Assembly (NCBI GenBank): GCA_036873755.1
Contig: JAVTVY010019589.1
Span: forward strand, 1 to 64,000
Source of the DNA: Hanleya hanleyi
Taxonomy: Eukaryota; Mollusca; Polyplacophora; Lepidopleurida; Hanleyidae
DNA length: 64,000 bases
Direction: 5' to 3'
In this document: piece by piece, positions 1 to 64,000 of the stretch
Numbering within the stretch: position 1 is the stretch's first letter
How the letters are laid out: each line of letters starts with the position of its first letter
The notes under the pieces: model-generated
Database searches by the model: none
The model's input: the letters and a program-made list of their open reading frames with translations, nothing else
Told to the model about the DNA's origin: nothing
Translations under genes and position numbers: made by a program

Positions 1-19
1 TGTTTCGGCTTTGACTCAC

Positions 20-3000
20 CTGTCCCAGAGCTTATAGAACTCGTCATTGGTTAACCTCATGCCCAGACGGGCCAGGGCTTCTCTCAGCTGAGGAGGGACG
101 ACCATGCCATCCTTCTCAAAACAACCAGGTGGGAAATAGTTGTGTGCATCAAAGGTCCTGTTAAGTTCAAAGAAATACCACATCCCTTAATAACACAACG
201 CTGCTTCTTCTTCATGAAGCATGCATAGAATCACTTTGGTTACAATATTCTAGCTCAATTGTCAAATACATGTACCATCCTCAAGCCTGAAAATAGGGCA
301 AGCCACACAAGACATATAGCCTGTCACCCCCACCGACATGACCGAGGATATGGTACATTCCCTGACCTTATAACCCATAATATCTGTATATGAAGAAGGA
401 CTATCTCATTCTGCTTTGCAGTGGGGTTATTAGAAATATCAGGTGCTTATTTTCAGGCTTGCACACTTCTCATAGTTAGCCCCAGGTGTCATTTCCCTGT
501 CAAGCTATTCTCCTCCCTGAGAGAAAGACGAATGTGTTTGCAGACAGCGATGAATAGTAAGGCAGAATAAGTTATGTCATAGAACTTACACAACATCACA
601 ACCTCCTAAAGTTCAGGATGTTTAAAATTGAACATAAGAATAGGATCACTTTGTTAAAATTTGAAATTTTTAAATAGATTTTTGTGGGATTTTCCTTTTA
701 CAGGAACCTTAAATGTTGAAATTTAATCAATTCCCGGGGGGTGGGGGGAATTGGTTTGATGTCACACTCAAGGTTATTTCATTCATACCAGGTGACAGCC
801 GGTTTGAATGGTGGTGAATTCTCAGGGACCAATTTTGTTGAGTTTTGCTGAAATTTAAATGAATTTCTTGTCAATGTTGCTGCACAACATTCATGGGTCA
901 TTTATTTGCAAGCCTTACCTTTCTTTACATTTTTCCTTAAGTAGAGAGTAGCAGTAGGTGCCAGACTTGAAAGTGGTGTCTCTCATCCATACCTCATTCT
1001 TTCTGAGGTGTGGCTCTGGGTAATGACTACCAGCCAACTGCTGGACGGGACTCACCCATTCCTTCTTTACTGTCTGCCAAAGGGAAATAACTCTGTCAGG
1101 AATACTTACACACAATAACACCAGTAACAGTAGTCTGTTTTGATTTATATTTATATGTGAATGGTGTGAGATATGGCATACTTCCCACAAGTCAACAATA
1201 CTTAGACCTGATAATACTGGGCATACATCTTCAAGTACATGTATCAAGGGTATAATTGATGTACATTGTAAATGTTATGGCTGTGCACCATTGTGTTTTA
1301 CTATCTGATATATTGTAAATATTCACAGATGATCTGGCGCCATAATACAGTAATGCCTCTAATAATTCAATCACAGGAAATTAAGTGATAAAATTTATTA
1401 GAACAGCAAGTTTACAAAATGGTTAAAAAGCTAGCATATACTGCATTATTTCAATGATTTCTAAGAGTGATCAAATTTATTAAAACAGTCAATTGAAATT
1501 TGTCCAGAAAATTTGGTGGGTAGGGGATTGAATTAATTAGAGGGATTACCAAATGTAGCAAGGGTAATTGATGTAAACTCTTGATGTAATTATTTTGGAT
1601 GTGTACCATTGTGTTTGGTATTGTTTTTGTGTCTGGTATTGCAAATATTCACAGAGGATCTAGGCGGCGGGCCCATTACATAGAATACATTTTGACTGTT
1701 TTTCTTCAAGTTGTAAACTCACCTCATTGTCTTGAAAACAGGAAACAAAACTATCAAATGATATTGAAGGCATATTGTCCAAACCATGCCTGTTAAATAG
1801 AACAGATAATTTGTTATTAAATAAAGCAGGCATTTAGAAAAACGAAGTTTAGAACATAAAATGCTGCAGAGTAAAGTAATTCTCACATCATTGGGTTATC
1901 TCCCTTATGAAATATCAGAGTTATCTCCCAAAAAGTGTGATCGTGGTAATCTCTTTAATAATTCAATCACATTAAGTAAAATTTCCCACCGTGAAAGATC
2001 AAATTTATTAGAACAGCAAGTTGACAAAATGGTTCAAAAACATTTACATAATCCATTATTTCAAAGATTTTAGAGGGTGATCAAATTTATTCGAACAGCT
2101 CACTGAATTTTGTATCCAAAGTTGAGGGCAATCAAATTTTGATAGGGGTGTTGATTATTAGAGTGATTACCATAAATGGATTAGCTTTATATAAATAATA
2201 ATGGGAGTCTGATACTATTGTGTATGATACATGTTACTATCAATACACCCACAAGTCCATTCTGATGTATGTATGTTGTTTCTTCGCATCACCTGAGACA
2301 GAAAAAGAGAACAATTAGATTTAATGACACATTCAGCAATATTTCAGCTAAAAAGCAACGCATCATGGGAAGTAATGGAGCTTCTTAAAATTAGGGCATG
2401 AGTTCCTTTGTAGCAATGGCATATGCTGGTTATCCATGGCCAGTTTGATGTTCTAATATGGATGGAGAGGAGTTCCTATTGGAACGGCATATGTCATTCC
2501 CTCGATGCCATTGCATGGTTTTTTAAGCCATCCTTTGTCTACCTTGTTCCAAAAGTATGCCATGAAGTTCCTAAGACTTCCATCCCGGCGCACCAAGCTT
2601 CTCTCTTTGGAATGCGTTATGCCTAACTTCAAGAAGCTCCCTGTACACATGTATATCAGATATCCGGTATCATTTCTGTATCATGTACATCTATGACACC
2701 CACAACTGTTTAAGTGGAAGTACACAGTAATTACCTTCTCAGGAATCTCATATACTGATCAGTGCTGAAATATCCAACCATAGCATACAGGATGTGTAAT
2801 AATGCTTCTCTGAAAGAAAAAAAAATATTATAATTATATGTTAAAGTTGAAACATAAACAAAGAAAGTTTTCCATTCGGTACAAAAACACCTTACCAAGT
2901 ATATAATGAAAATACCTGAAGTACTGTAAGTCTGGTTTATAATAAAAGGCTCAGTTGTGGCAGGATGATGGTTCGAATGAGTTTGATTATAGCAGATTAC

Positions 3001-6000
3001 AATAGAGAAATGTGCTGTCAACTTCAGTAGATAGCTTATTTGATAAACAGAGGAATCTATAATTGTTTGGAGAGAAATGAACAATATTTTGTGAAGAGAC
3101 CTCATTGGCAATGGAAGAATCTCCAAGAAAAGACATCACTTCAAGTAAGAGAACCGCCAAGAAATAACTCTTAAGCCTCCAAGAAATTACACAATTCCAA
3201 ATCAATAACACAGATCCATGATGAATTTACTAAATTATTCACAATAACTAAAAAATAATCAGTAAGACGGAATAAAATTAGCTCTAAAAAAAAAAAAATT
3301 ACAAGGGAGGGAGGCATTTTTTATCTTTTTTTTTCTCTATTGTTTTCCTATCATTTTTTTTTCTGACAAACCGATACAGTTCCGTAATTTGCATGATACC
3401 AAAGATGCTCTTTGAGTTACTCGAGTCCACCAAATTATTTCTTTCAAATAAATCAAGACAAGACATGCCCAAGAAAACTGTTTTGGCACAACTTTTTTTT
3501 TATTCACCTTAATTATTAAATTAAATGTGCCAATGGAGCATTTGCACTTTCAAGTTAATTACAGTAATTCCCCTAATAATTCATTCACAGGAAGTTCACC
3601 TTTCAACTCTTTTATTCAAATACAGAGAAAGAGTAACTTTCCCATTCTTCATTCTAATTGAAGAAAAGTCATAAAATAGGACACATTGTAGCTGGTGCCA
3701 TGAAGAATATAGCCATATACTTCCTGTGATCGAATTATTGTGGGAATTACAGTACTGGACAATGCTGTCTGGCCTAAATGGCAGCTGGCAGTGCTCAGAC
3801 ACTGGCTGCATAAGCTCTGGTTATTCAATCTGGGTGCTTTGCCATCTCTTAACCCAGAGTATAGTTTAAATCAAATGTAACTGGTATATTTTCGACCTCA
3901 AGTTGACAAACTTTATATCAAATGTAAGCTTTCTGGTCCTTTCCTGGAATAGTAGAAATATTTGATCCAATTTGTCCTGCATTATCTGCAACTTGATTTC
4001 TCCCAACTTAATCTTTTGTTACAGTCGTATAACAAAACAAGATCTCTGATCTATCATTTTCCGCCACAATTAAGTGGACCTAAAGATAGGCGGCCTTGTA
4101 ATTATAGGCCTATTTTATTCCGAACATCAGCTGTGTATGTTCTTAACAATGCTCACATGTTGCCCATGGACAGTTATCTGGAACTGAGGTTGTTAAATTC
4201 AAATTGCTATATTTGTTCAATGGTGATGAGTGACAATAAACAGCCATGAATCAAACTACTTAACTCTGCTGCCAATGCTTAACTTCAACTTCCATTTGAA
4301 ACAATACAGAATATTTTAAGTTAATGTATTTGATTTGTCTGACATGACATTCATACATGTATGTTGCATTAAAATATGGCCTCATCATAAATTTGATTGT
4401 GTATCAAGCCATGCTGGCTAAGGTCAAGTGCAGTCAAATAGTCAAGTGAACACAAATATAAATGAAGGATAAAAAATTACCAGTAAGTCATGTGAGCTTA
4501 TATATGTATGTGCTCAACCATACTTGTGTTTCACTGGTTAAACAGGGCATAGCCCCCCCTAAGCTACAGTATCAAAACCCACATTCTATGACTGCTCACT
4601 TGATTGGCAAATTTGCATATAGCCAGGTTTGTGGCTTTGAATCCCCTGATGACCAATTTATTCTTTCTCTCTCAACATAACATCATCTCATATATCCATG
4701 GCCAATGTTGACCCAGCTGTCAGAGACAGAGATCCAATTTACAGAGTAGGGTTAAGTGATAGTCAAGTTGTCAACTTGCAAAAAGCAAATGAAAAAGGCA
4801 AAATTCAGTCAAATTTCTATCTGAGAGAAATTTACAGTCTAAATTTCAAGCACAGCAACACATATTCAGAATAACTATGTAGGGCCTAATCATCTATCAC
4901 TATACATTTGAGAGGAAGTTGAAGAAGTTGCTCACTTACCGAGTAACTTGACCCTGACCACTGGGATCATTAGCTCTGAACATATGTCTTAATCCATAGA
5001 AACCTGTGGTCAGCTTCTCCCTGATCAGAATCTCCAACTTGAGATGGAAAATTATAAAAGGTTACATATACATGTACATTTATAACCAACATGTCAGCTT
5101 ATACTGCTATTTCAAACATCAAGTTAGTACACGTTTACATGAGAATAAAGTTGATTTCTACAGATATACAGTGAAAACCTGCGTAAACCGACCATGCTTG
5201 GAACCAGATTAAAGTGTCAGTTTCGACATGATTCTGGTTTATCAAGGTTCAAGATACTTAAAATTTAAATTATTGGGACAATGGATAAATATTGTTATTT
5301 AGAGGTTGGTCTGTTCATCCAGAAGTCGGTATTCACAGATTTCACTGTAATTTCTTCCATGTGTTTTCAATTTACAATATAACTTTGAATTTCATCATTG
5401 AGGGGACCAACAAACAGATGTCATGTTTGTGAACATCTACTGTGACAGCCATCATTGGAGTGCTAGTTTGTCCAGATGTTACTGTCTTTAAAAGGGCCCA
5501 AACTGGGGATACATTTATCTCCTAAGATAGCCTGCTGCAACTTGATTTTTCATTTACATGCTTGAAATGGTCAATTTATTGTCTGTTAAGATTGATCACT
5601 TTGGATGTCTGGTAAAAAGATATGAATTAACAGTGATTAGATAAAGCTGTGTGAGGAGGACTTTTCATCAGTGATTGGCTTCCGTGATGGAATATTCATC
5701 AAACTAGAAACGGGGTTACTAACAGGTTCCCATGGACAGTTCCAACACATGGAACCAAAACTTAGTTTCCGATACATTCCCACGCTTTCAAAACTCAACA
5801 TCCAAAACTATTGTAAGATGTCCTATTTAAGGAGGAAATCTCATTTCTCCTTAAAGGTATGTGTACTTCCTATATTCATAGAATTCCTATATTCATCACC
5901 TTTCTAATAACAATCTCACAAAGTCTCTATTACACTTTCCGCATGCTTAGGGGACACCTGTGGTATGACGTTGTTTAAATACACCTTCCCCTCTCCCTTT

Positions 6001-7730
6001 CTCGTCTACCATTGAGAGCCCTAGTAAAACAGCTTTGTCAAACATATTAATCCATTGATGACGACATGCTCTGTCAGCATGTGAACATGTGTCCCAAGGC
6101 TGCTCCACATATGGTAGTTTACATGAACGTCAGTTCATTTCATGAATATGTAATGTATTTGAAACAGGTTATCCACAATTAGCATACATGTGCGATTGAC
6201 TGGTTGACCATGGTCGGTTTACAGGTAGACCATGTTATGACGTTTTTTTAGGCGTGATAATGATTCTTATAATAAGCTGTGCATGCTGTGTAAGCAAATC
6301 ATACACAGAGCAGACAGTATCAATTAAGTGGTTACCTCATCTGCCGTAAAACTGGCTGATCTGTTTATATTCCCAGTCTGTCCAATTTTCCGGTTAGGTT
6401 TCTTCTTCGGATCTTGCATAAACTCTGAAAGTGAATGAAGGACTAAAATTAACTACTACTGGTAAACTAAGATTAAAAAAAACAAACAACAACATGAAAA
6501 TGAAATCTGTATAAATCAAGTTAGTGGATTTATATCTGCCTGTCAACATGGTTGGTGGCTTCGGAGATCATGGGGTAGGCATTTATTTACTCGGTGGGGC
6601 CCTGATGTTCAGGCCCCTCCCTCACTTTTTGCCAGATATGTTCTCAAAAAAATCTTAAATATCCCAAATATATCCAGCAACTACATAGCTCAAATGTCTC
6701 TCAAACAGCAGAATGTGAGAAAAGAATTATAAGAGGAAAGAATCAGAAGGGAGAGGGGGGTGGGGGATGGCGGGTGTTGCTACCAGGTTGCACCTGGGGG
6801 TGTATACCTGCGCTAAATTAGTTTCTTACAAGATAGACCCCCTCCTCCCCCACACACATACACACTTTTAAAGATTTTCCGATCCTTCATACACTACAGC
6901 ATGTTATGCAGTCAGTTTTCCCAAATCTAATAATTTATGATGTCACTTGAGATTAGGACAGTGAACTCCAGTCTACTGAGAGGTCATCAAAAATAATTGT
7001 CATGAATGGTGGATAATATCTGCTAATATTAGGCTAATGACACATGATTCCTTGTTTACCAGGAGCTGTTATGAAAAGCTGTAGGCGGGTTATCAATTTT
7101 CATCATTTCAAACTAAATTTGGCCTGAAATTTGGCACGTGAATTTATGCATGACTTAAGTACCACCCTCGATGAGACTCGACACGTGAATACAGTGATCG
7201 CCAGCTATGGTGTATCTTTTGGGCAATTGAGTAAAATGTTGTTCCTCTCATCACATTTTACCATTTCCAAAGTGAGAAAGTATGTTGAGATATTACAATC
7301 TATGCACCAACATGGAAAATAATGAACAACTTTTAAAATAATGAAAAAAACATGTCGTAGCACTAGGCAAAATAATATAATATAAAGGTTAAATACAAGT
7401 TCTGTACGGCAGGACAGATGAACCAAATAACTATAGAACAATAGTGGCCTAACAAGGTTTTAGGATCATGAAATTAATACCTGGGGGCCATGATAAAATC
7501 ATCCGTTCAGATTCTGCACTATCATATCCATTCTGCCACATCTTGTCATCTCCATGGAACTGTGTGCCATATTTCTCGTTCCGTTTTCTTGAAGATTTGG
7601 AGGCAGATGCCCCTCTGATTTCCAAGTCATTTTTATCACAGAGCTTTGACATGGGATGTTCAACAACTGGCAATCGTGCCATGGCTGATACAGATCTTGA
7701 AGATCTGGGAGTGCTCATTCTTGAAGCCAT
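20..7730 (-). CDS. EF-hand protein gene, seven exons, partial (continues off left edge)
   Basis: Seven exons join in one open frame with GT..AG sites: 7481-7730 (ATG at 7730), 6336-6424, 4940-5037, 2735-2809, 1723-1789, 919-1073 and 20-157, giving 290 codons before the edge. The 67-bp exon at 1723-1789 was found because the flanking exons do not share phase; adding it restores the frame. The N-terminus (about 110 residues) is Ser/Arg/Lys-rich and looks disordered. Residues ~115-190 form paired EF-hand helices: LRHMFRANDPSGQGQVTREA, then YFSTDQYMRFLRRHGLDN and SISFDSFVSCFQDNE. The last exon (YFPPGCFEKDGMVVPPQLRE, then LTNDEFYKLWD) looks like the next EF-hand module. The first loop has D, S, Q, G, V but Ala where the Glu ligand is usual, so calcium binding may be lost. 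It resembles EFCAB6-type multi-EF-hand or ciliary proteins by general look only; no orthologue is claimed. An acceptor just before the ATG suggests an upstream 5'UTR exon. Introns hold no other gene I can support. Confidence 0.8.
2423..2650. other. unexplained intronic segment open on both strands
   Basis: Within the intron between the exons at 2735-2809 and 1723-1789, about 200 bp reads open on both strands for roughly 65 codons. No splice pair joins it to the EF-hand gene in frame; on the minus strand one candidate acceptor leads into a TAG. It may be an old repeat or a chance open frame. Confidence 0.25.
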
Positions 7731-7731
7731 T

Positions 7732-8160
7732 CTAAAACAGGTAGGAGTTTTGTGAGTCTGGCAACAAATCAATTATTGGGACTATCTGCATGAAGAGCAA
7801 ATCATTACGTTGTTGTTGTTCGAACCATAACGCCAAAGGATTTGCACGCACATTTTTGCTCATCAGTTTTGTTTCACGCTGTGCATATGACTAAATAGTT
7901 GATTAGCAAACAGAGATGGTATTGTCTAATCTGGCGTAAGTGTCAGACAGCATAAATATAATAATGTTATATCGTTTCACACGGAAAAAATCCTCCCGCA
8001 AACAGAGCACCTTATCCACCATTTGTAAACAACTTCGTGGTAACCTCAAACATATGTCACGTGATCGCAGTTTCTGGCGCAGTCATTGGCTCGATCTATT
8101 ACAAGTCTACACACTAAACAAGAGTGTTCATTTTAGAACATCAGTTAGGTGTTTAAGGTG
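7732..8160. other. upstream region of the EF-hand gene
   Basis: This stretch lies 5' of the first coding exon and probably holds a 5'UTR exon and promoter. I see no convincing TATA box or CpG cluster. The plus-strand open frame at 7940-8353 runs into the 15-bp repeat and has no recognisable domain. Confidence 0.3.
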
Positions 8161-8164
8161 TCAG

Positions 8165-8240
8165 GACATTCAGGCACGCGACATTTCGGCATGTGACATT
8201 TCGGTAAGCGACATTTCGGCACTCAACATTTCGGCACAAA
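8165..8240 (+). repeat. 15-bp tandem repeat, about five copies
   Basis: Copies of ACATTTCGGCA-type units start at 8166, 8181, 8196, 8211 and 8226, a strict 15-bp period. Because 15 is a multiple of three, the array stays open on both strands and translates as a run of D-I-S units. This looks like a minisatellite, not a gene. Confidence 0.85.
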
Positions 8241-8394
8241 TCTATACTATTAAGAGAGCCGACATGAAATGTCCGCCTGTCACAGATAGTGTCCAAACTG
8301 TAACCATCTGGGTCATCTTTACGCGGATGGCGAAGAGTACGCAAATGAAATAGCGTCCCAACCTCCAAACAGAGTTATCTCCCCTTCTCCTGGT

Positions 8395-9010
8395 CGATCG
8401 ACTGGCACCCTTGCAAGTGGTTTAGAGCCACCAAACTTGGTACATATACTACACCTACATGATGGTACCGTGTAAGCGTCAGATTCGACATTCATAGCCA
8501 GCTATCGTCCAAATTGTTTTCCTTGTGTTTTGAGTACGGTACGGTATTTAAATAAGACTGAGCCACCAAACTTGGTACGCATCTACGCGACAATACCTTT
8601 TCATGATGGTACCATATAAGCGTCAGATTCGACATTCAGTAGCTAGCCATCGTCCAATATTGTATAAATACGACTGACCGTATGGAACCATTGCATAGTG
8701 TAACATGTACACATATTACCTAAATACTAAGCATCAGATCCAACATTCAGTAGCCAGCCATTGTCCATAAATAATTCCTGTATCTATCTTCATGAATATT
8801 GTGTTTCTATATTAATACACGCATAGCAGTACAGTGCACAATGTAAGATATAGCTTACATAGAAAAGCTCTTGATGGATATTTGGACTACGTTACCAACT
8901 GCTGGCGAAGCTCTTTCGCGTGCCAATTCTCCAGATAGCGTCCATTGACACCCTTGCAAATGGTTTAGAGTTACCACATTGTGTACACATGTACTACGGG
9001 ACAATACTTA
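8395..9010 (+). repeat. degenerate direct repeats with GAGCCACCAAACTTGGTAC
   Basis: Three to four diverged copies of a ~150-bp unit. Recognisable pieces are GCCACCAAACTTGGTAC (near 8428 and 8561), GCGTCAGATTCGACATTCA (near 8477 and 8620), a weaker match near 8735, and a partial one near 8970. It is an old tandem or dispersed repeat with no coding content. Confidence 0.7.
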
Positions 9011-9099
9011 ACGATGGTAACGTTAGTTCCGCGATCCACCGCTAGGGGGCGACTAGGTAACTGCCATCTGAATAATCAAGTATTTTGCTGTAGGTTTTT

Positions 9100-9620
9100 A
9101 TAAATTAAAGCTAGGGTCTCCAAATTCATATTACGTATGCAACTGGTAATTGACCAGAAGCTTATCCCAGTTACATGTAACTAACCTTGACCTATTTTGT
9201 CAAGGTCATATACTGTTTATTATGATACAACATGAAGAAATATAGCTAAGCTTTCCAAATTAATACTATATGTATACATCTGTCGATGGTGTAAAGGTGT
9301 ACTGAAGATGACTGGACTTGACCTATTTTATCCAGATCAGATTCTATTTAGTACAATATTTCATGAAGGATTATATATTCATTGTCCAAATTTATACCAC
9401 ATATGCCTGGACCTGAAGCCTATTGAATATCACTGACCTTGACATATTTTCTAAAGGTCAAATCCTATATGTCAAGTCTAAGATATCCGAATTCATGTTC
9501 CATAGGCATTTAAGTTAGAATAGTAAAGAACATTGTTGAAGATGACTGGCCTTGATCTATATTTCCAAGATCAAATTACTTGATTTGATTTTGAGCTATA
9601 TAGAACATTAGAGGAGTATA
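9100..9620 (+). repeat. diverged tandem repeat around CCTTGACCTATTTT
   Basis: Units of about 150 bp repeat a block reading 'actggccttgacctattttnncaaggtcaaat', followed by A/T-rich text with 'tccaaattnatac'. Copies are visible near 9185, 9318, 9435 and 9550. No gene is present. Confidence 0.65.
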
Positions 9621-9737
9621 TTTAGATAATAATGAACGTGGTGTTGTTGTTGCACTGGATTATGAACTACCTTATATGTTGACTTTATTTCTCTTTCGGG
9701 TTTTTTTTTGTATGTCTGTCTTTCCTCACAATCTAAT

Positions 9738-12600
9738 CTAATGTTCGTGAATTAATCGTGTATGGCCGATTCTACACCGCCTCGTCACGACTTGTTCGAA
9801 ACGTTTTTGGCTGCTCAGATAAGTATAGCCTACATTTTTTGAACCCATGAAGTTTGTGTTTAAGCTCAGCATCCCATTAAGCACAGATATAGCTATACGG
9901 GATTCCAACAGAATCAACTTCATTATCCAGGGCTGCCTTAGCCATTTCATCCGCTTCAGTATTTCCTTTGATGCCAGCATGACTAGTCAATCAATAAAAC
10001 ACCATATCAATATTTTGATCAAGTCTATACGGTAATATAATTGTAGAATATTCAAGATGGCGGGACGAGTTGGAGATCCACTTTTAATCGCTTGAAGGCA
10101 GGACAGTGAATCTGAGAATATGACATTTTCCCTTGCAGTGGACCGAATACCTTCAAAAGCTGACAATAGAACTTTGGCTTCGGCAGTTTTGCCAGGTAAT
10201 CGGAAGGTTTTCGTTTTGGAACTAAAAATAGTATAGTTTGGAAAAGTTTTCTCACATCAGCACAGATATCGGTATACGGGATTCTAACAGAATCAACTTC
10301 ATTACCCAGGGCTGCATTAGTCAGGTCTGAGAGATCAAGGGGAGAGGACAGTAGCGAAAATGGACTTTGTAACAAACTGACAGGTCAGTGTTTGAAGTTG
10401 TAGTGAAAACCTCGCTACTGTGAACAGATGTCTTTTTTCTGTCCTCAAATCGTGAATAAAATGAAATATCGAGCTTTCATCAGCTAGTCGAAAGGTTTTA
10501 GTTTTGGAATTCAATATAGTAGTACACGTTACTCTGTCACAATCTTAGAACCATGCGTATAAATAGGTTGATGCGATCCATATTTTTCTCTCCGTAAACC
10601 TAATTCCTGTGTATAGACGAACTGGCTTGTGTCTGCCTTCTTATATTTCGTCAGTGTAATATCCACTTCTGGTCTGGCTAACTGCCATGATGGAATTGGC
10701 AAGAACTTGTTAGATAAAATTTGACCAAGATTAATATCAGCTGCCGCAATGTGTGGTAAAGAGGTGAGATAATGGAGGGTTTCTTTAAATACGAATCTAC
10801 GTACTACGTTAAAAACGCAGTTATATGCAGGATTTGAAAGATTAGATCGCAATTTTGTGATATATTGCAGTGATAGTTTAGTTCTATACCAACTTCATCT
10901 GCTTCAACATATAGCCTATGTTTATGCATACTAGACTTGTTTTTTTTTTATTATAGATAATTTGAACTAATGCTGTTATATGAAATAGGTCTTTGAATTA
11001 CGGACGCTGGGATTCTTTAATGGACGACGACTGAATAATGAATGACGGACCAGACGCTTGTAATATAAACTTTCTTTGGGGATGTTTTAAACGCTTCGAG
11101 GCAAAGTCTTAGTCCTTGATATAGAATAGGGTCTAGCTTTGCCAAGTTGGACTTGCTTGCACCGTCATAATACAGCTTTGAACGAAAAAGTGTTCGATAT
11201 AAATGGAGAAGTGTCTTCTGGTCTCTTCCCCACTTATAGAAGGCAACCATCCTGAACAAATCAAGCGCTTTCTTGCATAAAGCTTGCAGGCAATTTATTT
11301 GAGATAAGAACGTTAATTAAACAAGATGAAAATACTTTCTAGAAAAACTTGAGACCATTTTCTGGACACCATTCTACATTATATTTAGACAATGTTCTTT
11401 CAAAGTTATGTATAACTTTTCTACTACACGATGTGTTGAAATCTTCTACACAGAGTGAACCATCAATGGATTTATTCAAGACTTCATCTGAGCTGTTGAT
11501 CTTGATACTAAACAGAGTAGTAGACAAAATACTGCCATATGGGACACCCTGATCCTGATCAAAATGATCAGACATAGTTGTACTAAACGACAGACATCAC
11601 ATGTTCATTCTTGATATAAGAATCTAACTCAATGGTATTTCTATGAGGAAACCTGCTTGAATATGACTTTCTTTTCAGTTTCTATGTACGAAACAAGGCG
11701 ATCATTTATCTTGCGTTCCAATGTTTTACAAATACAGCTAGTCACTAAAATCGGACGATAATTACCAAGGTCTGTATGATTACGGCCAGGTATTGGGACC
11801 GATATAACAATGACATTATGCCATGACGCTTGTAAATCCTCTGTCATCCAAAGTGTGTTAAATATGTGTAACAGGGCCTCTAATCAAAAGTTGAGAATGA
11901 ATATTATCCGGGCCTGCAGCAGAATCGTTAGCTTTCTCGAGAGAAGCATGAAGTTCTTAAAATGAAAAAAACAACAAACATTATAGCCTTCACGGTGGGG
12001 AAAATTTAATTTCTTTCTCCTCTTCTCTGTTTTGAAAACTTAATTACATATTTATCTGACGAAGAGTTGTTTTTTTGCAATCGTTTCGCCTACCTTGAAA
12101 TTTATCAACTGATTTTAATCTTTGAGAAGATGAACACTGGACTGGAGGCTTTTACCTTTAATATGTGCAACTCCTGAGAATGTGGGTATGGTTTGATGAA
12201 CCACCTGTAGCTTTTGGCTGAAGAGTCACCTGTAGCTTTTTCATGTTCTTCTAAATCATAGGGATGATAATGTGTGTATCGGCGAAATTTATTTTTCGAG
12301 AAAAGTCTCATTGAGACAAAAAGCTGACGGTTCATAATCTTGAGCTAACACATGAAATTCGTTTAAATTTGGCAAAACTCCTTTGCAATTCCACTGAATA
12401 AGAGTCGGCGACGGAGCCATATTTCGTCAGAAACAGAAAGACCGCACAGACTAGGCAATATAATGTCAGCTTGGTGAATGTTAACAAAGATATTATAGCT
12501 ATCCGCGCCTGCATTTTCTGTTCTTTTTGCTGTTCTTTTTTCATCATTATGTACATAAAGTTTTAAATCTTTCCCCTGCAATAACTTGACTTTCGACCTT
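9738..12600 (-). pseudogene. decayed LINE ORF2 (reverse transcriptase, RNase H, C-terminal zinc motif)
   Basis: Read on the minus strand, short open pieces follow the order of a non-LTR retrotransposon ORF2. At 11641-11847 an RT segment reads HTDLGNYRPILVTSCICKTL. At 11339-11575 the motif QGVPYGSILSTTLFS is followed by a damaged DD box (CVEDF). At 11017-11259 lies the thumb (LHLYRTLFRSKLYYDGA). At 10529-10852 lies RNase H entry (IYTHGSK, where Asp of TDGS is now His). Pieces at 10052-10375 and 9738-9980 follow, ending with RRCRIGHTRLIHEH. Stops and frameshifts separate all of them. RNase H plus this RT style suggests the I/Jockey group; the exact clade is not settled. Confidence 0.75.
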
Positions 12601-12944
12601 CAAAAAAGTTGTATCCTAGTCTACAATGAGTGGACAAAAAGTTTCTCTGCCGATATCAGAATCTACACTAGCAGCTGTTGTGGAGTTCAAATCATCACCA
12701 CAATTCATAGGTGTATCTGTGTCGGACATATATAGCACTATTATCTGCCTCAACACATTTTGCGTCGTTCTTTTTGGGGGAGTTGTTAGTGACATCTTTT
12801 CCTACGAGCTTCTTCTTGCTTTTAACAACTGAGGTTTTCCCTGTTTCATCTTCTGCTAGCTCGAGGTAGGTATTTTGCTAGAGGATTGTTGTTTACTATC
12901 GTCATCTTCAGTGAATTTTTTAATCATTTTCTTTTATTTGGTGT

Positions 12945-13178
12945 TCAACTCAACACCAGAGTGAATAGGATTAACATATGAATCAACAGACGGCATAGGT
13001 GAATCTTGATTGGAGACAAGACTGGCATTTGCGAATTTGTATCGTCTAATGTTGACGAGATAATAGCTCTCTGAATCACCTGAACGGGAGTAGCTGTGAA
13101 GTCCACGCTTCCACTAGGATTAAAATCGGATTTCTGATCATTTAGCATGGTATCTGGACTTGTCACCATCAATGTCAA
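12945..13178 (-). pseudogene. LINE ORF1 fragment
   Basis: The 77-codon frame contains DQKSDFNPSGSVDFTATPVQ and matches 16441-16668 almost residue for residue, so it is a piece of the same element. In the second location it lies directly downstream of zinc-knuckle-bearing sequence, which identifies it as the C-terminal part of the gag-like ORF1. Confidence 0.55.
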
Positions 13179-13199
13179 TTTCGATGTATCCGTCGGACA

Positions 13200-14497
13200 C
13201 TAAGCTCAGCATCCCAGTAAGCTTGAAAAAACTTTCTCACATCAGCACATATATAGCTATACACTATACACAGAATCAACTTCATTATCCAGGGCTGCTA
13301 TAACCATTTCATCTGCTTCAGTATTTCCTTTTATGCCAGCATGACTAGGCAATCAACAAAACACCATATCAATCTATTGATCAAGTCTATACGGTAATAT
13401 AATTGTAGAATATTCAAGATGGTGCAACGAGTTGGAGATCCACTTTTAATCGCTTGAAGGCAGGACAGTGAATATGAGAATATGCCATTTTTCCTTTCAG
13501 TGGACCGAATACCTTCAAAAGTTGACAATAGAACTTTGGCTTCAGCAGTTTTACCAGGTAGTCGGAAGGTTTTCGTTTTGGAACTAAAAATAGTACGGTT
13601 TGAAAAAGTTTTCTCGCATCAGCACAGATATCGGTATACGGGATTCTAACAGAATCAACCTCATTATCCAGGGCTGCATTAGTCATGTCTGAGAGGTCAA
13701 GGGGAGAGGACAGTAGCGAAAATGGACTTTGTCACAAAATGACAGGTCAGTTTTTGAAGTCGTAGTGAAAACCTCGCTACTGTGAACAGATGTCTTTTTT
13801 CTGTCCTCAAATCGTGAATAAAATAGAATATCGAGCTTTTACCAGCTAGTCGAAAGGTTTTAGTTTTGGAACTAAATATAGTAGTACACGTTACTCTGTC
13901 ACCATCTTAGAACCATCCGTATAAATAGCCTGATGCGATCCATATTTTTCTCTCCGTAAATCTAATTCATGTGTATAGACGAACTGTCTTGTGTCTGCCT
14001 TCTTATATTTCGCCAGTGTGATATCCACTTCTGGTCTGGCTAACTGCCATGGTGGAATGGTGGCAGTTGTTAGGTAAAATTTGACCAAGATTAATACCAG
14101 CTGCCACAATGTGTGGCTAAGAGGTGAGATAATTGAGGGTTCTTTAAATACGAATCTACGTACTTATGGTTAAAAACGCAGTTATATGCAGGATTTGAAA
14201 GATTAGATCGCAAGTTTGTGATATATTGCAGTGATAATTTAGTTCTAAACGAACATCATCTGCTTCAAGATATATCCTATGTTTATGCATACTATAACTG
14301 TTTTTTTTTATTATTATATATAATTTGAACTAATGCTGTTATATGAAATAGGTCTTTGAATTATGGACGCTGGGATTCATGGACGACGACTGAATGATGA
14401 ATGACGGACCAGACGCTTGTAATATAAACTTTCTTTAGGGAGGTTGTAAACACTTCGAGGCAAAGTCTTAGTCATTGATATAGAATAGGGTCTAGCT
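13200..14497 (-). pseudogene. second copy of the LINE ORF2 3' half
   Basis: This block repeats 9,870-11,130 with a few percent differences and the same frame breaks. It includes the RNase H start (13891-14109, IYTDGSKMV, here with the catalytic Asp kept) and the FSYSLSCLQAIKSGS region (13331-13528). It ends where the Penelope-like sequence begins at ~14498. The pair is a local duplication or two insertions of one family. Confidence 0.7.
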
Positions 14498-15932
14498 TTG
14501 CCAAGTTGGACAATCCGCCATATTGACAGAAGTACTCTTCCCCAAGCAGAACAAGTACTGAGAAACCTCAATTCGCAAGAAGTTCTAGCAAATCTCCAGA
14601 GTAAATTCGTCATAGTCCCAGCAGACAAAGCTCCGAATAATATAATATTCATATGTAAATATTACTATTACCAGGTGCTGGTTAAAGAATTGAGTGTAGA
14701 CATATCTTCATCAAATACGTCTACTTACTCCCAAACTGCATTTACTCTGGAAGATTTATTTAACAATCACAAAAAGTTTCTCAGGGAAAGAGGTATTTGT
14801 CTTCCAACCAATCATAACGACATACCAAAAATATACTGGACTCCCAAAATGCATAAATCACCATACAAAGCTAGATTCATAGCTGGTTCTAGAAGCTGCA
14901 CCACCAAGCTTCTTTCAACCCTATTGACGAGGGCCCTTCAGGAGGTAAAAGCATTTTGGGAAAGGTATTGCGTCACTATTTCTAAGAACTCTGGCGTTGA
15001 ATGTATGTGGATATTGAAAAACTCAAAATGTCTTACGGAAGAGCTTGATGCTAAAGGTCACATACCGTACAGACATGTATCCACATGAGATTTCTCGACT
15101 CTCTATACTACAACCCCTCATCAGGACCTTATTGACCGTCTAAGTTCATTAATAGTAACTGTGTTCAAGAAAACTGATCGTAGATATATTAATGTCGGAA
15201 GCCATAAAGCATTCTTTAGCTCGACTACATACAAGAGATATCATTCATGGGATGTTTCTTTGTTTATAGAGTTGCTTGAATTTCTCATTAAAAATATCTA
15301 TGTGAAATTTGGCAACACAATATATCAGCAGCATATAGGTATTCCAATGGGTACTAATTGTGCACCCCTGTTGGCTGACCTGTATCTGTTCTCTTGAATA
15401 TGACTATATGCAGGCGCTTTCAAAAACCGATCCATTCAAAGCCCGTTCCTTCTCATTCACCAAACGCTATATAGACGATCTTCTCGCTGTGGATAATCGC
15501 TATATAAATGACGCAGTGAAGGATATATATCCACCTTCACTGAATTTGAAGGAAACTACAGATAGCCCTACAGGCACATCTTATTTAGATCCCTATCTCT
15601 ATAAAAATGAAGCGGGCATTCTCTCTCGTCGACTTTATGACAAAAGAGATGATTACAATTTCGACATCGTAAACTATCCCTTTTTGGATAGTAATATTCC
15701 AGTGGGACCTGCATATGGCGTATACATATCTCGCCTAGTAGCATTTGCTAGATCCTGTGTTCAATGTGATGATTTTAATCAACGTCACAAAACATTGTTG
15801 CAGAAACTTATAAAACAGGGCTATCCCACCAAGCGCCTCCACTCAAAGTTTCTCAAATTTGGCGATACTTATCGCATGCTGATAGCAAAATACGAACGTA
15901 GCGTGCAAGATCTATGGCGCTACGTTTCGTAA
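14498..15932 (+). pseudogene. Penelope-like (PLE-type) reverse transcriptase, one stop and one frameshift
   Basis: Three consecutive plus-strand pieces make one reverse transcriptase of about 475 residues. The N-terminal part has FVIVPADKAPNNIIFICKYY and IYWTPKMHKSPYKARFIAGS. An in-frame TGA at 15086-15088 interrupts just before DFSTLYTTTPHQDLI. The palm reads GIPMGTNCAPLLADLYLFS, then a one-base frameshift near 15,394, and then the catalytic box RYIDDLLAV. The C-terminal part has LYDKRDDYNFDIVNYPFLDS and AYGVYISRLVAFAR. This RT type lacks LINE endonuclease neighbours and resembles Penelope-like elements; no GIY-YIG domain is visible. A shorter copy lies at 60,847-61,183. Confidence 0.6.
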
Positions 15933-16250
15933 CTTATGTCTAATTCCGCTTAACCCGGGGCTAGGGGCCGTATGAACCCATGTACTTCAAGATCATCATG
16001 GTACTCATATGAACAGTCACAATCAAAGCGTGACTGAGATACATCATTCTTTAGATGACGACTTTACAACGAATATTATGGATTAAGAATACTGATCAGC
16101 GATACGGATTTGATATTTTTGGAACATCACGAGGTCTTGCCGGCATCATTGAAAACTGTTGACCGCTTCTCTCTTGCAGGAAACAAGCCTATGTTTATGT
16201 ATACTATGATTGTCTTTTTGAATTTGGTGCTAATACTGTTATATGGCAAT
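15933..16250 (+). repeat. 3' flank of the PLE-type element (also at 61,184-61,500; inverted at 17,400-17,790)
   Basis: The text after the RT stop (TTCCGCTTAACCCGGGGCTA, then TGTTGACCGCTTCTCTC) recurs downstream of the second RT fragment. A diverged copy lies in inverted orientation around 17,400-17,790, where GATCTCTAGCGCTACGTTCG and CCGCTCAACCCGGG can be read on the minus strand. It is probably the element's 3'UTR. Confidence 0.65.
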
Positions 16251-16440
16251 TTATATTTTTATAAGAACGTTAATCAAACAAGATGAAAATACTTTCTACA
16301 AAAACCGGAGACCATTTTCTGGACACCATTCTACATTCTATTTAGACAATGTTCTTTCAATGTTATGTATACCTTTTCTACTACACGATGTGTTGAAATA
16401 ATCTACACAGAGTGAACCATCAATGGATTTATTCAAGACT

Positions 16441-17150
16441 TCATCTGAGCTGTTGAATCTTGATTGGAGACAAGACTGGCATTTGCGAATTTGTATCGTC
16501 TAATTTTGACGAGATAACAGCGCTCTGAATCACCTGAACGGGAGTCGCTGTGAAGTCTACACTTCCAGTAGGATTAAAATCGGATTTCTGATCATTTAGC
16601 ATGATATCTGCACTTGTCACCATCAATGTCAATTTCGATATATCCGTCTGACACTGAACAACAACCATAATCTACCTCGTCAGGGAGACGAGGAAAGCGA
16701 TTTGAGGTATTCTCATTTTCTCCTGTGAGGCCTTGTTTTCCAGGACTGATATTTGTATTTTTGTGATGAGTTTCCCATCAGATCCTATTCGTTTCCAGAT
16801 GATTTCCACCTCACCCTGAGAGTCTCCGGCCGACAAAAAACTTTTCTGCTTGAGAGTTTCCGCAAGAAGTAACAGGAGTGGTTTCTAATGAATCATTTTC
16901 CTCATTTCTACTCTCATCATCTGAAGAGGGCTTTCTGAATTTCGGGCAGGTTCATTTCCAATGTCCTTACTCACCACAGTTTAGACACTCACCTTGAAAA
17001 GGACATTTCTATATCATGTGGTCTTCTGATCCACAAATGATACAAGTTTTAACTTACCCTCTGTACCATACAGGAAGTCTTTTCAACCTTCTATCAAACA
17101 CATACAACTCGTCCATTATTTCATGAACTCTGTCATAGCTATCAAATGAA
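16441..17150 (-). pseudogene. LINE ORF1 (gag-like, CCHC zinc knuckles) with several stops
   Basis: On the minus strand from ~17,150 down, a decayed frame reads LKRLPVWYRG, then two knuckles: CIICGSEDHMI*KC and CLNCGE*GHWK*TC, then PKFRKPSSDDE (asterisks are stops). It continues into DFNPTGSVDFTATPVQ at 16441-16668. Paired CCHC knuckles followed by an acidic tail are standard for the ORF1 of I/Jockey-type LINEs. Confidence 0.6.
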
Positions 17151-17164
17151 GTTCTAATGTCACT

Positions 17165-17209
17165 TGTCGCTATATAGTTGAAATATTGCTGAACGCGACG
17201 TTAAACCTT

Positions 17210-17246
<37 letters not shown>
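17165..17246 (-). repeat. CT microsatellite with a SINE-tail-like motif
   Basis: The sequence ATATTGCTGAACGCGACGTT then AAACCTTAATT runs into (CT)n at 17213-17246. The same motif, in inverse orientation next to (GA)n, is at 33,489-33,590 and 55,750-55,820, and a copy without the long microsatellite is at 27,560-27,592. The repeated link of one motif with a CT/GA tract marks it as the 3' tail of a dispersed element. Confidence 0.7.
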
Positions 17247-17248
<2 letters not shown>

Positions 17249-17799
17249 GTCACTTTCTGGCAGACATAACTGAGGCTGAAATACATTATATGTAGGTCAC
17301 CCCCAGTACAGGCTTTGACACGATGCCTTCCTAGGCTACCAAAATGTCTATCGGTTCATCAATAAATTTAGAACTCTTTTCTGGTACCAAGCATCAAATC
17401 CGACATTCAATATTCAACCGTCGTCGATAAAAGACTTTTCGCGTCAATATTTCGTGTGGCAGTTACCATCAGTTTCAAATATGTATGAAAAAACCCCACA
17501 AGACGGTTTTCTACAAGAGAGAAGCGGTCAACAGGTTTCAATGATGTCAGCAAGACATGATTATGTTCTATAGATATAATCCTAATCACTGACCATTATT
17601 CTTTACCGAAATGAATTCCAGGTCGTCTCCAGAGTGTGTATATCAGTCACACTTTGAATGTGAGTGTTAATGTGAACATGTGAAACGCATGATATCCCGG
17701 GTTGAGCGGAATTAGACACAGGTTGCGAACGTAGCGCTAGAGATCTTGTCGACTCGATCATTCTTGTGCAGGTGCAAGTCCGTAGGGTGCACTCCACAC

Positions 17800-18464
17800 T
17801 TGCCACAGTTTCGTACAAATGGCCCCTCCGTAATTTTATAATCAGGAAGGTCGCCCGATTTTGACAGCATGGTAATTCTTCTTATCTTTCTACTAACTTA
17901 TATCTATAGTATCATCCTGCTGGACGTAACCATTTCTCCAAGCGAGGCTGTAACAATTGCTTGTTGATCGCACCCACTCGCCACTACAGAGTTAATCGTG
18001 TCCGGAATTGAATATCTGGCGGACCAAAATCCGCACTTTTTCGGGAAGCGAAAATGATGATTCCTTTATGGCGATAAAATTTTACAAGAAACGAGTAGGT
18101 CGACCCCCTGTTTTTTTCGCCATTTTAAATTGTCCTTTGGACTGGAAACAATTTAACATACATAAGAAGAAAATCGTTTCATACGTTTTCTCTGGGTTGC
18201 GGGTAGAATTTGACACATTTTCATATATTTTATGGAGTTTTTCAGAAAAGTTGAAGAAGGTTTAAGGAGGATTGGACGTCTTTCCTGTTCAATTACAATA
18301 GCTCACAAGTCTCCTGAAATAATGGCACGAGTGTGCCCATTTAGAAAATATTTACTTTTACAGGGTTTTTGTTAAAGATTTTACATCTATTTAAGGCCGA
18401 AGATCCGAACCCATGCCTGCTTTCTTTAAATACAAATCTACATTTTGCTTCTTAAAATCCTACA
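17800..18464. other. no gene recognised
   Basis: The 85-codon plus-strand frame at 18008-18265 has no recognisable domain or splice context. I see no repeat shared with the rest of the window here. Confidence 0.3.
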
Positions 18465-19301
18465 AACCAAGAGCCTTCGTGCCCTGCAGCTTTCAGGCAG
18501 TCTATATGGGATAGAAACGTTAATTGTTGGTCCAACAAGATCGGTAAAATTTTACTTCTCTCATTGCCTTGACAGTTCAATATAAGAAAAGTTCTGGATC
18601 ATTGTGAGTTAAATAAATCTTATTCAGACAATGTTGTTACGTTCCCTCAATGGTATGCATACCATTTCCACTACACGATATGTTGAAATCATTTACAAAG
18701 AGTGAAACATCAATAGAGTTTTGAAACTTCGGCTATATGCTATTAATTTTGATACTAAACAGAATATGCTGCCTCGCGGGACACGGGCATGATATTGATT
18801 AAAATAATCAGATAATGTTGAACCTACACGGTCCTGGAATTGTCTTAAAATCGTTTAAAAACCGGGATTTAAAGAGGGATGAACGAACTCTTAATCCCAT
18901 AGTGCGGATAGTGTGAAGATATTTCAAGCAAGCATAGATCGTTCGATTATCGACGCGGATATCACCCATTAAACATGGTTTACATGATTTCCACGTGAAA
19001 GCGCCCGTCACCAAAAACACCCTTTTCCGCACAAAAGTCACCCCACATTTTTTCGTAGACCATATATTAGCATCCTGGTTTTTTTTCTATTCCTTCGTTT
19101 AATCTCCGGGAACACACCAATAATAGAGAAGATGAGTTTTAAGTGCGAATTATTTTGCTCCGGAATTTATAAACCTGATCAAAACGGGAAATTCGAAATT
19201 CTCAAGAAGAAAAGTAGCATTTTACTGAAAAGCACACTAGTTTGAAACATCTGTAGAAAAGATATTCATTTGACAGGAACTGTATACATTGGCCAAAACA
19301 A
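18465..19301 (-). pseudogene. LINE RT fragment; partial unit 0 of the tandem array (part 1)
   Basis: Nearly identical to 36,478-37,314 and 61,825-62,610. On the minus strand, 18808-19041 encodes an RT segment (CLKYLHTIRTMGLRVRSSLF). The matching region at 61,978-62,274 extends into NQDQGVPQGSI, an RT palm motif, which fixes the identity. The CACTG transposon interrupts it at 19,302; the sequence resumes at 24,778. Confidence 0.75.
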
Positions 19302-19311
19302 CACTGTTAGA

Positions 19312-19670
19312 ATTTTTGGGTCGGACCGACCCAATAATGTTGGGTCAATGGGCTTCCGACCCAAAAAATACTAGTCAGAAATTTTGGGTCAACTATTTTG
19401 ACCCAACATTATTAGGTCACCACTCTTTTGGGTCGCTCCCCGACCCAATATTCTTGGGTTAAAATCTTGGTGATTAGCATTGACCCTAATTGGTCAACTA
19501 GTTTGTTACTCCCACCACATATTTACACCGTTAGAATTATCTGATCGCACCGACCACTTTTTTTTGGTCGACAGGTACCCGACTAGAAAAACACGTCGAA
19601 ATTTCCTAGTCAAGAGTCGAAATTTCCTAGTCAAGATTGACGACTAGTATGTTCTTAGTCACCACCTCTA
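19312..19670. repeat. left subterminal array of GGGTCG/CGACCC palindromes
   Basis: The first 150 bp contain about ten copies of TTGGGTC or GACCCAA in alternating orientation (for example TTGGGTCGGACCGACCCAA at ~19,316). More diverged GGTCGA/TAGTC copies reach 19,670. In CACTA-type elements, short subterminal repeats are transposase binding sites; that role is inferred here. Confidence 0.75.
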
Positions 19671-20808
19671 AATCTGAATACTCTCCATGAGCCGCGGAGC
19701 ACATATGTGGGGAGGGAAGGCTGATCTGTATACCGGCCATGTTAAATGTTGGGCTGGTGCTATCTAATATAGGACTTATAACATTATAACATTTCGGGCT
19801 CCGCGGTCCCTGCTCTCTTGATCAGATTTCCAACCATGCATATTCTAACTGATCTGCTTTACTGCTCCAACTAAAATTCCAATCCAGGTTATAGCAGATA
19901 ATCAGTCACTTGTCATGTTTGAAATAGTAAGGCCTGATTTATCACTGGTCATTTTGACATGTTTTAAAAAGAATAACTAAACCGGCATACATGTATACAA
20001 AACAGGTCCCCTGAGCTCAGGTCATCATGCAGTTTGATATCTGGCCCCGGGGCCGATCTGTCGGGGCCAGGATCATAATAGCGGAACGTAAGCTTGGATA
20101 TCCCTCGGAGATGCCCCTGGAAGTCCGAATCATGAGCTTGGATATTCCCTGCAGATACGGTCACGGACAAGACTTGTGTTTTGGCAGTGATTAACTTATT
20201 TATGTTCGAAGCATTTAAAAATGTGTACGCATTCATAATATTACATGTAGTTTGTCAGGAAATAAAATGCGCTCATTGTGTCCACCTATATTCTGCGAAA
20301 AGGTCGACGTGGTCGATGCAAAAAGAATGTGAAACTCACTCCACTTGTCATTTTTTTTTTTTTTTTTTAATATATACAATTGTTCAGGCGCGAGCGGTCA
20401 CCGCCGGGGTCTAACTACGGGTTCCTAATTACAGGGAGCAGTCGGGATCGCCTAAATAAACTGACCCTGGCGAGGCTAGACGATCGACTGTGTGCCTTTA
20501 AAATCCGATTGGCCTGATCCTATTGTTTTATTAACGTCGGAAACCACCGAACACAAAACGGGCACCCCCGAACAAAAAAGTAATCACGTGACTCAGGCGC
20601 CATATTTGACTTTTCTGTTGCCACTTCGGTCTTCGCTGTTCACGTCAAGTTTTCTGGTTTTATTCAAAATTCTACAACAATCATAGTTTTGTACATGCAG
20701 AATATTTACTTCCAAGTTTGGGACGCGTTGTAATTACTGCAATGGACGGGCTATCCACTCGGACAGTCGATGAAACTGATTTTGTGTCGCTGACCAGTAC
20801 AAAAGATT

Positions 20809-23326
20809 ATGGCCGACATGTTCAGAGAGGTGAGTATGGGGTTCGATAAGGGGGAATTGCCTGTGGCAGCCAGTGTCTGGCCGTGGCAGGCCGGCTTAAA
20901 TACACTGATTACGTGTTCTATACACAAAATTACAACTATCTGTGGATGTAACTATAATATTTATACAGTTCTCCTTTTATCTAGTAATTTTATAAGCATA
21001 AATTAGTTATTATAATGCATGAGTCAAGCGAAACCAACACCCCCCCCCCCCCAACCTCGGGGTTTAGTGGGGACTTAGCAAATGAGAGTTGTTAAAATGC
21101 TTCAACATGTTCAATGCCCCACCCCCTGGGGCAAAACATTGAAATGAATCCCCACCTTAACCTCAACCAAATACAATTTACGTCCAATCCCTAGGTAAAA
21201 GAAATATTAACTGAATCCCAACATAAACACTCAAACAGGACTGAAAACGTGTGAAAGCGTCACTCTCTGGGGCGTAAGCATGTTGTGAAGCCCCAGGTAA
21301 TCCCCCACTAAGCCCGACCCTTGCCCGAGGTTGGGGGGTGGGGACTTCGTTTGACTCGTGCATAATGCCCAGGATCGTCAATTTCCTCTTACTCGCTCAA
21401 AACCATGCAACAGTCTAAATAATAGCAAAAAGGTCAAACGGAAGCTAGGCCGGCTTATTGATTGTGATTTATGCATAAGAATTATTGTGGATCTCATTAT
21501 AATATATATTTATGTATTATCTACAGGCAATTTTGCTGTTGTAAGAGCATACCATGTAGTTATTTACACCTTTATTTTTATATTTGTGTGTTTATTATGA
21601 CCAGCTGTCCTGACATGTGTAAAATAAACTGTTTATTTTACACATGTCAGGGCAGCTCGTCTTATTTTGTCATTGTATGGTTCATTATTGTTAATTTCTT
21701 ATGGGACGGTCCAATTGTGATACCGTGGCAGGCCGGCTTATTTACATTGATTACATGCTCAATTTTATCATGTGTGTGTATGTCAATTATTGTTACTTCC
21801 TATAAAGCCAAGGATTTAATGATGCATATTATGGTTGTTTTTAGCATATATATATTTGATCACAATTACCAGACCACATTGAATAGCCTGTATTTTGGTG
21901 TAAGGCTTTACTTAACATTGATATTTTCTCATTTCAGATGCTGAATGAATTTTCACTCGTAACCCCAGAGGTGGCTGGCTACATGACATTCAGCTCCAAA
22001 CTAGAGTCCGTTCTTGGTCAGCTTATAGACGAAACATGTACAAAGGCAACTTCCTATCCAAGAAGCCATCCCTTGGTCAAACTGGTGGCCACGATTCCAT
22101 ATTTGAACACCGATCTCAATTTCAACATGGGTAGGTTAACTAATCAATTTTATTGTATCACTAACAGTATGGTTGTCCCCTGACGCCCGTAGGGCTAAAG
22201 GGGGACTATAGTATTGGGGTCCGTCCGTCCGTGTCCGGAAACCGGACAATAACTTAAGGAAAACTAAACGGATTCTTTTCAAATTTGGTATGTGGGTACC
22301 TAACCTTGCCCCAAGATCACGCTGATCCGCATATAGGTGGCGCCACCTGGGGGCCAATTTTGTTTCCAGGCAATAACTTTCGAAAAATTGAACAGATTCT
22401 TTTTAAATTTTGTGTGTGGGTACTTTGCCGCAAGATCTCACTTGGAATTGTTTTCATGCTGACCCGCCTATAGGTGGCGCCACCTGTGGGCCAAGTTAAA
22501 ATTTTGTTCTCATACAATATTTTCTGAAATCCTGACCGGATTAGGACAAATTCGATAATTGTGGGCACCTTGCCTCTGGATCTCACTTGGGTTTGCTCCG
22601 CATGCCGGGTACCGGAAGTTACGGTTCCAAGTCAAATCAATTGTTCTAACGTCGGGGGGGGGGCCTCGGTAACCGAGTGGTGGCGCTTCGCTGGTGACCG
22701 CTAGCCACACACCGCTGAACCGGCACGGGTTCGAGCCCAGCTGGTCCATGTGTGAATGTTTGTCAGTTACTTGCCGAAGGGTGGTGGTTCTCTCCGGGTA
22801 CTCCGGCTTCCTCCACCAACCAAACGGACTGTCACCATATGAGTGAAACAAACTTGAGTGTGACATTAAGCCAAATTCTCTCCCTCCCTTTTCCAACGTC
22901 GGGGGACTTGAACCCTCGGGTTTTCATTAATATCAATTTTCTAGTGTGTTCTTGTACACACTCTCTGTTAACACAACATTTCAGTCTCCACAATTCTGTA
23001 GTACATGTAGATGAAGATCTGGCTAGTTATTTTGTACATATCCTTGGGTGAACATGTTACATGTACTTGTAGCGTGTCTCTGTCAATGTGTTTTGAAGCC
23101 TTATAATATTGCCGTAAAAATTTTTAAAAATGTACCGCTACTTGTTTTACCAAGGTTATATTTTGAGTATTCATATGTTTTAGACGTGAACCTGATCGGA
23201 GCTTTGACAGGCCTGGTGTATCTTCTTCCAACCACATCCAAGAAAGACTGGGATGCCCACCGATATCTAATGGACGGTTGCGGAACAAACACCACCACAG
23301 AGGAGATTTCAAGATGCCATTGCTGA
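20809..23326 (+). CDS. three-exon gene of unknown function inside the CACTG element
   Basis: Exons 20809-20829, 21938-22130 and 23184-23326 join in frame to 118 codons plus a stop. The donors are GAG|GTGAGT and ATGG|GTAGGT; the acceptors are TTTCTCATTTCAG and CATATGTTTTAG. The product begins MADMFREMLNEF and includes HPLVKLVATIPYLNTD and LIGALTGLVYLLPTTSKKDW. After ~23,310 coding-like sequence continues one frame over (DAIADRHHPFIMVFGTASV, SKILVYVD) with several stops until ~23,570. The true C-terminus was therefore probably longer and has been lost to a frameshift. That tail recalls C-terminal segments of uncharacterised transposon-linked proteins in aquatic invertebrates, from general familiarity only. 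I do not recognise a function. An upstream ATG at 20742 meets a stop after splicing. Confidence 0.55.
21017..21363. mobile_element. MITE with long inverted ends
   Basis: The ends are inverted copies: GCATGAGTCAAGCGAA at the left and TTCGTTTGACTCGTGCAT at the right. Inside them are matching C-rich/G-rich arms that contain CCAACCTCGG and a TTAGTGGGG / CCCCACTAA pair. It is about 347 bp, non-coding and able to fold into a long hairpin. It sits in the first intron of the gene carried by the CACTG element. Confidence 0.7.
21500..21800 (+). repeat. sequence shared with 27,222-27,420 and partly 20,870-20,920
   Basis: The block TTGTAAGAGCATACCATGTA through ACCGTGGCAGGCCGGCTTA occurs inside both transposons of unit 0 (the CACTG element and the Kolobok-like element). 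The GTGGCAGGCCGGCTTA part also occurs at ~20,882. The two DNA transposons therefore share an older internal sequence. Confidence 0.65.
21602..21656. repeat. near-perfect 55-bp hairpin inserted in a duplicated sequence
   Basis: The arms AGCTGTCCTGACATGTGTAA and its complement near 21,637-21,656 continue through AAATAAAC/GTTTATTT to a one-base loop. A related sequence at 27,222-27,420 lacks it: text before and after the hairpin (GTGTGTTTAT ... GTCATTGTATGG) is joined there. It is therefore an insertion of a tiny palindromic element. Confidence 0.75.
22175..22610 (+). repeat. tandem repeat with GTCCGTCCGTCC head and AGGTGGCGCCACCT palindromes
   Basis: After GGGGGACTATAGTATTGGGG and a CCGT run, a ~135-bp unit repeats about three times. 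It has AATAACTTNNGRAAAA, TGTGGGTAC, a 'caagatctcacttg' block and the 14-bp palindrome AGGTGGCGCCACCT at 22335-22348 and 22472-22485. It lies in an intron of the carried gene. Confidence 0.7.
22659..22894 (+). mobile_element. tRNA-derived SINE with an 11-bp target duplication
   Basis: The head has an A-box-like TAACCGAGTGG and a B box GGTTCGAGCCC (22728-22738), as in Pol III tRNA promoters. A central domain reads TCTCTCCGGGTACTCCGGCT then TCCTCCACC, a block I associate with tRNA SINEs in many molluscs. The copy is flanked by AACGTCGGGGG at 22648-22658 and 22895-22905. Length is 236 bp. Confidence 0.8.
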
Positions 23327-23574
23327 TCGGCACCATCCGTTCATCATGGTATTTGGGACGGCCAGCGTCATCTCCAAGATTCTGGTCTATGTCGACTAAG
23401 TGCCAGTGGTTGCCTGTTCGAGCATCTCCAAAGCCCTGTATATCCTACTGGCATACTAATTTGTGCTGAATGTCCAGTCTTGGAGTTATTCCAACTGAGT
23501 TGTCTGGGATTACCTATGAGGCGACCTCAAATCCGTGTCCGAGAATGTTTGAGGAAGTTGGGCATTGACAGTTG

Positions 23575-24540
23575 AGAATAAGGGGCACATGCTGCTTTGG
23601 AATTCAAATGAATATGGATGGAGCTTTCCCCACTGTGGTGTGTAGTTGTACTACATATGAAATTGCATGAGCAATGGTCTTTTTCATTCCTGGATTTGTG
23701 TATCAACCCAGTGATATTTTTACTTCGCATAAAGTCCTTGAGAAACAGTTTTTTGGGGTAATTTCTGGAGCACTGCGATTAACTCCATTTGTGCAACAAC
23801 ACATTCCAATTGTGATTTTACAAGTACATGAACTGTGATTCTTCATTCGAATTGTGCTTGCTGTGAAGAAGTGTGATACTTGGAGAACATTTTGGTATAT
23901 GATATTGGCCATCAACTGTATCGCCTATTTAGTAATCAGATCACCTGTGATTCTATGAAAAAGGGTAGCTGAACATATGTCACCCCCTTAACTGGCAACT
24001 TGTGGACAGACTGAACCATCACTGTTTGATTTGTGCCGTAATTTGTTTTTTATATCTTTGTGATGAACTGGAGAGTTCTGGACACACTGAGAGCCATCAC
24101 TGTTTTACACGTTTTCTCACACCATGAATTAGTGGATATAATTTTATAGATGTACCTTTATAGCCTCTTTGGTGAAGTCTGTGATTTTGTTATATGCATC
24201 TTTGAGCTATTTTATATGTATACATGTATAATACATGTGAAAATGTGATGACATCCATGAGGTATCCTTAAATTATGATGAATCAATGCTTTACTTATTG
24301 AAAATATATTTTCACATGTGTATTAAAATTTGAAGTCTTTTTCTTGTCATTTAGCAGTCTTGTGATTCGACCCTGGTACAAAGTAGTATGGTGGATAGTC
24401 TATCAGCGTTGAATCAATTCGCTCATTAAATGCAGAGCCATACATCTCCAGGCCGTGCATAACATTTTGCCCTCCTTGAAATGCCAATTTTTTGCTTGAA
24501 TTCAGCGAAGGGCGAACCCAAAATATCCATGTCGATTACG
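23575..24540. other. 3' region of the carried gene; no further coding seen
   Basis: A/T-rich sequence with no sustained reading frame or splice pairs. It could be the 3'UTR and flank of the decayed gene. Confidence 0.35.
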
Positions 24541-24544
24541 ACCC

Positions 24545-24768
24545 CAAAAATGCCGTCCAGTGAATATGGGTCAAATCGACCCAATAATTTTAGGTCATTA
24601 CGACCCAAATTCATTGGGTCGGAATGACCCAAAAATTCCGACCCAATGATTTTGGGTCAAATCGACCCAAAACTTTTGACCCAACAACTTTGGGTCCGTC
24701 ATGTCTGTACCCAATATCTTTGGGTCGAATTCGACTAGTATTTTTTGGGTCGATTCGACCCAATCCTT
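24545..24768. repeat. right subterminal array of GGGTCG/CGACCC palindromes
   Basis: About fourteen copies of (T)TGGGTC or GACCCAA in mixed orientation with 8-20 bp spacing, for example CGACCCAAATTCATTGGGTCG at ~24,600. It mirrors the array at the left end and ends in the inverted terminus CTTCTAACAGTG. Confidence 0.8.
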
Positions 24769-24777
24769 CTAACAGTG

Positions 24778-25314
24778 AAGAGTTCAGAGTCGTAATTTTA
24801 TAATTAGAAGTGATAAATTCATCGTAGGAATATTTTTTGGGAGAAAATGTGTTATTAGTAGTATATCGTTTACCGAGAAGTTTTAAAAAGCGCACTCGTG
24901 ATTCCGTCAAGATGTTTTGCGATTCCGTCACGGACTAGATTTAACCCCTGTCATGACCCAATCGCGCTTTTCTCACGAGGAAAATGTTTTTATCATCCTT
25001 GGGTACCGGTACTGTATGTTAGTAAGAGATTTCATATAAGAATAATCAGATCGAAACAGAGCAGTTAAAAAATAAGACAAACAACACTAGTCAAAACAAA
25101 TGACGTTCACTGTGATTCCGTCACGAACATTTCCAAAGATTGTATAACGAAAATCTGCAATATTTCGGAGGATATTTTACTCTGTTTGAAACTTGACAGC
25201 GGTAACTAGGCGATAAGACGTAGAAAGTCTGCTTATAGAGCATAAATTTCAATAACGAGCGTTTCAATTCAGTAGCTTCCAAACCGTGATTTCCACGCTG
25301 GACTTCATGTTTAA
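24778..25314 (-). pseudogene. LINE remnant; partial unit 0 (part 2)
   Basis: Collinear with 37,314-37,839 and 62,615-63,128 at high identity. It starts at the AA duplication of the CACTG element and stops at the TTAA (25311-25314) duplicated by the Kolobok-like insertion, after which unit sequence resumes at 28,642. Confidence 0.8.
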
Positions 25315-25633
25315 AGTGGAATGTTATCACAATTTTTGAAAGGCTAAAACCGATAAAAAACAGTTCCCTGTGGCCTGTCTTATTTTTTAGAATTTTTTTC
25401 AAAATTTTAGCGATAACGCAGTATCCTGAAATACGGCTCCAAAGTGCCTGACTTTTATGGCAAGCCGTTTTGGTATTTATTCATTTATTTTTGATATCAA
25501 AAATTCTTTTTTTGATATCGAAAATTCTTTTTTTGATATCAAAAATACTATTTTGGATATCAAAAATTATTTTTGATATCAAAAATAAACCGTTTATTTT
25601 TGATATCAAAAATAGAGGACCACTTACACCAAA

Positions 25634-25835
25634 CAGGGCCGTAGCCAGGATTTACCGAGGGGTGGTTCGCCTTCACTCCAAAAGGGCACATCATGGGGTT
25701 CGCTGTATGGGAAAAGGGGTAAATAGGGGGTTCGCTTCAGTGTTTGAAAAGGGCATTTATATGAGAAAAGTATATAATATTTCCAAAGGGGGGGGTTCGC
25801 CCGAACCCAGAAACCCCCCCTTGGCTACGGGCCTG
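25634..25835. mobile_element. MITE ending CAGGGCCGTAGCCAGG
   Basis: The left end CAGGGCCGTAGCCAGG is inverted at the right as CCTTGGCTACGGGCCTG. The flanks share CCAAA. It is 202 bp, with a G-rich interior including GGGGGGGTTCGCCCGAACCC. CAGGG-type ends are common in hAT MITEs, but the short flank repeat does not settle the superfamily. It interrupts the first palindrome cluster. Confidence 0.7.
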
Positions 25836-26655
25836 CCAAAACGGAAATAATGCGCTCTCCCTTACCAAGATTTATCTTCCATCTTTGGCTTCATCTCAAA
25901 AAGTGCTACCATACAAAATAACTCATAAAAATCATAATGCAAATTACACAAATTCTGTCGTTGGTTGTTCATATATTCAAGCATCTTCACAAGTCCAGGT
26001 AAATCCTAAATCCTCGCAGAGGGTTTACCTGGACATTTTTGGTGATTCGAATGAGTTCTTGATTCGATTCCTCCATTGTACAATCCCGTACATTTCATCC
26101 CCTGCGCTTGTTTTGAATTGGCATGTCGGTATCCCAAGCCTGCGGGTTTTGCTGGACTTCCGATGTTGATTTCATCCCAACATCAAAGCACTTTGGTCCG
26201 CGATGAAATCCAAACCTGTCACCTCTCATACCTCGCAGTGGATTGGCATAATCAGTTAGCTTAGCGCGTTCACTGATTGGATTGATTTAGGGGAAACCTC
26301 CTGACCTATTTATGTCCAGAACTAGTATGGGTAACTAACCAAGCCAGTGTATCGATTCTAATAGATCGATCGATACACTGGCTCGCGAGGATGATATTCA
26401 AGAGCTATCATTCAATCGAAATTTTCCCCTTGTTTATTGATTGATACAATTTCACTCCTCAGTCCCGACACCCGTCGTTTGGCGCCAAAAAAAAAAATGG
26501 AGAATGGCTGATTCGGGTAACCCAACTCAGGCTAACGCTGTTGTTAGAAATGTTGTACAAAATGCATTGTCAGCTGTACAGGAGGCGAGAGAATCAACAA
26601 TTATCCGATTAAATACCAAAACGGCGCACATTTATTTTTGATATCAAGAATAAAG

Positions 26656-26707
26656 GAATAAATACCAAAACGGCTTGCCATATGGCAAGCCGTTTTGGTA
26701 TTTATTC
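26656..26707. repeat. 52-bp perfect palindrome: head-to-head element junction
   Basis: The arms 26656-26681 and 26682-26707 are exact complements with no spacer, centred on GGCTTGCCATATGGCAAGCC. They are the ends of two copies of the palindrome-array element abutting head to head. Confidence 0.9.
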
Positions 26708-27909
26708 ATTTATTTTTGATATCAAAAAAAGAATTTTTGATATCCAAAATAGTATTTTTGATATCAAAAATAAACTTTTATTTTTGATATCAAAAAAAGA
26801 ATTGTTGATATCAAAAATAGTATTTTTGATATCAAAAAAAGTATTTTTGATATCAAAAATAAACGGTTTATTTTTGATATCAAAAATTCTTTTTTTGATA
26901 TCAAAAATTCTATTTTTGATATCAAGAAAAGAATTTTTGATATCAAAAATAGAATTGTTGATATCAAAAATAGTATTTTTGATATCAACAATTATCCGAT
27001 TAAATACCAAAACGGCGCACATTTATTTTTGATATCAAAAAAAGAATTTTTGATATCAAAAATAAAGGAATAAATACCAAAACGGCTTGCCATAGACTTT
27101 TACCCCCAGTAAATCCGCCCGGTGATTACCCTGTGACGTCACACAGTGAAGCGGCCAGAGTCAAACATGGCGGATAACACAGACAGCGGCACAAGCTCTA
27201 TTCATTTAAAATCTACAGATAATTTGCTATTGTAAGAGCATACTATATAGTTACATGTATTTACGCCTTTATTTTTATATGTGTTTATATGTGTGTTTAT
27301 TGGCATTGTATGGTTTATTATTGTTCATTTCTTACGGGACGGACCGATTGTTATACCGTGGCAGGCCGGCTTATTTACATTGCTTACTTGCTTAATTTTA
27401 TTATGTGTTTGCCAATTATTGTCAGCGATTTGATGTTAAAACCTGTGGATAAGTCCTCTCAAATGAAAACAAAGTTTCAATTCCAAAGGAAGCTATTTGA
27501 TGTTAAAACAATAACTAACTCACCTGTGGAGAAGCCCAGTTTATTTCTTTTGGACACCCTATTGCTGAACGCGCGACGTTAAACCTTAATTCTGTCACTC
27601 TACCTTTTGGACACACTCCCATAACAAACTGTTTGCTTCACACCTTTCCGTTAGTTTCTGTTATTCTTCCAGGTGATCAATTTCAATTTATTTTATCAAA
27701 AGAACGTACAATGTATGTGCTCCCATGGAAATACAAAAGGACACCAAATAATCAGGATAAGCTGGTGCCAGAAGTTGATTAAAAGGCCTTGTGTCTTAAG
27801 TACATTGATTATTACAGTTCATTTAATAGCTGTAAGACGTAGGATTCAGGACTGGCTGGTTGATCACCCCGTGGGACTGATCCAAAATTTCAAGAGTGGA
27901 AGATTAAAT

Positions 27910-28371
27910 CTATGGTCCACTTCGGTAGAGGGGACGATGGAAGCCGTGTGGGCCAAAACACCCAGGGGGTTTTACAGTGCTTGTCTGCGGGACCAGTTTG
28001 TCGCTTGCAGAGTCCACGAGGTCGGTCGTCCCTGTATAACTCACGCACTCCGGCAGATTGCGGGGTTGTCTGTTTTCTCTTGCTGATAAAGATTTATTTG
28101 TCTTGATCTTGGGAATAGCATCTTCTTTCAGTATAGGGGCATTTCCACACATTCTTGCCATCTCTGTTGTTGCATAGCTATCGTCAGTGAAGTGAGCGGA
28201 ACAAATGCGAGACCATTTCGTCGGCTTTCCCCACACTCTTGTGCTCTGCACAAAATTTCGTCGGATTTCTTCCCGATTTTTCGTCGTTTGGCCTCGGGTG
28301 CAACTTGAATCCATCTCCATTCGTGTTGCTACACCCTCCAACAACACACCGACGAGGTATGATGCCTCCAA
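27910..28371 (-). pseudogene. THAP zinc-finger domain, frameshifted (Kolobok-type transposase N-terminus)
   Basis: From 28,371 down, the first frame reads IIPRRCVVGGCSNTNGDGF then KLHPRP: the CxxxxC half and hydrophobic core of a THAP domain. After a frameshift near 28,290 the second frame continues FVQSTRVWGKPTKWSRICS then AHFTDDSY, the CxxH half with the invariant Trp and Pro. It then runs without domains to 27,910. Where a THAP protein normally begins with Met-Pro, codons read ATC ATA CCT, so the start codon may also have been lost. THAP domains bind DNA and occur in P-element and Kolobok transposases and host proteins. Position inside a TTAA element supports the transposase reading. Confidence 0.7.
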
Positions 28372-28641
28372 AGTACGAGAATACAGTCGAAAAATCGAAA
28401 AATATTGGAGCAGATCTGACTTGTTTACGTATGCTAATGCTAATGCTATGGCGGACTGGTTCACTCTGTGACGTCATGGGTCAAAGGTCACCGCTTTGGC
28501 AGGCTCGTGGTAGGAACGCGTTTAAATCGCCAAATTTACCGTTTTAAAGTTCGAAGATCGGGGGAAAAACTATATAGTCGATTTCTTACCGTATCAAGGT
28601 ATATATTAACGTTTACATAGGTCCGGTGATAACATTCCCCT

Positions 28642-29300
28642 TTAAGGAGCTGGTCGTACAAATCTTGAAGATCACAATGGCAAAGAGAACCAGATAGGGT
28701 ATGCATTATTGATGCGGAAATTCTTTTATGGACGACGACTGGATATTTATTGTCGGATCTGACACGTGCTATTTATACCAAGTATAAAGTAATGGTAAAC
28801 TCTAGAGTAAGACAAACTTTTACACCTTGTAATTTTGTTTATGAATCCATGGGACTGAATTCTCACAAGGAGTGAAGCTGCAATTCCTTGATCTTTGCAG
28901 CATAATACTGATCAGGTGTATTACTGATGTAATTTCTTTTTAATCATCTCTTGAGCTTAGTCTCTTGAATACAAACAGTCAAAAGTCATAATCATGAACT
29001 AATAATTGAAGTTCGTTGAAATTTGACCGAATTCCTTTACAATTGCACTGAAGAAGGGTTGCTGACACAGATATTTTGAGTGACAAAGCTAGTCAATGAG
29101 ATCGGACGATAGTTACCTTGGTCTATATGAGTTGGGACCAGAATAACAATGACATTATGCCATAATGGCGAAAAATCCCATGTCAACCAAATTTAATTAA
29201 ATATAGATAATAAGATTCCAAGAGAAGATTCTGACAAGTATTTCAATTCCGTGGATCATATTCCAATCTTTCCTTATCGGCGTGTGAGTACTGATAATGG
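28642..29300 (-). pseudogene. LINE RT fragment at the unit start
   Basis: On the minus strand near 29,090-29,170 it reads WHNVIVI.VP...DQGNYRPISLTS, the N-terminal RT motif also seen at 11641-11847. Copies occur at 38,280-38,360 and 63,590-63,640. Confidence 0.65.
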
Positions 29301-29521
29301 AAACATATCACGTTTGTTCTGCTGAATGGTTTTAGCTCTGATAATTTGAAAGATGTGAGAGTTACCAGAGTAGGAGGACAGCGGAAATACCGTTCGGCTT
29401 TTTCATACATTTTACAGTCAATAAAGTAGTTTCGTCATCAGTTTCAATCAGCAGATCCGAGATAAGCTGTAGCTGATTTATGAAGACAGATTCATAACTG
29501 AGCCAATCGGTTTCCCTAGAA

Positions 29522-29774
29522 TCAATGTCTTCCTGCCAATCCTGTAATCCTGTATCCTGTAAATCCTACAAATAAGACCCCAAACATAATCATAAACCCC
29601 AGCGACAAAACCGTCAGCAAAACGATATGTATTGTTGCCTTGATGCTGACCGAAAATCCGAGTGAATACCAGAGACTTGATCTTTCCTCCTCCATCGTTC
29701 TCTTGAAGCAGTCGAGATCTTCAAGAGACAAATCAAATAAGTTTCGTCCCACAAGTTTCAATGGTCCGTTACAA
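29522..29774 (-). CDS. LRR transmembrane protein, copy 1, last exon (LRR C-cap, TM, tail)
   Basis: The acceptor TTTTTTCCAG ends at 29775. The incoming phase-2 codon completes as Ile, then CNGPLKLVGRNLFDLSLEDL and DC follow: the second half of an LRR C-terminal cap with its two cysteines. A ~22-residue hydrophobic segment (IVLLTVLSLGFMIMFGVLFV) follows and then a short tail ending GRH. With exon 30713-31965 it makes a 501-residue protein. The exon would look like an unrelated small frame without the splice. Confidence 0.85.
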
Positions 29775-30712
29775 CTGGAAAAAAGAAATAAAGTAAATGT
29801 AAAATTATTGTTCTTTCTCACCTGCGTCGGGATGCAACTTCACGCAAACTATGATAAATCGCAAATGGCAAATTGTCAATTAATAGTGTCCCGAGAGTCC
29901 ATCATCAATATCACAAACTGTGGAATTATTATGAATTAGCTCTAAACAATCGTAAACCATCTCAGTGGCATTTTATAATAAAAAGAATACTGAACAGCGA
30001 CACATATTTGATATTTGCAACATCAGGATGCCTTGCTGGCATCACTGAAAACTCTCTCGCAAGACATTAGCCTAAATATTTTTTTTAAATTTGGTGCTAA
30101 CGCTGTTATGCCAATTGTGTCTATAGATTATGGACGCGGAAATTCTGTAGAGGACTTCGGCTGAATATTAAATGACTGAGACGCTTGTATTTAAATACGA
30201 TGAAAACTACGCAAAATGGGTCACATTTCTCTTCTAATCGGTTTTCAGTGATATATCGGAGATTATTTTTCTCACAGCAACGAAAGTTTTCACATCATCC
30301 GGATACGACTGTTACATTTTGTTTTCAAAATTTCGAAAAAATCTATCCAGTACTTAACCGATAACTGAGAACCGGAAGTAGGCGTAGGCAATTTGCATGA
30401 TAATTTTACATCATAATGATATGGAATAACATTTCAAGACCGGTGGCATTGTGCCTCAAGTATAACATGGTTGTGAATGGCGATTTTATTAATCCGGATG
30501 AACTTTCATGAAATTTTGAATCAACCTTCGTGTTTAAATGCTTGTTGCAATTTCACATATGTGAGAAATATCATCTACGATATAACGCCGGAAATCAATT
30601 ATCCGAAAAATGTAATTAACACTTTAATTATATATAATTTATTATATCTAATAAACCACACTTTAGAAGATCATTTTATAATGATCAACATCTTTTCTAC
30701 TGATTGACTCAC

Positions 30713-31965
30713 ATGATGGGTGAAGATTTGCTCTTGAAGATTTTATTGGAGACGGCCCATTTCCATCTGCAATCACAGTACCACCTATTACCGGTGAGGG
30801 AGATATACTCCAGATCATCCCAGGACAGAAGGTTCTTCGACAGAATGCTCAGTTCATTGTTGTCCAGCTGAACTCTGCGAATCGCTTGGTGATCACTTGA
30901 AAATGCTGACCTGGATACTAGTTTTAATTGACTGTTGTTCTGGATGCTGATTTCCTCTAAGTTCCTCAGATGTGTGAATGCATTGCTTTCAATAGAATGT
31001 AAGTGAGGCATGCTTCGCAATCGTAGTCTTTTTATTGGCCAGCTTTGGCTTACCGGAACTTCCCGAAAAACCGATCCATCGATAACTTCAATTGGGTTTT
31101 CATCCATCAGAAGTTCTTCAAGTTTCCGCATTGGGAGCAGAACCTTTGTCGATATTGTTTTCAGGCTGTTGTTTCTTAGAGACAAATATTGTAAGGAGTT
31201 AAGTCCCTGAAATGTCTCCTCACCGATTTCTCGAAGTTGACAACTTTCCATCATAAGCATTTTCAAGTACACCAGATGATGAAATGCGTTTCCGTTGAGC
31301 TTGATTATGGGATTTTCACTGATATCCAATTCATTTAACGATTTTGTGGGTATGATTGTGTAAAATCCCGCTTCGGAGAGAAGATTCCCACGAAGAGAGA
31401 TCTGCATTATATTTTGCAAATTCGCAAAAGCATTCTTATCAATTCTCGAAATCCTGGCAAAACTGAGATCCAAATATTTAAGAGAGGTCAGCCTAGCGAA
31501 TGTGGCAAAGCCAAACCCCAGTCTTACGATTGGGTTTCCACGCAGACTTAAAACCTCCAAGTGTTTCAAGCCAGCGAATGTTTCGTAGTTCATGTTCATA
31601 CCTGACAATAAATTATCAGATAAATCTAATTGTATTAAATTTCCCATGCCCTGAAACGCTCTTTCTTTTATGGTTGTTAGTAAATTCTGACTGAGATTAA
31701 GGTGGACGATGTTAGGCCATTCTCGCTTGGTCAAGGTGTTGATCTTATTGCAACTGAGGTCTAAGTGTCTGACAATGTCCGTGATGTCGTCCCTAATATT
31801 GGGCAATGTTGACAAGTTTTTGCTGCTGCAGTCCATGAATGTGAAATCACCACTATTTGGACATTCCACCCATCCCCCATCATGACTTTTGGAATGTTTT
31901 TTTAACCAAAAATAGCAAATTGCAAGAAACGCGATTATCGACATCACATTATCACAGCATTGCAT
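30713..31965 (-). CDS. LRR transmembrane protein, copy 1, main exon
   Basis: ATG at 31965; donor CATCAT|GTGAGT ends the exon at 30713 in phase 2, joining to 29774. A hydrophobic N-terminal stretch (VMSIIAFLAICYFW) is a weak signal or anchor sequence. An LRR N-cap (CPNSGDFTFMDCSSKNLSTL) comes next. About fourteen leucine-rich repeats follow (for example HLDLSCNKINTL, HLNLSQNLLTTI, YLSLRNNSLKTI), and the exon ends in the first half of the C-cap (NRWYCDCRWKWAVSN). With the last exon the protein is 501 residues, extracellular LRRs on one TM helix with a very short cytoplasmic tail and no TIR domain. Such proteins act in adhesion, recognition or as co-receptors; the ligand is unknown. A splice acceptor just upstream (CTCTCTTTTGTAG) suggests a 5'UTR intron. 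Confidence 0.9.
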
Positions 31966-31989
31966 CTTGATTCGTTGTGTGAACTACAA

Positions 31990-33040
31990 AAGAGAGAGAA
32001 ACACATGAAGATTTTTTTACATTGGTTGATTTTCATAATGTATTGAGAAATAGATAAACATATACAATAACATATCGCGAATACCATCCTTTGTATCAGC
32101 ATCAGTATTTCCTGTGATAGTAACATGACAAAGTAGACAATAAAACCCTATTAACAGCTTCCGAACTCCACGGTGAAACAATTTTAAAATATTCAAGATG
32201 AAGGGATAAGTTGAAGATCTATTCTTCATCGCTTAACGGCATGACGTTGAGTTGGAGAATGGCATATTTTTTTTTTAAATTTGCTGGACGCAATGGCTTC
32301 AAAGTCCACCAAAAGAGCTTTGGGTTCCGCAGCGAAATAGACTCTTGTCTGTTAAACTATCGGTTTTGGTTTTCGAACCTAAAATAGTAGCACACGTCAC
32401 TCTGCCACCACCATTATATTTAGTACATATAGTCTGAGAAGATACATATTTTGTTCTCAGTAGATCAAATTCTTCACTGATATGCTTTTAAAAGTTCTGC
32501 TTTCGATTTTGCTACCTGTCACGATTTTGGATATAGTATATCTGTGTTGAATTGCAGTCTGTTGTGGAAGTTAAGAGATTGGTGTGTTTTGGTGGGTGCC
32601 TGCGCGTGCTTGGTGTGTGTGTTTACGAAAGGTGTTATGAATACACATCTTCATACTGGGGGCACACCTCCAACCGAGAACGTCCCCGGTTTGAGAAAGA
32701 CTGGGAATCTGTTTCGCTGCCCGTTTTATGATCTTGTATACAACACTATAGTGAAGAAAAAATAAATGAGGTACATGTCCCCATTTTGACTGGAGAAATC
32801 ACAAAGGGGTGTGTTTGAAATTGAAAACAGGTGTTTGCCTGGGTGTCCCGACTTTGTAGGAATGTTTTGATGTGTCCCCACTAACAGTGTGGAATACAGG
32901 TTTGGTTATTTCAAGTGCTGTGCAAATGTGAAGTGGTCGGAATGTGTCATGGAAATCCTGAGGCTGCCCAGAACAAAATCCAGTAGGAGGCTATTTCTTA
33001 AATAGCCAATATATAGTCCCCACTTGAATGGTTGTCGGTG
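31990..33040. other. upstream region of LRR copy 1
   Basis: It is matched by 41,160-41,813 plus 54,895-55,260 in unit 2. It has no convincing exon. Fragments near 32,150-32,400 resemble the RNase H-side text of the LINE family (GTAGCACACGTCACTCTGCC), so old LINE sequence reaches into this promoter-side region. The DIRS insertion in unit 2 sits here, about 680 bp upstream of the LRR start codon. Confidence 0.5.
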
Positions 33041-33048
33041 AATATCCC

Positions 33049-33430
33049 CTAAGCACCTCTCGTAAACGTTTGTGTGTGTGTGTGTGTGTGCGTGTGTGTG
33101 TGTGAGAGAGAATTATGGTTTAATTTATGCGACAAATCGATTTCTCTCAAATAACCTAAAATCGAATCTTCTTTTACCAGACTCAAAAGATATTGTAAAG
33201 TAGCTGCTCGATAAAAGGAATCTCTTACAATCTTGTATATACAGTCGATCAAGATATGTTTCACTGCGAAATCTTCGTGGCATGGAATACCTGTTTTAGT
33301 AAATGTTCGTGAATTAATATTAGTCGCGTATGGCAGATTCTACATCGCCTGATCGTGACTTGATCGAAACGATTCTGGCTACTCCGAAAAGTGTAGCCCA
33401 TCGGTTTTCAACTCGTAAAGTTTGTTTTTA
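33049..33430 (-). pseudogene. LINE ORF2 3' end fragment with a GT tract
   Basis: The minus strand reads KHILIDCIYKIVRDSFYRAA then LGYLREIDLSHKL, the terminal zinc-motif region of the LINE ORF2, with (GT)n at ~33,068-33,105. It is repeated at 55,276-55,690. Confidence 0.65.
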
Positions 33431-33485
33431 CATACAATCATTTCTTGAAAACTCATCCAAATAAATATCCCACAACGAACAAGGT

Positions 33486-33488
<3 letters not shown>

Positions 33489-33530
<42 letters not shown>

Positions 33531-33910
33531 ATTAAGGTTTAATGTCGCGTTCAGCAATATTTCAGCTATATAGCGACGATCAAACAACATTCTAAGTACT
33601 CAAGTCACTAACTTAGTAATCCAACGCATTAAAACATACACACATTAAAACTTTATGTAACAAACCGATTTCTCTCAAATAACCCAAGATGTAATCCTCC
33701 CTCACCCGACTAAAAAGATCTTCCAAAGTAGTCGCTCGATAAAAAGCATCTCTTGCAATCTTAAAATCTATGCATTCGATAAGAATATGTTTCACCGTCA
33801 GATCATCATGGCATGGGACACACCTTGGGACTGACTCTTTTTTTAGTAAATGTTCGTGAGTTAATCGTGTATGGCCGATTCTACATCGCCTGATCATGGT
33901 TTGATCGAAA
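33489..33910 (-). pseudogene. LINE ORF2 3' end with GA microsatellite tail
   Basis: The frame at 33613-33897 reads RRCRIGHTRLTHEHLLKKES and then CVPCHDDLTVKHILIEC, a C-x2-C-x7-H-x4-C motif typical of LINE ORF2 C-termini. Beyond its stop lie the GCGACATTAAACC-type tail and (GA)n at 33489-33530. The tail motif and microsatellite therefore form the 3' end of this LINE family or of a SINE that shares it. Confidence 0.7.
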
Positions 33911-33949
33911 CGTTTCTGGCTGTTCAGAGGAGTATAGCCTACAGTTTTT

Positions 33950-35862
33950 TGTTGGGGGGCGTCGGGAGAGTACAGGAAAGAAGTAGCTTCTGTTCCTTAA
34001 CAAGGATCCGATGGACCAGTTAACAACTGTTACGAACCCTCCTGGTTGTACATGTGCACATACTGTCGTCGCAACATGTAGCATGAATAAATAGCATGAA
34101 TAAATACTCACTATAAAATCTCAAACGGTCAAATAATACAGGCATACGACATGTGAACGTACACTCGACCAGTGGGACTGTGATAATTCTCACTTGGAAG
34201 ACAGTCAAGTTACTCACACATCAAATTATGTAGGTTAGATCGTGGAGTAGTGTTTCGTGATAGTGCCGCGCCTCTTTACGCAATACAAAGGTAGACTAGT
34301 CTGTATATAGGCCAACCACAACTGTTCCAACTAGCTATAATACCTGCGTTTGATAGTCTCGCACGCCGTTCATTGATCTTCAGCATATACAACCCGTACC
34401 GTATAAATCGCTATCCCGATGCTTCTTATTGGTTATTTCTGAAAGCTAACTCCTCCTCCAAGCTTGTCGCTTTTGTTAACGTTTCAAATGTACACGTGCC
34501 GTTTCACAGCGACTGCTACCTTGTGTAAGTGCGCATGCGTAGCGTCCCTGACTAAAACCGACTTGGGCAGTGTTAGTCGAGTGTCTAGCAGTGCTGATGG
34601 CGCTACGATTCCTTGTGAGCACAAGTTAACAAACACTCAGGAGTGCAGTGGTCAAACTACAGGAAGAACGTCGAAAGACAGAATATGCAGTTGAAGATCT
34701 TCAGGTTGCCAGAGGCCATCAGCACACCTCTTATAATACCGTCTGCTGAGGTCACGAGGACTACTCGGGAATGTGTTGTCATCCAACCAGAAAACTTTGA
34801 ACCTCTACGGGCGTGTCAATCCACTAGAAATCCAACGACTCAACACCAAGCGAAAGTTGAAAGGAGAGGCAATTGGTGCCATTAGCAGACTTACACGGCA
34901 ATATGACGTATCCAGAGACTCTTGAGAGATTGTAAGGAAATGCAGTATCACGTTATGAACAGATGGCGTAGATTTCATGCGAAGCGAATGGTCAGCGGAG
35001 GTTGGCTTCCTGTGTATCTATTATCCGCTGTATTAGGAAGATTTATGTCATTTAAAGGATGAGCACTTTCACCGACAAATATTCTGAAGAAGTCATCAGG
35101 TGTATTCTATCGATGGTACATCACCAATTTGGTTACGCACATCTTGGTCCTGTGAAGAGGGTTGTTTTGCGGATGGCGAACGTTCCGTCTGACTACACAG
35201 TGCAGAATATTACGAGCCTGCTGCTTCCTCTATCCCACATCAACATTGTTGAGAGGGAACACCATTATACTCAGACCAACCCGAGAATTTTGCTCACCAC
35301 TTTGAATCACACCTAATCACCAACAGTGCCACCGAGCTCAAACTTCTTGGCATCTCAGTAGGGATGAGAGATGAAGTTGCGTCCACCAACTTGGTTAGAC
35401 TTCGGGAAATCGTCACTGATGTTAACATAGTCGGTGGAAAATAGGAAACACAGACAGGAATCAAAACGGTAGATAACACTGAGAACATCATGTCCCAAAG
35501 ATCGGCTACCGCTTGCTTCCCGATTCTCCGAAGGAATTCCGCGGGATGTCATTCAGAACTGAGATTCGTTATCAGAATACGCAAGGGTCACAACTTTTTC
35601 TGTGGACTGCATTTTCTCGGCAATCGAGAAGCACTGTGCATGGGTTCGTGGAAAAACAAGCGAACTCTACTGAAATTTTTACCGATTCCAATGCGGAATT
35701 ACGCATTGAATCCGAAACGAAGGGCGTTGCAAAACCAGAATGCGGCGAATTTTCTAGCCGTTTAGACGAAAGGTATATGCAATCGAAGCCAGGAGATTGT
35801 GACGTTGTATCACCTCGGAGCTCTCTACTTCGTGGAGTTAGAAAGCGTACTACCATGTAAAC
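33950..35862. other. unit segment of unknown content (matches 58,339-60,264)
   Basis: This holds several overlapping frames that differ between the two copies by frameshifts. For example, the 127-codon frame MSTFTDKYSEEVIRCILSMV at 59464-59847 is cut to 85 codons at 35059-35316. Frames after 35,490 and 59,893 overlap in two registers. I recognise no domain. The copy-specific frameshifts argue against a protein under constraint. Confidence 0.4.
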
Positions 35863-35971
35863 ATGGCGACGTACGAGGAGTATAGCCTGACTCCAAGTTC
35901 TGACGAAGAGACAAATGAAGGTTTACAGGGTTACCAGTTTGAACCAAAACGCCCCGATGTCGACGAAAGTA
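35863..35971 (+). CDS. candidate first exon of a P2X7-like (acidic, GYQFEP) protein, copy 1
   Basis: ATG at 35863 starts MATYEEYSLTPSSDEETNEG, then LQGYQFEPKRPDVDESS, and ends at a strong donor (GTA|GTGAGT). An acidic/Ser stretch followed by Y-x-FEP is the usual opening of invertebrate proteins annotated as 'P2X purinoceptor 7-like', which continue into a Cys-rich zinc-binding domain. That continuation is not visible before LINE sequence begins at ~36,235, so this is an orphan exon or pseudogene. Confidence 0.35.
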
Positions 35972-36234
35972 GTGAGTGTACTTTCAGCTCGGTAAACACT
36001 TGCTGGAGACACGCAACACAGTCAAAACACGCTTGAAACTGCCGAGCTCTCCACCTCCGCCCTTACAACTCGTGTTAAAGCAATGGCACAACAAAGTGAT
36101 ACCACGTCACAGGAAAATATCACGTGCTACGTACAAGCGTTTTCATTGGCACAAGGCTACTCAATACACTGACATGATTTGACGGTAATTTCGCTACATA
36201 TTGCAGTGACAGCTTGACTCTTCGGAGTTTCAAA

Positions 36235-37834
36235 GGGAGTTCTAAATGAATTTCCATAGGGCGTTCATCTGCCTCAATGTATAAAATTAATTTCTTTAGG
36301 GGCGATTCTAAAATTTCCTTGATGCAAAACTGGGTAACATGACACAAAAGTTGGACTTGCTTGCACCGTTGTAAACAATAGAGCTATAATCAAGTTTAGA
36401 ACGAACAAGTCATCGATATCAACGAAGAGGTGTTTCTTTCTTATATCCCTTCACTTACTGCTGTCACCTAAATTCCACAAATCAAGAGCCTTCGTGCCCT
36501 CAGCTTTCAGGCAGTCTATATGGGATAGAAACGTTAATTGTTGGTCCAACAAGATCGGTAAAATTTTACTTCTTTCATTGCCTTGACAGTTCAATATAAG
36601 AAAAGTTCTGGATCATTGTGAGTTAAATAAATCTTATTCAGACAATGTTGCAACGTTCCCTCAATGGTATGCATACCATTTCCACTACACGATATGTTGA
36701 AATCATTTACAAAGAGTGAAACATCAATGGAGTTATTTGAAACTTCGGCTATATGCTATTAATTTTGATACTAAACAGAATATGCTGCCTTGCGGGACAC
36801 GGGCATGATATTGATTAAAATAATCAGATAATGTTGAACCTACACGGTCCTGGAATTGTCTTAAAATCGTTTAAAAGCCGGGATTTAAAGAGGGATGAAC
36901 GAACTCTTAATCCCATAGTGCGGATAGTGTGAAGATATTTCAAGCAAGCATAGATCGTTCGATTATCGACGCGGATATCACCCATTAAATATGGTTTACA
37001 TGATTTCCACGTGAAAGCGCCCGTCACCAAAAACACCTTTTCCCGCACAAAAGTCACCCCACATTTTTTCGTAGACCATATATTAGCATCCTGGGTTTTT
37101 TTCTATTCCTTCTTTTAATCTCCGGGAACACACCAATAATAGAGAAGATGGGTTTTAAGTGCGAGTTATTTTCTCCGGAATTTATAAACCTGATCAAAAC
37201 GGGAAATTCGAAATCCTTAAGAAGAAAAGTTGCATTTCACTGAAGTACACTAGATTGAAACATCTGTAGAAAAGATATTCATTTGACAGGAACTGTATAC
37301 ATTGGCCAAAACAAGAGTTCAGAGTCGTAATTTTATAATTAGAAGCGATAAATTCATCCTAGGAATATTTTTTGGGAGAAAATATGTAATTAGTAAAGAT
37401 CTTTTACCGAGGAGTTTTAAAAAGCGCACTCGTGATTCCGTCACGATTTTGTGCGATTCCGTCACGGACTAGATTTAACCCCTGTGATGACCCAATTGAG
37501 CTTTTCTCACGAGGAAAATGTTTTTATCATCCTTGGGTACCGGTACTGTATGTTAGTAAGAGATTTCATATAAGAATAATCAGATCGAAACAGAGCGGTA
37601 AAAAAATAAGACAAACAACGCTGGTCAAAACAAAGGACACGTCACGGACATTTCCAAAGATTGTATAACGAAAATCTGTAATATTTCGGAGGATATTATA
37701 CTCTGTTTGAAACTTGACAGCGGTAACTAGGCGATAAGACGTAGAAAGTCTGCTTATAGAGCATAAATTTCAATAACGAGCGTTTCAAAACCTTCAGTAG
37801 CTTCCAAACCGTGATTTCCACGCTGGAATTCATG
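36235..37834 (-). pseudogene. LINE ORF2 RT remnant at the unit 1/2 junction
   Basis: Includes CLKYLHTIRTMGLRVRSSLF (36824-37057) and continues on the minus strand from 38,360 (NYRPI motif in unit 2), so a single decayed LINE spans the junction. At 37,314 it shows the uninterrupted site of the CACTG element, and at 37,835 the uninterrupted TTTAA of the Kolobok-like element. Confidence 0.75.
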
Positions 37835-38733
37835 TTTAAGGAGCTGGTCGTACAAATCTTGAAGATCACAATGTTAAAAGAGAACCAGATAGGGTATGCA
37901 TTATTGATGCGGAAATTCTTTTATGGACGACGACTGGATATTTATTGTCGGATCTGACACGTGCTATTTATATCAAGTATAAAGTAAAAGTAAACTCCAG
38001 AGTAAGACAAAATTTTTTCACCTTGTAATTTTGTTTATGAATCCATAGGACTGAGAAGGACAAGGAGTGAAGCTGCAATTCCTCGATCTTCTGTAGCATA
38101 ATACTGATCAGGTGTATTACTGATGTAATTTCTTTTTAATCATCTCTTTGAGCTTAGTCTCTTGGAGACAAACAGTCAAAAGTACATAATCATGAACTAA
38201 TAATTGAAGTTCGTTGAAATTTGACCGAATTCCTTTACAATTTTACTGAAGAAGGGTTGCTGACACAGACATTTTGAGTGACAAAGCTAGTCAATGAGAT
38301 CGGACGATAGTTACCTTGGTCTATATGAGTTGGGACCAGAATAACAATGGCATTATGCCATAATGGCGAAAAATCCCATGTCAACCAAATTTAATTAAAT
38401 ATAGATAATAAGAGATCAAGAGAAGATTCTGGCAAGTATTTCAATTCCGTGGATCATAATCCAATCTTTCCTTACCTGCGTGTGAGTATTGATAATGGAA
38501 ACATATTTTGCCTCCGGAATCACGTTTGTTCTGCTTAATGGTTTTAGCTCTGATAATTTGAAAGATGTGAGAGTTACCAGAGTAGGAGGACAGCGGAAAT
38601 ACCGATCGGCTTTTTCATACATTTTACAGTCAATAAAGTAGTTTCGTCATCAGTTTCAATCAGCAGATCCGAGATAAGCTGTAGCTGATTTATGAAGACA
38701 GATTCAAAACTGAGCCAATCGGTTTCCCTAGAA

Positions 38734-38986
38734 TCAGTGTCTTCCTACCAATCGTGTAATCCTGTATCCTGTAAATCCTACAAATAAGATCCCAAACATA
38801 ATCATAAATTCCAGCGACAAAACCGTCAGCAAAACCATATGTACTGTTGCCTTGATGCTGACCGAAAATCCGAGTGAATACCATAGACTTAATCCCTCGT
38901 CCTCCATTGTTCTCTTGAAGCAGTCGAGATCTTCGAGAGACAAATCAAATAAGTTTCGTCCCACAAGTTCCAATGGTCCGTTACAA
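38734..38986 (-). CDS. LRR transmembrane protein, copy 2, last exon
   Basis: Same acceptor and phase as copy 1, with the exon's first base at 38986. It reads CNGPLELVGRNLFDLSLEDL, a TM segment (VLLTVLSLEFMIMFGILFV) and a short tail. Relative to copy 1 there are about ten substitutions in 83 residues, including a Glu placed within the TM segment (G to E), but no stop or frameshift. Confidence 0.8.
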
Positions 38987-39883
38987 CTGGAAAAAGGAAA
39001 TAAAGTAAATGTAAAATTATTGTTCTTTCTCACCTGCGTCGGGATGCAACTTTACGCAGACTGATAAATCGAAAATGGCAAATTGTCAATTAATAGTGTC
39101 CCGAGAGTCCATCATCAATATCACAAACTGTGAAATTATTATGAATTAGCTCTAAACAATCGTAAACCATCTCAGTGGCATTTTATAATAAAAAGAATAC
39201 TGAACAGCGACACATATTTGATATTTGCAACATCAGGATGTCTTGCTGGCATCACTGAAAACTCTCTCGAAAGACATTAGCCTAATTTTTTTTTTAATTT
39301 GGTGCTAACGCTGTTATACCAATTGTGTCTATAGATTATGGACGCGGAAATTCTGTAGAGGACTTCGGCTGAATATTGAATGACTGAGACGCCTGTATTT
39401 ATATACGATGAAAACTACGCAAAATATGTCACATTTCTCTTTAAATTGGTTTTCAGTGATATATCGGAGATTCTTTTTCCCACAGCAACGAAAGTTTTCA
39501 CATCATCCTGATACGACTGCTACATTTTGTTTTCAAAATTTCAAAAAATCTATCCAGTACTTATAGCCGATAACTGGGAACCGGAAGTAGGCGTAGGCAA
39601 TTTGCATGTTAATTTTACATCATAATGATATGGAATAACATTTCAAGACCGGTGGCATTGTGCCTCAAGTATAACATGGTTGTGAATGGCGATTTTTTTT
39701 ATCCGGATGAACTTTCATGAAATTTTTGAATCAACATTCGTGTTTAAATGCTTGTTCCAATTTCACATATGTGAGAAATATCATCTACGATATAACGCCG
39801 GAAATCAATTATCCGAAAAATGTAATTAACACTTTAAAAGATCGTTTTATAATGACCAACATTATTTCTACTCATTGACTCAC

Positions 39884-41136
39884 ATGATGGGTGAAGATTT
39901 GCTCTTGAAGATTTTATTGGAGACGGCCCATTTCCATCTGCAATCACAGTACCACCTATTACCGGTCAGGGAGATATACTCCAGCTCATCCCAGGACAGA
40001 AGGTTCTTCGACAGAACGCTCAGGTCATTGTTGTCCAGCTGAACTCTGCGAATCGCTTGGTGATCACTTGAAAATGCTGACCTGGATACTAGTTTTAATT
40101 GGCTGTTGTTCTGGATGCTGATTTCCTCTAAATTATTCAAATGTGCGAATGCCTTGCTTTCAATAGAATGCAAATGAGGCATGTTTCGCAATCGTAGTCT
40201 TTTTATTGGCCAGCTTTGTCTTACCGGAACTTCCCGAAAAACCGATCCATCGATAACTTCAATTGGGTTCTGATCCATCAGAAGTTCTTCAAGTTTCCGC
40301 ATTGGGAGCAGAACCTTTGTCGATATTGTTTTCAGGCTGTTGTTTCTTAGAGACAAATATTGTAAGGAGTTAAGTCCCTGAAAGGTCTCCTCACCGATTT
40401 CTCGAAGTTGACAGCTTTCCATCATAAGCATTTTCAAGTACACCAGATGATGAAATGCGTTTCCGTTGAGCTTGATTATGGGATTTTCACTGATATCCAA
40501 TTCATTTAACGATTTTGTGGGTATGATTGTGTAAAATCCCGCTTCGGAGAGAAGATTCCCACGAAGAGAGATCTGCATTATATTTTGCAAATTCGCAAAA
40601 GCATTCTTATCAATTCTCGAAATCCTGGCAAAACTGAGATCCAAATATTTAAGAGAGGTCAGCCTAGCGAATGTGGCAAAGCCAAACCCCAGTCTTACGA
40701 TTGGGTTTCCACGCAGACTTAAAACCTCCAAGTGTTTCAAGCCAGCGAATGTTTCGTAGTTCATGTTCATACCTGACAATAAATTATCAGATAAATCTAA
40801 TTGTATTAAATTTCCCATGCCCTGAAACGCTCTTTCTTTTATGGTTGTTAGTAAATTCTGACTGAGATTAAGGTGGACGATGTTAGGCCATTCTCGCTTG
40901 GTCAAGGTGTTGATCTTATTGCAACTGAGGTCTAAGTGTCTGACAATGTCCGTGATGTCGTCCCTAATATTGGGCAATGTTGACAAGTTTTTGCTGCTGC
41001 AGTCCATGAATGTGAAATCACCACTATTTGGACATTCCACCCATCCCCCATCATGACTTTTGGAATGTTTTTTTAACCAAAAATAGCAAATTGCGAGAAA
41101 CGCGATTATCGACATCACATTATCACAGCATTGCAT
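39884..41136 (-). CDS. LRR transmembrane protein, copy 2, main exon
   Basis: Same length (1,253 bp), start and donor as copy 1, fully open. The first ~285 residues are identical to copy 1. All amino-acid differences (nine in this exon) fall in the last ~130 residues, for example MDQNPIEVI against MDENPIEVI, and SIESKAFAHLNNL against SIESNAFTHLRNL. Both copies look functional. The 13-kb DIRS insertion lies ~680 bp upstream of the ATG and could separate this copy from its promoter. Confidence 0.88.
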
Positions 41137-41813
41137 CTTGATTCGTTGTGTGAACTACAAAAGAGAGAGAAACACATGAAGATTTTTTTACATTGGTTGA
41201 TTTTCATAATGTATTGAAAAATAGATAAACATATACAATAACATATCGCGAATACCATCCTTTGTATCAGCATCAGTATTTCCTGTGATAGTAACATGAC
41301 AAAGTAGACAATAAAACCCTATTAACAGCTTCTGAACTCCACGGTGAAACAATTTTAAAATATTCAAGATGAAGGGATAAGTTGAAGATCTATTCTTCAT
41401 CGCTTAACGGCATGACGTTGAGTTGGAGAATGGCATATTTTTTTTTAAATTTGCTGGACGGAATGGCTTCAAAGTCCACCAAAAGAGCTTTGGGTTCCGC
41501 AGCGAAATAGACTCTTGTCTGTTAAACTATCGGTTTTGGTTTTCGAACCTAAAATAGCAGCACACGTCACTCTGCCACCACCATTATATTTAGTACATAT
41601 AGTCTGAGAAGATACATATTTTGTTCTCAGTAGATCAAATTCTTCACTGATATGCTTTTAAAAGTTCTGCTTTCGATTTTGCTACCTGTCACGATTTTGG
41701 ATATAGTATATCTGTGTTGAATTGCAGTCTGTTGTTGAAGTTAAGAGATTGGTGTGTTTTGGTGGGTGCCTGCGCGTGCTTGGTGTGTGTGTTCACGAAA
41801 GGTGTTATGAATA

Positions 41814-42027
41814 TTAAACATTTATAAACAATGTTTCTATTCGTAACTAAATCAAACCTGCTTCAATTATTGCCTTTAAACTCCATTTAAATGCACAATC
41901 AAACGTAGAAAACGGAAGTTAAAACTAAAAATTATCTCCCCTAGGAGATAGAGTTATCCGCCCCTAGGAGAGCTCTCACTCTTCCCAACGTGGTTACTAT
42001 ATAAGACAATGCACAGACCATTCTCTC
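41814..42027. repeat. DIRS left (3') inverted terminal repeat with TATA box
   Basis: Outer extension 41814-41853 (TTAAACATTTATAAACAATG and following), then the 174-bp core shared in inverse orientation with 54707-54880. The core contains two CCCCTAGGAG blocks and TATATAAG at 41998-42005, pointing into the element. Confidence 0.85.
41998..42005 (+). promoter_or_regulatory. TATA box in the left terminal repeat
   Basis: TATATAAG lies 23 bp before the inner edge of the shared repeat (CATTCTCTC), a reasonable distance to a start site. The same box occurs in the right repeat at 54729-54736 (minus), so each end could promote inward transcription. Promoter activity in the terminal repeats is known for DIRS elements; here it is inferred. 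Confidence 0.55.
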
Positions 42028-42104
42028 CCTCTTTCTCATTGTAATAACCGAGACCAGTAGTGAACTAGGCCGCGGTCTGAGGGGAAGGATGGGAGGGCGC
42101 ATTA

Positions 42105-42200
42105 AATTGAAGCAGGTTTGATTTAGTTACGAATAGAAACATTGTTTATAAATGTTTAATATTCGTTGCCTAAATCGTAAACCTGCTTCAATTATTGCCT
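42105..42200. repeat. DIRS internal complementary region
   Basis: 42105-42159 is the exact complement of the left terminus (41814-41868, 55 bp). It is followed, after one base, by 42161-42200, the exact complement of the right terminus (54859-54898, 40 bp). The region thus reproduces the junction that the two ends would form in a circle. This is the defining internal complementary region of DIRS1-like elements, next to the 3' repeat as expected. Confidence 0.88.
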
Positions 42201-42968
42201 CAGTACCAACAGGTGGAAGGAGGGAAACCTCGGCCAAGTAGCAGATTCAAAGGCAGGCTAAGTAACCGCTGGGAAGACACAGACATGGATATGAGACATC
42301 AATAATCAAACAATTGAAACCCTGGTCAGTGACCGTAAAAAAAGGTTAAAATGTGGATAAGATACAGTTGTACTTATCTTGAATGTCTACAGCCATGTAG
42401 CTGTGCTCGTGGTGTGGAAGTATTTTCTACCGAGAGAGGACCCCTACCCATAGAGTTGGTGGGTCTACTCGGGAAGCCATCTATACCAAGAGAAAGGGAC
42501 CTGTACCACTAGGGCTATTGGGTCTACTTGGTAAGGCTTATCTGTATGCAGATTCTTGGCTGTTCCTAAGTCCGGGTGAAGCATAACTGGTCCGTGCCTA
42601 GAGGTCGCCAAGCCACACCACTCTCAGTCCACAAACGTCTACGTCCAACTTGCTTCTTGGGAGTTGATCGTAGATGACGCAGCTGAGATCATGAGAAGGA
42701 AGTCAGATTCAACCTGTAAGACACAATCAAAACCGCAATTAAGGTAAAGATCACACTCACCATGGAGTCAGGCATCTTAGAGTGATGATTTAGTGTCCGA
42801 CATCTCTTAGAGGAACCAAGGTTGTCGATCTGAACTTATTTCTTCCTTCAATATGTGATCAATCAAATGTGGACTATATAGTATGAATGAGATGAGATGA
42901 TACAGCAATTTGCAGATTTGCTGCGATGATACAAAATGCCGCCCCCCCTTTTTTTTTTGTTTTTAAAT

Positions 42969-43140
42969 TTAGTTGACCACGTGTTGGGCATCTATACGCG
43001 GCCCAAACGTGGTCATCCTATCTGACTGGACTGACATATCTCTTAGATAGAAATTGGAGAACGTGGAGTTCGCTGTCCAGACACGACTGGACAATGTCAA
43101 GGAGGGGCAGGTTCTTCCATAAATCTCAACAAAAGAAACC
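42969..43140 (-). pseudogene. tyrosine recombinase C-terminus, duplicate copy
   Basis: The minus frame reads VWTANSTFSNFYLRDMSVQS and ends GPRIDAQHVVN with a TAA at 42969-42971. W-x-nF-x-x-FYL-x-D is the C-terminal box of DIRS-type recombinases and includes the catalytic Tyr. This copy keeps a better terminus than the one at 43,788. Confidence 0.65.
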
Positions 43141-43636
43141 TGGCCGGTAAAGCCGAGGGTAATATGGAGTAGTAATAGAAGATACTAATCTAACTTATCT
43201 TTTGAGTGTCTTCCCTTACAAGGGTAAATCATGGATATGATACAGAATATACTTATTCTTGAGTGCCTCCATCCATGTAGCTGTGCTCGTGGTGTGATAT
43301 GTAAACTCTACCAAGATGTCCGGATCCTCTACCACTCGGGTTGTTAGGTCTTCTTGGTCTTAGAGGGCGCCAAGCCACGCCATTCTCAATTCACCAACGA
43401 CTTACGTCCAACTTGTCCTGTGAGACGAGCGTAGGACACACAGCTGAGATCATCCAGAAGAAAGTCAGTTTCAAGCTGAAAGACACAAGCAAAACCGTAG
43501 TTAAGGCAAAGATTAAAACTCTCAAAGTGTCAGACCACTTAGATTGATGATTAGAGAGTCCATGGTCGTCTATCCGACTTATTCCTTCCTTCAAAGACGA
43601 TTTAAAATTGAAACATACTTGAGACAAATGTTGGCT

Positions 43637-43709
43637 TGGAGAACCCGGGAATCGATTCCGGTACCTCTCGCACGCAAAGCGAGCGTTCTACCATTTGAGC
43701 TAGCTTCCC
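43637..43709 (-). tRNA. tRNA-Ala(TGC)-like sequence, probably a pseudogene
   Basis: The 73-nt minus-strand sequence starts GGGAAGCTAGCTC and ends GTTCTCCA. The anticodon arm CTCGC-TTTGCGT-GCGAG is perfect and the loop reads TGC (Ala). There are mismatches in the acceptor stem (A4-C69), D stem (C11-A24) and T stem (A53-C61), so it is likely a degenerate or SINE-derived copy. It sits in only one of the two duplicated recombinase segments. Confidence 0.55.
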
Positions 43710-43787
43710 TGGAGCAAGATGGCTGCCTTGCTGCAATGGTGACAAATTCTGCCCCCCCCCTCTCTTCTTGAAAGAACTAACCACGTG

Positions 43788-44238
43788 CTAGGTAGCCCTT
43801 AGTGGCCTAAGCGTGGTCACACTATCTGACTGCACTGACATATCACACAGATAGAAATTTGTGAACGTGGAATTTGCAGTCCAGACACAAGAACTGGACA
43901 ATATCATGAAGGGACAAGTTCTTCCATAAAGGCCATGAGTAGCGATGGTACGAAACACATTAGAAGAAATGGAAGCCAGTAGTGGGGGCGTCAATAGTAA
44001 ATCTACCTTCTGGCAATTGATAAGACTATTTTATGGTCTTCTTCAACTACGCGGCTTTTTTAAATATCAAGCCTTGCTGACCGGCGAAGGGATATGATAA
44101 CCGTAGCCGAAAACCGCGAACGAAATCGGTACGAGTAAGATAGTGACGGAAGGCTCGAACAGGATCCAGCAGAAGATCGACCCCGAGGCCATGTACAAAG
44201 TCTGACAACGTAGGAATGGAGTACGACGTTGAGCGCAC
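43788..44238 (-). pseudogene. DIRS tyrosine recombinase (YR), decayed
   Basis: At 44047-44238 the frame reads LLLDPVRAFRHYLTRTDFVR then LSYPFAGQQGLIFKKAA, matching the middle of DIRS/Ngaro recombinases (PVRAL..YL.RT...R..RLF). After stops it resumes at 43788-43994 with SSNVFRTIATHGLYGRT and CVWTANSTFTNFYLCDMSV. R of the HxxR box and the FYL Tyr are visible; the His appears replaced by Asn. YRs catalyse integration of the circular DNA. Stops and frame changes make this copy inactive. Confidence 0.7.
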
Positions 44239-44239
44239 G

Positions 44240-45058
44240 GACCTGAACGAACAGACTCATTTTTGGCAATAAATTCAGGAATGGGCCGAAAAAAATGCAA
44301 GACCAATCCGCTGTCCAGGTCATAGAAGATCTTTAAAGAGCATAAAGATGAGACACTCTGGGCGTCAAAGCAAACGCCGCCACAAAGGCCGTCTCATAAG
44401 ACACAACTTTATAGACGCGGACTCTAAGGGTTCACAAGATGGTAAATCAGGGTACACAGAACCACACCGATATCCTATTTCGGTAACAGTTGGCGAGTAC
44501 AACGCGACTGTAATGCGAAGGCGCGAATAAGCGCAGAGATATAATCGTTAAGGCTAAAGTCGGTACCAAAGGTAAGACGTAACACGCTAGCCAGAGCAGA
44601 TCAATAGCCCTCCATGGTGCTAATATGAAACTCCCTATCCTGGTGAAGGCGAAGGAGGAAGTCAATTGCGAGGGAAATAGAATCGGGGACGGTATCACGT
44701 CCTCGGCACCAGGACCAATATAGGAACGTAGCAAGTAAGGTCCTACATATAATAAACAACCTTAAGGTTGATGACAGAACCATAAAGTCAAAGTCTAACC
44801 ATTGGTGTAACGGTCTATACAGGAATAAAGTACTTGATGGAGAAAGCCGGAAAAACTGTCCAAGTACACCACGAAAAACATTGTGTTGTTTAAGCACAAT
44901 CCTAAGGTAAATGGATCTCAACACAATGTTTGTGTGTTAAAGTCAACATGGTTCTTTGTTAAAACAACACTGTGCTGAATTCAATTAAAGGTGACTAGTC
45001 CGTCATTCACATTCCCGCCGTCGTCCTCAGAGAATATCCACGTCCATAATCCAAAGAC
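44240..45058 (-). other. DIRS interior between RT and recombinase (RNase H/linker expected), unrecognised
   Basis: Overlapping minus frames (44447-44924) have no clear motif. By position in DIRS elements, RNase H and methylase-like domains would lie here. A small inverted repeat (AACATTGTGTTG ... CAACACAATGTT) is at ~44,878-44,930. Confidence 0.35.
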
Positions 45059-45503
45059 CTATTCCATATAACAGTATTTGACCAAATACTGCTGATTGTA
45101 ATACAATTTTGATATTCTGAACTCCAGACTGGAAAACAACAAGGTCTGGACAGGACTCTCTTCGTAGACTAACGACGAACCTAAGTAAATCACAATGTGA
45201 AAAACCCGAGAAGAATTGATACAAGTGGAAAGATGACGCCAAACGAACGGACTTCCCCTCCCGCCGATGACCGACGATGAAGAATCAAAGGGGGTGCCGA
45301 TGAATGGATATAAAATATGCGTCTCGCAAATGAAGAAATGACGTGACAAACGGCGTTATGGCGTACCGGAAACGTCTAACCGATGTAATAGAACGACGCA
45401 CAGGTGTATGAGAGACACATGACGGCGTAATGAACATGCCGTCAAAGGTGTAATAGGAAAGCGTAATGTGAAAAATGCGAGAAACGTTGTAGATGATAAA
45501 CAA
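45059..45503 (-). pseudogene. DIRS reverse transcriptase remnant
   Basis: Two minus-strand frames fit a DIRS-type RT. 45285-45503 ends SFLHLRDAYFISIHRHPL, matching the KDAYFxIPIHP box that holds the first catalytic Asp. 45059-45349 reads SPFVWRHLSTCINSSRVFHI then VIYLGSSLVYEE, where the catalytic YLDD has become YLGS. Both are in the expected order upstream of the recombinase. The enzyme is dead. Confidence 0.55.
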
Positions 45504-47570
45504 CGTAGTGATTTCCTAATTCACAACAACTTAATGTATATACACGCTCAAACTGGAGCAGGATACAAAGTTATAAAAGTACACGACGTAACCGAAGGGC
45601 GTTGCAAACAGTAACCTCGAAGTCGAATGTAATAAATTTTCCTTCTCTTTAAACGCAGTAGAGATGAACATATTAAATGTTTGTAGCGTTAATCACCAAA
45701 TGTAAGCTCAATGAGATAAATGGGATTATGGATCTTTGTGTCAGTGAACATGAAATAATGTGTCAATGAATATGGTTACATTATGACCTCTCCGATGTAA
45801 TTTGTCTCCTGTACATGAGATTCAGTACTGGAGTTTTATATGGAGAGAATATTAAACATTTACAACAATGTTACTATCAATAACCAAAAAGTCACACAAT
45901 CGACATCCAGAACAAAGATTTTTCCAGGAAACCAAAACAAATCCTTAAAGGATTTTTAAATTCCCGAAGAGAGGAAAAACATTTAAGGTCTCTCGCCGGC
46001 AGGAAAATGAGGTTATTCAAAAATTTTGAATTTGAAATGACCTAACACGAACAAATTTGTCGAGAAGCGGAAGAACAGTAAGAACATTACTAAAGAGCAG
46101 TTTGATGCTCTAGTAGACTGTACTGGTAATACAAACTTGGTAGAAAGAAACCATAGAAGACTTCACGACTTACGTGTCATTAGGCTTAAACCTTGGCCGG
46201 ACCAATAGATTCCCACTCACACTAGTAAAATTTTTAATTTTCTCATAGGGAAGAAATTAAAGTTAGTGCATAAGTCCATCTGAATTATAAGCGTAACACA
46301 GTATACAGATGGAACAGCTTGGTGAGAAACAAAACAAATCACATGTATAAAACAAAATTGTGTATCAAGGTATAGCACAGAATCACAATAAACAGTGGGT
46401 AATAGAATTACTTACTCACGATAACCAACACGTGATCCCTTTGTTGATCGACACACCCTTAATCACATAAAGAGATCAGCAAAGACGCTCATTAAAATGC
46501 AATAAATAGTCGTAGCATTGAAGCCCCGTAACATCCATTTATGCTATTATTATAACATCGTTTACATAGGGTTGAGATGTGGTTACGTACACAAAAACAA
46601 CAAACACGTAAACATGAGAGGCAGAATAAAACCTCCGTAAGATCTCTCTTGAAGACAGGATATCAAAATCACATAATAATACTTGATATAACAAGCGATT
46701 ACCTTCTTGGTATGCCACAGAATTGAATGGATGCAGGTGAGAACAATCAAAGTCCGAACAAAACATACAACAACAACATGAAACCTTGACGGACTGCTTA
46801 TAAAGACTCGGATTTCCCCGGCGGAGAAAAACGAACCTCCCGCGTCAAACGAGGGTAGTTCTCACAATCCTGGTAATTTATACAACAATTCAGTGGATAA
46901 AATCATGAAACAACGAAACAAAAACTTGTTCGTTTAAAGTACATCACAATAGGCTCCATACTGACCGAACAAAACGGAATGTTGGAGACTAATAAAAGCC
47001 TACCTCAAACACACCGGGTCGTAACTCAAAGTTTGTGTGAAGACGTAATATTGACTACACACTGGCCTAATGCAGGACTGTGTTATTTGTTAAACATGAG
47101 ATTTCATAAAGACTTTTAGAAGAACATCGTCAGACGATCATTTCAAGAGAATTTAAAATCTCCGCCCCAAGTATTTAGCGACGTACGTCCAAAGACACTA
47201 AACACGTGGCCGACACAAACGAATCCAACATTCGCCCCACAAATAGATCGGGCACGGAATTAAATAAACTATGTCCACGTTGTTTATTAGCTTCCTTTTT
47301 GGAAGAGATATGTGGTACCGATAGACAGGCGAAATAACCTGCGGTAATGAATTCTTTTGTCTGAAGGAGACAATGGAATGGCCAGGCACCGACCTGGTCT
47401 TTGTTGAGCGTAACAAAGGAACGGGGTTTGGATCAACCTAGACAATGAAACACCGGACCGGGTCAAACTGTCTAGCAACCTAGAATTATCTTCGTGTATG
47501 ATAGTATGGAATACATACCGACGTGGAGAAACTGGGTCTTGACCAGCTCGGTCAAGATCCTAACAACACT
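45504..47570 (-). other. DIRS interior, heavily decayed
   Basis: There is no clear domain. At 45,852 the text TTAAACATTTACAACAATG closely resembles the element's left terminus, and 45,671 has a partial inverse, so remnants of a second related element may be nested here. Confidence 0.35.
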
Positions 47571-47960
47571 TCACACATTGACCAAAGAAATTTCTAAGAC
47601 CCGTCTGTCGATCTCCGAAATAGACGGGTCCTCACAAGCATATAAAAGCAAAGCACGACGGCCCTGGGCATAAATCTTCCAAGCCGTCGGAACCCATAAT
47701 ACATATTCCGCGCACGTGGACGCACAATAACACAAATCTTTACATGAAAAGCAAGCCGTGTGAGCGTCCAAAGGTAACAAATTTTTCCCGCACGTACGAT
47801 ACGGAATAAAAGACGTAACTTCCGACATAATAATACAGTAAGAAAGTTCCGAATAAACAACAAACTCAACACTTGATAAAGGATATACCAGCGAGACAAC
47901 AACAACCAATGTTGTAAAATTGACTCTGAATACTTCCCTAGATGTGCACTGCTCGAGCAA
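47571..47960 (-). pseudogene. DIRS gag-like ORF with Cys-rich motif
   Basis: The 129-codon frame contains RTCGKNLLPLDAHTACFSCK then CASTCAEYVLWVPTAWKIY. The pattern C..C/LP..D.H..C..C....C...TC..C..W is one I associate with first ORFs of YR retroelements in marine invertebrates. One expected Cys is Tyr here (CAEY). Upstream position relative to RT and YR agrees. Confidence 0.4.
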
Positions 47961-48915
47961 ACAGGAGAAAGAGGAAGAGAATTTTGATTGAAATTGTAGT
48001 TTAAGGGCCGCTTCCCATTCGGATTTCGCGGCCCATCAACTCAATGTTTTATTCGATTCTCGCGGTACATTACGTTGTTTATTGAATATCATTTCCAGCG
48101 CTAAATATATAAATAAATAAATAAATAAATAGATAAATAATAAATAACAATGAGAGATTAGTAGGAGATATAAATAGAAGTAAATAAGAATCGCTATATG
48201 TACAAGTTCGTAAGTCTCTTTTTGGTTTTTGGTTAAGTTATACTGGTAATTGTGAGTTGACTGTAATCGCGTGTATGATTCCTTTGTCTTGGTACCCCAT
48301 AGTACGCACAAAGCCGTCCAGAAAAAACTGGGAGAACCAGGGCGTCTTCAGGGTTCTTAGAGCCGACTTCCCGACTGACGCCCTCGGGAACAGGGGGTCC
48401 TTCCAGAAATCTGTGCCTGTAACAATTGCTTGGAGTGTGTATTGGGGTACAGAACGGCAGGTCTACGTTCTATATTGCGTGAAAGTCAAAGGATCATATT
48501 CTGTGTTGAGGCGTCAGTTGGGTAACATCAAAGGGGTATCGTATCCGGAGTGGTCTAGGGTCGAGTATTATGGGTGTTCTTGCTATGCGGCGTTGTTAGT
48601 ATTCTTGAAATCGTCATCCGTCTTCTGTTTTAGGTCTTGTCCAACTCGTCTATGGTCTTCGGTGTGCCTGTATCATATGAAATAGAAGGCTTGTAGTCAT
48701 TCTTGTTTTCTATTGTTTTTCGATGCAATAATTTGATATATCTTCCTCACAACAACAGGCACCCCCGACCGTCGGTCACATAATATGAATAGCAATATAT
48801 AATTAAGTGAGTAAATAGATGGACAAATGGATAAATAACTAAACATTTCGATGGATTCAGTACTTGGTGAATACACAAATAAACAGCTCTGTATTATTTC
48901 TTAATGCATTATCGT
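47961..48915. other. DIRS 5' region, no recognised gene
   Basis: It has an AATA-type microsatellite at 48,107-48,150 and a 142-codon plus-strand frame at 48257-48685 without recognisable domains. Confidence 0.35.
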
Positions 48916-48920
48916 TTGAT

Positions 48921-49260
48921 GGCCATAAAGAATTTGTAGGACAATGAGATAGACGGCCCTCAGTATCAAGGTAACTCCGCCATCACCATTTCCTATATTT
49001 TATGCCGAATACTGCTCGCTATTTGCGATTTGGCCGTGCTATTGTTGTCGTGAATTCAATTAGATTTGGCCATCGTTTGTTTTGTAGGACAGTGGAACAG
49101 ACGGCCCTCAGTATCAAGGTAACTCCGTTGTTGCCATGCCTATTTTATTTCTAAATGAGTCTGTGACATTTTGGCCGGATGTTATGTATGGATAGTTATT
49201 ATGGCCATAATGTTTTGTATGGCTATGGTGCACACGGCCCCCAGTATCAAGGTAACTCCG
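48921..49260 (+). repeat. three imperfect tandem repeats with AGTATCAAGGTAACTCCG
   Basis: Units of 147 and 135 bp each run from GGCCAT(A/C) to ACGGCCCTCAGTATCAAGGT, AACTCCG. The conserved motif is at 48952-48979, 49100-49127 and ~49233-49260. Between motifs the sequence is diverged, so the 28-bp block is the conserved part, perhaps a protein-binding site of the element's 5' region. Confidence 0.8.
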
Positions 49261-49352
49261 ATGCAACCATACCATTTGTTTAAGTCAGAAGAATGATTTG
49301 GCCTCTATCAAATCGTGTGATAGTACTTGGTGTACCAGTGGTTGATTATGTG

Positions 49353-49375
49353 GAAAAAAAAAAAAAAAAAAAAAA
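49353..49375 (+). repeat. A-run of ~23 at the LINE 3' boundary
   Basis: The run lies just beyond the stop of LINE ORF2 (49405) and marks the likely 3' edge of the insertion. On the LINE's sense (minus) strand it reads as T, not A. Confidence 0.8.
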
Positions 49376-49404
49376 ATGTTGACTGCGCATGCACGGCGGT
49401 AGTA

Positions 49405-52400
49405 TTATATACTGGAATAATAACCAGCAGCTTTGATAAAATTTATTAAGGACTTGAATACCTGATTTCTAATGGGGGGCTTAGGGTTTAATATCGCTGG
49501 TAATGTTAAGGGAGTGTTGGATTTTTTTAATTCGTTTCTAAGTGCCTCACGTTGTCGGTTTTGGATTGGGCATTCAAGCAGGACATGTTCTATTGTTTCT
49601 TCTACATTGTTGCATGCGGTACAAAGTGGTGAGGTGTTTTTCAGAAGCATGGACAGATGTGATTTAAGTCCGGTTTTGCCTAGTCTTAACCTGGTGATAA
49701 TGCGGTCGTCGCGTTTGCTGTCTAGCTGGAATCCACAACTCCGTCTTTTCCCCTTATCTAGAATACTATGTAGCCATCTACCTCGGTTTTCTTCATTCCA
49801 TTCTTTTCCCCATTTACTATCTATTCTAGTTCTAATGATGGAATTCAGTTCTTTGGTTCCTAGTCCTATATGCACGTCAGGTGCAGTTTTGGTGAGGCTA
49901 TTTTTGGCTGTCCTATCGGCGGCTTCATTTCCCCTAACGTCCACGTGGGCGGGAATCCAAGCTAAAATGGCGTCAATGTCATTGTCTCGTATTTGTGTAC
50001 ATAAAATTTCTATTTCGTGTATGAGGTCAGGTCTGCTGTCGGATTTGGAGTTCTTTATAGATACCAGTCCGCTTAAGGAATCGCTAAGAATAACGGTGGA
50101 AACAGGTCGGTTCTGAAGAACCCATTCGAGAGCCTTGATTATGGCGACTAATTCAGTGGTGTATACAGACATATTGTCTGGTAGTTTGAAACCTTCGTGA
50201 ATGTCAAGTTCTGGTATAACGAATGCAGAACCTGTATTGTGACTAGTGTTTTTGGAGCCGTCTGTATATATTTTCAAGCGATTTTTCCAATGTGTGTCAA
50301 TATATTCGAGGGCAGTGACCCTAATATGCTCTGGGTTGTCCTGTTTGGTGATGTAGCTATGTATATTCGTGTCCACGTGTGGTGTGATTAGTTGCCATGG
50401 TGGTCTATTGACCTTGTCAGTGTCAGAGATACAAGAGATTGGGATGTCGTGTTCTTGGTATAATAGCTCTATCGTGTAACCGAATGGCGCGGAGTCTTTT
50501 TCCCATTTCCTTTTTAGGAATTCGTATTCTGTTTTTGGGCCAAAAATGTTGTGGCATGGGTGGTTTTCGCCCTTGGCTATTGTTTTCCCTGCATATTTCA
50601 TTGACAGCTCTTCTCGTCTTAAATGTAAGGGTTTTTCATTAGTTTCTATTTGTAGACTACATAATGGAGTTCCTTTGAACGCCCCGGTGGCTATTTTTAA
50701 TGCCGAATACTGGATGCTGTCTATTCTTTTCAGATGGGTCTTGCATGCTGATTGGTAAGCGATTGAACCATAGTCTATTTTGGATCTGATGAGTGTTTGA
50801 TATAATTTGATTAAGCTATGTTTATTGGCCCCCCAGTTGGTACCCGATACACACCTCATAAGGTTCAGGTCCTTGTTACACCGAATAATTAATTGGTCGA
50901 TGTGGTCTTTCCAAGTGAGTTTTCGGTCGAAGATCATACCTAGGTATTTGACACTATTCTTAAACTCGATTTTCTGGCCTCCTAGTGATAGCGTGATGTC
51001 TGTGTTTTGTTTATTTGAGAATAGCACACCGGTAGTTTTGACAGCTGAAAATTTGAATCCCCATTTATCGGCCCAGTCGCTGACTGTATTTAGTACTTTT
51101 TGCATTATACTTGTTAATTTTTTTATCGAGCCAGCAGATTTCCACATGGCAGCATCATCAGCAAAAAGTGATTGTTCAATTTCAGGATGTTTTGTGTCAA
51201 TTTCGTTGGCCAGGCCATTAATCAGGATGTTAAAAAGGGTGGGGCTTATGACGCTGCCCTGTGGGGTGCCGTTATCTAGCTGGTGGTCCATGGACATGGT
51301 GTTACCAATACGAACTTTGAAGCTTCGGTCATGAAGAAAATTTTTATCCAGTGTTGTATCCTGCCCTTAATTCCTAGGTTGTTTAATTGGGTGATAATCC
51401 CGTCCTGCCATACAAGGTCAAACGCCTTTTCTATATCCAAGAAAATGCCTAATGTATATTGGTGTTTGGCATTACCCTTTTTGATTGAGTGTTGGAGTCT
51501 GGCTATGTGGTCTAAAGTACTTCTTTTTTTCCGAAAACCGCTTTGTGTTTTGTTTAACAAGTTGTTGCTTTCCAGGTGATATTCAAGTCTGTTTTTGACC
51601 ATGGTTTCCATAATTTTGCATAAATTTGACGTGAGTGAGATCGGCCTATATGACTTACTATCTGATGGGTCTTTACCAGGTTTTGGTATTGGGATAACAA
51701 TAGATGATTTCCATTTGTTCGGGAGTTGTTTGGTCTTCCAGCTCACATTAATTAGTTTTAGGATTAGTTTCTGGGTGGTGTTTGGTAGGTGCTTTAGGAT
51801 TGTATACCCTAGTTTGTCTTCGCCGGGTGAACTTTCTTTTTTAGAGTGTAAAGCTTTTCTGTATTCATTGATATTAAAGTCTCCGTTAAGGTAGTTTTCT
51901 ATATAGTCATTTGTGTCATTTTCCAGGATCGTTTCTTGTTTGATTTTTCTGAATTCTGGTTTCAGGTTGCTATCGCTACTGTTTGATGCGAATGATTCAG
52001 CAAGATATTCTGCCTTTTCGAGATTAGTTCTCTTTGTTTTGTTTAGTACGGGTATTGTGTTAGTTGCTTTCCCTTGAATGCTTTTTATTATATTCTATAC
52101 TTTCTTTGAGTTAGTTTTCGTATCTATAGTGTTGCAGAAATCTTCCCAGCATCTTGATTTGGCTTCTTTGACGCTTTTTTCTGCTATTCTTTTCAGTTCC
52201 TTATATATTTCATGATCACTCTGGAGGCGGCTTTTTTTGAATTTTCTGAGTGCTTTTTTCTTTGCTGCGATGTTCTTTCCACACTCTTGGTCCCACCAAG
52301 GCACTGGATTTTTGTTGGGTCGCTTATTCGTAACTGGAATATGTTTTTGTGCTATGTTTAGAAGTTTGCTGGTTATATTTTCATTGAAAGTCTCTATATC

Positions 52401-53219
52401 ATTACTAACTATATCGTCATGAATTAGACTTTGGCAATCGTTTTGGAAGCTTTTCCAGTCTGCCTTGGAGTATTGGAAGCGTGGGAGAGGGTCTGTCTGT
52501 TCAAAATCTGGTTTCATGCTAAATTTAGTCAGGATTGGAAAGTGGTCGCTGTCTAGCGTATCTGGTAGGACTGCCCATTCTGATTTAACTGCTAGTTCGG
52601 GAGAGACTATTGTTAGGTCAATTGCAGTGAGTTTACCGGTTCGCATATCTATTCTAGTCCCTTCTCCCGAGTTCAGGAATACGAGGTTATTATCATCTAA
52701 CCATTTTTCTACTGATTTACCCCTATCATCTGACGTGGTGCAGGTTTCGTCCCAGATTGGATTATGGCTATTATAATCGCCGCAGATTATAATTGGCGAG
52801 TCATATTTTTGGGTGATTTTGTTAAGTTCTTTTTGTGATATTGTTTTTAGAGTGCCAGGGGAGTACAGGTTCACTATATTTATAGGTTTATTATTTTGGA
52901 ACACCCGTATAGCTTGCCATTCGAGGTCTTCATTTTCTGGGCTCTTGTCTAATTCTAGCTGTATGAGTTCTTCCTTAACGAGTGTGAGGTTGCCTCCCTT
53001 TGGGCCGTTTAGTCTGTCTTGTCTATATGGCGTATATCCTTTTATTGCAAATTTATTTTTTCCTGGCTTAAGAAATGTTTCTTGTATACATATGATGTCA
53101 GGGCTTATTTCATTTACTAAGATTTTGAGATTGTCTCCGTGTTTTGCAATGCTATTTGCATTCCATTGTAGTATGGTGAGTTTATTGAAAATTGGGTTGT
53201 GTATTACGCGGTGGGTCTA
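49405..53219 (-). pseudogene. LINE ORF2: endonuclease, reverse transcriptase, RNase H (one stop, one frameshift)
   Basis: About 1,270 codons on the minus strand. The endonuclease begins LTILQWNANSIAKHGDNLK; catalytic boxes are CIQETF, CGDYNSHNPIWDE and SDHFPI. The RT has SYRPISLTSNLCKIMETMV, LGIFLDIEKAFDLVW and TPQGSVISPTLFNILINGL with the catalytic FADD. RNase H follows (IYTDGSK, YTTELVAI, LSDS, WIPAHVDVRGNEAAD) and then CTACNNVEETIEHVLLEC. Two lesions are visible: an in-frame TAG at 52095-52097, where a Trp codon would fit, and a single-base shift in an A-run near 51,338. RNase H after RT and an APE endonuclease place it in the I/Jockey group (Nimb- or I-like). No ATG opens the frame after the ORF1 stop, so reinitiation or readthrough would be needed. 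Confidence 0.88.
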
Positions 53220-53239
53220 ATCTATTGTCCTAGGTGTTC

Positions 53240-54442
53240 TCATATAGAGGTGTTGAGGGCGTTATTGTTTTTCTTGGGAGTTGATGTTTTTCTTTTGTAT
53301 TTCGGATTGAATCCCCATGCTATTATTTCTTTGGGGTTAAATTCCCAATTCAAGAAGTCTTGAGCAATGCGGGCTATTATGTCAGCTTTATTCGTTTTGG
53401 AGTTGGCATTGTGGACTGAGTTAATAACAATGTTAATAAAGCCTAGGAATTCGATTTTACTCATACTAATTGTTTCGGGTTTGTCCGCGGTTTCTGACTC
53501 CATTGATTGTTCTGTCACTGGTGCCTTATTGTTATTTGCTACTTCGCTCACAGGTTTTCGCAGGTCTATTGTTTCTCTGAGTTTTTGATTCACTTTAGTT
53601 TCTCTGATTTTTCTATTCATTCTGGTTTCTTTTACAGCTTCTGCGTAAGAAATTCCTTTGTCTGCCTTAGTGAATTCAACTCTTTTTGCCTCTTTGAAAG
53701 CTATACAACCCTTGTAGGCCGCTGAATGGTTGCCTTTGCAGTTTACACATGTTACTTTTCTTTCTGTACATTCTTCGTATTTATGATTTCCAGAGCATTT
53801 CGCACATACAACTTGGGATTTACAAAATCTAGCTATATGACCACCATATTTCTGACAGTTATGGCATCGTTTTGGTGTGTCAAAAAAAGGTTTAACTATA
53901 ATGTTACGAAGCCATAGCCGGACAGTTTCCGGTAATTTTGATCCTTTGAATACTAGCATAATGCTTGTCGTTTCCTGTTTGTTCTTTTGCATTCTTTTGG
54001 CATATACGACGTTTTGTTTTGAGAGAGTGGGGAGAATGTCTTCTAGTTTGATACTGTGGTCAATTCCATAAATTACTCCTTTGCATTGCTCTCTACGCTG
54101 TATGAATTGTTTTACCGAGACAGGTTTATCTGCTAGCAGGTCTAAATGTAGTAATTTCTCGTACTGAGTTTGTGATTTGCAGTGGACTTTCAGATCACCA
54201 CCCGGTAGTTCAAAGATTTGATGTACGTCACCAGCACATTTTTTTAGATCGTTTGCTACCTTGGCCTTTGGGAATTTACATGCTCTCATTTGGGTTAAAC
54301 TATGGATGATGGCGATAAAATTTGCTAGACTACTAGGCCTTTCGGGTAGGGATCGTTGTTTTTTGGTGGGTGGGGATTTTTCAGTGTTGATTTCTGAGAG
54401 CTTCCTTTTAGGTGTTTTTACGGTGGATTGAGAGGCTTCCAT
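53240..54442 (-). CDS. LINE ORF1, gag-like protein with three zinc knuckles
   Basis: Intact 400-codon frame, ATG at 54442, stop TGA at 53240-53242. A basic N-terminus (KTPKRKLSEI, PPTKKQRS) precedes an RRM-like/PRE_C2HC-type gag domain (residues ~45-190). Then come knuckles CHNCQKYGGHIARFC, CAKCSGNHKYEEC and CVNCKGNHSAAYKGC (residues ~193-250), followed by a Lys/Glu-rich tail. It binds LINE RNA to form the RNP. The ORF2 frame is closed by a TAG at ~53,217 and opens immediately after, 20 bp downstream of the ORF1 stop. Confidence 0.9.
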   Translation of the reverse strand: MEASQSTVKTPKRKLSEINTEKSPPTKKQRSLPERPSSLANFIAIIHSLTQMRACKFPKAKVANDLKKCAGDVHQIFELPGGDLKVHCKSQTQYEKLLHLDLLADKPVSVKQFIQRREQCKGVIYGIDHSIKLEDILPTLSKQNVVYAKRMQKNKQETTSIMLVFKGSKLPETVRLWLRNIIVKPFFDTPKRCHNCQKYGGHIARFCKSQVVCAKCSGNHKYEECTERKVTCVNCKGNHSAAYKGCIAFKEAKRVEFTKADKGISYAEAVKETRMNRKIRETKVNQKLRETIDLRKPVSEVANNNKAPVTEQSMESETADKPETISMSKIEFLGFINIVINSVHNANSKTNKADIIARIAQDFLNWEFNPKEIIAWGFNPKYKRKTSTPKKNNNALNTSI

Positions 54443-54706
54443 TGTTTGATTTGTTTTTGTTTAGATCAAGACTACTTGTTATTTGCTAAGGAGTGACTTT
54501 AGTGATAGGAAAAATTAGTATAGGTGCAAGAATTCAATTCAAAACTTAGCTCTGGCTGGCTGGTTTCTCCCGCTGTTTGTTGTTGTAGTATAGGTAATCC
54601 TGTAAAGCCCGGGGAACAAAGACCGCAGAGGAACACAAAGGCTGGGAAAGCTGGGCTGGTTTGGTAGAACACAAAAACACGTCCGTTCACTTTGAGCGCT
54701 GAGTAT
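54443..54706 (-). other. LINE 5'UTR and DIRS junction
   Basis: The LINE 5' end lies somewhere here; no target duplication could be defined. The nearest promoter is the TATATAAG box of the DIRS terminal repeat at 54729-54736, oriented toward LINE ORF1 at a distance of ~290 bp from its ATG. Confidence 0.5.
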
Positions 54707-54899
54707 GAGAGAATGGGCTGTGCATTGTCTTATATAGTAACCACGTTGGGAAGAGTGAGAGCTCTCCTAGGGGCGGATAACTCTATCTCCTAGGGGAGAT
54801 AATTTTTAGTTTTAACTTCCGTTTTCTACGTTTGATTGTGCATTTAAATGGAGTTTAAAGGCAATAATTGAAGCAGGTTTACGATTTAGGCAACGAATA
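54707..54899. repeat. DIRS right (5') inverted terminal repeat
   Basis: 174-bp core (54707-54880) inverse to 41854-42027, then the outer extension ending GGCAACGAATA. A TATA box (54729-54736, minus) points into the element. GAATA at 54895-54899 is the crossover sequence shared with the target. Confidence 0.85.
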
Positions 54900-55275
54900 C
54901 ACATCTTCATACTGGGGACACACCTCCAACCGAGAACGTCCCCGGTTTGACAAAGTCTGGGAATCTGTTTTGCTGCCCGTTTTATGATCTTGTATACAAC
55001 ACTATAGTGAAGAAAAAATAAATGAGGTACATGTCCCCATTTTGACTGGAGAAATCACAAAGGGGTGTGTTTGAAATTGAAAACAGGTGTTTGCCTGGGT
55101 GTCCCGACTTTGTAGGAATGTTTTGATGTGTCCCCACTAACAGTGTGGAATACAGGTTTGGTTATTTCAAGTGCTGTGCAAATGTGAAGTGGTCGGAATG
55201 TGTCATGGAAATCCTGAGGCTGCCCAGAACAAAATCCAGTAGGAGGCTATTTCTTAAATAGCCAATATATAGTCC

Positions 55276-56049
55276 CTACTTGAATGGTTGTCGGTGAATA
55301 TCCTCACTAAGCACCTCTCGTAAACGTTTGTGTGCACATGTGTGTGTGCGCGTGTGTGTGTGTGAGAGAGAATTATGGTTTAATTTATGCAACAAATCGA
55401 TTTCTCTCAAATAACCTAAAATCGAATCTTCTTTTACCAGACTTAAAAGATATCGTAAAGTAGCTGCTCGATAAAAGGAATCTCTTACAATCTTGTATAT
55501 ACAGTCGATCAAGATATGTTTCACTGGGAAATCTTCTTGGCATGGAATACCTGTTTTAGTAAATGTTCGTGAATTAATATTAGTCGCGTATGGCAGATTC
55601 TACACCGCCTGATCGTGACTTGATCGAAACGATTCTGGCTACTCCGAAAAGTGTAGCCCATGGGTTTTCAACTCGTAAAGTTTGTTTTTACAAACAATCA
55701 TTTCTTGAAAACTCATCCGAATAAATATCCCACAACGAACAAGGTGTAGAGAGAGCGAGAGAGAGAATTAAGGTTTAATGTCGCGTTCACCAATATTTCA
55801 GCTATATAGCGACGATCAAACAAAATTCTAAGTACCGTACTCAAGTCACTAACTTAGTAATCCAACGCATTGAAACAATCACACATTGAAACTTATGTAA
55901 CAAACCGATTTCTCGCAAATAACCCAAGATGCAATCCTCCCTCACCCGACTAAAAAGATCTTCCAAAGTAGTCGCTCGATAAAAAGCATCTCTTGCAATC
56001 TTAAAATCTATACATTCGATAAGAATATGTTTCACCGTCAGATCATCAT
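55276..56049 (-). pseudogene. LINE ORF2 3' end fragments (unit 2 copies)
   Basis: These match 33,049-33,809 of unit 1, including KHILIDCIYKIVRDSFYRAA (55276-55524) and KHILIECIDFKIARDAFYRA (55841-56035), with a shorter GA tract at ~55,749. Similarity to unit 1 stops abruptly at 56,049 after GATCATCAT. Confidence 0.7.
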
Positions 56050-58338
56050 TATTGCTTCGTTGATTTCCGTTCAGACTTCAATTCTCTTACGTCAAGACAT
56101 AGGAAACTTCAGTCGCTTAAAAGCTGTCGGTCGACACATCAGTCATTGTCTTCAGATATTACCATTTTCACTGAACAGTATGTACATGTATATACACTTT
56201 AAGATCCTTGAATTGCTTATATACCAAGGAAGATGAGTCGCAATCTTGTCAGTGGTTCAGCTAATTTGCATACAGTCACAGGCGACTGTCTTATTAAGTA
56301 GAAAAATAAGTTCACTACTTCTAGTAATCATTTTATCTACCCAATCTAGATAATTCACAAATTGGCGAAGAAGTAGACAAGTAACGCACTGTCATTATGA
56401 TTAACATTGAATAATACTTGGTATCAAATTATAAATCATGCATCATAAAAACAAACGCAACAATTACGTTTCAGAAGTAAGGGAACAACTCACCAACTTT
56501 CGCCGAATAAAGATGTTTAACTTATAGAAATGACAAATTGGTATGATGCTTAACTTTACCCCCAAGCAATTCGCATATATGGAAATATGTTTTTAAAGGA
56601 AGAATAACTTAACCCTATGTGGGAATGGAAACAATGACCCTCCAATCCCTGGAGTTGCACTTACTGTCTTAGCTATACCGACTCATTGATAATACTCAAA
56701 ACTGATTTTATGCGCAACTGGTTTTATAATACAAAAATGACTAATTAGTATTTAATGAGTCAGACAACCCTATGCGCGAACAATACATTATAGTTGTGCA
56801 GTTATATTGTGCATTTTCGGTTACAAGCATGAAATTTGGCACATAGCTATTTTGAATGATCCTCTTTCGAAACACAGTCTCTCTATCCTCATTCTCGGAA
56901 GCCAGGGGCTTGCTTCGCTGGTATTGATGTTCCCGTCCTCTTCGGCACTCAGAACCCCTTTAGATTAGCATTAATCTCTCCCGTAAATTCAATACTTATG
57001 TTTATCAGCAGACAATGGGCAGAAACATATTGCATTTGACATCATTCTCTCAAGTCAGAGCCCATTTCTGCTATAATTTACTGGTTCTACACTTCACAAT
57101 TTACGTTACTTTGTCAATCAGTTTTACAAATTTATTAACAGATGCTCGTTGTCAAAGCTAGGGCCTTGATTTCCTTGAGGGGTTTTTGAGTTTGATTTTG
57201 ATACTTAGATACCTTTCATATTGACTTTAACTTGGCAGTCATCTTCGCGAATGCAATAATTTGATGTACCAAAAGATAATAACGAGAATTCGACATCATT
57301 CTCTTACACACAAACCTTGTTTAGTGACCTAGCCTTGAAATTTCGCACTTAAATCACCTTCGGAATGACTTAGTGACAAACATATTCGCGAATTGAGTAT
57401 AGGGAGATATCCATAGATACTGACAAGAAATCTTTCTTATTTGCAGAATTTGATTTTTAAAAACAGAAATTAATAAAATTAGCAACCTTCGAAAAGGCTT
57501 GGCCGAACATGTCAGATGAGATGATATCTTCTAAGAATGGAACCATTTATATAGAAGGAGTTGGTATTGACTTGCTGCATGGAAAAGAGTGTCAAGGTAT
57601 TTAGTTTGCAGCTGATAACACACATAAATGCAGAAACTTAATTAATTATTCTAATCGAATATCAAGACTGTCACAGGCCTCAATTTGAATAGTGAAAAGT
57701 GTCATTATGCTCCTTGGACAGTTCGATAAAGCCTTCAACCCCATAGTTTCACAGATCAAAGTGATAGACCTGATAATAAATTCATTGAAAATTAACTTTG
57801 AAGGAAATATAAATTTTCCATTTTGCTCGGCAAAATAAGCAAGAAGGGGGACTGAAGAGCGTAGATTTTCAAATATTTGAAAGCCTTTTTGATTTGCAAA
57901 AATCAACGGCTGAACCGAATGTTTTGAAACTTGGCATACACGATACTTGTGCCAAGACATTGTCAAAGCGATCATTGTGACTTCGTCTGTCAATTCCGTA
58001 TAGACGGCACGGACCAGTCAGAATCGTTGGATGTTGAACGGGGAAAGTGAATATATATATATATGGTATCAGACCTATTAGGCAATTCCTACAATTGTGG
58101 GTTAGAAGTTGAAAATGACTTCCATTGGCATGAACACACTGGCAGATGGAGCTTTTTTCTACAATTACCACTACCTCCGCTGATATGTCGTTCACTGTAT
58201 TATTGCCACTGCCGCAGGTTTTGACTACAATGTAGTCATTTCTCACTTGTTTTGAACTCATGAAGTTCGAACAAGGTGTATTACTCTGTGGTATGCATTG
58301 AGGCTCGTTACCGTTAGTGTCTGATTGAGCAGGGTGAT
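56050..58338. other. 2.3 kb block present only in unit 2
   Basis: It replaces 140 bp of LINE 3' sequence present in unit 1. Two overlapping minus frames (57646-57993 and 57869-58261) contain no recognisable domain. There is an (AT)n at ~58,051. I see no inverted ends or target duplication, so it may be ancestral sequence or a recombination patch rather than a transposon. Confidence 0.4.
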
Positions 58339-60264
58339 TGTTGGGGGCGTCGGGGGAGTACAGGAAAGAAGTAGCTTCTGTTCCTGAACAAGGATCCGAT
58401 AGCCGTTAACAACTGCCACGAACCCTCCTGGTTGTACATGTGCACAGACTGTCGTCTCAACATGTAGCATGAATAAATAGCATGAATAAATACTCACTAT
58501 AAAATCTCAAACGGGCAAATAATACAGGCATACGGCATGTGAACGTACACTCGACCAGTGAGACTGTGATAATTCTCACTAGGAAGACAGTCAATTTACT
58601 CACACATCAAATTATGTAGGTTAGATCGTGGAGTAGTGTTTCGTGATAGTGCCACGCCTCTTTACGCAATACAAAGGTGGATTAGTCTGTATATAGGCCA
58701 ACCACAACTGTTCCAACTAGCTATAATACCTGCGGTTGATAGTCTCGCACGCCGTTCATTGATCTTCACCATATACAACCCGTACCGTATAAATCGCTAC
58801 CCTGATGCTTCATATTGGTTATTTCTGAAAGCTAACTCCTCCTCCAAGCTTGTCGCTTTTGTTAACGTTTCAAATGCTGATGATAAGCTGTACACGTGCC
58901 GTTTCACAGCGACTGCTACCTTGTGTAAGTGCGCATGCGTAGCATCCCCGACTAAAACCGACTTGGGCAGTGTTAGTCGAGTGTCTAGCAGTGCTGATGG
59001 CGCTACGATTCCTTGCACTGCTAGATGGCGCTACGATTCCTTGTGGGCACAAGTTAATAAACACTCAGGAGTGCAGTGGTCAAACTACAGGAAGAACATC
59101 GAAAGACAGAATATGCCATCAGCACGCCTCTTATAATACCGTCTGCTGAGGGCACGAAGACTACTCGGGAATGCGTTGTCATCCAACCAGAAAACTTTGA
59201 ACCTCTACGGGCGTGTCAATCCACTAGAAATCCAACGACTCAACACCAAGCGAAAGTTGAAAGGAGAGGCAATTGGTGCCATTAGCAGACTTACACGGCA
59301 ATATGACGTATCCAGAGACTCTTGAGAGATTCTAAGGAAATGCAGCATCACGTTATGAACAGATGGCGTAGATTTCATGCGAAGCGAATGAACAAGTCGG
59401 CGCAGGTTGGCTTCCTGTGTATCTATTATCCGCTGTATTAGGAAGATTTATGTCATTTAAAGGATGAGCACCTTCACCGACAAATATTCTGAGGAAGTCA
59501 TCAGGTGTATTCTATCGATGGTACATCACCAATTTGGTTACGCACATCTTGGTCCTGTGAAGAGGGTTGTTTTGCGGATGGCGAACGTTCCGTCTGACTA
59601 CACAGTGCAGAATATTACGAGCCTGCTGCTTCCTCTATCCCACATCAACATTGTTGAGAGGGAACACCATTATACACCATACCAACCCGAGAATTTTGCT
59701 CACCAATTTGAATCACACCTAATCATCAACAGTGCCACCGAGCTCAAACTTCTTGGCATCTCAGGGATGAGAGATGAAGTTGCATCCACCAACTTGGTTA
59801 GACTTCGGGAAATCGTCAGTGATGTTAACATAGTCGGTGGAAAATAGGAAACACAGACAGGAATCAAAACGGTAGATAACACTGAGAACATCATGTCCGA
59901 AAGATCGGCTACCGCTTGCTTCCCGATTCTCCGAAGGAATTCCGCGGGATGTCATTCAGAACTGAGATTCGTTATCAGAATACGCAAGGGCCACAACTTT
60001 TTCTGTGGACTGCATTTTCTCGGCAATCGAGAAGCACTGTGCATGGGTTCGTGGAAAAACAAGCGAACTCTACTGAAATTTTTACCGATTCCAATGCGGA
60101 ATTACGCATTGAATCCGAAACGAAGGGCGTTGCAAAACCAGAATGCGGCGAATTTTCTAGCCGTTTAGACGAAAGGTATATGCAATCGAAGCCAGGAGAT
60201 TGTGACGTTGTATCACCTCGGAGCTCTCTACTTCGTGGAGTTAGAAAGCGTATACCATGTAAAC
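58339..60264. other. unit 2 copy of the unassigned segment 33,950-35,862
   Basis: Collinear with unit 1, with small indels that alter the frames. The longest frame (59464-59847, 127 codons) has no recognised domain. A local duplication near 58,998-59,045 repeats GGCGCTACGATTCCTTG. Confidence 0.4.
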
Positions 60265-60373
60265 ATGGCGACGTACGAGGAGGATAGCCTGACTTCAAGT
60301 TCTGACGAAGAGACAAATGAAGGTTTACAGGGTTACCAGTTTGAACCAAAACGCTCTGATGTCGACGAAAGTA
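60265..60373 (+). CDS. candidate first exon of a P2X7-like protein, copy 2
   Basis: ATG at 60265 gives MATYEEDSLTSSSDEETNEG and LQGYQFEPKRSDVDESS, ending at the same GTA|GTGAGT donor. The frame is conserved between units, unlike the neighbouring frames. This slightly supports a real exon. No following exon with the expected Cys motif was found. Confidence 0.35.
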
Positions 60374-60846
60374 GTGAGTGTAGTTTCAGCTCGGTAAACA
60401 CTTGCTGGAGACACGCAACACAGTCAAAACACGCTTGAAACTGCCGAGCTCTCCACCTCCGCCATTACAACTCGTGTTAAAGCAATGCCACAACAAAGTG
60501 ATACTACGTCACAGGAAAATATCACGTGCTACGTACAAGCGTTTTTATTGGCGCAAGGCTACTCAATACACTGGCATGGTCGACCCCAGTCGATTGTTGC
60601 ACGAGTCAATAATTCCGGTGTTTGGAATTTTTTTCTTGGAAGGGAAGAAATCATAAAAAAGATTTGTTGCTGCTGAATGATACTTATAATATAGTTCTTC
60701 CACACAGTGTGTGTGTTGTCGCAGCCTTTACGTTCACTTTAATATAAATCTACATTCTGCTGCTAAAATACCCAGGATTTGAACGATTTGACGGTAATTT
60801 CGCTACATATTGCAGTGACAGCTTGACTCTTCGGAGTTTCAAAGAG

Positions 60847-61183
60847 ACCTATATCTCTATAAAAATGAAGCGGACCTTCTCTCTCGTCGACTGTATGACA
60901 AAAGAGATGATTACAATTTCGACATTGTAAACTATCCCTTTCTGGACAGTAATATTCCAGTGGGACCTGCATATGGCGTCTACATATCACGCCTAGTAGC
61001 ATTTGCTAGATCCTGTGTTAAATGTGACGATTTTAACCAACGTCACAAAACATTGCTGCAGAAAAACAGGGCTACACCACCAAGCGCCTCCACTCAAAGT
61101 TTCTCAAATTTGGCGATACATATCGCATGCTGATAGCAAAATACGAGCGTAGCGTGCAAGATCCATGGCGTTACGTTTCGTAA
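60847..61183 (+). pseudogene. Penelope-like RT fragment, second copy
   Basis: It reads LYDKRDDYNFDIVNYPFLDS and AYGVYISRLVAFARSC, matching the 3' quarter of the RT at 15,600-15,932, with a small deletion after the HKTLLQK motif. Its 3' flank (61,184-61,500) also matches 15,933-16,250. Unit 1 lacks it. Confidence 0.7.
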
Positions 61184-61589
61184 CTTGTGTCTAATTCCGC
61201 TTAACCCGGGGCTAATGGCCATATGAACCCATGTACTTCAAGATCCTCATGGTACTCATATGAACAGACGCAATCAAAGCGTGACTGAGATACATCATTC
61301 TTTAGATGACGACTTTACAACGAATATTATGGATTAAGAATACTGATCAGCGATACGGATTTGATATTTTTGGAACATCATGATATCTTGCCGGCATCAT
61401 TGAAAACTGTTGACCGCTTCTCTCTTGCAGGAAACAAGCCTATGTTTATGTATACTATGATTGTCTTTTTGAATTTGGTGTTAATACTGTTATATGAAAT
61501 ATGGAATAGGTCTTTGGATTATGGACGCGGATATTCTTTAATGGACGACGGCTGAATTATGAATGACGGACCAGACGCTTGTAATTATG

Positions 61590-62610
61590 TAATTCTGAAT
61601 GAATTTCCATAGGGCGTTCATCTGCCTCAACGTATACAATTAATTTCTTTAGGGGCGATTCTAAAATTTCCTTGATGCACAACTGGGTAACATAACACAA
61701 AAGTTGGACTTGCTTGCACCGTTGTAAACAATAGAGCTATAATCAAGTTTAGAACGAACAAGTCATCGATATCAACAAAGAAGTGTTTTTTTTGTATATC
61801 CCTTCGCCTAAATTCCACAAACCAAGATACTTCGTGCCCTCAGCTTTCAGGCAGTCTATATGAGATAGAAACGTTAATTGTTGGTCCAACAAGATCGGTA
61901 AAATTTTACTTCTTTCATTGCCTTGACAGTTCAATATAAGAAAAGTTCTGGATCATTGTGAGTTAAATAAATCTTATTCAGACAATGTTGTTACGTTCCC
62001 TCAATGGTATGCATACCATTTCCACTACACGATATGTTGAAATCATGTACAAAGAGTGAAACATCAATTGAGTTATTTGAAACTTCGGTGATGCTATTAA
62101 TGTTGATACTAAACAGAATATGCTGCCTTGTGGGACACCCTGATCTTGATTAAAATAATAAGATAAGGTTGAACCTACACGGTCCTGAAATTGTCTATCG
62201 TTTACAAACCGGTATTTAAAGAGGGATGCACGAACTCTTAATTCCGTAGTGCGGATAGTGTGAAGATTTTTCAAGCAAGCATAGATCTCTTATTTCGATT
62301 ATCGACGAGGATATCGCCCATTAAACATGATTTACATGATTTCCACATGAAAGCGCCCGTCACCAAAAACACCCTTTTCCGCAGACCATATATTAGCATG
62401 TTGTTTTTTGTCTATTCCTTCCTTTAAAATCCGGGAATACACCAGTAAGAGAGAAGATGTGTTTTAGGTGCGAATTATTTTTTCCGGAATTTATAAACCT
62501 GATCAAAACGGGAAATTCAAAATTCTCAAGAAGAAAAGTTGCGTTTTACTGAAAAGTATGTAGAAAAGATATTCATTTGTCAGGAACTACATGTATAAAC
62601 ATTGGCCAAA
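61590..62610 (-). pseudogene. LINE RT fragment at the unit 2/3 junction
   Basis: The frame at 61978-62274 reads LRVRASLFKYRFVNDRQFQD then STLSYYFNQDQGVPQGSI, the RT palm motif. This copy is less frameshifted than those at 18,808 and 36,824 and identifies all three. Confidence 0.75.
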
Positions 62611-63123
62611 ACAAGAGTTCAGAGTCGTAATTTTATAAATAGAAGTGATAAAATTCATCCTAAGAATATTTTTTTTGGAGAAAATGTGCAATTAGTGAAG
62701 ATCTTTTACCGAGAAGTTTTAAAAAGCGCACTCGTGCAATTCCGTCACAGAGTAGATTGAACCCCTGTGATGACCCAATCGGGCTTTTCTCACGAGGATT
62801 TTTTTTATTATCATCCTTGGGTACTGCATGTTATTAAGAGATTTCGTATAAGAATAATCAGATCGAAAAAGAGCAGTAAAAAATAAGACAAGCAACACCA
62901 GTCAACACAAAGGGCTTTCACTGTGATTCCGTCAAGGATATTTCTAAAGATTGTATAACGAAAAATCAGCATTTTCGGAGGATATTATACTCTGTTTGAA
63001 CTTGACAGCAGTAACTAGGCGATACGACGTAGAAAGTCTGCTTATAGAGCATAAAATTTCTATAACGAGCGCTTCAAAACCTTCAGTAGCTTCCAAACCG
63101 TGATTTCCACGCTGGAATTCATG

Positions 63124-63726
63124 TTTAAGGAGCTGGTCGTGCAAATCCTGAAGATCACTCTGGCAAAGAGAACCAGATAAGGTATGTATTATTGATGCGG
63201 AAATTCTTTTATGGACGACGGCTGGATATTCAGTGTCTGTTCTGACACGTGCTATTTATACCAAGTATAAAGTAAAAGTAAACTCTAGAGTAAGACAAAC
63301 TTTTACACCTTGTAATTTTGTTTATAAATCCATGGGACTGAATTCTCACAAGGAGTGAAGCTGCAATTCCTTGATCTTCTGTAGTATAATACTGATCAGG
63401 TGTATTACTGTTGTAACTTCTTTTTAATTATCTCTTTGAGCTTAGTCTCTTGGAGACAAACAATCAAAAGTACGGTACATAATCAGGAACTAATAATTGA
63501 AGTTCATTGAAATTTGGCCGAATTCCTTTACAATTCCACTGAAGAAGGGTTGCTGACACAGACATTTTGAGTGACAAAGCTAGTCAGTGGAGATCGGACA
63601 ATAGTTACCTTGGTCTATGCGAGTTTGGACCAGAATAACAATCCCTTGTGAACCCAATTTAATTAAATATGGATAATAAGGTTTCAAGAGAAGATTCTGG
63701 TAAGTATTTATATCCCTTGGATCATA
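63124..63726. repeat. tandem unit 3, truncated
   Basis: Matches 28,642-29,254 and 37,836-38,450 until GGATCATAA, where the sequence changes completely. Either the array ends here or another insertion begins and unit 3 resumes beyond the window. Confidence 0.8.
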
Positions 63727-63799
63727 AGTAGTAGTAAGACGGCAAATTCATTAGAAAAAATGATGGTCCCAAATGATGGTCCTGTGGTGTCACGTGGTG

Positions 63800-63870
63800 C
63801 TGACGTCATATCCGGTGACGTCACGATGACGTCACATCCGGGTCAAAGGTCACTTCCGGTGACTTCACTT
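63800..63870. promoter_or_regulatory. cluster of three TGACGTCA sites, a DR1 and Ets-like motifs
   Basis: TGACGTCA occurs at 63801-63808, 63816-63823 and 63827-63834. GGGTCAAAGGTCA, a DR1 nuclear-receptor-type site, is at 63840-63852 and CTTCCGG motifs follow. One TGACGTCA and the identical 13-mer also occur at 28469-28490 inside the Kolobok-like element, so this may be a transposon-borne cassette rather than a host enhancer. Confidence 0.45.
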
Positions 63871-64000
63871 CCGGCCACCTGACGTCCCAGCAATAAGGCT
63901 GAGACACCAGTGACTCCCAATGTTAATCTCCGGGGAATCCCTGTATGGTCTCCGACAATATCGCCAGCACTATCCCCAGCCTAAATGGCAAGTGGGGAAC

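What the first reader, a model, noticed from the sequence alone, without database searches (positions are those of the whole stretch)
41809..54899. DIRS element caught with both its empty site and its circle-junction template: integration by crossover at GAATA
The internal complementary region (42105-42200) predicts the circle junction ...CAAC-GAATA-TTAAAC.... The empty target in unit 1 reads ...TTAT-GAATA-CACATC (~32,636). The observed junctions are TTAT-GAATA-TTAAAC and CAAC-GAATA-CACATC, exactly the products of one reciprocal recombination. Published DIRS1-type elements use a short identity with the target (a TTT-like trinucleotide); a 5-bp GAATA would be a distinct specificity. Having empty site, element and internal template in one window is rare.
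Basis: partly seen in the sequence, partly recalled or inferred. Interest (0 to 1): 0.92.

Follow-up and report, generated by a model that had tools for sequence, protein, structure and literature searches.

The report
DIRS-type element's integration site decoded
A jumping DNA element in a mollusc-like genome belongs to a many-copy family with no recognisable genes of its own and slips between two host bases without duplicating any, at a loose, nearly symmetrical 13-letter motif, so the five shared letters GAATA seen here are mostly coincidence.

Summary
The sequence observations are right: element 41809-54899 has DIRS1-type ends, an internal template (42105-42200) reading CAAC-GAATA-TTAAAC, and an empty paralogous site at 32639. 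GAATA specificity is wrong. The host genome (2.48 Gb) gave 40 right termini; GAATA stands at 1 of 36 independent ones (2 of 43 with later copies). The element, ATTAAAC...CAACGAAT, goes conservatively between two host bases. Pooled junctions give a target motif, A-A-A-W^A-N6-T-T (dyad AA-N8-TT), noticed in 17 sites and holding in 7 and 22 more (+9 T 42/46, +8 T 35/46). The element/host switch was at ^ in every junction read. At a second locus, ten of ten fetched relatives of the flank are contiguous across the join. The family is about 6.3 kb, young (12 copies, mean identity 98.6%), with no gene found, so it presumably borrows a tyrosine recombinase (inferred; that search did not complete). The 13-kb size comes from a 6,725-bp LINE at 47983-54707 with target duplication AGAGAAT.

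The parts
32639..32651 (+). empty target site in the paralogous unit: GAAT^ACACATCTT (TT at +8,+9)
41809..41812 (+). host half of the target (GAAT, -4..-1) at the left junction
   Evidence: host side by comparison with other copies
41813..42027 (-). right terminus (rTer) of the element: right extension about 41813-41837, then divergent and conserved ITR; the element strand is minus
41998..42005 (+). TATATAAG (TATA-like) in the ITR, about 30 nt before its inner end; the second copy is at 54729-54736 on the minus strand
   Evidence: reading as promoter is inferred
42105..42200 (-). internal complementary region: template of the joined ends CAAC-GAAT^A-TTAAAC
   Evidence: agrees with lTer in 21 of 24 copies
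42201..47982 (-). interior shared by the family, no gene found (no RT, RNase H, methyltransferase or recombinase domain)
   Evidence: copy L017
47976..47982 (.). target duplication AGAGAAT of the nested LINE (other copy 54708-54714)
47983..54707 (-). nested LINE (gag-like ORF1, endonuclease, RT, RNase H), absent from 15 of 15 loci that span this point
53240..54442 (-). LINE ORF1 (400 aa), open; CCHC knuckles by my reading, no Pfam hit
49405..53180 (-). LINE ORF2, broken (one in-frame stop, one frame change)
54708..54898 (-). left terminus (lTer), ending CAACGAAT
54899..54907 (+). host half of the target at the right junction: ACACATCTT, TT at +8,+9

Best explanation
This is a copy of a young, large, non-autonomous retrotransposon family with DIRS1-type ends (about 6.3 kb, no gene found) that carries a nested LINE. 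Shown: the element ATTAAAC...CAACGAAT is inserted conservatively between two host bases; the host site prefers AAAW^A-N6-TT; the internal region encodes the joined ends, and its variants mostly agree with the element's left end. Inferred: transcription starts near the inner edge of the left ITR (TATA-like box); the internal region guides rebuilding or joining of the ends; a DIRS-family tyrosine recombinase supplied in trans binds the two half-sites AA and TT (8-bp spacer), cuts one nucleotide into the spacer and joins there.
For: ITR plus internal template. Copies: 40 right termini from 40 candidates scored of 1,475; 36 independent flanks plus a tandem; 40 candidates scored of 1,954; 22 contigs not, two of them repeating other flanks. 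Twelve full copies of 6,256-6,366 bp, pairwise 97.6-99.7%, longest open frame 183 aa, no codon periodicity in substitutions. No Pfam domain at E<=1 in six frames of copy L017; in the window interior two weak hits below their cut-offs. Target: 46 independent lTer junctions, all GAAT then host, +9 T 42, +8 T 35, +1 A 29; 43 rTer junctions, A at host -3 in 36 and at -2 in 41. Sites read after the motif was noted: 7 (+9 T 6, +8 T 5) and 22 (+9 T 21, P 3e-10; +8 T 17, P 1e-5). Empty sites: window unit 1 and 10 of 10 fetched relatives of the L017 flank, of 40 listed. Template and lTer agree in 21 of 24 copies in a 7-nt segment with three main forms.
Against: No tyrosine recombinase gene or autonomous partner was seen: the PF00589 genome search did not complete. 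Half-site recognition by a recombinase is inferred from base preferences alone. The +1 A preference was weak in the second later set (10 of 22). Three of 24 copies have a template that differs from the end (L024, L037, L043), and the agreement of the others could also be shared subfamily descent. Both genome searches score only the best 40 candidates, so older or more divergent copies are not sampled. One review passage says that Dictyostelium DIRS-1 has no apparent sequence preference (PMC5633606).
Confidence: 0.85

Rival explanations
1. Integration needs a 5-bp identity GAATA between joined ends and host.
For: The four sequences of the window share GAATA.
Against: GAATA in 1 of 36 and 2 of 43 rTer junctions; 225 of 3,715 AAT sites in the window have G and A flanks, so a 6% coincidence explains it; the L017 target reads AAAG^A, as in 8 of 10 fetched empty relatives, the other two reading AAAA.
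Confidence: 0.02
2. Standard published model (not exclusive of the best explanation): a double-stranded circle recombines through a 3-bp identity (circular junction AAT) with the host.
For: AAT at -3..-1 in 12 of 24 two-ended sites; AAT is the commonest junction in Table 3 of PMC3266345.
Against: The third base is not shared in 10 of 24 sites, yet lTer always has the element's T. The site has preferences where the joined ends differ (-4 A against G; +8 T against A, same in only 5 of 46). No trace of mixed resolution: the element sequence ATTAAA is never left at lTer (0 of 46).
Confidence: 0.25
3. The LINE genes are the element's own and the thing is a LINE-DIRS chimera.
For: In the window the LINE lies directly inside the left ITR, in the element's sense.
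Against: 15 of 15 fetched loci that span this point run through without it; exact 7-bp duplication AGAGAAT against the five copies printed; LINE relatives elsewhere.
Confidence: 0.02
4. A terminal-inverted-repeat DNA transposon or LTR-like element with a 5-bp target duplication GAATA.
For: GAATA flanks both ends in the window.
Against: GAATA is in the internal template; lTer ends in GAAT in 46 of 46 junctions while host bases vary; the empty sites show no duplication.
Confidence: 0.02

Closest known systems
DIRS1-like retrotransposons (Piednoel et al. 2011, PMC3266345; passages and section 10 read)
   Same: ITRs with a right extension only, internal complementary regions overlapping at AAT near the 3' end, no target duplication, ATT start; sizes of the parts (extension about 25-29, ICR 41/60) within the spread of Table 3
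   Different: no gag, recombinase, RT/RNase H or methyltransferase gene found; right end NTT with variable N; a dyad target AA-N8-TT is not described in the parts I read
Non-autonomous SIRE of VIPER (PMC6681497, passage read)
   Same: derivative of a tyrosine recombinase retrotransposon that keeps the ends without the genes
   Different: SIRE is short (185 + about 30 + 220 bp) and VIPER has split direct repeats; this family is 6.3 kb with ITR/ICR
Cre/loxP-type core sites (geometry recalled, not taken from a call)
   Same: two inverted recognition elements around an 8-bp spacer, exchange one base into the spacer
   Different: half-sites reduced to AA/TT; no homology seen across the spacer; only one switch point visible

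Membership tests
DIRS1-like retrotransposon | inverted terminal repeats | tested here: met
   174 nt, 99%; also in the 14 fetched copies with both ends, 1-7 mismatches in the part compared
DIRS1-like retrotransposon | internal complementary regions matching both ends and overlapping at the circular junction | tested here: met
   60/60 and 41/41 in the window; present in 24 of 24 copies examined, with changes in a few (L021 right half rearranged; L024, L035, L037, L043 and some others point differences)
DIRS1-like retrotransposon | no target site duplication | tested here: met
   two loci with empty sites
DIRS1-like retrotransposon | both ends share a fixed trinucleotide equal to the circular junction | tested here: inconclusive
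   left end ATT in 46 of 46; right end mostly NTT with variable N, N shown to be the host's at L017 only
DIRS1-like retrotransposon | encodes tyrosine recombinase, RT/RNase H, methyltransferase | tested here: not met
   hence described as a non-autonomous element with DIRS1-type ends, not filed as a coding DIRS1
DIRS1-like retrotransposon | autonomous partner in the same genome | not tested
   PF00589 search unanswered
LINE with endonuclease and RNase H (nested insert) | ORF1, endonuclease, RT, RNase H, target duplication | tested here: met
   (ORF1 had no Pfam hit; its CCHC reading is mine; no poly-A or other canonical tail was identified at the 3' end)

The most novel reading that the evidence does not exclude
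DIRS-type integration is a one-strand exchange, for example of a single-stranded cDNA whose ends are held together by the internal template, at a minimal two-half-site core (AA-N8-TT). Element and host switch at a single fixed phosphate one base into the spacer, and the other strand is made by host synthesis. This predicts what is seen: no heteroduplex resolution, no homology across the spacer, and host base -1 kept on one side with the element's T on the other.
Probability: 0.35. Interest if true: 0.8.

Novelty: new variant of a known kind. Interest (0 to 1): 0.62.

Why it matters
How DIRS retrotransposons integrate has rested on a proposed circle model that reviews call not fully proven (PMC5633606, passage; PMC5941688, passage). 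A many-copy young family with exact junctions, empty sites and a defined core motif gives that model measurable predictions: cut position, strand order and half-site recognition. It also adds a 6.3-kb family without genes that would have to be mobilised in trans. My ten answered searches of the held open-access library (searches failed) listed no paper whose title or shown abstract describes such a target motif; most subscription papers are not held, so this is weak evidence of novelty.

Tried and rejected
Two LINE boundaries guessed from the window alone (48103-54694 with AGCGCT; 48158-54704 with ATGAGAGA) were wrong; comparison with LINE-free copies gave 47983-54707. A LINE-DIRS chimera was considered and rejected on the same ground. 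An 8-nt match GTTTACGA left of the unit-1 empty site looked like a binding arm: an 8-nt run is reached, at arm lengths 20 and 25, by 1 of the 220 GAATA sites counted (a count that includes the unit-1 site itself), but the true target in unit 2 has it broken and is unremarkable (15 to 38 of 220 have at least as many left-arm matches, by arm length), and the other copies show no clear preference there. The ITR pattern was not found in prokaryote or viral contigs, nor LINE relatives in genome contigs. ARAGORN found no tRNA although Rfam scored one. I feared the rTer sample was biased because copies with host overlap would score just below the cut; none of the lTer-selected copies read showed that pattern, but those too are the best 40 of 1,954.

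Rows dropped: L009 (head-to-tail tandem), L014, L029, L047 (same flanks as L011, L027, L043) from the rTer counts (L038 was missed by my text pattern there and added); C46223 and C15566 (same flanks as L015 and C33931) from the lTer counts; C37434's rTer (TTTAAC for TTAAAC) left out of the 43. rTer was not in the fetched stretch for C34514, C19985, C6551, C9659, C25125, C15430, C11924, C46223 and C33211; two stretches did not exist (C29430, C9744). Of 13 predicted lTer stretches two were read at once; five held an lTer that my text pattern missed (two of these re-fetched for more flank), two needed a shifted stretch, and four had no lTer there. So part of the first later set of 7 was already fetched, though unread, when the motif was noted. 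Of the 22 later sites two (C2861, C12028) belong to copies already known from their right end.
Full report
Observation. The element, template and empty site are as described. The template 42105-42200 is an exact inverted copy of 60 nt of the window-left end and 41 nt of the window-right end, joined at GAATA, so GAATA is not a target duplication. The element strand is minus. The terminus at 41813-42027 is the right one, with a right extension of about 25 nt; part sizes fall within the spread of Table 3 of Piednoel et al. 2011 (PMC3266345, section 10 read). Both ITRs carry TATATAAG about 30 nt before their inner end, which suggests transcription from the ITR edge (inference).

What fills the 13 kb. 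The coding signal found is LINE-like: ORF1 53240-54442, endonuclease, RT and RNase H down to 49405, with one in-frame stop and one frame change. The best ORF2 relative is 66% identical. The period-3 measure is 1.67-3.87 in the eight 600-bp windows of 49400-54199 and 0.25-1.69 in the twelve windows of 42200-49399. Comparison with 20 fetched loci shows the family interior at 41810-47982 continuing at 54708-54899 in all 15 loci that span the point; the 6,725 bp between are an insert flanked by AGAGAAT, which occurs once in the five copies printed.

The family. One search found the host genome (2.48 Gb, 52,793 contigs, unnamed; a leucine-rich-repeat gene in the window is nearest to the chiton Liolophura at 42%, so a mollusc is likely). 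The 40 scored candidates of 1,475 gave 40 right termini, 98-100% identical to the query; 40 of 1,954 matched the left terminus at 98-100%. Fourteen fetched copies have both ends: twelve of 6,256-6,366 bp, one of 8,031 bp with a nested insert bearing an RT-like frame, one of 3,185 bp. The twelve are 97.6-99.7% alike (mean 98.6%), with no open frame above 183 aa and no codon periodicity in substitutions. Copy L017 gave no Pfam domain in six frames. The ends vary least: 10 variable columns in the first 500 positions and 9 in the last 350 or so, against 21-56 per 500 in the interior, though the copies were picked by their right end. This looks like a family without genes that was recently active.

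The target. In 36 independent rTer junctions of the 40 rTer-selected copies the base next to TTAAAC is always A (element), preceded by T 17, A 14, C 4, G 1, then A 34 and A 33, then A 25 with G 7. GAATA occurs once. In 17 lTer junctions GAAT was constant and then host; host positions +8 and +9 were T in 13 and 15. I noted this and then read 7 further sites: +8 T 5, +9 T 6. After a separate search by the left end, 22 more sites (two of them left ends of copies already known) gave +8 T 17 (binomial 1.1e-5 against 31% T) and +9 T 21 (3.2e-10). Over all 46 sites: +9 T 42, +8 T 35, +1 A 29; the +1 preference was weak in the last set (10 of 22). The motif is AAAW^A-N6-TT, a dyad AA-N8-TT; TT at both +8 and +9 stands in 31 of 46. 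Positions -4 and +8 prefer bases that the joined element ends do not have, and +2 to +7 show no clear likeness to the element, so the site seems to be read by a protein rather than chosen by homology alone.

The switch point. At lTer the element ends GAAT in 46 of 46, and the element's own next bases (ATTAAA) are never left there (0 of 46). At rTer the element begins ATTAAAC, also in the 8 copies found through their left end whose right end was in the fetched stretch, one with a point change. In 10 of the 24 two-ended sites host base -1 is not T, and lTer still has T. For copy L017, inserted in a dispersed repeat, 10 of 10 fetched empty relatives (of 40 listed) are contiguous across the join, 8 with the same G at -1. 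At these two loci insertion is exactly conservative. A two-strand exchange with staggered cuts would be expected to leave mixed junctions after repair; none was seen. This favours a single fixed switch (one-strand exchange or strictly biased repair). It is inference: cDNA form and recombinase are not observed.

Template and ends. Among 24 copies with both parts, the 7-nt segment before GAAT agrees between template and lTer in 21, including four copies with AGGAAGC and one with AGGCAGC in place of AGGCAAC; L024, L037 and L043 disagree. L038 shares a variant in rTer and template; L021 and L035 have templates that differ from their rTer. This fits the template role, but shared descent of subfamilies would give much the same. 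Copy L009 holds two elements head to tail with exactly the predicted joined sequence, as expected for insertion at a resident end.

Literature. DIRS elements inserting without target duplication, AAT junctions and self-insertion are known (PMC3266345 passages and section 10; PMC5633606 passages; PMC5941688 passages). The PMC5633606 passage reports no apparent sequence preference for Dictyostelium DIRS-1, unlike this family. The 2020 report of linear single-stranded DIRS cDNA was seen only as a reference-list entry; the paper is not held. Other papers were seen as passages only (PMC9210276; PMC6681497; PMC3783388; PMC12477816; PMC2685390; PMC4381057) or as listings.

Verdict. The finding is real, its interpretation partly right. 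The new content is the target motif, the fixed switch and the family without genes.

Noticed in passing
L009 (G000:C1486:29900-34418), positions 321-607: Two family copies head to tail, joined by exactly CAACGAATATTAAAC, as if one inserted at the end of the other.
   Followed up: partly
window 14498-15932 + and L013: Reverse-transcriptase-like frames without Pfam hits that look Penelope-like (my reading); a near-identical protein stretch sits in the longest open frame of the 8,031-bp copy L013.
   Followed up: partly
window 42300-43930: About 0.8-kb internal direct duplication (75-80% alike) inside the element; the second copy holds a tRNA-like stretch (43637-43709, Rfam RF00005, 38.4 bits; ARAGORN negative).
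   Followed up: partly
window 44983-45087: A roughly 90-105-bp segment of the element interior resembles (76-85%) a repeat that occurs eight times elsewhere in this window.
   Followed up: partly
window 28600-41700 and 54900-63600: Tandemly duplicated host unit with a 418-aa leucine-rich-repeat ORF (30709-31965, 39880-41136); stretches compared next to the element differ by 0.4-3%.
   Followed up: partly
window 25435-27000: Dense 21-bp direct and inverted repeats built on TTTTTGATATCAAAAA.
   Followed up: no
window 27910-28464 -: ORF with a THAP domain, possibly a P-element-type transposase remnant (inference).
   Followed up: no
window 44200-48200: Element interior has a high CpG observed/expected ratio (0.96-1.29 per kb; rest of the window mean 0.79, range 0.15-1.24).
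   Followed up: no
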